Below are positions 1-42,486 of a stretch of DNA of 42,486 nucleotides, one piece after another. Both the position numbers and the translations under genes were made by a program. The notes beneath the pieces were generated by a model that was given only the letters and a program-made list of their open reading frames with translations, was not told the DNA's origin and searched no databases. Each line of letters opens with the position of its first letter. Position 1 is the stretch's first letter. This stretch comes from Gracilaria domingensis (Eukaryota > Rhodophyta > Florideophyceae > Gracilariales > Gracilariaceae): the NCBI GenBank assembly GCA_022539475.1, contig VCMS01000392.1, positions 1 through 42,486 on the forward strand, in the 5' to 3' direction.

Positions 1-272
1 TGAACCACCACAAAGACCATGGGTCCAATTGCTTCCCGTGCAACTCGCGGCGTAGAACACTTCCAATTCCATGCAACAACGCTTCCCCACTACACCTTTC
101 TTCAGTCGCTCATATCCATCTGCGAGAAACCCGCATTCCACCTTGCAATAATCGAGTGCTCCGCCGAGTGCGAGGAGTCACGCTTTGCGTACGCTTTCGA
201 ACACGAGTTGGCTTCATGTTGAACAGCTATTGCAGTGAAAGGTGTATATCAACAATACGCTCGCTCTGGACG
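1..272. other. Left edge, no gene recognised
   Basis: Only short open frames on both strands, with no recognisable domain or repeat. The stretch ends where the outer arm of the foldback palindrome begins. Confidence 0.4.
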
Positions 273-680
273 ATACAACAACGGAGGCGAGCCTTTAAAT
301 GGCGACTTACGCTGGGCACCCACTTTCGGCAGCTCCTCCCAGCGCACTGCCAGTGCTCGGTGCCGTTACGTCCCGGTAGGGCTCGCCACACTGATATGTA
401 CGCATTAGGGCTAGCGCGCAAAACTGATGACTCACCGCGGAGCAGGAATGGATCCCGACAGCGCTCTCTAATCGTTGCTCTTCAAAATGCTTTGCATAGT
501 AGTCTAAGAGTACCTCATTCACGTTTCATGTACAGCCTACTCCGCCAATACACGTGGCAGCGGCGCCCCACGTAAAACCCGCGGCGGGTGTAGCGAAATC
601 ACTGACGCGGCGCCGTGTTCTTGGAAGGTCCCGGGAAGGCGCCAGATGTGCCAGAAACGTGCCCGCGGTTTGCGGGGGGG

Positions 681-838
681 GTCCGGTCGTGTTAAGCGGT
701 AGGTACCGCTAACACGACGGACCCCTCCGCCCGCGGGCTATAAAATCGGCACATTTTTCAAAAAATCGCCCAAAACAGTGCCCGCGGGGCGGGGGGGTCC
801 GGTCTGTTAGGGTACCTACCCTAACACGACCGTACCCC
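681..838. repeat. Left hairpin pair of the foldback
   Basis: Two stem-loops, at 681-723 and 793-838, have arms of about 20 bp. They are built on GGTCCGGTCGTGTTAGGGTA facing TACCCTAACACGACCGGACC with a 2-nt loop; the first carries two single-base bulges and a GCGG variant. Their centres are about 112 bp apart and both are flanked by GC-rich CCCGCGGG blocks. Confidence 0.8.
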
Positions 839-1151
839 CTCCCGCCCGCGAGCACGTTCTGGCCACATTCTGGCGCCTTCCGGAGACCTCCCAGAACACT
901 CCTCCTGGCACTTTCGGCACCCACCGCGTCACCTCAATGCACCAACGCGTCTTCTCCATCCCTCAAACGCTCCCTAATTCCCATGCGCACCACACCTACC
1001 CTCTCTGCGATCACAACATCCGGAACAGCGCCCTTCTAAAGTTATTCGTACGTAAAACAAAGCTTCTCTACACTCTCATATTATGTTTGAGATTAGCGTA
1101 GAGTTAAACATACAATGTAGAACATAACGAGAGCTGCCAGATCTACGTTGT

Positions 1152-1305
1152 ATTGCAATTGCGATTGCGATTGCACAAAGACTCTCAATCGCATTCGTGA
1201 TTGCGAAGGAGAGAGATGATTGCAATCGCGATTGCAAACGGTGAGGGAGATTGCAATTGCGATTGCAGAGGGGAAGGGTGATTGCATTTTCTCGCAATCG
1301 GATTG
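1152..1305. repeat. ATTGCRATTGC-rich centre of the foldback
   Basis: A run of overlapping ATTGCAATTGCGATTGC and GCAATCGCGATTGC words in both orientations, each itself near-palindromic. It sits around the symmetry axis of the foldback (about 1226). It could be a cluster of protein-binding sites; no function is shown by the sequence. Confidence 0.6.
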
Positions 1306-1620
1306 GACCAACCCCTGCAAGTGCCATGTTGCACAATTGCAACAGCCTGGTGCATATACTGCTGCAGCGTGTAGAACAGGTGGGAACCACTGATAGTACA
1401 GATTCGGTCACTGATTCCGTGAAGTGTAGCACCTCGGAAGGAGATGGTGATCGCAGAGAGGGTTGGTGTGGTGCGCGTGAAAATTAGGGAGCGTTTGAGG
1501 ATGAAGAAGACGCGTTGGTGCATTGAGGTGACGCGGTGGGTCCCGGAAGTGCCGGGAGGAGTGTTTTGGGAGGTCTCCAGAAGGCGCCAGAATGTGGCCA
1601 GAACTTGCCCGCGGGGAGGG

Positions 1621-1772
1621 GGTCGGTCGTGTTAGGGTAGGTACTCTAACACGACCGGACCCCCCGCCCGCAGGGACGTTTTGGGCGATTTTTTGAAAAA
1701 TGTGCGATTTTATGCCCGCGGGCGGGGGGTCCGGTCGTGTTAGGGTACCTACCCTAACACGTCCGACCCCCC
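1621..1772. repeat. Right hairpin pair of the foldback
   Basis: Mirror partners of the left hairpins lie at 1621-1661 and 1724-1772, with the same GTGTTAGGGTA and TACCCTAACAC arms and 2-nt loops. Their centres are about 108 bp apart. The four hairpins are placed symmetrically about position 1226. A run of about 18 C follows the last one (near 1766-1783). Confidence 0.8.
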
Positions 1773-2117
1773 CCCCCCCCCCGCCGCGGGCACGTTCTGG
1801 CCACGTTCTGGCACCCTCCGGAGACCTCCCAAAACACTCCTCCTGGCACTCCGGCAGTGATTTCGCTGCACACGCCGTGCACATATATCAAACTAGAAAA
1901 AACTAGCGCTTCACACCCACTTGATCCGCGACTTTTAGCACAATACGCGACCTTTGCAATAGCTCCGAATCGCGACGTGACCGACACGCGACGCTATCGC
2001 ACCGAGCGGACAGGGACACGGACGAGACTGGCAGTGCGCTGGGAGGAGCTGCCGAAAGCGGGGTGCCCAGCGTAAGTCGCCATTTAAAGGCTCGCCTCCG
2101 TTGTTTGCGCTGAAGCG

Positions 2118-2770
2118 ATGGATTCCACCGATGATGGAGAGGAGATACATCCTATCGACATGAGTGCTCCGCCTCCGGCGTTCCATGCATATGTCAGACT
2201 TTTCTTGGTTCTTCGCGATGCTTTGGCAAACAGCGATGGAGGCCCTGATCGGCCACGGGACGTGGGGTTTAGAGGGCTAATAGAGTTCTGCGCCGAGAAC
2301 TATAAGGATATTCCGGAGGCAAGGAAGATGTTTGAGGAGGCCACTAACTCCAAGAACCTGCAGAACTTGACACTGCAACAGCTGCGAAAGAGTGTTGTGA
2401 ATAACAAACCTGTGGAACAGCGATATCTTGTAACGAAGCTTCTTGACAAGAAGGACGGGGATGAGGACCAGAGACTCCGCGATTTTTCCTTCTCTCTATG
2501 GATATGGGTATATACCTACCGGTGCGATGCCTGGTTGGTTATTTCATGACCAGGAGAAAGCAGGTTCTGAAGACGACAGTGTTCATCCCACCAACAGCTG
2601 TGAACCCATTTGAGGTCGTTATATACTTATCATACCTTGGCCACATAATGGGAGAGAACGACAACATCAGAATGATGAAGAAGAAACAACCGAAAAAGAA
2701 ACGAAAAGTGAACCATGCACCATCTGTTTACATACCCCACTTTTACCTCGTTCTCCAAAGACAACTGTGA
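2118..2770 (+). pseudogene. Unrecognised gene with SV40-type nuclear localisation motif (frameshifted)
   Basis: An ATG at 2118, 10 bp after the foldback arm, opens a 143-aa frame that ends at 2549. The apparent continuation is in another frame (2498-2770), so an indel near 2500 is likely. The second part contains KKKQPKKKRKV at about 2681-2710; PKKKRKV is the classical monopartite nuclear-localisation signal. The first part is acidic at its start, then mixed charged and helical. I do not recognise the family. Its place just upstream of the methyltransferase suggests it could be the amino-terminal region of that gene or a separate cargo gene. It is read as a pseudogene because its coding potential is split. 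Confidence 0.45.
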
Positions 2771-3474
2771 TCGACTGGGATTCGCTATCAGTGAGGTCGT
2801 ATGGGCATGGAGTTGTTTTGCGGCTCATCTTGGATACACGAACGTTCAGCACATGGTGAAACCATACATTTACATGAATATGCAGACGTTGAAGTATACA
2901 GCGCTAGAGACACGGGAGTCTGGTTATGCCCCGCCGAGCCAGAGTACTCGATTCAACACAAAGGATGTGCCACAGAGCAGTACTAGTGGGATCGGTGGAG
3001 ACCTTGAGTGATGAATGCGATACAACCTGCGAATACTGGCTAAGGAATTTTTGACAAGACCTCGAAACATAAGCACCCACGATAGCCTCTATAGCTTACG
3101 GGTTGATCAGATGAGGAACTGGATAGAGTTTTCGGAGATACGGATGGATACCGTATCTGGTTCTGACTCCGGTGAGTTGCCTGCACGATTTCAGACTTTT
3201 CGGAGTTGCTATGGAAACCGATACAGGATATGCGTCATGCGGCAGGGTTCCATGTCGGCATTCCACGCGAAACCCGATATTGAACTGACGAAAACCCCTA
3301 AAACTTCCGGTAATGCCGAACTTCTTCGACCAAGTCTGCCCCAGCCCCACCTCGTCGAGAGTATATAGATCTCGTGAGCTCCCATGGCCACGAGTTCGAG
3401 AAGCCGGTGAATCTTGCGGAGCATGAATCTCGGGTTGCCGGTTACACATCCAAAAGACTGGTATTGAGCCGCCC
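2771..3474 (+). other. Decayed coding-like stretch before the methyltransferase
   Basis: Several short overlapping open frames (for example 2715-3011 and 3015-3368) switch phase repeatedly, as expected for coding DNA with accumulated indels. The frame just before 3475 reads EKPVNLAEHESRVAGYTSKR and then stops, which looks like genuine coding sequence. No domain is recognisable. It may link the nuclear-localisation segment to the methyltransferase. Confidence 0.35.
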
Positions 3475-4618
3475 ATGAAGGGGATATCCAGTCTCCTTCG
3501 AATGAATATGGACAAGGTGTGGAAGGGGATGAGAAAGTCACACTTTGTAGCGTACAACTATGACATGAAGGACCTGAGGCACACACACGAAACGTTTGTG
3601 AATCAGAGTGAGATTTTATGGGGTGAGGCACAGCTTGTTCTAACAGACCCTCCCTTTAACACTCGAAGGAAGAGGAACAAACGGAATAGTGCTCACGATG
3701 TCTTCAGTGAGGACGACATGATCCGTACGGCTGACTTAATAAGTTCCGAGCTTCGGTCAGGTGGGCACTTCATTATATTCTGTGCCATGGCACAGTTTCA
3801 TGTTTGGCACAGGATACTTTCGGAACGGCGAGTACGAAAGATGAAGCTGGAAGCGAAGGTAAACTAGAACTCATGTCTTCGTTTGAAGTGGATGGGAATC
3901 CACTGGTGTTCATCCGGGATTGAAGTAATGTTGGAGGGAATCCACGGAAGTTTGGGATACAGCCCGTAACGGAGTACGCCGTTCATGGGTTGAAGCGTGG
4001 ATTGCGACCATCGAAGGAAGCCAGTCTTACTCCATTTGACGAGAACAATTCATTCCTTCTACTTTCCCGGCTAACAGGAATGTAATTGACCGGGTGCCAA
4101 AACCGAGAGCGGCGGAGTGGTTGACATGGAAGTAATGAGCCAGGTAGATCAGTACCAAGTGGGAAGAATAGGACCGGAGCAGAAGTCAGGGAGTTGATGA
4201 AGTAGTTGATATGTCGCTTCACAAGACCGGGTGATATTGTCATGGACATGTTCGCGGGAACTTTTTCTACGGATATGGCGTGCCTATCGCTGACAAAGCT
4301 AGGAAGTTCTTGGGGTGCGAGAAGAATAGGCCATGTTTCAACCATGCGAAGCACCATAAACGACTCTTACGGCCGAAGTTAATCGCGGGGGGAAGAATGA
4401 CATCCTGGTTGAACAGGAGGTGGTGGATGCGGCTTCAACGACTTATGAACGGGTTCCACATCGGGACCGAGGTCGGCTTGAATGGGAGGCTCCATTTGGT
4501 TACCCCGGTACCAAGTGATGCCTGCACATATTACTCAGTTCCTAGGAAGATACTGGAAGGACTGGGACTTTGTGACAAGTGTGGACAGCATACTGTAGAT
4601 CTTTGGGAGGGGAAGTAG
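3475..4618 (+). pseudogene. DNA amino-methyltransferase, beta-group (N6-A or N4-C), degenerate
   Basis: The catalytic motif IV is visible as LVLTDPPFNTRR (DPPF at 3646-3657), followed by the hydrophobic strand GGHFIIFCAM. Motif I comes later: near 4200-4290 the frame reads RPGDIVMDMFAGTFSTDMAC, preceded by ELMK-stop-LICRFT, where the family normally has Trp, so TGG to TAG is likely. After one more frameshift, KARKFLGCEKNRPCFNHA gives the cofactor-binding strand that follows motif I. The order IV before I, with DPPF rather than DPPW, indicates a beta-group bacterial-type adenine-N6 or cytosine-N4 DNA methyltransferase, not an MT-A70 enzyme. At least three lesions make this copy inactive. The tail includes CDKCGQH, a possible zinc-binding pair. 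A SET domain follows 150 bp downstream on the same strand. Confidence 0.75.
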
Positions 4619-4768
4619 GGACTCTGATAATGGATTGCATATGCTGTGAACAATGGATTTTTATGATATGCTGTTGAACTGTTCCAAACGCCTATGCTTA
4701 CATGTAGATCTTCTAAGATCCTTGAAGCCAAACGTATCGCTTACATGTAGCATTTCTAAGATTCTACA

Positions 4769-5300
4769 TCTCCCCGTGCTGGTATGGGGGTGTTCACGGA
4801 ACATAAGATAATGGCTGGGGAAACTATCTGTCATTTTTATGGAACTTTGGTATACACGGATCTGACGAACCGGAAGGAAAGACACTTAACGTATGGAAGT
4901 GGCTGTCTCGGAGCAACTCCAGTGCGGTACAAGTTGTTTTCTATGATGGTCACTGTGACTGGTACGGAGTTTCTGCACCTGAGGAACAGACTAGGACAGG
5001 CTCAGGATAGAAAGGAGAGCGAAGTGTACATTGTCCCGCGCCCTTTTGTATCGGGGCTACATTAACGACGCCGGATATCATGCCGGGGATCCCGATTTAC
5101 CGGAGCCCCGGTCAAACAGGACTCGAAGTGCCAATGTGCAGATGGTGGAAGCGAAGTCCGTGATACAGTTTACGTCCGACCTTTCTAACTATGCTCTACT
5201 TCGTTGTAAAGCAGTAAGAGATATTGAGAGGGGCGAAGAGTTGTATTTCAACTACGGAAAGCAGTACGCCTGGGACTGGGCTCTGACATTGGAGCAATAG
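4769..5300 (+). pseudogene. SET-domain protein methyltransferase, frameshifted
   Basis: The frame from 4769 reads SPRAGMGVFTEHKIMAGETI, the usual start of a SET domain (glycine-rich turn and first strands). The second half lies in another frame from about 5035. It has RGYINDAG, the counterpart of the RYINHS cofactor-binding motif, and ends with RDIERGEELYFNYGKQYAW, the conserved GEEL-x3-YG motif. The switch falls in a CCCTTTT run near 5040, so a small indel explains it. SET proteins methylate lysines on histones or other proteins. The domain is about 175 aa, a plausible length for a minimal SET. It could have been fused to the upstream methyltransferase in the ancestor; the spacer between them has no clear frame. 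Confidence 0.75.
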
Positions 5301-5476
5301 ATGAGTTCAGTACCGAATAGAAAGTAAATATGCTTGTGAATGTTGCAGCTGCCTGCAATACGCGTTGTTGTACACTGGAGCTCTTCATCTGTAACGGCGA
5401 TATTTGCGACCCATTGGGCACCTCAAATTCCTAAAAAGCAGGAACTGCGGAGTCTCCCAGAATATCTGAACCATGC

Positions 5477-5504
5477 ACCCCCCCCTCACCCCCTCCCCCC
5501 CCCC
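5477..5504 (+). promoter_or_regulatory. C-rich tract upstream of the coiled-coil gene
   Basis: A nearly pure cytosine run (CACCCCCCCTCACC and following) ends about 38 bp before the ATG at 5543. It may be a promoter or 5'-leader element. No TATA motif is evident. Confidence 0.3.
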
Positions 5505-5542
5505 AACCAATTTCGTTTCATTACCCCGTTTATCTCCACAAC

Positions 5543-7865
5543 ATGGGTATAACGCCGAGAAAGCGAAATAGTACGCAGCGGAACAAGAGTGGACAGAAGA
5601 AGAGAAGAGCATCGGATGATACGAATCAGGCTACAAGCACCGCACTTCCTAAACGGAAGTCGTCCTCGACGAAGGAGAGAGTCAGTGGGCGTCCTTCTAC
5701 AGTACTCTCTCGCCCATCTCGCTGCGGAGCGTCTTCCGGGATTGCGTCAAGAATTCGTGGAGCAGCGAACCATGTCGTGCCGTCAACTGCCGATAATGCA
5801 AATCGTTCATCTGTCTCTGCTCCTCAAGTAGATGAGGTAACTCGGCCCAGCGGGTCAGGACAGGAGGGCATGACAACTGGAACTGAAGAGGTTCGTATGA
5901 CACCAAAACCTTTATGTCCCCGGCCGATTTCGAAGACCGGAGCTACTGGGGCGCGGGTTACGCCGCCCAGTGGATCTGGACAACAAGGGACAATGACGAG
6001 AAGTCGTGAGAGCCCTAGTATACTAAGATCGTCACGTCCCTCCCTGTCTTCTAGAACTGGGGCCGCTATGAATCGTATTATGCCTCGCAATGGGTCCGGA
6101 CAAAGGAGTAAGACAATAAGAAATCGAGAGACAACTGATAGACGAGTTACTCCTCGACCTTCCCCTCTTTCCAGAACGGGGGCCGTTGCAGCTCGTACGA
6201 GGCCCAATTCATCTGATATACGATGCCATGGAGGAGGACAGAAACGGGAGTTGGAGCTCGGAGCCGTGCCAACGGTGGACACAGAACGCCTGCAGCCTCT
6301 CGTTTCTAAGGGTATGGTACATGAGGATAGTTCCGATAACAAAATAACACCGAATCCTGCGGCATTAGCGGGGCCTGTCGCCGAAGAGGCTACGGAAATA
6401 CCGGAAGATATTGACACTGGTGTGAATTCAACCTCTATGAACAGACGTGATCTTTTAAATGAACTGAATTGCTTGAAAGAAAAGGTTAAGACGCTCGGGG
6501 TATTCTAGTGAAGGTCGCCCAAGAGCAGAGTACGGCTTTGAAAAAGAGGCTTGAAGAGAAGGATCTAGTCATTGAAGGGCTAAGGGGTGCACTGAAACAG
6601 GAGGGAGATAGGAGTACACGTGCTGGTGAACCTGGGCAGACAGGTCGAAAGAAGCATAAAATTGAGGTGTGCGACGAGTTTCGAGGGGTTGCTCGAGCAG
6701 TGTATCACAACATGCTGACGTGGGCAAGGAGAGAAACAAGTGAGCTTTGGCTCGAAGGTGAGTCGCTCACCCGAAATTGGGGTAACCGTGCCGAGAAGGT
6801 GGAAGACGCAACTGAGAGTGGGTAAGGGCTTATTGAGCCGGAGGAAGGTGGTTCATACATGGTTCCTAAAAACCCCGTGGAGCTCTTGGGCAGTTTTGGC
6901 ATGTTCACACCGTCGGTAGAGGGGGGCCAGATGCTTTGCTGAGGAAAATGGTTGAAAGCGAATTGAAGAAGTTGAGCTGGGAAGGTATTAGAAAAGCATC
7001 TCTTACCGACAGGTGTATGCTGGAACTTTGTGCAGATATGTGCCTTAGGCAGAGAATGCGGCAGACCATGAGTGACGTCGTGGGCGTTTGGAAGAGAAAT
7101 ACGAGGGATAAACTATTTCTGCTCCTGGGGTACGATCTGATTTGGAGAAGAACAAAGCTGGTAGAAGAGAATGCTGACGAACTCACAATGCAGTTGAAGG
7201 AAGCGCAGGAGAACATACTGCGTCTTGACGAAAATGGTGTAGCGAACACTTCATGGTGGAGAAAAGCCCCATTTGTTCGTCTAAAGTACTCCAATGCGGA
7301 CAATGTCGAGGATATGCCGACGGAAGATCAAGACTTGTTCTTCCGAAACCGTGTCGGGGTACAAGTACTGAAGGAGTTTATTGGATATGATGTGGAAGAC
7401 AAGGATACGGGCACCTTTTTAGATGGCACAATACTGTTGCTCGCACGTTTGGACGCTTGGGTGTTGACGGTTGTGAGCCTTCTAAGTACGGATGTGTCAA
7501 GGGGTGGCCAGAGACAGAAACTGTTTACAAAGAAGTTTGCCGAACTGCTACCTCTGTGTTTAAAGAATGTTCTGGGGGATGTTAGGCAACGTGTCTTGAG
7601 GACCAATTCCAGCGAGTTTCATAATTTTGGAACGACAACGGAAGATTGGACTAAGGTTCTTGGTAATGATATGAGAGAGGCTACATTTGGATATCGAATG
7701 CCGTCGAACGGAAGACTTTACCTCACTGTGAAAGAACAATTTTTTATTGACAGTGTGAGCCGAAGATTGGGGTCTATTAGCGATTGCTTCGTTGGTGAAT
7801 GCGAGGAAGGGGATATGGAGTTCAAGGAAATGGACATGAACGATTTCGGAAGTAACACAGGATGA
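5543..7865 (+). pseudogene. Ser/Arg-rich, coiled-coil protein of unknown function (interrupted)
   Basis: An ATG at 5543 opens a 321-aa frame: a very basic, disordered region with four degenerate repeats of about 35-45 aa, each with a GSGQ motif and an SRTGA-like motif. It ends in helix-forming NELNCLKEKVKTL. An indel near 6490 moves the coiled coil to another frame (6508-6825, KKRLEEKDLVIEGLRG). After an in-frame TAA at 6823 coding character continues (SYMVPKNPVELLGSFGMF). A G6 run near 6921 then marks a shift into the last frame (to 7865), a helical 300-aa region with no recognised domain. I read this as one ancestral gene of about 770 codons. It ends 50 bp from the convergent transposase stop. 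The function is unknown; DNA or RNA binding through the basic part is only inference. Confidence 0.55.
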
Positions 7866-7915
7866 CAAGAAAAGGCACCACAAGGTGAACATGTAGAGGA
7901 TGGAGCCCTTAATTT

Positions 7916-10900
7916 TTAAGGCTGTACAAGATCAACGTGCTCAGTTGGTCTTTCATCTGAATCATGATAGAATCGATTGATGTAGAATCGGTGTTGAAAC
8001 CATTGAAGTGGAGGACAAAAAGGTGGGGCAGGGTAGTTTGATCGAACAACATGGACAGTTCCCTGTAGTGCAGAAGCCGGAACCATCCCGTACCAAGGAG
8101 TTAACTCTACGATAGTCTCCGCTTTGGAATGACGAGGGAACGGAAGAGTGTGGTTCTTTTCATCGTTTGTAGCCCACCGTAAAGATATGCATTTCAATAT
8201 GTGGTCGATGCTTGTTGCGGGGGGTAAAACCTCGAAATACCGGACGAATGCCACCTCTGGTGCGGTAAGTGCAGAATCAAGGAGAGATATTCGAATCAGA
8301 GCGACTACCTGGGCAACCCAAGTCTCTGAATCTTCTCCGCTTACCAATACAGTTGAAAACTTTGACTTTCTACTTGGACCAGATGCTGGAGAAGCGAAGA
8401 CTCGTTGGATGATGGGATATTTGGGTCGTCCCAGCTTAAGTGCCTTAGAAGACGAATCGAAGTGTTCAAGAGTCGGAACGAAACCGCCTTTCACGAGGGC
8501 CGAATTCACCAGAGTTATTCTTGTCTTTTCTGGGAAGTATGTAATAGAGTGCTCATCCAGTGTTTCTTTCACGAGACTGAGGAAAGGAGGAAGGGCCTGT
8601 TCACCAATTTGGTCAAGAATCGGCCTTGTGTCCGTACTTGAGAACATCTCTCTAACAGCAGTCCATGTTTTTGAACTGGACATACTTGAAACACAATGTT
8701 GAAGAGCTCGTAAAGTGAAAGAACGCTCTCCCATTGCAAATCGAGGGAGCTGTGTGGAAGTTCCTGGTAAACCTGGACTACGTTTGTAAGGAGTATTGCC
8801 ATTCCATTGCTTTTTAACATGTCCGTGCTCAATGGAGCGAATAGTCTCGTCCACAGCCGTTGCTGTTCTTCTGGACGTCTTTTTGTAGTGTCTCTTAAAT
8901 AGCAAGTGTGCATGTTCGTATATGCCTGCGTCGTAGTACTTGATACTTCCCAGACGGCGAATATCGTCCACGAGATGATCGAGAAGATGATACTTCAGAG
9001 TTTTCAGTCTGGAGGGATGAAAATCCGCCAGAGTCTTTGTTGCGAAACGCTTGAAGGCTTCAAGCTCCGAACTAAGACACAGGAGAGAGCTTTCAGTCCA
9101 ATACGGGTCACGATTGAATCTGAATAAGGTCGAGAGCAAGTCCGAGTACTGAGAGAAAACGGTTGTGATTGGGGCAACGTCCTGTTCTTCACAGCATATG
9201 TCAAAGAATGCTCCTATGAAGGGAAAGACCATGTCAAGTGCTTTGTAGTTTTTGGCCTCCAGCATTCCACGGAGACCGTCTTTCGTGAAGATACCATTCA
9301 AAGATTTGCCTTTCTCCTGCGTGGAGAAATCGATATGTAAACCTTTGGCAGGAGAATCGCGTTCTATGGCAGCTAGAATTGCGTTTGCATGGTTGAGGAG
9401 TTGGGTGCGTATCGTTCGAAATGAACGCGATGCAGATGTTCCTATTGTGGTGCACAGGGTGTCTGACTGCAGTCTCTCGATTGTGGCCGTTTTTATCAAC
9501 TTTGAGATGCCGAGATGCAAGTTGTGTAATGGTTCGAATGAGAACAGACTGTATGGAGACAATCCCGGGATCATTCCAAGGCTTACGGAAGTTTCGAGGA
9601 ACGAAGGAATGAGAGATATGGAATTTGAACGCATCAGAGTATCCCATCTCCTCTCCCTCGCAGGACGTGGACGTCTTTCCGCCTCGTCTTTTTGTGCATG
9701 TTGCAAGATAGCTGTGTATGTCTTTCGGATGCTTTTCGTGTGCTTTTAAGAATGTCCGTTGAATGAGGTGGGAATAGGACTGCATGAAGATGAGCGAGGG
9801 GCTTTGCATCTATGACACGGGCTTTCGGTTTTGGTCCCATGAAGAATGGACAGAATGTCCTTAGCCTCAGGAATATCCGCTAACTTGCAAGCAGAGGATG
9901 GCACACTCGATTTAGTTTGTGTTCGCCGATGAACTAAAAACCTTTCTGCGTGAGATTTAGAATGGGCTCCAGGACTTGACGAAGAGATTCTTGAAGGATT
10001 TGCATCCTGGAATCGCGTAGAGACTTGCTAGAAACGAATGGCATTGCGTCCGCTTCAGATGCGGATACCTCGATCAGTGTGGTAGGGAAGTATGTCACTA
10101 CTGTGAGGTCATCACGGATGCACTTACGGCGTAGCTCGTTGGAGAAGTTGAGAAATATGAGGTGAAGAGGATAGGCGGTAACCGATGTTTGCTTTAGAGT
10201 TGTTGAAGACTTATCGGTGTATACCTGCAGAAGACCTACGAAAGATTCACTGTAACTTATTTCTTGGGAGTACCACACTATTCTACTATCCAAAGAGCCC
10301 ATGACCATTTCCTTAAGTTTTGAGGTGGCGTCTCTTGCGAGAGAGCCGGACATGGGGTGAGATATTTTCGTGGAGTGGTTCTGAGGTATAGGGTGGAAGA
10401 ATTTGTTTTCGTTGTTAGCCAACTGGAGCTGTTTCACAAGTGTCTGAACGGGGTCTCTCGTGTAGAGGGTGGCGCTGAACTTACATCCTTCTGGCGAGAC
10501 AGTTCTGCGATTGAAACCGTCCTTTGAGGCGTATCGTTCGAAAATGGCGTTCTTCAGTTCTGTACAGCGCTTGGAACTTGTTAGGGTCTCGTTGAATCGC
10601 TTTTGCGAGAATCGAGGGTCCCGAAGTAGCCCAAATAGCTCGTCTGCCTCACGATGACCAAGGGTGGAAGCAACTGAAGCCAGACAAACCGTGAGATAAT
10701 CCATATGCAAATCACCGAGGGCCTCCTCAGAAGGCACTGGGCGGGAACTGCTTCTGTGTTCTCGCTCTAATGACGCGGGACCCGGGGAAGGAGAAACACA
10801 ATGCGAAGTGTCCGGAATGAGAGGGGCACACGGAGTGGGGTCAACGATGTCCTCGGACACCGGAGGCTCGGGAAGGCGACAAGGGGCAGTGACCGTTTCG

Positions 10901-11181
10901 GAAGATGCGGGCGCGGGCGCGGAAAGCTTGAGACGCTTGCTTCTCCGAATGGGCTGCCTATTGTCGTCTTCCAGCGCTGCTTTCAGACGAAACGGGCAAT
11001 GGTTGACATGCTGTTGAAGAGATAAGACTCCTCGGCGAGTAACGAAGGGGCACCCACGCTTCTTATGTGTACAGTAGTAGACCGTGGGAAGAAGAAATGA
11101 ACGAGAAACGACGACAAGGACTGCAAGGGAAGGTCGTCCGAAGGGAGAAGGAGGTCGAGCGACAGTCAATATCGACGTCAT
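7916..11181 (-). pseudogene. Plavaka/CMC-type DDE transposase, interrupted
   Basis: Two large frames, 11181-9934 (415 aa) and 9706-7916 (596 aa), form one protein. The amino part has a C-x6-C-x13-H-x3-C finger (C37 to C62), a basic RRSKRLK motif, a disordered linker, and then LYTRDPVQTLVKQL followed by LLQVYTDKSSTTLK. Asp323 in YTDK is the likely first catalytic residue, as in Plavaka transposases. The carboxy part has FEPLHNLHLGISK, corresponding to the LHQLxxG segment, and HLVDDIRRLGSIKYYDAGIYE then H-LLFKRHYKKTSR, matching the DIRRFGS-x-YxxE-x-H block of that family. Between the halves lies CHRC. Lesions: a one-base loss in a T5 run at 9936-9940 and an in-frame TAA at 9746-9748. Family assignment rests on remembered motifs, not a search. 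Confidence 0.75.
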
Positions 11182-11760
11182 GCTCAGAACGGAGAATACA
11201 TTTTGAATTTAAATCACGTGCTTTCGTTCAAAAAGGAACGTAGGTACACGTCGACCTCAACACAAGGGTGTACTTCTCGTATTATCTACCACTGGTTATA
11301 AACCTGTGGTTTCGCAACGTTGTACGCTGTACACCTGTCTAATCTCGCACAGAAAAATAAATCTCTTCCCTCCGCCGCCGCTGCCGCGCCTCCGGCGTCC
11401 GACCTACCGTTACCGTCGTGACCCGTGCCATCTACCTCCTCGCGTTCTACTCCGACCGAGTAGAACGCGAGCATATGGATGGCACGGATCACGAATGGCG
11501 CTTCGTCGTACCTTTCTCCGACCTCGCACCTGCTACGAAGTACAGGGCGGGGAAGAGAATGAGGTACGCTTCATGTCCGCCTAATGGACGCCTCCATAAA
11601 GCGGACATCATCCGTATCTCACGGATGTATTCCGTGCAGTCTTTTCGTACGTGCTTCCATATCTTTCTACGTATCTTTGTTCTACACTAACCAATCCTCA
11701 CCACGTCTCTTCGCGCTCTGCGACATGTAAACGGCAGGAAATAAGCTGTGGGTTACTTTT
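11182..11760. other. Region upstream of the transposase, with one strong hairpin
   Basis: No gene is recognised. The stretch probably holds the transposase promoter and the right subterminal part of the DNA transposon. It contains the palindrome described separately at 11422-11488. Confidence 0.4.
11422..11488. repeat. Interrupted palindrome
   Basis: The inner arms CGCGTTCTACTC (11441-11452) and GAGTAGAACGCG (11458-11469) are perfect complements around a 5-nt loop. The outer arms CCGTGCCATC and GATGGCACGG are also perfect, separated from the inner stem by short mismatched segments. Confidence 0.75.
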
Positions 11761-12641
11761 GCGAGTTACTAGGTCCCTCGAATTTTCTAGCGCGACGTTT
11801 CCGTTTTGCTTTATCAATGGTACGTTCCATCGTATATCAAATGTATCCAACGGAGCATTGACTAACTTATGGGTATTTTCTGCTTACGTATACACGTAAA
11901 TGACTTTTGATGCGGACGTTGCTCACGAGTTGCAGGTGCAGGATGTTAGGGGGAACTGCGGTATGTTTGCTGCATGGGCATTCTTGGTGTCGTTGCTTGT
12001 GAGTTCTCGCTTCGAGACCATTCGCGTTTTACAATGATGGTGGGCTGGTAATCTAACCGATCCCTTTCCTTCTTCTTCTTCCTTTTGCGAGTTACTAGGT
12101 TCCTCGAATTTTCTAGCGCAACGTTTCTGTTTTGCTTTATCGTTTGTACGTTTCATCGCATTTCAAATGTATCCAACGGAGCATTGACTAACTTATGGAT
12201 ACTTTCTGCTTGCGTATACAGGTAAATGACCAATTTCATTTCGTCTCTCAAGATCGATGTCTGACTGTTCGGGATAGGCGATTCTGGTGCTTGGTTTGGA
12301 CATAGGCTGCTCTTTCGGTTTTCGTAGCTTGCGGTATGTTTGCTGCATGGGCATTCTTGGTGTCCTTGCTTGTGAGTTCTCGCTTCGACACCTTTCGCGC
12401 TTTACGATGATGGTGGGCTGGTAATCTAACCGATCCCTTTCCTGCTTCTTCTTCTTTTTGCGAGTTACTAGGTCCCTCGAATTTTCTAGCGCAACGTTTC
12501 TGTTTTGTTTTATCAATGGTACGTTCCATCGCATTTCAAATGTATCCAACGGAGCATTGACTAACTTATGGATACTTTCTGCTTGCGTATACAGGTAAAT
12601 GACTTTTGATGCGGACGTAGGTCACGAGTTGCAGGTGCAGG
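11761..12641. repeat. Tandem repeat, two full units and one partial
   Basis: Units begin with GCGAGTTACTAGGTCCCTCG at 11761, 12087 and 12460, giving spacings of 326 and 373 bp. Each carries GGAGCATTGACTAACTTATG and GTATACAGGTAAATGAC-like blocks, a CACGAGTTGCAGGTGCAGG segment (missing from the middle unit) and a TTCTTCTTC pyrimidine stretch. The units are close to one another, with substitutions and small indels. The array sits on the upstream side of the transposase, where subterminal repeats would be expected. Confidence 0.8.
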
Positions 12642-12792
12642 TTCCTCAAGTAGGGAACCATGCATCTGGGCATGGTTCCCTACATGAGGAACGGAGAGGA
12701 TGAGGCTCTTCGCGCCTCATCCTCTCGGAGTGCGTATTTGTTCTACCGATACCGCACTTTGGTGCAGGTGCCCTCTGCGGCATCTGCCGCAG
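12641..12792. repeat. Three consecutive hairpins
   Basis: Hairpin 1 has 23-nt arms, 12641-12663 and 12670-12692 (22 of 23 paired, 6-nt loop). Hairpin 2 has 13-bp perfect arms GAGAGGATGAGGC, 12694-12706 and 12714-12726 (7-nt loop). Hairpin 3 has 7-bp arms CTGCGGC, 12775-12781 and 12786-12792 (4-nt loop). They follow the tandem array directly and may mark the end of the DNA transposon. Confidence 0.8.
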
Positions 12793-13229
12793 ATTGCGCC
12801 TACACCCGCTTCATCATGGGGAAATGGTACATGTAATATAGCGCAGTAGTGGTTAGCAAAAGCGGTCGATAGAAGTATATATACAAATAAAACGGTATGA
12901 TTTCATAATGGACATCATCTGTACTAGCAACAGTATTCCATGCGTTGCAGGGTATCATTCCGCAGAAGGTATCGTGTAATGTGCACCTTAATGAAAACTG
13001 AACCTATACTTGGCGAAATATCGTTCAGGTAGCCCTCGACTAAAGAACTAGCACGAGTGGAAAACCCACCAGTATTTACTGCACAGCGATTCTGGACGAC
13101 CCAAGCAATTATCTTCAAATTTTGAAATAATTGATCTCGATATTTTTTCAAAAAATTTACTGGACGACCCTCGCCACTTTCTGGACGACCCTCGCCAAAA
13201 ACAAGCATCTGCAAGAGACAGACGTTCGC
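12793..13229. other. Spacer between DNA transposon and El1 remnant
   Basis: No gene is seen. A CTGGACGACCC motif occurs three times between about 13089 and 13190, two of the copies as CTGGACGACCCTCGCCA. The homology of the El1 gag to El2 ends at about 13230, so this is the sequence that replaced the rest of El1. Confidence 0.4.
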
Positions 13230-14198
13230 CATCGAAATTCTTCGGAAAGACGATATTCAGTCTTCTGATGTGGTCCTTCACCTTACCGGTGCTTCGCGAG
13301 GTACGACTCGACGATGAATCGTCCAATCGGTAGTAACGATACGATAACAGCTTTCTGTAGAGAAAATTCGTTGGTTTCAACTCCTTGAGTCCAAGATGAC
13401 GTCTACCTTTCTCGCGAGAGCGAATCACTCCTTGAGTTGCATATGTCGCCTTCGACTTCGTTCCGCGGGAATGACTTCCCTACCGTTCTCGGTCTTCCTC
13501 ACTGTCCGAAGAACTGGATGAAGTAGATTTCGCAGAGCGAACGCTAGAATTGGAACTAGACGAATCCGAGTGGTAACGGAGTTCCTTTTTGAAGCGTCGA
13601 TTTCCTTCATACGGAGACTGGCGTGCACAGCGCTTAGAAGCTTCTTCCTTAACAATTCTTTGCATCAGTTGCGTTATCCATTCGGATGATTTCCTCGATA
13701 GTAGAGAACCGAGTGGTTAGGCGATCGATTTCAGCTCAATGCCCCTCAATAGAGGAATGGTAAGCTTGGACAAAAGCGGCTGGTGCACCCAGATTTTCCA
13801 AAATGGAATTCACGTCTTGACGTAAGACACGAATGTCATTGGTCGGATCTCCGATTTCAGCTTGGTCAAGCTTTCGTCTGAGATACTGCAGATCTTCGAA
13901 CAACGAGTTTTGCGCGAGCTGACTGACACGCAGTTGAGCCTCGAGGTACGAGTACCCAGGGGGTTTCAACCACATCGTCTGGTCTCTCCGTGGCCGGAGT
14001 ACCCGTAACGGGCGGAGCTTCTGCCGTAGAAGCGGCCATCGGACCCGACGTGACTGACGAAGCTCTCCGTGGTTCCGGAACCTGTTCATTGTCAGGCGAC
14101 CTTGCAGGTACAGAGGCGCGAGAACGCGGAGGCCTAGGCGGAGGCACACCAGCATCTCTGGCCACACCGTTTCGAGAGTTCGGCGCAGGTGGCGCCAT
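13230..14198 (-). pseudogene. gag: El1 gag fragment
   Basis: The likely ATG is at 14198 (MAPPAPNSRNGVARDAG). Reading on, YLEAQLRVSQLAQNSLFEDL matches El2 gag LLEAQLRVSQLAQSSLFEDL, and later RRHLGLKELKPTNFLYRKLL matches RRHLGLEELKPTNPLHRKLL. Between them are a Ser/Asp/Arg-rich linker and at least three frame changes, plus a stop at 13736. Homology stops at FDGE, in the middle of the capsid-like gag domain. The fragment cannot be functional. Confidence 0.75.
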
Positions 14199-14395
14199 AC
14201 CAGGCCACGTTGTACCGAACAGCGGTAAGATCAAATTAACAACGAGAGGTCTTGATACTCCAAAGAGTAAGTAACGAACAACAAATAAAACACTCTAGAG
14301 AGTCCACTGTTCCACAGTAGCTTCCCAAAAACCAATTGATCACTAATCGTGAGACTGCTCGACAAGAACGAGAACGAAGGAAAGAATCAAACCCG

Positions 14396-14413
14396 TTCTA
14401 GGTCGGGAGACCA
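14396..14413 (-). promoter_or_regulatory. El1 tRNA primer-binding site
   Basis: On the - strand TGGTCTCCCGACCTAGAA starts 2 nt after the LTR end, the expected place for the minus-strand primer site. It is almost identical to the El2 and El3 sites, so all three elements seem to use the same tRNA. Confidence 0.75.
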
Positions 14414-14415
14414 CT

Positions 14416-15197
14416 TGTAGAGCAAAACCCCAGCGATGGGCTCGTCTCTCAAGGCGTTCGAGTCCTTGCCCTCTAGACGAGGTGAACTCAGTGGTCAGCC
14501 CTCCGAACACGGATTGTGCGGGTGTAAGATCCGCCCGTGGTACGGGATATACCTACGGAGGTTGAGGGGTGAACGGGCCTGATCCAGGAGTCTGGCGAAA
14601 AGTGACGGAATGATCGAGAGGAAAGGTACCGTAGAGCGGTGTGAGTCCTAGGTAGAAGGGGGAAGAAGAAGGGAAGAAGAAAAGAGGAACCCTCGGCGGG
14701 GCGTGCGACAAGCGGCAACAGACCCAGCGACGGGAGACAAGGGTTGTGTATTAAGCCCACGGGGCAGTAACTCTGTACAGAGACGGAAAAACCACCTGAC
14801 ACAGGTAATCAGTAATCTGCAAGAAAAGACAAGTAAAACAACGGTCCGAAGACGTAAATAAGCCCCGAGGGCAACAGCTGTGTAGGTCAGTAGTGCCCGA
14901 ATGATCCCGAGGGATGAATCCAGTTCGTACCGTACGCGGTGACCCTCCTGAGGGAGTTGTGCACTTCGCGCTGGCAAACGTGGTTAAGAGCCGAACTCGG
15001 TTACCCTTTACTGAAGGAGGAGGTGACCGGCAGGTCACCTCTTATATCGTAACCGATAAATTAGTTAAACTAGATTAAATAATCTAATGCACACCTAAGC
15101 AGGTCCATACACGTGGTGCACGTGACAACCCGCGGCAGCGGCCAGTAAAGTATCCGACAATCATAACAACACATGTGTGAACACACCCATCCCTACA
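14416..15197 (-). repeat. El1 5' LTR
   Basis: The 3' boundary (CTCTACA at 14416-14422 in - orientation) is firm because it abuts the primer site exactly as in El2. The 5' boundary, TGTAGGGATGGG at 15197, is inferred from the TGTAG start of El2. The LTR contains an AT-rich block at about 15045-15085, a candidate promoter core. Confidence 0.55.
15020..15041. repeat. Stem-loop inside El1 LTR
   Basis: Perfect 9-bp arms GAGGTGACC and GGTCACCTC surround a GGCA loop. It lies just downstream (in element orientation) of the AT-rich block, the same relative position as the stem-loop in the El2 LTR. Confidence 0.7.
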
Positions 15198-15345
15198 CAC
15201 GCGTACACGCGACCAATACTCATCTGCGCCACGTCATGGCCTACCCCTCAGGGTATCATACCTAAATACTGCCGAAAGCATCCCATCCGTGGGCCGATAC
15301 TCATACATTCCGAGTACCCGGAATCATTCCTATAAGGGATTTATG

Positions 15346-15350
15346 AAGAC
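15346..15350. repeat. El2 target-site duplication, left copy
   Basis: AAGAC directly precedes the 5' LTR and is repeated directly after the 3' LTR at 27607-27611. Confidence 0.85.
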
Positions 15351-16319
15351 TGTAGAGCAATCGCGATTTCGCGTTTGTGACGTGTTCCGTCTCATAACAC
15401 CTCGGCTTTCCGAGTTGCCTCTACAGCAAGGTTATGAATTTAGGTGGCATTCTGACGCCATATGGCATGGTGGCACCCGATGGGGTTTATGAATTGGTAA
15501 CTGGTTATGGCAGTGGATCGCGTGTACGCGTTTATGGATTTGCTCTGTTACAGAGAAAATTGGATTGGTTATTAGAATTAGTGGCTGCCAAGGCGGGTGT
15601 GCACAAGTGCAACACGGGTGTGGCTCTGCCGTATTTTGGCAGTACTTAGTTTAATTATTTAGTTTAATTTGTGGAAACCTACTTAGGTGATGGCGACCTC
15701 GCCGTCACCACCACCAAGTAAACTCAAACTTGTCCGCGGCTCTGACTTGAGCGCCTGCGCGTAGTGCACTACTCCGCGAGGAGGGTCACCGCGTACGGCT
15801 TCGCTTATTTCATCCCCAAGGGATCACTCAGGTACCCTGATCTAACACTACGTTTGTTTTCGGACTGTGTTCGCACATTTATTTGCAGGTGTCTGCTACT
15901 CTGGTGTTCAGATATTGTATCGACTCTGTATAGAGGTCTGCCGCGTGGGCTCAATACGCATGGTCACCCTCGTCCCGGGTCTGTTGCCGCTTTTCGCACG
16001 ACCCCGCCCTCAGGTGTGTCCCTTTTTCTTTTCTTTCCTTTCCCCCTTTTCCCTATCTTTTCCCTCTATTTCGAGGCACCCCGTCGACCTGGGTTCCTCC
16101 CCTTCCGCCTCCGATTAGAGATCTCCGACTCTCGGACGTTTGCTTACAGATCTCTTCTTGACGATTCCCGCCGTCACCTTTGTGGTATTTCCAAAGTACG
16201 GGCGGATTTACACCTGCGCTATCCGTATACGGAGGGCTCTTCTGCTGAGTCTACCTCCCAAGAGAGCAAGGATTCGAGCATCTTGAGTGTCATTTCTCCC
16301 TAGTGAGATTTGCACTACA
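15351..16319 (+). repeat. El2 5' LTR
   Basis: Starts TGTAGAGCAATCGCG and ends TTGCACTACA. It is colinear with 26638-27606 without gaps. It contains a duplicated TTAGTTTAATT block (about 15648-15670) and, further on, a long pyrimidine stretch (about 16018-16072). A frame open across the second half is not treated as a gene. Confidence 0.93.
15686..15709. repeat. Stem-loop inside El2 LTR
   Basis: GGTGATGGCGA (15686-15696) faces TCGCCGTCACC (15699-15709), with one G-T pair and a very short loop. It follows the AT-rich TTAGTTTAATT block. The 3' LTR has the same structure at 26973-26996. Confidence 0.7.
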
Positions 16320-16321
16320 AG

Positions 16322-16339
16322 TGGTCTCCTGACCTAGAA
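16322..16339 (+). promoter_or_regulatory. El2 tRNA primer-binding site
   Basis: TGGTCTCCTGACCTAGAA begins 2 nt after the 5' LTR. It does not look like the initiator-methionine type that begins TGGTATC. The matching tRNA cannot be named from this window. Confidence 0.8.
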
Positions 16340-16484
16340 GGGATTCGTTATTGAATTGATTCCGATTTGGAAGTGTTTCCGATTGGAAGTCTTGAAGGTT
16401 TGGTTGTTGGAACACTGGTTTTCAGTTGTCTCGTTTTATTATCCCCGCTCTTGGGAGTATCGAAAGCGAATCATATCGTTTCCG

Positions 16485-18587
16485 ATGCCTACAGGCGATC
16501 AGGTATCTCGATCTGGCACCAATCGCGTTGTGGGAGGTTCATATGCAGTACCGCCTGCCCCGTCGAGATCCCGACTCTCCGTTCCGGAAGACTTGAACCG
16601 TGCTGAACCGACCCCGGTGACCCGAAGAGCATCCTCGATTGCGTCTGCGCCATTGGCGATCGCTGCTACAGCGGAAACTCCACCTGTTGTGGAAACGCCG
16701 TCTTCGTCTCAGCCAACTGTCACTGGCTCACCCGAATTTAACCTCTTGGAGGCGCAACTCAGAGTGAGTCAACTCGCTCAGAGTTCCCTCTTCGAGGATC
16801 TCCAGTCCCTTCGTAGGAAGGTGGATGAGGCCCAGCTTAGGGACGTCTCAGAAGACATACGTCTTCTGCGACGTGACGTGAATTCCATTCTTGAAAATCT
16901 GGGTTCCCCAGCAACGTTTGTCGAAACGTACCGCTCCTTCATGCAGGAATGTCGTGAAGAAAAGAACCGTTTCCGTCTCCGGTTGAATTCCATCGAGGAA
17001 ATCATCCGTATGGATATCGCGGTTAACGCGAAAGATGAAGAAGATGAAGGCTCGAAGCATTCGACCTACCGTTCGCCGGTTAAGGGACACAGAAGGTCCA
17101 AGAAAAAAGTCCGTTACAATTCGGATTCGTCGAGTAACGACTCAAGCATTGGCTCTGTGAAGTCGTCGTCCGACTCGTCTGACAGCGAGGACGATGGTCG
17201 TCGACACCGCACGCGGTCACGTGCTACAAAGTCGAGAGCGACGCAAGCCACTCAAGGGGCGATTCGCACCCGTGAGAAAGTTAGGCGCCATCTTGGCTTA
17301 GAAGAGTTGAAACCAACAAATCCTTTACACAGGAAGCTGCTTTCCTATCAGTATTACCGATTGGACGATTCGTCGTCTGACCGCGGTTCGCAAAGCACCG
17401 GTAAGGTGAAAGATTACATCGAGCGATTATACATCGTCATGCAAACGAAATTCGATGGCGAAGACCCATTCGTGGTGTTAGAATTTCTCGCCCGGTTCGT
17501 TCGGGAAGCCGATATACTCGGGATAAGTGAAGCTTAAGCGTATCTCGCTTTACCGTACTTCTTATCCGGTAGGGCGGAGGATCAATTTATTTCTGTTCGA
17601 GGTTCCTCGAGAGCCTTCGAAGGTGGAGTTACTTGTTGGCCAGAAGCGATACAGTACCTTCTCAGGTCGTAGGCAATTGCCAACGTGATCCAAAACGCGA
17701 TCCTCGCTCTCCGAGATACCAAGCAGAAGCCTGGTGAAACTAAAACTGTATATTCAACTCGTTTGAATAAAGCGTTTCATCGCTGTGGAAATGTGTACTC
17801 TGCTCAAGAGAGATGCACAATGTTCCTGGATGGACTTGACGCCGCGATACGGGCTTTGGTGGCTCGTCACTGTGAAGAAAAGCGTCGAATCACCTACCTG
17901 GAGCTCGTCCAGTATGCCCATGCAGAGGGTGAAACTCTTCGTGCGCGACAAAAAACGAGGGGCCGGTCTAAGGCGTTGTTCGCCGAATGGTCAATTCCAT
18001 CTTCATCCATGCCGAATGGAAACTCCTTGAAGCCGGATATAGATCATGTGCACTTCGTGAGAAGCAATCCGGACTCATTCGGAACGTCAGAGTTACCATC
18101 ATCATCTATTGATACCCCTGAGGATGATCTTGCTCTGTATGCAGGAAGAGCTCGCGTACCCGCGGCACCGCTGGCTCATGAGTCCAGCGGTTCTCTTTTT
18201 TCCCGCCCCGGTTGGGTAGGCACCGCTCCAAAGCGTCGTGAAGATGGTTATCGGTTACCCGAGAAGTCGACGTCGACCATCTGTCATTTCTGTTACCGAC
18301 ACGATCACATATCACCTGCGTGTATGTTGCCCGCTCGGGAGATGTCGATTATTCTCGTGCAGTACGAGTCGCTCACGCCAGCTGAGAAATCTCGTGTTCC
18401 GAGTGGCTCATATGAAGCCATGAAGGCCTTTCTAGGCGCCCCTGATACAGGGAAAGACAAGAAGACCGAAGAAGTTCGGAACCCTGAGGAACAGGTTGAA
18501 GCGCGCGCACCCGCACGAGAGGGTCTACCTGGACCCAGGAACGGAGATAATTTGCCGAATCCGGCCACTTTCGTTTCGAAAAACTAA
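16485..18587 (+). pseudogene. gag: El2 gag polyprotein
   Basis: The first ATG (MPTGDQVSRSG) is at 16485. The order is a Pro/Ser-rich head, coiled coil (LLEAQLRVSQLAQSSLFEDL), acidic-basic linker rich in Ser (about 17110-17200), a capsid-like gag domain (KFDGEDPFVVLEFLARF to about 17930), and a CCHC zinc knuckle, CHFCYRHDHISPAC, near 18282-18325, spaced C-x2-C-x4-H-x4-C. Gag coats the element RNA and forms the particle. Two in-frame stops, TAA at 17535-17537 and TAG at 17670-17672, interrupt the capsid domain; both can arise from CAA or CAG by C to T. The reading frame is otherwise intact over 700 codons, ending at TAA 18585-18587. Pol follows in the -1 frame. Confidence 0.88.
18578..18584 (+). 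promoter_or_regulatory. Candidate gag-pol -1 frameshift site
   Basis: GAAAAAC occurs one codon before the gag stop, read as AAA AAC in gag; pol is in the -1 frame and is open through this point. El3 has the same -1 relation and AGAAAAC near its gag end. Neither is a perfect X-XXY-YYZ heptamer. Confidence 0.35.
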
Positions 18588-18589
18588 GT

Positions 18590-21500
18590 TTGGGAGTCTC
18601 CCCTACGGGAAGGGCGTCTTCTGAGCCGAATTTGAAGACGCCCGAGGCGCCGAAGCTTCGCTCCCCAGTCCAAATCTTGACAAGGAGACAGGCTGCAGAC
18701 GCAAACTTTAAACAGCTCGCTGTTTTGCGTCGTCCATGGATACGTTCCCGTAATCTCCGTATCCCGGATAGAGTCTTGGTTATGGCCAAGAGAAATTATA
18801 AGGTTTACGCCGACCTCGGCCTCTCCCACCAGTTTAAGGTTCGACAACTGTCTGTCCTGGACACAGGTACCGCCCCTAACTTAATCAATTCGGCGATTGT
18901 ACCCCCGGCACTTCGGACTCTCGTTAGTTCCGGTCCTTCTCTGGATATTTCGAATGCGAACAATAACCTGTTGAAAACGGTTGGTTACATTCCGCTCGTC
19001 GTGAGGTTAAGCTGTTACGTCGTTCAGCTCGACTTCATTGTATGCGACTCACTCGCAGCACCGGTTATCCTCGGTTGTGATTTCTGCGACCGCTTTGTCC
19101 AGGCGATACGCCCTCGAGCGAAAACCGTTGAAATGGTGGATGTTTCTACTATCCCGATTGTTCGGAAACCGCTCAAGCGGGCAACCCAGAAGCGGGTACC
19201 AATATCTGCCGCTCAGGAAGTAACGAATATGGACCCCGTTTCGACGAAGCTTCGCGTTGCGATATCGATTGCAATTACACCGGAATCCCAGTGCTGGGTG
19301 TCGTGTGTATCCAAACAACACGGGGTGCACGTGGTCCAACCGTCGGAGTCGTTGTACAACCAACATCAACTTGCAGTTGCCAACGGTGTCGTTTTTATCG
19401 AACCCGATGCCCCTTTTAAGGTACTTGTCGCCAACTTTGGCAAAACCACACAGTGGTTAGTCAAAAACCAGGTACTGGGCTCAGTTCTGCCTCACCCGAA
19501 AGCTCTCGTGCCGACACGAATTCCGATGTCGGATGTTCTCAGCGTCCTAAACCCTAAGAAGGGGGAGGAGCTATCCGGAAATTCGGAAGAAGTCGATACT
19601 GCGACGGCAATCAATGGCGATGATTCGGGTCTCGAACGTCCGTTAACCACGGTTCAGAAGGCGCTACCGCCGGGATGCGAGCAGACAGATCCTGTCGAGG
19701 AGTTAGAGAAATTGGACTTGAGCCATGTCCCCGGAACTCATCGGGAGAAACTGCGGGATATGCTCAGGGAGTTTACTCCCATGTGGGATGGTTCCCTTGG
19801 CACCATAGGGGTCACGGAACACCCTAGTGATCTTCTACGAGGCACACGGCCTATTTCACAACACCCATATCGGGCAGGTCCGACCGCTCGGGAAGAAGAG
19901 AAATCTCAAGTTGAGAAAATGCTGCGAGCAGGTGTCATTGAGCCCGCCCAGTCTTCATGGGCGTCACCAGTCGTATTGGTCCCGAAGCCGGATGGTTCGT
20001 GGCGATTCTGTATCGACTACAGACGACTGAACGCAGTGACCGTCAAAGACGTTTATCCGAATCCTCGGATGGACGAGTACATTGACTCTCTTGGGAGTGC
20101 ATCGGTGTTCACGGCCCTTGACGCCAATTGGGGATACTGGCAAGTTCCAATACGGAAGGAAGACCGGGATAAAACGGCTTTCTTCTGTCATCAGGGACTT
20201 TTCCGGTTTAATCGGATGCCTTTCGGTCTAGCGAATGCGCCGGCAACTTTTCAGCGTACGATCGACATTCTCTCAGCGAGATTCAAGTGGCGTACTTGCC
20301 TGGTGTATTTCGACGACCTAATAGTCTTCTCCAATAATCTGGATGAGCATCTATCCCATGTGCGAGAGGTAATGCGCGTATTGCAAGGCGCGGGTATACC
20401 GCTTAAACTCAAGAAGTGTGAGTTCTTTACCGACTCGGTGAAATAATTGGAACACATCATCCGCCCTGGGATGCTCTCAGTCGATGAGGTAAGGGTAGAG
20501 TCGCTGAAGGAAGCGCGTCATCCGACAACTCAAACGGAGCTCCGATCACTTCTCGGGTTGTGCAACGTTTACTGTCGGTTCGTTCCGAAATTCGCAGATG
20601 TTGCGGCACCTCTCAACGCTCTCTTCAGAAAAGGACAACCAGTCAAACTGGAACCTTTTGGCGACGCGGAAGCGTCCAGCTTTTCGTCTCTCTAGACGCT
20701 GTTACGTCTCCGCCTGTACTGGCTCTATCAGAACCGAGTTTACCATTTGAAGTTGACATTGATGCCAGTAATAACCAGATCGGTGGTGCCCTGTTTCAAA
20801 CCTCGGAAGATGGCGAGCGACATCCAATTGGATATTGGTTTCGTTCTTTGAACGTGCACGAGCGTAATTACTCGCTCTCTGACAAAGAGTGTCTTGCCGT
20901 TGTTTGGGCATTATCAACGTTGAGACCCTATCTCATGGGAACCCACTTCGTGGTACATACGGACCATTCGTCACTCCGTTGGCTTATGGAGATATCCGAA
21001 CCTTCGGACCGCCTCATGCGCTGGCGCCTCTGACTCTCGGAATTCGATTTCGATGTACGCTACAAAAGGAGACCCTGAACACTCAGGCCGATGCGCTCTC
21101 CCGACTCGGGACATTTGGTGAAGCAGAGCCGGTCGATGACCTCGATACCCTGTTTCATGGTGGAAGACCTCGTGGATGGAGCCGAGTACATTACGGATGA
21201 CGTATGCGACGACATCCTCGCCGCAGAAACGGCTGAACCACCGTCTGGTTCATTTGTACCCATTACTCCAGAAGAGTTAATCCGTGAACAACAAGTAGAT
21301 TCCTTCTGTACGCAGATTCGTGGTCGACTCAACGGAGGATTCAAAATACCCTTTTTGATTAGCGACAGGGGATTCCTTGTCAGAATGGTTGAATCTAACC
21401 CACAAATTGTGGTTCCCCACTCTTTACAACAACGGGTGTTGCATCTCTCACACTGCGTCAAAGTAGGCGCACACCCTGGGGGCAGGAAACTCTATCTGAC

Positions 21501-23172
21501 TCTCCGAAGAGATTTCTATTGGCCAGCGATGGCGTTCGACTGCTATACAGTGCGCCGTTCGTGTACGGAATGAGCGCGAAACAACGTCAGACTTCGACGG
21601 TATTCTAAGAAGTTGTTGCAGTTTTTAGCTCGTGCTTCCTTGGAGTTCATCGCTATCGATATCCTTGGTCAATTTATCAGGACTGCTCGCGGTAACCGCT
21701 TTCTCCTGGTCATCACGGACAGGTTTTCAAAGCTGGTACGGACAGTTCCGTTAAAGCGTATCACCGCTCGCGTGGTCGCGGAAGCGTTCGTCACGCATTG
21801 GGTCTTTTCATATGGGCCACCCGTTCATCTGTTATCAGATAATGGACCGCAATTCAGTGCGAAGTTCTTTCAGGACGTCTGCAGAATCTTAGATATCAAG
21901 AACTTGTTCACGACAACTTATCATCCCCAGAGTAATGGGCAGGTTGAGAGGTTTAACCGAACAATGCTGAAGGCATTACGATCCTATATTGCGGATCACC
22001 CCAAGAACTGGGACATGTACACCGACGCGATTACTTACGCGTACAACGCCCAGGTTCATCGGGTTACCTCGTTATCACCATTCGAGTTGATTTTATCGAG
22101 AAGACCGCCGCCGGTTGGAACAGAAGCTGAACCGACGCTGTCGACGTACCCGCCGCCGGGGAAGTACAGGGATGCCTGGAAATCTTGGTTAACGAAGATG
22201 GTACCGGTTGCCCGGAAGGCCATGGATAGGGCGCAGCTTGCCTACAAGCGTAACTTCGATAAGCAAATTCGACGTCCGCTACCTACAATCCGTAAAGATG
22301 ACTACGTGTTCGTACATAAAGAACACTATAATCCTGAAAAAGAACGGCGTCATAAGCTGTCTCCGATTACGGACGGTCCATATCGAGTTGTTGAAGTCGC
22401 TCCCAACACTGTCGTACTCGACATTGACAACCAGTATGAACGGATGTCCCGCGACCGCGTCACGCTTGCGCCTAATCCAAACGTGAAGTTGTCTACTGGC
22501 CCTACCGCTGCAGCTGATCCTACACAGGAGGACCTTGCTTCTAAGGAAGTTGCACCACAGCGCCCTCCTGTTCTTCCCCACCCGGATCGAGGTTTAACTG
22601 ATCTATCTTTGGAAGGTTACTCTCAAATACGAGATAATACTACTGATACTCGAGAAGTTTCGAGGGACTCTACTCGATCTAACCCACCGACCCATATCCT
22701 GACGGAACCAGTGGCTCGGCCTAAGGAGGGGGAGGGTGATGCTGATCCGATCCCTAACGATGTTCCGGCGTCGCACGGTTCTCCAGGTAATGGAACGAAT
22801 GCCACGGTGGCTGATAATGGTGTTCCTCCGCGCGGAGATACCAGAACTGGTGATACTACAGACCCTCAGGTCGAGTACCGTTCGACAATGACGGAATCTT
22901 CTGAACAGGATACGACTGCAGCGATAAAATCGCCTGAAGCCAGTGCTGTCGACACCGGAAAACTGGCTAACAATCCGGGTACGCCGAAGCCGGCACCGTC
23001 TCGACAGGACTCCTCGCGCGCGTCGCGCATCGCTAACGCCGCTTCCTCGGAAGACCAAGCTGTTAAAGAAGTTTCCGCTGATCTGGAGTTGCCGTCGAAC
23101 GCGGAAGATAGTGAGAACTTTGAAGACATCGAATCTAATCCAGCATGGATGGCTCTGTGGACTCCAGAGTAA
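18590..23172 (+). pseudogene. pol: El2 pol: protease, RT, RNase H, integrase
   Basis: Protease: LSVLDTGTAPNLI with DTG at 18860-18868. RT: VIEPAQSSWASPVVLVPKPD, TALDANWGYWQ and catalytic VYFDDLIVFS (YFDD 20306-20317). RNase H: FEVDIDASNNQIGGALFQ and VVHTDHSSLRWL. Integrase: zinc-binding HLSHCVKVGAHPGG with RRSCTE, then catalytic FIAIDILG, LLSDNGPQF and GQVERFNRT, and a carboxy GPYRVVEVAP module. A Ser/Thr/Asp-rich tail of about 230 aa follows. Lesions: TAA at 20444-20446 (the Tyr of the YLGH motif by comparison with El3), a frameshift near 20690, TGA at 21031-21033, a compensated frameshift pair at about 21070 and 21160, and TGA at 21571-21573, which removes the last zinc-binding Cys. The enzyme set is diagnostic of Ty3/Gypsy; this copy is dead. 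Confidence 0.92.
22723..22733 (+). promoter_or_regulatory. Internal copy of the polypurine tract (El2)
   Basis: AAGGAGGGGGA, identical over 11 nt to the terminal polypurine tract at 26625-26635, lies in the integrase tail region. A second plus-strand primer site, like the central tract of lentiviruses and Ty1, is possible. Confidence 0.5.
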
Positions 23173-24121
23173 CATGGATACCATGGATGATGATTACCCC
23201 TTGGGTACTTTGCGTCTTACGCATTTGAAGTGATCTACGTCTTAGAGATACCGTTGGCACGGTGCGACTGTCTGATATGCACCACAGGTGCGCCGCCGTA
23301 CTGTTCGGCTGTGCTATAGTAACGCGCGCTGCGCCTATGCACGGTTTTGACGTGGACTCTCTGCATCGAGATTTTACATTGCGTTCACGAACGAACGGCC
23401 AATACCGGCGCTGTGCAGTGTGCAGCACTCTGAAAAATCTCAATTTTTTGAGTTGCCAACCACTCACGGTGTCCTCGCGTGGCACGCGCATCGCCTGCAA
23501 CGGCGCGCGCAATTTTATTGCCAATTTTTTGGCTTGCCAAGGCGCTTGGACTCCGGCGCAAACGGATGGCGTGGCACATGGACACTTGGCACCTTCGCCT
23601 GCCCAATCGGGAACGCTTGCACAAGCACACGTGGCGGAGTGCACGGCCAATGATATTGCGTTGCACTCCGTGTGCACGGACAACTGCCGTGACAATCCAA
23701 CCACCCACGTGGCGTTTTGCCGCACCAATGGCATTCAAGTGCACAATCCCCGTGGCCGGGTAAACCGCCTCCATGCGTAATGGTTGTCCCTGAAGTGGGT
23801 AAGCTCCGAGAACGGTCAACCTCGTGAAGCCGAGTGTCCTGCTTTATCGTCTTTATCATCGTTCGTCGGTTTGGAAATCGTTGTTCACCAACAAAAGATC
23901 GTTGAACTCAGGAGCTTGAGGACTGTCTGTTGCAATTCGTTATACGAAGTTTGGGAATACCAAAGTGGAGCTACTGTACCGCCGTCAGGACCAATGTTCG
24001 CGAAGCTCGCGTGTCCGAAAAAGCGCTAAGCCGTCGCGGAAGCCTCCACTGCGGAGTTGTTCTACGCTCTAGGAGTGAGTCGCTCAACTTTTTGAGGTGT
24101 TCTCAGTTACTGAGTTGAGAC
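23173..24121. other. Unexplained 950-bp segment between integrase and chromodomain
   Basis: In El3 the chromodomain follows integrase in the same frame, but in El2 this segment lies between them. It is open in several frames on both strands (for example 23262-23780, 172 aa, with scattered Cys), which is typical of a segment poor in stop codons, not of a gene. No terminal repeats are visible. It could be a secondary insertion or element-specific noncoding RNA sequence. Confidence 0.4.
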
Positions 24122-24355
24122 ATGGTTAATCCGGAAGTGGATGTTCATTCGCAAGAGTATGGCGTGGATCGAATCGTGCGGCATGTCGCAGGTACCTATG
24201 GGAGGTTTCGTTACCAAATCCGCTGGTACGGATACCCTCCAGGTGAGGACACAGACGAGCCGATAGAGCATTTACCTCGCTATAAGGTGATAGCCTATCA
24301 CCGGCGTTCTCGTACGACTCCTCCCTCATACCTGGACTGTGCCCAGGTGGGATAA
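24122..24355 (+). CDS. Chromodomain ORF of El2
   Basis: A 77-aa ORF with ATG at 24122. YGVDRIVRHVAGTYGRFRYQ then IRWYGYPPGEDTDEPIEHL is a chromodomain, with the aromatic cage positions near Y14 and the WYGY strand, followed by a helix (RYKVIAYHRR). Chromodomains at the end of Ty3/Gypsy integrases bind methylated histone tails or chromatin proteins and steer integration. Normally it is part of the integrase protein, as in El3. Here it is separated by about 950 bp and has its own ATG. It may be expressed separately, be joined by splicing, or be a stranded domain. Confidence 0.75.
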   Translation: MVNPEVDVHSQEYGVDRIVRHVAGTYGRFRYQIRWYGYPPGEDTDEPIEHLPRYKVIAYHRRSRTTPPSYLDCAQVG

Positions 24356-24713
24356 CTCGCAACCGAGCACGTGCGTTCACGGTGGTATCCGCGCTGCGGA
24401 GAGGTCGAGTTGGGGTTGTTGTTACTCGTTGTTTCGAGAGAATCTTGGGGGATGAAGAAGAAGCAAATTCCGAATTATCGGAGAAACCGAATTAACGGTA
24501 ATGAAGTAACAGAAGTTCATGAAGTATGAAGTACACGGAATCGTGAAGTAAGAAGTAAGAAGAATCGATGACGATGGTTTAAGGAAGTTGAAGAAGAAGA
24601 AAGAAGATCTATCACTGCAATTCAGTTTTACTACAAGTCTGGTTCTATGATGATATGTACTATTTGCCTAGCTATAGGGATCACGAGAGGTCGTTGCTCT
24701 CATCGTGGGGTTC
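24356..24713. other. Purine-rich spacer at the 3' side of the antisense gene
   Basis: About 24445-24610 is rich in purines, with degenerate GAAGTAAGAAGTA repeats. On the - strand it would be a pyrimidine-rich 3' flank of the antisense gene. No ORF is recognised. Confidence 0.5.
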
Positions 24714-26561
24714 TTACATCCGCGTCGATGGGCCGGCACCTCCCAGATTGGTGGGACCACCCTGGTTCAGGGAAAGCGAAGGGTAGCTCTGCGCAGCTAA
24801 CGCCAGCATCTGGCCGATATCCGTCATCCCCGGTGGAATCGGGACGCCCATCTGGGTGAGCTGGTTTCGCAACGCAGCAGCCTGCGGACCAACCACCCCA
24901 GTCGGCCTGATGTTCCAACCAGGTGGAGCGCTACCCGCGCTTGCTCCCGTCGTTGGGATAACCTGCAAGTTACTCACCGGCGTCGGTCACACCCCCTCTC
25001 CAGGATTCACTGGTTCGCTATCCACCATCGGATCGTCCCCGCTGTCTCGGGGATAGTATCGGTCGGAGAACATGAACCCGACAGGGTGATCACTCGGTAA
25101 GACACGAGGCACTTGCTTCAAGGCGCGTGCTTCCCCGAAGACGGTCACGGTTCCCTCCCAAGTGTTGAAATATACGAAGTCTCCAGCCCCTGGATATTGT
25201 CTACCTGGCGACTTATCGAAGCGCGTACGCTGACCCGGTGGAACGTTCTCGGGCATTACCTTGCTCCAATCGATATCATCGATGACGTCGAGCAGATACA
25301 GCAATTCATCCACGTTGGTTGAGGAACCGAGAGCGGTATGTAAATCCACTTGTCGGATGAGCTGCCTCAACTTCGGGGGAAGGTACCAAATACGGCACTG
25401 GTCGTAAACTTCCCAGAGGGTGAACGCGGCAACGCGGGCAGCCCATTCGCACATCATCAGGGCCCAGTAACCGGACTTCGGATTCGCAATCATGCGGGAG
25501 CCAACGTAGGCAATACAGGGAGGACACTCTGCGAAACAACTGCGTGGAACCTCAAGGTTGCTCCACCACGGAGGAATTGGGACGTAACGACCCGGTAGTG
25601 CGTCATTTCGCAGAGGTTCGAATTTGGAATTCGTGTAAGGTACGAAGAACCCAAACCGGGATCGCCACTTCCTTTCACTTCGGACGCGGTCGCGGAAGGT
25701 CCCCTCGCCAGAAGGGCGTCGCATGAAGCGGAACTCTGCTCGCAGAATCGGTCGGTTGAAGAGTAACATATCCGGATCCATCGGAGCATTCGGGTCAATC
25801 TTCGTCGGATCGAAGGCAGCGGGATTCGCTCCATAGGTGATTTCACCGTACGTTCGGTAACGGGAGAGATCGAACCCGTACTCGGGCGGTACCATTTCTG
25901 GTGGGTTGTGAGCACGGTTCATTCGGAAGTGCGAAAGGCGCGCCATACCTGCGCGAGCTTCGTCAAGCGTCTCGTACCGTCTGCAGGTTCTTTTCCTGTC
26001 GAGGAGGTGTGGTGCCACCGCGATGCGGGTTCTCCAATCCCAGGAGGTCACCATATCTCGTGGCAGTGTGTCGTCTTCCGTGTAGGAATCGATGAGGTCT
26101 TCATCCTTCACCGCTTGAGGGTGGAACCAGGGAGCTCTGGAATACGCCCAATTGCCGTCTAGTCACGGGTCTCGCACGAGGAGCGATTCGCGTGGGATCC
26201 ATCCCGACGCGTGCGCTGTAACCGGCATAGCTCCAGCGGAGTTCCAAGCCGATACCGCGGCGACGTTCATAGCTGACGTAGCCGGCTGCTGACTCTCGTG
26301 TGGCAGCGGGGCCGTGGCGAACCGGCCGAAGTATTCTGCTCCTGCAGAGGAAGGTCCGGCACCGGAGGGAACACCAGACTGGCTGGGACTCTCTGAGGAG
26401 GTTAAAGCGCTGTCGTTGGAATTCGGATTCATCGAAGGAGCGACCTCTCGCTTTGCTTGGTCGTTCGGAATGTCGAAGTTCGCAGGAGGCGTGTGTTCAC
26501 TTGAGAATGTATCGCTGTTGAGCGTTGGTTTTCTTGGTATCGGAATGTCCGAGTCACTCAT
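24714..26561 (-). pseudogene. El2 antisense accessory gene (two in-frame TGA codons)
   Basis: One frame runs from ATG 26561 (MSDSDIPIPRKP) to the stop at 24714, about 615 codons, broken only by TGA at 26163-26165 and TGA at 24987-24989. Both fit CGA to TGA changes. The head is disordered (Ser/Pro/Asn). A folded core contains GFFVPYTNSKFEPLRND, then WWSNLEV and PPCIAYVGSR, and YWALMMCEWAARVAAFTLWE (residues about 303-375). A Pro/Gly-rich tail ends it. No known domain is recognised. The gene lies between the chromodomain and the 3' LTR, opposite to gag-pol; its ATG is 77 bp from the LTR, so the LTR must act as its promoter if it is expressed from there. El3 has a gene in the same place and orientation with a weakly similar core. 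Confidence 0.75.
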
Positions 26562-26624
26562 GCCTGAGCTTATATGTTCTCGCGAACGAGGTGGTGATGT
26601 CGCCGACACAGTGTTCCTCGACGT

Positions 26625-26635
26625 AAGGAGGGGGA
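26625..26635 (+). promoter_or_regulatory. El2 polypurine tract
   Basis: AAGGAGGGGGA lies 2 nt before the 3' LTR, the primer position for plus-strand DNA synthesis. El3 has the identical 11-mer in the same place. Confidence 0.85.
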
Positions 26636-26637
26636 TG

Positions 26638-27606
26638 TGTAGAGCAATCGCGATTTTGCGTTTGTGACGTGTTCCGTCTCATAACACCTCGGCTTTCCGA
26701 GTTGCCTCTACAGCAAGGTTATGAATGTAGGTGGCATTCTGACGCCATATGGCATGGTGGCACCCGATGGGGTTTATGAATTGGTAACTGGTTGTGGCAG
26801 TGGATCGCGTGTACGCGTTCATGGATTGGCTCTGTTACAGAGAAAATTGGATTGGTTATTAGAATTAGTGGCTGCCAAGGCGGGTGTGCACAAGTGCAAC
26901 ACGGGTGTGGCTCTGCCGTATTTTGGCAGTACTTAGTTTAATTATTTAGTTTAATTTGTGGAAACCTACTTAGGTGATGGCGACCTCGCCGTCACCACCA
27001 CCAAGTAAACTCAAACTTGTCCGCGGCTCTGACTTGAGCGCCTGCGCGTAGTGCACTACTCCGCGAGGAGGGTCACCGCGTACGGCTTCGCTTATTTCAT
27101 CCCCAAGGGATCACTCAGGTACCCTGATCTAACACTACGTTTGTTTTCGGACTGTGCTCGCACATTTATTTGCAGGTGTCTGCTACTCTGGTGTTCAGAT
27201 ATTGTATCGACTCTGTATAGAGGTCTGCCGCGTGGGCTCAATACGCATGGTAACCCTCGTCCCGGGTCTGTTGCCGCTTTTCGCACGACCCCGCCCTCAG
27301 GTGTGTCCCTTTTTCTTTTCTTTCCTTTCCCCCTTTTCCCTATCTTTTCCCTCTATTTCGAGGCACCCCGTCGACCTGGGTTCCTCCCCTTCCGCCTCCG
27401 ATTAGAGATCTCCGACTCTCGGACGTTTGCTTACAGATCTCTTCTTGACGATTCCCGCCGTCACCTTTGTGGTATTTCCAAAGTACGGGCGGATTTACAC
27501 CTGCGCTATCCGTATACGGAGGGCTCTTCTGCTGAGTCTACCTCCCAAGGGAGCAAGGATTCGAGCACCTTGAGTGTCATTTCTCCCAAGTGGGATTTGC
27601 ACTATA
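26638..27606 (+). repeat. El2 3' LTR
   Basis: Gap-free match to 15351-16319. The last dinucleotide is TA instead of CA. About 8 of the 12 differences I count are transitions. Confidence 0.93.
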
Positions 27607-27611
27607 AAGAC
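27607..27611. repeat. El2 target-site duplication, right copy
   Basis: AAGAC, identical to 15346-15350, directly after the 3' LTR. Confidence 0.85.
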
Positions 27612-27824
27612 CATCACCGTGTATCGAGCGCGCACGTTTTGCTCTTTACCATGATGTGCTTGAGATCATCTCTTCGTTCGTTGGCCCTTCATTTAGTTCA
27701 TTAGGCAGTTCAGGCTATCCTTTTAGCCTGACTTACATTTTTCACCCTTGCACCTAGCCCTCTCGCCATGATGCGTCTGACTTTCATCAAATAAAACCTA
27801 GTTCCTTTGCGTATTTCGTTATGC

Positions 27825-27950
27825 AGGTGCTCTTCGTGGCGGCGCGGCAGCGAAGACGCTCCGTTGCTTGGCAGCGCGGCGGAGGCGACGCTCTCTTGCA
27901 TGGCTGCCCGGTGGCGGCAACGCTTCCTCGCATGGCAGCGCGGCCCTTCC
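27825..27950. repeat. 32-bp minisatellite, about four units
   Basis: Units start at 27855, 27887 and 27919 (exactly 32 bp apart), each beginning RACGCT and containing GGCAGCGCGGC or a variant of it. A more diverged unit precedes them. The stretch 27612-27824 before it holds nothing recognisable. Confidence 0.7.
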
Positions 27951-28002
27951 TTCTTTCCTTCCGCACGCAACGCCGCGCGGCGACGGCGCTTCTTTTAGTG
28001 CG

Positions 28003-28390
28003 GCCGTCGCGCTTCGGCAGCGGGACGGCGCACACTGAACTTGGTGCAGCCGTCGCGCATCGGCGGCGCGACGGCACGGCAACCATCATCGTCTTCTCTG
28101 ACGCGCGGCCGTTGCGCTTGGGTGGCGTGACGGCGAGGCCTGCACTTGGGGCGGTCGTCGCGTTTCAGTGGCGCGACGGCATGGTTTCTTTCTGACGTGG
28201 CCGTCGCGCCTCACTAGCGCGACGGCACGCCTACCACCATCGTTATCTCTGGAGTGCAGCTGTCACGCCCTGGCGGCGCGATGGCGTGGCCTGCTCCTGG
28301 TGCGGCCGTTGCGATTTGACAGCGCAACAGCGCGGCAACTATTACCGGTTTTTTCGTCGCGTAGCCGTGGGGCCTTGGCGACGCGACGGC
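28003..28390. repeat. Array of at least seven stem-loops with 7-nt loops
   Basis: Arms of 10 bp, consensus GCCGTCGCGC and GCGCGACGGC, occur at 28003/28020, 28049/28066, 28108/28125, 28154/28171, 28200/28217, 28259/28276 and 28305/28322 (arm starts). Every loop is exactly 7 nt and the loop sequences differ. Spacing is 46, 59, 46, 46, 59, 46 bp, so a 151-bp higher-order unit of three hairpins is repeated. An eighth, looser copy ends at 28390. The last full unit has TTG facing CAA where others have TCG facing CGA, a paired change. Confidence 0.85.
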
Positions 28391-29088
28391 ACGCAAGGCG
28401 GCCCTGTTTTTTCCGGCGCCTCGCCGCGCGGGGTTGCGCATTTCCTCTCCAGCACGCCGCCAAGCGGGGCGGTGCGCGTTTTGAGGGATGGTAGAGGCGG
28501 GGACAAAAAAATGCAGCTTTTACGCCGCAGTTAAGTTTTTTCCAGGCCGAGATCAGAACAAAATCGAAAAAGGGTGTGTCCTAAAAAGTTACAAGACACA
28601 CTTCTTAGAAATGCCTTCACATTAATCGTCGTTTAACACACGTGTGCCGCAAAAATATTTTATGTAGTTTAGCATCAAAATTCCTCTTTAGTGCATAAGT
28701 CAGACTTGGCATCGACCATGATTTCGAATCGTATGTTTTTCAAGATTCAAAAGATCAAGAACAGTGGCTTTCTCGCCCTGGTTCTATTGATGCAGCGCCA
28801 GAGAGTCATGATCAGGATCGTTTGGTTGAAAGAAATGAAGATACTGCTGAACTGGTTATGGCTGATTCTGGTAATGCTGATTAAACTATAGAAAGTTTTG
28901 CACCTGCTGATAACCACCAGTCCATTTAAATTCTTCCGGAAAGCTCTCAATAGATTGAAAACTTTTGTTGCATTTTGGATGACGGTATTATAGTGAAGTC
29001 AAAAAAGGGGAGTTTGCTCAAGAAAATGATTGCATTACACTGTATCATCTAATCAATCTTTTGAAGTACGTTTGGAAAAGCTCTTTTA
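28391..29088. other. GC-rich to AT-rich transition with an acidic coding-like frame
   Basis: After the hairpin array the composition turns AT-rich near 28540. On the + strand, about 28702-28890, a frame without ATG reads HDFESYVFQDSKDQEQWL and on to MADSGNAD before a stop. Its composition looks like coding sequence and it may be a relic of the retroelement whose RT piece follows. No domain is recognised. Confidence 0.35.
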
Positions 29089-29352
29089 GTGTTGTTGATT
29101 TACTTAAACCTTGCTGTTTGGTCTTTGTATGACCGCCATTTCTTTGGTGTTCTAGTGATGCAAGAAGTATGGTTGGAGAGGAATTTTTTGATTCATTTCC
29201 AAATTCGACGTCTTCCATCTAAGCATAAATTACTGGTTAAGAAAAAATTAGACAAGATGCTTTCTGCAAGGATGATTAGGCGAAGCAAATCTTGTCGGTC
29301 TTTTTAAGTCGTCATCGCTACGAAGAACGACGGAAAATCTTGTTTGCCATCA
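29089..29352 (+). pseudogene. Relic of a Gypsy-type reverse transcriptase
   Basis: One frame reads RRLPSKHKLLVKKKLDKML, then SARMIRRSKS, a stop (TAA at 29305-29307), and VVIATKNDGKS. This is the start of the Ty3/Gypsy RT domain: LDKML-x-AGVI-RPS-x-S-x-SP then VVIA-x-KKDGK. Only this segment is recognisable; later blocks are lost or too decayed. The sequence is AT-rich and unlike El1-El3, so it comes from another, older Gypsy family. Confidence 0.6.
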
Positions 29353-31333
29353 AAGTGACGTCCAGAGACAGTCTGAAAATGAGTAAGCAATTGCCATCAA
29401 ACTTTTTCACGTTTTTTAAGAGAGAAGATTACTTCTAGAGGTAGATATAGCATTACGTATGCCTTGTAGTAGGGAGCAGATGATCATAAACAAGAGAAGC
29501 ATTGCCTATTTTGCCATGTTTTCGAGGCGACCAACGCGTACAGATGCATATGGCACTGATATGAAACGCGCTACAAAGAAGAAAAGAAGAGCTGGATACA
29601 ACTTTTAACGTCACATTTTTATTCTTTTTCTTTCTCGTGGTTCTATGTCTTCTATTCCAAATATAAGGGATTAATATCTTTCCAAAAAGTTCTCGCAGCC
29701 TTCGTCAAGAAGGTCAAGAACTGTTCAGAACAAAAATGAATGCATTTCTGACAGCATCCAAAGAAGTTGCAATGATAAAGAGCTGAATATCTGGGCAGAA
29801 TAGATTGGAAGGAGTCTAGAGGATGGATTACGTTGCATGGACTTTCCATCGCAGCACAATTCGTCTTTTACTGCACGAACCAAGGTTCTCACTACTCCAA
29901 GTTGACTGAAATCGGAACAAATCTCTGGTTTGCGCTATGTGCTTGTCATTGCAGAAGAAAATATACATGATCATGGTTATAAGATATAAATAGGGATGAT
30001 CTGCTTGAATGTAACGTTCTCTTTCTTCTATAGCAAAGAGTGTGCTGCGGCACAAAAAATATTAACAGCAGTAATCAAATCTCTGATTTGGAGGGCTTGC
30101 CTCTAAAACTTTCTCAAGCTTGTTGTCTCAAGCTTGTTGTGGCTAGCAATGCATTTCTCGCTTAAGAGTATTGACGTAATGTATGTACCAAATCAAGAGG
30201 CATTGCTCATAACTTTTCTCTATCCTTAGACAGAGGCCGCGTTCAAATCGGGCCCTTTCCAACAATCTCAACAATCGTTGCGATAAACACTTCCATATTC
30301 ATTCCCCACAACAGGATCGACAAGTGATCAAACAGATGTGAATGTAATGGCATGTGCAAACAAATATGGTTATGGTTTGTAAGGGACCCTGACTTAGGTG
30401 TGTTCTTCGGGCACTTGGTTGCATATCGTGCGCAGAGCTCTCGGGGCATCGCTGCGCTATCGCCGTCGTGGGCCAGAACAGGGGCGGGGAGCGAGAAAGA
30501 CGACGGCCTCTGACCTCTCCGGTCTCCTCCCGTCTTCCCCCCGGGCTGGCCTCTGATGTGCCAGCCCTCTTTTACTGTGTCGGCTGAGAGCTGGCGCCTG
30601 AGCTCCGGTGAGCTCGCGGGCGCGAGCTGCGGCGGCCAGAGTGAATCTGCTCAAAGTGATTGCGCTTAGAATGGCTGTCAGCCCTGACGTGATGCTGCCA
30701 CACCCCCTGTTGGCGGGGGTGTGGTTTAGGATGTGAACATCGCCAGTAATGGACTAAGCATAAGTAGTGACATTGAGTATTAGTTCGTATGGAAGATAAA
30801 AGCAGTTTGCACTCGATATTGTTTCTCGGTCGCTCATGCACCGTGGCAAGGAGCAACGGCGTTTTCGCGTCAATTCCAGTGCTGCCGGCTGCCGGCGGCG
30901 TATAAAGCCGTTTGTTGGCCGGCAGAGCAATGCGCAAAACGATCGTCACTGCTGCGGAGCGTTGAGACCGCCACTCTATCGAGTTGGCAGGGCTTATTAG
31001 CGCGTTTGCACAGCAGCAACGATACGTTTGGAGATTGCGCGCGCGCATGGGAGTTGATCTGGACCTGGAGCTTGAAGTAGGAAGAAGAAGATACAGGCTG
31101 GAAAGGAAGTAGCTGCTTGCGCCCTTGGTGTGATGATGATTGTAATGCAACAGAGATGCCGGCGGGTGAATCGTCGCTCCAGTGGTGTACAGTATGAGAG
31201 CAGTGGTGATGCTTTCAGAGTAGTGAGTCGCGCGAGGGAGGGTAGCGGTCCATCTCACGTGATCATGCCACTCTATGTGCGCAATCCTCCTTTGTACAAG
31301 GGAACCAAGCGAGCAAACCGAGAACGCTTGGAG
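29353..31333. other. Long stretch without recognisable genes
   Basis: AT-rich until about 30240, then GC-rich. A 254-aa open frame on the - strand (31336-30572) has no recognisable domain and a biased composition, so I do not call it a gene. Two clean hairpins occur: GGGCTGGC with GCCAGCCC (30543-30567) and CCACACCCCC with GGGGGTGTGG (30698-30724, 7-nt loop). Confidence 0.4.
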
Positions 31334-31338
31334 CAATC
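31334..31338. repeat. El3 target-site duplication, left copy
   Basis: CAATC, repeated at 42410-42414. Two extra bases (TG, 31339-31340) lie between it and the conserved LTR end. Confidence 0.75.
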
Positions 31339-31340
31339 TG

Positions 31341-31894
31341 TGATATAGTACGTATCGGGAGAAAAACCCGAAGTGGTCTTGAGGCGACGGAGTTGGCTGT
31401 GGCTCGAGGGAGCGACTGTAATGAACCCGTACGGGGAGTAAGGAGGAAGCACCGGGCGGTCAGCGGGGAGAGTGGGCGGTTGGTATCACCAAGCACGTTC
31501 AGGGGCGTGCAAAAAGGGTACGAACGGCCTAATAAATCTTATAGTACTTAGCTTAACGGCCTGTCGGTAGCGCTACTCGACGAACAAGACGTACGGCAAA
31601 GGGTGCTTGGTGTTTACAACGTGAGGTCATGGCGAGGTTGGGGTTCGCCTAAATATCAGGTAAACCCGCCTCTGTACGACCTCCAGATAGTGACTTACAG
31701 TACTATACTACGCCCGTCAACGTCCGACTGGCACACGTGTCCTACGTACGCTCCCAAGTACGCCTGGGTCCGACGTCCGATGCGGGGACAACCACTCGTA
31801 CAAGTAACCACTCGGGCCAGCCCTACACGTACGACACGGCACTCCTCACAACCCACTCCGTCCGCGGCGATCAACCAGATCGTACTATACGACA
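31341..31894 (-). repeat. El3 3' LTR
   Basis: In - orientation it begins TGTCGTATAGTACG and ends CGTACTATATCA, so its ends form an inverted repeat. A TATAAG motif (minus strand, 31538-31543) is a candidate core promoter. On the + strand AATAAA at 31531-31536 is a possible polyadenylation signal. Confidence 0.9.
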
Positions 31895-31896
31895 GA

Positions 31897-31907
31897 TCCC
31901 CCTCCTT
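31897..31907 (-). promoter_or_regulatory. El3 polypurine tract
   Basis: On the - strand AAGGAGGGGGA lies 2 nt before the 3' LTR, identical to the El2 tract. Confidence 0.85.
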
Positions 31908-32820
31908 AGATTGCACTCCATCCCCGGAGTGCAGCCAAGCGCTGCGTCCAAGTCCGTTTGGTTGAGAAGAAGCCACCGTTCGCTTCTGCCACAGAAAGTG
32001 CCCGCCAGGGGCGGGGCGAAGCCATGTCAAAACTCTGGCGCGTGGCGTGAGGCGGAGGGTCGTACGACTGGTAGACGTCGGCTGCGTGGTGGTACGACGC
32101 GCGGGAAGCCGTTCCCGTTCACAAAGCTGCCCACGCGGATTAGGAAGAAGAACACGTATCGAGGCCGTGCGTGTATCGACGTTTTATGGCCTCGACGCCG
32201 TCCGTCCTGGTAGCGCACCGAGTCTCACGTCAGGGCCGACACCTCCACGTCTCATGCGCCCCACAGCAGTTCGTGGCATGCGCCCGCGGGGTCCCGGCTT
32301 TCATGCAGACGATACGCACGTTAGGGTCGACGACAGTGACCGATCGCGTACGTTCCACTGGTCGCGGCGGCGCGACCAATCCTCCTTCGTACACCGTGGC
32401 GGGTTTCCTCCAACAACGGAGAGTTTATGCGCCCGGGGCGTCCGTTCCCGACGGGTCGTGCCCCAAGGGCGGCCATGGCGTCACCCTGTCGTACCTCCAA
32501 TGGCGCTGACTGCGGTAGTGAGGCCGTCAGCGGGCTCGCGCTCCTGCCACTGATGCGGTCGCACGCGCGCGGTGATCGCCGCCGTGCGACATGCGCCCGA
32601 TGCGAAATGAGCACCAGCGACTTCGGTGTCGAGGGGGTGCACATTGGCCATGCCCGTTCGGAAATAAATTGAGGTGTGAGAGGCCTCAAAGTGTACGTAT
32701 CGGCGCGGGCGATATCGCTTTCCGCGAAACCCGGAACGGTCGTCCGTCTTAGCCCGTGCACCTCCGTGTCGTACCTCGCGGCTACAAGAGCTCCCTTCCG
32801 CGCGTCACCCGTTGCCCTCG
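31908..32820. other. Leader region between LTR and antisense gene in El3
   Basis: GC-rich, about 900 bp. Several frames are open on both strands (for example 32047-32553 on +), probably because of composition. It would be the 5' leader or promoter of the antisense gene; a spliced upstream exon cannot be excluded. Confidence 0.4.
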
Positions 32821-35163
32821 ATGGGTTCGCAATCAAGCCAGTCGTCCGCCCCGCCGCCTGCGATGGCGAGCAATCCGAATCAGCCGAGTACGTCTGGTGG
32901 TGGCGGCCCGTTTCGGTCTATGCCGCTTCCTGGCCAACACTTCGACCATCGTAGCCGTCGTACGAACCAGGCTCCGCGTCGGTCGAAGCAGGTTCCTATA
33001 ACGGTCAACGAGTACATTCAGGACAGTGCGGAGTACTTCGATGCACGTCGCTTCGCAGCCATTCCGGTCTCGCTCCCATTTCGTGAGGTGGCGAACCGCA
33101 ATCCGAAGCGTACGCGAATGGAAGCTTGGCAGGCACGCTGGAATCACCTCCCTGGAATCGTCGGTCGTGCGGACGAAAGGACGTTCGGAATAGCCGACAT
33201 GCCGTACTTAAGGTGCCCCGAGGAGCGCGAGTATCAACGCCGACTCCAGAGCCTGATGCACCGGCTCAACTCCGACGCAAACTTTACGCCCGAAAACGGT
33301 AATCCTCTAGCGTTGGTGATGTTCGAACCGCCGTACGACCAGCTGTACTCGTTAGACCGCGAGCATTGGGGAAGCAACGCCGCGACGGAAGCCCGCATTC
33401 GGGGATCACACCGTTTCTTCTACTCCTGGCACAACGTCGAGTACTTCGACGTTGCGAAGAACGACCGTACGGCAGTGTACTACAGTATGACCGAGGCGTG
33501 GAAGTCTGTGGAGGTCGAACGCAACCTTTCCGTACCGACGCCGTCCGTGGTGGCGTACCATTCGCGGGAACTGCTGTCCCAAGGAGCCTTGAGCCGTGCG
33601 GTCTTGCAGGTCCTGTACGCCGAGTGGGCAGTTTTCGCTTTCATGGCGTTTCTCCAGGCGGCCAGCGACGGTGTGGAAGTCTTCACCCGTGCGGGCGATC
33701 AGCGTCTGTACAACACGGACGATTCGCCGCAGTACGGACGGTTGTTCCCTCTCCCGTACATATTGGTATGCATCTTGGCCGAAATGGGGGTGCAGAACAT
33801 CCTGCGGGGGACCTCTTATCCTCCTGCGGTCGGTGAGAAGCTCCTTCAGTACTCTTTGGAGACGGACTGGTCGCAGACGCCGGGATTCCTCTGGTACGAC
33901 TACTTTGAGGACTCGTTCCGTACGATGCCCGCATCCGGTACGGGCGCGATGCCGATCAACCGAGTGCTATTGCCAACGGGGCAGCTCCCGCCTTGGCCAT
34001 TCACGGATAGGCCGAACTACTTCCCGCATGGGTATATGGAGGAAGACTTCGAAGCCGCTCTTCCGGTGCCGAGGCGTGAGAGCGGGGTCCAAGCCGGTCT
34101 GCCTCAGTTATCCTCCGCGGCCGAGCCGGAGCCTGATCCGGAGGTCGTGGAGGTACCTGTGCGTACGGAACGAGAGGTCCAGGTCGGGCTCCCAGGCCGC
34201 CAATTGGACGCAATGGGTGTCGAAGTCTCTGGCGAGCGCCTCCAGACGTTGCTCCATGACTTGCGGGCTGTATGCGTTCCGCGTGGGATTCCAGAGCCGA
34301 CTGACGTGCCGAGCGCCCTGACGGATGCGCGTACTTGGGTGCGTCGCGCGGCGAACTCCGAAGCGTGCCTGCGCGAGCAGGCTCAGGGCATGTTGGACCT
34401 ACTCGGTTATCTTCGCGAACACAGCCTGCGCGTTCTCGGTTCGTACGAGCAGGGTATGCTGGCCGGTTTCGGGGAGGGTACTGCACCGGACGGACAGGTT
34501 ATGGAAACGCAGGCTCCCACGTTGGACGAGTTGGTCGGTGAGTCCTATCAAGGGTTGCACGACCAGGCCATGGTGGAGAATCAGGTCAACCAGATCGTTC
34601 AGAACTTGAGACGGGCGCGTGCGTCCATGTTTGACGGGGTTACTCTGAACCCTCCAGCACCTCCGGTGAGTCCGGGGGGAGCTGGGGAAGGCGATGGTGA
34701 GGCCGTCACCGGTATGGAGGGTGTCGCTGTAACGGGCGACGGTGGCGCTCAAGCGTCCGGTAGCGGTGCTGTAGAAGTTGGTGACGACGTGGAGCCGGAG
34801 GGTACCCCAATGACGGAAGTCCCGCCGGGTGTGGAAGCTCCTAGCGTGCCTGCTTCGGTGGAGCAAGGTACCGGTGCGGGTGAGTCAGGTGTGGCTGCTA
34901 GTGAGGTTCCGGCGGCGAGCACGCCTAGTCAGCCGCAGTCATCCAGGAGGGTCGTGGTACCCAATGCTCTCTGGCCGGGTACTTCCAGTCCGTTCCAGCC
35001 GGTCAGTTCCCGAGGTGGCTCTGCGTCCGTCTACCGTTCGGGCATTCCGACACCTCGTGGGAGGGGCCGTGGTCGCGGTGGTACGCGTGGCCGTGGTCGT
35101 GGCGTATCCAAGACGTTTCCAGCGGTGAAGAGCATCCAGAAGAAGGGACCGGGTGGTGCTTAG
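32821..35163 (+). CDS. El3 antisense accessory protein, intact, 780 aa, RGG box
   Basis: An uninterrupted frame from ATG 32821 (MGSQSSQSSAPPP) to TAG 35161-35163, opposite in strand to gag-pol and between integrase and 3' LTR. The head is disordered and basic. A folded region includes HRFFYSWHNVEYFDVAKND, AWKSVEVER, SVVAY and YAEWAVFAFMAFLQ (residues about 197-277). A helical part follows (LQTLLHDLRAVC to about residue 610), then a Pro/Gly/Glu-rich linker. The end has RGRGRGRGGTRGRGRG (about 746-761), an RGG box of the type that binds RNA or nucleic acid. The core spacing F-F, N, F, N-D, Y, W-x-S-x-E-V, A-Y is shared with the El2 antisense protein. No known family is recognised. It stays open while gag and pol of the same young element are broken. 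Confidence 0.8.
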   Translation: MGSQSSQSSAPPPAMASNPNQPSTSGGGGPFRSMPLPGQHFDHRSRRTNQAPRRSKQVPITVNEYIQDSAEYFDARRFAAIPVSLPFREVANRNPKRTRMEAWQARWNHLPGIVGRADERTFGIADMPYLRCPEEREYQRRLQSLMHRLNSDANFTPENGNPLALVMFEPPYDQLYSLDREHWGSNAATEARIRGSHRFFYSWHNVEYFDVAKNDRTAVYYSMTEAWKSVEVERNLSVPTPSVVAYHSRELLSQGALSRAVLQVLYAEWAVFAFMAFLQAASDGVEVFTRAGDQRLYNTDDSPQYGRLFPLPYILVCILAEMGVQNILRGTSYPPAVGEKLLQYSLETDWSQTPGFLWYDYFEDSFRTMPASGTGAMPINRVLLPTGQLPPWPFTDRPNYFPHGYMEEDFEAALPVPRRESGVQAGLPQLSSAAEPEPDPEVVEVPVRTEREVQVGLPGRQLDAMGVEVSGERLQTLLHDLRAVCVPRGIPEPTDVPSALTDARTWVRRAANSEACLREQAQGMLDLLGYLREHSLRVLGSYEQGMLAGFGEGTAPDGQVMETQAPTLDELVGESYQGLHDQAMVENQVNQIVQNLRRARASMFDGVTLNPPAPPVSPGGAGEGDGEAVTGMEGVAVTGDGGAQASGSGAVEVGDDVEPEGTPMTEVPPGVEAPSVPASVEQGTGAGESGVAASEVPAASTPSQPQSSRRVVVPNALWPGTSSPFQPVSSRGGSASVYRSGIPTPRGRGRGRGGTRGRGRGVSKTFPAVKSIQKKGPGGA

Positions 35164-35295
35164 ATGGTTCCGATGACGTGCATTTCCTTGAGTAAACTTG
35201 TGTTGTTGTTCGCGTTCTTCCTTTGCGTACGTCAGGTTGAATCCATTGGCGTAAGGTGCCGCTATCGGAAAAGGCGGCGTTTCACTAGATCGAAA

Positions 35296-35301
35296 AATAA
35301 A
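35296..35301 (+). terminator. Possible polyadenylation signal of the antisense gene
   Basis: AATAAA 133 nt after the stop codon on the sense strand of the accessory gene. The 225-bp gap between its stop and the end of pol (35389) leaves room for convergent 3' ends. Confidence 0.4.
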
Positions 35302-35388
35302 GGGGGTGAGCCAATGAGCGTACGGTTATGGCGAATATCTGGTCGACCGTCGCGCGTCAGTGGCCGTATCCGTGCCGGTTGGAGCCTG

Positions 35389-38300
35389 TCACGTGCTTGG
35401 GGAGTCGGTGGCGTTTTGTCCAGCCGACGGACTTCCGTCTGCTTCTCTCCCCCTCCTTAAGGGTGTTGCCGATGTCGGACGACTTTGGCGACGCCAGTAT
35501 CGGGCGACAAAGTGCTGAGGGATGTTGGAAGGGGGTTCGTAGGTGTCCGATTCGGCGGTGTAGCCGTACCAGCGTACGCGGTATTGGACTCCGTCTGGCC
35601 TGTCGCGGTGCGCTACGACGCGTTCCACGACACAGGGAACCGTATCGGGTGGCGGTAAATCGTCTCGTTCGACGACGTCGTCCGCTAATGGTCCCTCCGG
35701 GTCAGCGACGGGTTCCTCCCGTGTACGTTCGGTGGTAATGGGGCTTCTCGTAGGCCGTGCGGACGGAGCGCGTGTGACGCGATCAATGGAGACGGTGTGT
35801 TCGATACCGTCTTCATCGATAGTAACGGTAGTGTCCGTTGTGGCCTTGACCTTGAACGGACCGGTGGTCTTCGGCAGTAGTTTCCGAAGAGTTCGTTCCT
35901 GTTCCGTTAGGTCCTCTTCCGTGCTTTTGTAATTGGGTCGGTCAATGTACACTTCCTCGCCTTCCGCGAACGTAGGGCGAAACCGGACGGTCTTATCGAA
36001 GTCGTACTTGTAGCGCTGCTGTGCGCGTGTCAGCTTTGTCCGAGCGGTCTGAAGCGTCGCCTGTAGGAGCTTGAGCGTGTATCGCTTCAACTGGGCTGCG
36101 GACGGCTGAGTCGGTGTTGCGGGGTCCAAGGACGTACTGGGTTCGTCGATGAGGACACTGGGAGGTGTTCTCGTTAGTGCGACTGCGAACGGGGTGGCTC
36201 CGATGGACCTATGGATGGACCTGGAGGTTATATCCGTACGTAAAGGGTTGGACATATGCGTGCCACGTCCTTTGGTGGTCCGCTACGTAGTGACGAAGGC
36301 GTTCCACCAGTGTCTTGTTGAACCGTTCGGCCTGCCCGTTTGCCTGGGGGTGATACGCAGTGGTCGAGACGTGCTTCGTGCCCAGTGCGGAGCAGACGGT
36401 CTCGAAGAACTTCGACATGAACTGCGGTCCGTTATCGGTTAGTAGGCAGTTCGGGATGCCGTACGGGTAAACCCAATGTTCCAAGAACGTTTTGGCTACC
36501 ACTGGAGCGATGGTTGACCGCAGCGGTATGGCTCGCGAGAGCTTGCTGAACCGATCGGTCATTACCAGGATGTACTGGCCTCCGTTAAGGGATCTAGTAA
36601 AGGGTCCCACTATGTCCATGGCGATAAACTCGAGCTGGCCAGCTGCTGGGAAGAGCTTCAGGAGCTTCTGGGACCGGTAACGGGTTCCTTTGACGGCTGG
36701 GCATGACCGACAATCCCGAACGGTCTGGAAGACGTCGTTGGCCATGTGGGGCCAATAGAAGTCCCTCCGTAGCGTTTCGTACATTCTGGTGGCACCAGGG
36801 TGTCCGACCAAGCGGGGATAGTGCGCCAGATAAAGGACGCGCGCCTGCAGGGACTCAGGGACCACCTTCTGTAGAGCGCCGTCCCAGCGTGAGCGTCGTA
36901 TGAGTACCCCGTTTCGGTCGACGTCGAACAGGCTAACCCCGTTGCCGACATCTCTCCGTACAGATTGGCAGAAAGGGTCCTGCGCCTGAGCTCGTACGAG
37001 TTCCTCGAGCGTGATCGGTACGATTTCGGTTTCCTCCGCCGGCAGTGCCAGCACTTCCGGTATCCCTGGTGATTCCCGTTCGGGTCTTGGCCAATCTACG
37101 CAGACGTTCGTGTATTCTTGTCCGTCTACGGTGATGTTGGCTATAACGAGACCATCGTCCGGACGGTCGTCGATGAGGAAACAATGGACTTCGTCATCTA
37201 GCGGCGAACTGTCCTCTCCGTCCGTTTGGATTCGTGAGAGTGCATCTGCCGCTCGGTGTTTGATACCCGGTCGGTGAATGACGTCGAAGTCATACTCCAT
37301 CAGGCGTAGGCACCATCTTGCAAGTCGCCCTGAAGCGTCCGCTAGGTTCAGTATCCACCTTAACGAGTGGTGATCCGTGCGGACAGTGAACTTCTGTCCT
37401 TCCAAGTACGGTCGGAGGTGCAGGATAGCCCACACTACGGCGAGGCATTCCCGTTCGGTCGTTGAATACTTCCGCTCGGTCTTGGTTAGCGAGCGGCTCC
37501 AGTATCCGATTGGGAGAAGGTCCCCATCGGGTTGCTTCTGGAAGAGGGCGCAGCCAACCTGACGGTCACACGCGTCGGTGTCCAGTACATATGGGTATCC
37601 TTGTTTCGGGATAGCCAGTATCGGGGGCCGTACCAGACGTTGGCGAAGTTCGTCGAATGCCTCGTATTCCGTATCGGTTAGGGTTTCGAAGCTGGTAGGC
37701 TGTCCCTTTTCCAGTTTCTGATTCAGGGGAGCCGCTATCCGTGCGAAGTTCTGTACGAACCGGCGGAAGACGTTGCAGAGACCCAGGAACGAACGGAGTT
37801 CCGTTTGCGTAGTGGGCGGCTTCGACTGCTTGATGGCCTCCTGCGTCTTCGTAGACACCTGGAGCTTGCCCGGACGGATGACATGGCCAAGGTAGTCGAC
37901 CGTTCCACTAAAGAAATGGCATTTGTCCAGGCGTAGGGTAATCCCTGCGAAACGTAGCATGTCGAGAATTGTCTGTACGTGTTCGTAGTGTTCTTCTATC
38001 GTTCTGGAGTAGATGATCACGTCATCCAGGTAGACCAGTGCGTACTGCCACTGAACACGTGATAGGATGATGTCCAGAGCCCTCTGGAACGTTGCCGGGG
38101 CGTTCTTGAGTCCAAAAGACATCCGTACGTAGCGGTAGAGGCCCATGTGGGACGTGAAGGCTGTCTTGTCCCGGTCGGCTTCGTCCACTTCGGTCTGCCA
38201 GTATCCGCTATTGGCGTCCAGTGTGGAGAATATCCGTGCGTCTCCTAACGAATCTATACACTCGTCCATTCGTGGCAGAGGGTATGTATCCCGTACGGTC

Positions 38301-39579
38301 ACGGCATTCAAACGGCGGTAGTCGACGCAAAAACGTAGGCTTCCATCTTTCTTTTGTGCAAAGACGACCGGACTGGCCCATTCTGCGGACGATGGTTCGA
38401 TCACCCCTGCTGCCAGCTGTTGGGTTATCTCCTTACGTTCAAGCTCCCGTCGGGCGGGTCCTGCACGGTAAGGCATCTGGAATATCGGCTTGGTGCCGGG
38501 TTCCAGCTGTATCCGATGCTTTGCGGCCGAGATTTTGCCTAAATAGCCATCCCACATGTCCTTGAACGGTCGGAGGAGTTCGATGACTGTGTCGCGTTCG
38601 TTCTCATACTCGGGGCTGATTTGAACGCGTTGGGGCCAATCGGGCTCGTCAGAACGCCGTGGAGGTTGGTCTAAAGCGGTATCCTCCCCCTCCTGAGAGT
38701 CGTCGCTGCGCGGCGTATCTGGGTGAAGGGGGTGATTAGTGCTGTAGGGGACGGGAGGGCGAGACCAATAACGGTACGTTTGTGGAGGTGCACCGGTCGG
38801 TCTGAGACGTTAGCAACTTGAACGAAGAAGGGAACGTCCGGACGTAGATCCATGACGCCGTTCGCGAGCAGTGTTAGCTCTAACGAACTGCCCGTGCGAT
38901 GGTGTGATTGTAGAAATACCAGACCGGACGCCTTGGTTGTTACTTGTACCCTGGTTTCGGACATGGGGGGTAGCGTAAAAGGTCGGGCGACGTGTATCTT
39001 GTTAGAAGACACATTCCGCTCCGGTTGGACTGGGTATTTCCGTACGGACGTGGGCGTGTGGGGACCGTACGCGTGGGACAATATCGAGACAGGCCGTGAA
39101 TGGCGCAGGAGGATCGTCCGTTTTGCGGGTAAGATTCCCAGTACGTATCAATCGATAAAAGACGTGCCGAGTATGACGCTTGTGGCGAGGTTCGATACCA
39201 CAAGGAATTGTACTCGTACGTGAAGGTCTCCAATGCGGACAGCGAGCGGGAGAACACCCAAGACCTCCATACGGTTGCGTGAAGCGTCCGTAATGCGTGG
39301 TTTTACGTCCGTGCGCAGACGAGATTGCCATCGCGGTGGAAGATGCCGCTCGTGGATCAGGCAAGGACCGGCTCCGGTATCTAGAACACCCGTGAGCGGA
39401 TACATTATGGTAGATGTGAGGCCCACGGAAAGGTGAACTTTGTAATTTGCACTCGCAAATAAAACAGTGTCGTCCATACGTTCTGGGGTGTCGAGAGTCA
39501 GTTCCGTTCCGCCCGCACTGGTTGGTTTGGGCCTATCGCCCGGTGTGGTGGGGCTATCCGCCCTCGGAGGAGACGACGC
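35389..39579 (-). pseudogene. pol: El3 pol: protease, RT, RNase H, integrase-chromodomain
   Basis: Protease: TGVLDTGAGPCLIHERHLPP. RT: VIEPSSAEWASPVVFAQKKD, RFCVDYRRLNAV, STLDANSGYWQ and catalytic LVYLDDVIIYS. RNase H: YVLDTDACDRQVGCALFQ, FTVRTDHHSLRWIL and AADALSRI. Integrase: LAHYPRLVGHPG with CRSC zinc site, then FIAMDIVGPF, LLTDNGPQF and GQAERFNKT. Chromodomain: CVVERVVAHRDRPDGVQYRV followed by RWYGYTAESDTYEPPSNI, fused to the integrase carboxy region. Lesions: TGA at 39148-39150 where El2 has Arg (CDRF), a frameshift between about 38680 and 38740, and a 4-bp tandem duplication (CCAT on the - strand, near 36210-36217) just after NLQVH in integrase. RT and RNase H are otherwise complete. 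Pol is in the -1 frame relative to gag. Confidence 0.92.
35448..35458 (-). promoter_or_regulatory. Internal copy of the polypurine tract (El3)
   Basis: AAGGAGGGGGA on the - strand, identical to the terminal tract at 31897-31907 and lying in the tail after the chromodomain, about 3.5 kb upstream of the 3' LTR. A near copy (one end base different) is at about 38683-38692. Confidence 0.5.
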
Positions 39580-39581
39580 CC

Positions 39582-41780
39582 CTACGCATCCTCCGGCTCG
39601 TTTTCTTGTTCCGAAACGGTCTCTTCCACCAGCATGGCTGCCTGCCGAGGCTGGGCGTAAGATGTGCGATTCAGGCCAATATTACGGAAACCGACATTGG
39701 GTGGCGGTGGCGTGTTTCCCCGTGTGGGCGTACCGGTGCCGTAGTACCCTTCGTCGCGCCGGCGTTGGTAGTTTTGCTCGCGGATTGCGAGGAGTTTAGC
39801 CTTAACGTCCGGTGGGAGAAGTTGACAATCTGTTGGGCTCTTGCGAGAGGCAAATCCTGCACGGACGGTCCCTTGACGCTGCGCCAGGGGGGTTGCTCGA
39901 CCTTTGGCGGGGCGTACTGGGGAATGACGGTGCGGAAGTGGCTGGGGTGGTTGCGCTTGGTGTGGTGGGTGGTGACGGCATGGAAGACCCCTGGGATACG
40001 ATGAGGACATCTTCGCCGTTGTCGTCCGACAGGGAATACGTCGAGGCCGAGGGAGACTCGATCTGGTGCACCTTTCTTATCGTACGAGTGGCACGAGGCC
40101 GAGCAGACGTAGTGTGCGTGTCCACTCGAACGGACTGGCGGCGTGAGGCGCAGTGAGTATCGCCGTACGATTCGGCATAACGGGCGAGCGCGTCGTATCC
40201 GATGCTGGGATGGGTGGTGAGGTGATTCCGCACCTTTGACCGTATGGCGGGCAAAAGTCCTTCGACAAATAACCCCTTCAAGTCCCGATCGGTGTATACG
40301 TTGCCACAGCGGAGGGCTTTTGTCCAGAGCTTCTGGGCAAATTCCGTTTCGGACATCCCTGACGACTGGGTGTAAAATGTCACCTCTGCGGACGCCGTGG
40401 CGATAACCTCGTCCGTGGCGTAGGTGGTCAGTAAGAAATTCACCACCTCTTCGTACGTATAAAGCGCTTCATCGCGAGGCCTGTCGACCGCTCCCGACTC
40501 ACCGATGAGACGGGACTGAACCAGAGCGTGTGCGGGCCCGGTTAGGTAGAACTGGAAGCACCACAGTGCCGCTCCTTCTGTCAGTCCGTTATGGTTGCAA
40601 GCGGTCTTGAACCGCTGCAGGAAATTGAGAACGGAGATGGGATCCGTTCCGGAAAATGAATGTCCTTTCATCTGGACGTTCAATTTCTTTTGATAGCGCG
40701 CGATCTTGCGCGCCACCTTCGAGTCGTACTTCTGGCTGCGCCGAATGAGCCGGTACGTACGGTAGTTCACAACCTTGGTGAACTTGACGTTCAGAGGTCG
40801 GAGGCGCTTAAGCGCCAACATGTCCGATCGGGAACGTCGCCGTTCGGACTTGCGTTTTCTTCGGGGGCTTTGAGAGTCCCCGAATCATCCGAGTCGGTAT
40901 GCTCATCCTCTGATGATGAACGTGAGGACGCGGAGTCAGTATCTGAATGTCGTCGCCCTCTGCGGCGGCGACGATTCTTCCGTCTACGTACGGAATTGTC
41001 CGAATCGGGATGCTTGCCCGGTTTACCGCCTCGTTTGCGGTGATTCCTCCCGTCGTCGGAGAAATCGCTCGAGCTTCCGTCCGGATCACCCTGAGGGGGT
41101 ACTGGTGGGAGATAGACACCGGTCGGATTCCTCTGCGGATCCTTCTCCATTTCCGGTCTCTGTTTCTCACCGCGACTAGGTGCGTTGTCCGTTTGGTCAG
41201 TGTCAAACTTTGGGGGTTGGGGTGGCAGCTTAGCTACCAAAGCGGCCAACGTGTTACTCAGATTCTCTTGCATTCCGCTTTCGGTACGTCTGGATCCCAG
41301 CGCATCGTTCACGATGCGGTGTATGATCGGTGTGATATCACGACGCATCAATTCCGGGATACGGTCCTTGAGATATAATTCGACCGCCATGGGTACATGA
41401 ACCTCGATCTCCGTACGGAGTCCCTCCAGGGCGTACGGGGCTATTTCGGCCCATATTTCGTGGGGTGGTCTCCGTCCGGTCTGAGGTGTAGGCGGGAGTG
41501 CCGCCGTCCCAGGTGGTACAATCTCAGTTCCCAAAGGGGGCTCGGAGTTCTTACTCCTCTCTTTCTTCCTTCGGTCCGACTTGGTTTGCAAATTGCCTTC
41601 ACGGATTATCCGTTCGGGCTCTTCTGAGGGGGTCACGTAGGCCGTCGCGGTAGTTCGGGTGCTCCGGCAGCCTACCGAGGCATGGTCCGAAGGGGCGCGA
41701 GGGGCGGCCAAAGTGGACTCAGCGTTGTCTTCTGCGACCTGCCGTTCTCCTTGCTCTCCGTGTGGGACGTTCGAGCTCAT
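39582..41780 (-). pseudogene. gag: El3 gag polyprotein
   Basis: The ATG at 41780 (MSSNVPHGEQGERQ) is preferred over 41837, which overlaps the primer site. The head is Pro/Ser-rich and is followed by a helical part (EIWAEIAPYALEGLRTEIEV) and an acidic-basic Ser linker. A frameshift at the C4 run 40878-40881 switches frame just before LALKRLRPLNVKFTKVVNYR, the counterpart of El2 LGLEELKPTNPLHRKLLSYQ. The capsid-like domain (SFSGTDPISVLNFLQRF, FVEGLLPAIRSKVRNHL) follows. Around 39850 another frame change splits the zinc knuckle (PCRICLSQ in one frame, SPTDCQLLPPDVKAKL in the next). The stop is at 39582-39584. Confidence 0.85.
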
Positions 41781-41835
41781 CTTGGAGTATCGTTCCAATT
41801 CGGTACTGTAAACTCCGTGCGGTCTCGAATTCCAC

Positions 41836-41853
41836 ATCTAAGTCGGGAGACCA
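41836..41853 (-). promoter_or_regulatory. El3 tRNA primer-binding site
   Basis: On the - strand TGGTCTCCCGACTTAGAT starts 3 nt after the 5' LTR. It shares TGGTCTCCYGACYTAGA with El1 and El2. Confidence 0.8.
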
Positions 41854-41856
41854 GTC

Positions 41857-42409
41857 TGATATAGTACGTATCGGGAGAAAAACCCGAAGTGGTCTTGAGG
41901 CGACGGAGTTGGCTGTGGCTCGAGGGAGCGACTGTAATGAATCCGTACGGGAGTAAGGAGGAAGCACCGGGCGGTCAGCGGGGAGAGTGGGCGGTTGGTA
42001 TCACCAAGCACGTTCAGGGGCGTGCAAGAAGGGTACGAACGGCCTAATAAATCTTATAGTACTTAGCTTAACGGCCTGTCGGTAGCGCTACTCGACGAAC
42101 AAGACGTACGGCAAAGGGTGCTTGGTGTTTACAACGTGAGGTCATGGCGAGGTTGGGGTTCGCCTAAATATCAGGTAAACCCGCCTCTGTACGACCTCCA
42201 GATAGTGACTTACAGTACTATACTACGCCCGTCAACGTCCGACTGGCACACGTGTCCTACGTACGCTCCCAAGTACGCCTGGGTCCGACGTCTGATGCGG
42301 GGACAACCACTCGTACAAGTAACCACTCGGGCCAGCCCTACACGTACGACACGGCACTCCTCACAACCCACTCCGTCCGCGGCGATCAACCAGATCGTAC
42401 TATACGACA
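41857..42409 (-). repeat. El3 5' LTR
   Basis: Matches 31341-31894 except for three substitutions and a one-base indel in a G run (near 41949). The candidate TATAAG promoter motif is at 42053-42058 on the - strand. Confidence 0.92.
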
Positions 42410-42414
42410 CAATC
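42410..42414. repeat. El3 target-site duplication, right copy
   Basis: CAATC, as at 31334-31338. The remaining sequence to 42486 holds no recognisable feature. Confidence 0.75.
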
Positions 42415-42486
42415 GAGCAGGAGGTCTTAATCTGGGAGGGGCCGCAAGCGAAAAACGATGAATCTTGACGGTGCTGCAGCGCATAT

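Follow-up and report, generated by a model that had tools for sequence, protein, structure and literature searches.

The window analysed here, a 42,486-nt stretch covering contig VCMS01000392.1 of the red alga Gracilaria domingensis, contains two complete-looking Gypsy chromoviruses, designated El2 and El3, and each of them has a long reading frame that runs antisense to its own coding genes. These frames raise the question of whether they are genes at all, whether they belong to one family and what such a protein might do for an element. An earlier note on this DNA, made from the letters alone, had placed both frames in the same slot and had proposed that they share a spaced pattern of residues.

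El3 (31341-42409, minus strand) is bounded by a pair of 554-bp LTRs (31341-31894 and 41857-42409, 99.3% identical) and flanked by the 5-bp target-site duplication CAATC. Pfam identified its reverse transcriptase, RNase H and integrase (36209-38557, minus strand), as well as a chromodomain (PF00385, E 6.6e-11) in the frame that also encodes the C-terminal part of integrase (35389-36255, minus strand). Convergent with this frame is the antisense gene (32812-35163, plus strand), which is intact, with 783 stop-free codons and a first ATG at 32821; beneath it, the minus strand has no ORF that reaches 200 aa. Between the gene and the 3' LTR (31341-31894, minus strand) are a leader (31908-32811, plus strand) and a polypurine tract, AAGGAGGGGGATC (31895-31907, minus strand), which was read from the sequence and adjoins the LTR.

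El2 (15351 to about 27606, plus strand) is bounded by LTRs some 969 bp long and 98.9% identical, the first running from 15351 to about 16319 and the second starting at 26638 and ending near 27606. It is flanked by the target-site duplication AAGAC, and contains reverse transcriptase and integrase by Pfam and a chromodomain at 24119-24355 (plus strand; PF00385, E 2e-06). Gypsy-type reverse transcriptase and integrase, with a chromodomain following the integrase, place both elements among the chromoviruses. The El2 antisense gene (24714-26561, minus strand, first ATG at 26561) is followed toward the 3' LTR (26638-27606, plus strand) by a polypurine tract (26625-26637, plus strand), and the tracts of the two elements at the LTR edge are nearly identical (AAGGAGGGGGAT). 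The coordinates first given for the two genes were right, and so was their slot, antisense to the other genes with the chromodomain on one side and the 3' LTR on the other. Their sizes, given as about 615 and 780 codons, agree with the about 616 and 783 codons found here, but the El2 frame is not intact, being broken by two in-frame stops (26163-26165 and 24987-24989); intact relatives of this gene are present elsewhere in the genome.

The relationship between the two proteins was examined by profile-profile comparison. An El3-type profile (A1, five sequences) and an El2-type profile (A4, ten sequences) matched over 290 columns with a probability of 97.9 and an E value of 5.5e-13. This match scored 111.3; shuffling the columns of A4 100 times never gave more than 28.8, and the reversed profile gave 22.9. 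A smaller El2-type set (A2) still gave a probability of 91.4 and E 8.9e-07. Direct BLASTP of the El3 protein against one El2-type protein was weak (E 0.009), so that profiles and bridging sequences were needed to join the two types. One bridge, L047, matched the El3 protein at 34% (E 6e-73) and that of El2 at 29% (E 5e-11) in tblastn. Another, L054 (481-3303, minus strand), is a very diverged member of 941 codons with RG-containing stretches in its N-terminal part, and matched both profiles (E 5e-59 and 4e-12). In El3, the region homologous to El2 covers about residues 87-420 of the protein (P0001, numbered from 32791). The spaced pattern described in the earlier note proved real and lies inside the profile-aligned region, where both types show, in turn, a stretch with N-x-E, then W, E-V, P-P or T-P, Y and, in a long helix, E-W. 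As judged by these alignments, the El2 and El3 antisense proteins are almost certainly homologous. A strict EW pattern was also tried as a mark of the family; it fitted 11 of 13 El2-type and none of the El3-type sequences and was rejected as too strict, the alignment being the evidence.

A frame may also remain open as a by-product of composition, or lie over a non-coding antisense RNA of the kind known for LTR elements (PMC7264820), with any protein idle. The distribution of differences among copies speaks against this reading and makes it hardly credible. Between El3 of the window and copy L003, differences at the three codon positions of the antisense frame numbered 13/13/49, the third position dominating; the counts were 27/30/82 for L006 and 14/11/28 for L004. 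The third-position pattern was absent in the leader in the same three comparisons (15/11/18, 91/84/97 and 9/14/10). On the sense side, positions 35392-36650 cover integrase and chromodomain in two frames; there, the third positions of the chromodomain frame were in excess for L003 (21/45) and L006 (28/53), and there was no such excess for L004 (11/28).

The dN/dS values across copies, a calculation suggested when the frames were first noticed, point to purifying selection and agree with the codon-position counts. For the whole El3 gene, dN/dS was 0.186-0.478 (26 non-identical pairs from eight copies). In five chosen pairs it was 0.187, 0.368, 0.110, 0.091 and 0.113 for the core and 0.203-0.396 for the tail, and between El3 subfamilies the core value was about 0.1. 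The El2-type set comprised 12 sequences, with dN below 0.35 in 23 of 66 pairs. Among these 23 pairs, dN/dS between families was 0.100-0.189 in ten (one further pair was undefined), with synonymous sites near saturation (dS 1.4-1.9), and these low values also argue against an idle protein. Within families, it was 0.49-0.92 (twelve pairs), and the decayed El2 family had a median of 0.495 (range 0.347-0.964, 105 pairs). Low values between families and high values within them are expected if the protein is selected while the elements are mobile and copies decay after insertion; the range of 0.49-0.92, as expected for dead copies, adds no support. Counter to a random density of stops, many copies have also retained an open frame: among 20 El3-query matches that covered at least 750 of 780 residues, 13 were stop-free, as were 45 of the 67 scored matches of the El2-type family represented by L045, although some of the identical open copies may be one locus assembled twice. 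We consider it virtually certain that the antisense frame is a real, conserved coding gene.

We then asked how widely this gene occurs, as the earlier note had proposed, by searching the host genome (77.9 Mb, 680 contigs) for further Gypsy copies. The antisense gene was recurrent in the slot, defined as 1.5-7 kb downstream on the opposite strand: a family member was found there at no fewer than 33 of 58 El3-like and at least 57 of 114 El2-like integrase loci (the El3-like loci were counted as pol matches), and these counts are lower bounds, as the best candidates only were scored. Three other loci had an antisense match nearby in a different arrangement and 79 had none. Places repeated between searches were entered once, and the comparison left out the 18 lowest El3-query rows, the last El2-query row and short N-terminal pieces found with a Gracilariopsis chorda query.

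Thirteen of the 79 apparent misses were sampled, 12 by a fixed step down both lists and C48 in place of a locus near a contig end. Nine of these 13 had the gene in the slot (L051-L054, L056-L059 and L061). Among the others, L060 has a shortened antisense copy opposite what reads as the chromodomain of another element, L050 runs into the contig end, and L049 showed no antisense match in the locus or in the next 4.2 kb. L055 was considered as a possible gene-free family and rejected; its similarity to sister copies ends past the chromodomain, and two of those sisters, L064 and L065, carry the gene. No family clearly without the antisense gene was found in the sample, with 66 misses remaining, and in this genome the antisense family recurs in two lineages of Gypsy chromoviruses.

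The distribution also bears on the possibility that the gene is a captured host gene which rides along with the elements and retains a host-type function. Capture by LTR elements is known (PMC7264820), and one intact antisense copy, L039, showed no integrase or chromodomain match in the 5 kb examined. Against this, 11 of 14 inspected antisense loci have an integrase or chromodomain on the opposite strand, and L018 and L041, which belong to the other three, have a pol or integrase match further off. There is also no convincing Pfam match, and database matches comprised one hypothetical protein of the red alga G. chorda (BWQ96_10156, P0014) and unnamed metagenome proteins; capture therefore appears improbable. 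When BWQ96_10156 was used as a query, at least 77 scored places in the genome matched at 69-72%. Some matches to this query fell into two pieces about 70 nt apart, and an intron in a host gene was considered and rejected, as the frame of L046 (610 aa) is open through the gap. About 30 residues for which L046 is open are missing from the deposited BWQ96_10156 protein, perhaps through a wrongly predicted intron, so that its gene model may have lost part of an exon. In the same locus (L046:2570-4999, minus strand), integrase to chromodomain is a single 810-codon frame with a very long low-complexity linker. A separate observation involved contig C144, in which three El2-like integrase matches (62303, 73889 and 85483) lie on one strand with a spacing of about 11.59 kb, suggesting a tandem array of elements.

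When six families and one additional El3 copy were compared, integrase and antisense protein sorted them alike, into an El3 group and an El2 group. Across the two groups, identity was 0.36-0.58 for integrase and 0.16-0.25 for the antisense protein. Within them, it was mostly higher (0.74-0.98 and 0.52-0.77 for integrase, 0.36-0.96 and 0.43-0.50 for the antisense protein), and the two sets of identities had a rank correlation of 0.67, computed over non-independent pairs. The simplest reading of this parallel grouping would be that the antisense gene was present in the common ancestor of both groups and has evolved faster than integrase.

The position of the gene relative to the polypurine tract offers a clue to its transcription. 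The tract pattern was not found in 15 of 31 items; where a tract was present in El2-type items, the first antisense ATG was 66-77 nt away in nine of 12 (73 nt in El2 itself), the exceptions being L030 (203 nt), L058 (330 nt) and L059, which was too decayed to assign. As the tract lies directly against the LTR, the 5' end of any El2-type mRNA translated from the first ATG has to be inside the 3' LTR or next to it, and the 3' LTR of El2 likely contains or adjoins the start. El2-type proteins also have a later conserved-looking ATG, and the first ATG may not be the one used, in which case this argument is weakened. In El3-type items (four, all of the El3 family), the distance from first ATG to tract is 866-1008 nt. 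The El3 leader of the window differs from that of L006 by 19-49% per 200-nt bin (32000-32799), as compared with 2.5-13% in the ORF bins, so that no conserved promoter is visible there, and the 3' LTR of El3 is proposed as the putative origin of the antisense transcript. Such divergence of the leader between El3 subfamilies may reflect recombinational replacement or very fast evolution. Known antisense promoters lie inside the 3' LTR in HTLV and upstream of gene23 in maize Grande (PMC7264820). HBZ is the antisense gene of HTLV-1; in El2 and El3, a 3' LTR promoter of this kind is suggested by geometry. On this geometry, antisense transcription is likely to be LTR-driven.

Domain and fold searches gave few clues to function. 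At E 0.1 or below, Pfam showed no match for the El3 protein, the 374-residue stop-free part of the El2 protein, five other host copies or L054; at E 1 or below, ten A4 members yielded Cyclophil_like2 alone, in two of them (best E 0.23). Transposase_28 (PF04195) was absent from Pfam scans of El2, El3 and other family proteins. HBZ has a bZIP domain; no such Pfam match was found in the family proteins scanned, nor any other in the El2 and El3 proteins, and the host and element of HBZ are unrelated to those described here. The predicted core structures of the two proteins had mean pLDDT values of 53.7 and 54.7 and pTM values of 0.58 and 0.57. These low-confidence models established no structural match between the two proteins, Foldseek found no usable match for either in PDB, and the El2 core model had none in the VIA second look or among viral models. 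Sequence searches of PDB gave no match for A4 and two chance-level matches in the low-complexity tail for A1. Five family proteins had no match in PHROGs, neither profile had a confirmed relative in viral contigs, and a further protein search with A1 found nothing beyond P0002.

The core, of about 330 residues, is mostly helical in the low-confidence models, and the protein ends are rich in Pro, Gly and Ser by eye. The El3 protein has an RG-rich C-terminal tail; RG-rich ends were present in three of 12 members scanned (P0001, P0002 and P0003) and absent in nine. Basic clusters of the nuclear-signal kind occurred in only six of 20 sequences, and an N-terminal FRxxPLP motif in three of 20 (P0001, P0014 and P0021), which is suggestive only. 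The maximum 19-residue hydropathy ranged from 1.26 to 1.79 across 12 proteins. An envelope-like or cell-to-cell movement protein, anchored by a hydrophobic helix around the conserved EW motif, might be considered from the best windows (1.66-1.79), which cover this motif in the El3-type proteins P0001, P0019 and P0020. But the other nine proteins peak at 1.26-1.58, three of them at a site away from the motif, and the helix contains the conserved Glu-Trp and, in El2-type members, an Arg. Known env-like ORFs are in sense orientation (PMC7264820), whereas the El2 and El3 genes are antisense. We regard an anchored protein of this type as very improbable.

Antisense ORFs in this slot are already known. 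The aORF-3R class, located antisense between pol and the 3' LTR, is described for Grande, RIRE2, Retand and PvRetro13 of land plants and for Boty of Botrytis and Sclerotinia (PMC7264820, PMC11963269). The slot, the antisense orientation and the conservation across most copies are common to these ORFs and to the El2/El3 family, whose genes are likewise long ORFs between pol and the 3' LTR, opposite gag-pol, with conservation at the protein level. However, Retand is described as a non-chromovirus, with Transposase_28 (PF04195) encoded in this slot by 97% of its clusters (PMC11963269), whereas El2 and El3 have a chromodomain and an antisense protein without a Pfam match. For Boty, the likeness is one of slot and orientation, by description. 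The analogy with plant Tat/Ogre elements and HTLV-1 drawn in the earlier note is one of position only, as neither Transposase_28 nor another convincing Pfam domain was found in the protein. Another example involves Tekay chromoviruses, for which an extra 5' aORF without amino-acid similarity to grass Tekay 5' aORFs has been described (PMC11728184); by description, it is a conserved extra chromovirus protein, partly disordered, as those of the El2/El3 family appear to be, but it differs in its 5' position. In the available text of the open-licence literature, including PMC11963269, PMC7264820, PMC11728184, PMC12477816, PMC5970526, PMC12502185 and PMC10398659, we found no antisense gene in red-algal Gypsy elements and no description of this protein family, consistent with the original suggestion that it may be undescribed. 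What we rate as new is the protein family, borne by a lineage of chromoviruses in a different group of eukaryotes.

Our best overall explanation, to which we give about even chances, is a conserved, LTR-driven antisense gene encoding a trans-acting regulator of the element. The antisense mRNA would start in or next to the 3' LTR and run backwards, and the protein would return to the element's own DNA or RNA and regulate it in trans, either as a factor for transcription or RNA or through relief of silencing by the host. Binding or interaction with a partner might fall to the conserved core, which is mostly helical, and contact with nucleic acid to the tails, which look disordered and are RG-rich in a few members of the El3 type. 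A regulator is favoured by the position of the gene, by plant precedents (PMC11963269) and by VANC proteins (PMC10398659). Among the precedents are antisense ORFs whose product is nuclear or is predicted to bind DNA (PMC11963269, PMC7264820), and regulation was proposed for a plant aORF on the basis of predicted DNA binding (PMC11963269). VANC proteins are anti-silencing proteins of Arabidopsis VANDAL transposons (PMC10398659, PMC5735166); as accessory transposon proteins they are a proposed functional analogue of the antisense protein, although VANDAL is a DNA transposon. No Pfam, PDB or fold match pointed to nucleic-acid binding, and the small share of sequences with basic clusters or RG-rich ends also speaks against a regulator. 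A nuclear regulatory or anti-silencing role, suggested by analogy, is a plausible proposal with slightly less than even chances.

The main rival is a particle-associated function, in which the protein would be a structural or replication accessory factor translated from the antisense mRNA and not a regulator of transcription or silencing; it might, for example, partner Gag or integrase in the particle, as an RNA chaperone or during nuclear import. The splitting of the antisense protein into the same clades as integrase would fit such a role, as would the RG-rich ends of some members and the recovery of the gene in most of the sampled loci that the searches had missed; import of the pre-integration complex has also been raised as one possible role (PMC7264820). 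Reverse transcriptase and integrase are already present on the sense strand, and a sense frame resembles a Gag capsid by eye (without Pfam support), both of which argue against a further structural gene. Genomic RNA is the usual source of structural proteins, whereas an antisense mRNA is under a control of its own, and this general consideration also weighs against an accessory factor, which we regard as doubtful. Returning to the trans-acting regulator, a stronger form appears equally tentative: an ancient LTR-driven antisense gene would be a fixed third gene of red-algal chromoviruses that predates the El2/El3 split, with a new fold and a trans-acting anti-silencing or transcription factor of the family's own, and each element would in effect be read in both directions to give two transcripts, much as in a deltaretrovirus.

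Antisense accessory genes of LTR elements have been described mainly in flowering plants, Boty and deltaretroviruses, and the function of those in plants is not known (PMC7264820, PMC11963269). A separate family in another lineage and in chromoviruses would point to a repeated origin of antisense genes in this slot, or to a greater age than has been assumed. The many near-identical open copies in one genome offer a practical system for studying antisense gene function, and a protein without a recognised domain or fold would add a new family to annotation libraries.

Additional features were observed elsewhere in the window. A Plavaka transposase (PF18759, E 3.3e-7) is encoded at 9934-11181 (minus strand), and beside it, at 7916-9706 (minus strand), is a 596-aa frame with no Pfam match; a very similar Plavaka-type frame, compared by eye, is present on contig C165 (L049:2452-3744). 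Two plus-strand frames of 321 and 309 codons (5543-6508 and 6936-7865) had no Pfam match. Beside the Plavaka gene, three direct repeats of 274 nt are located at 11631-12603, the outer two being 64% and 95% identical to the middle one.
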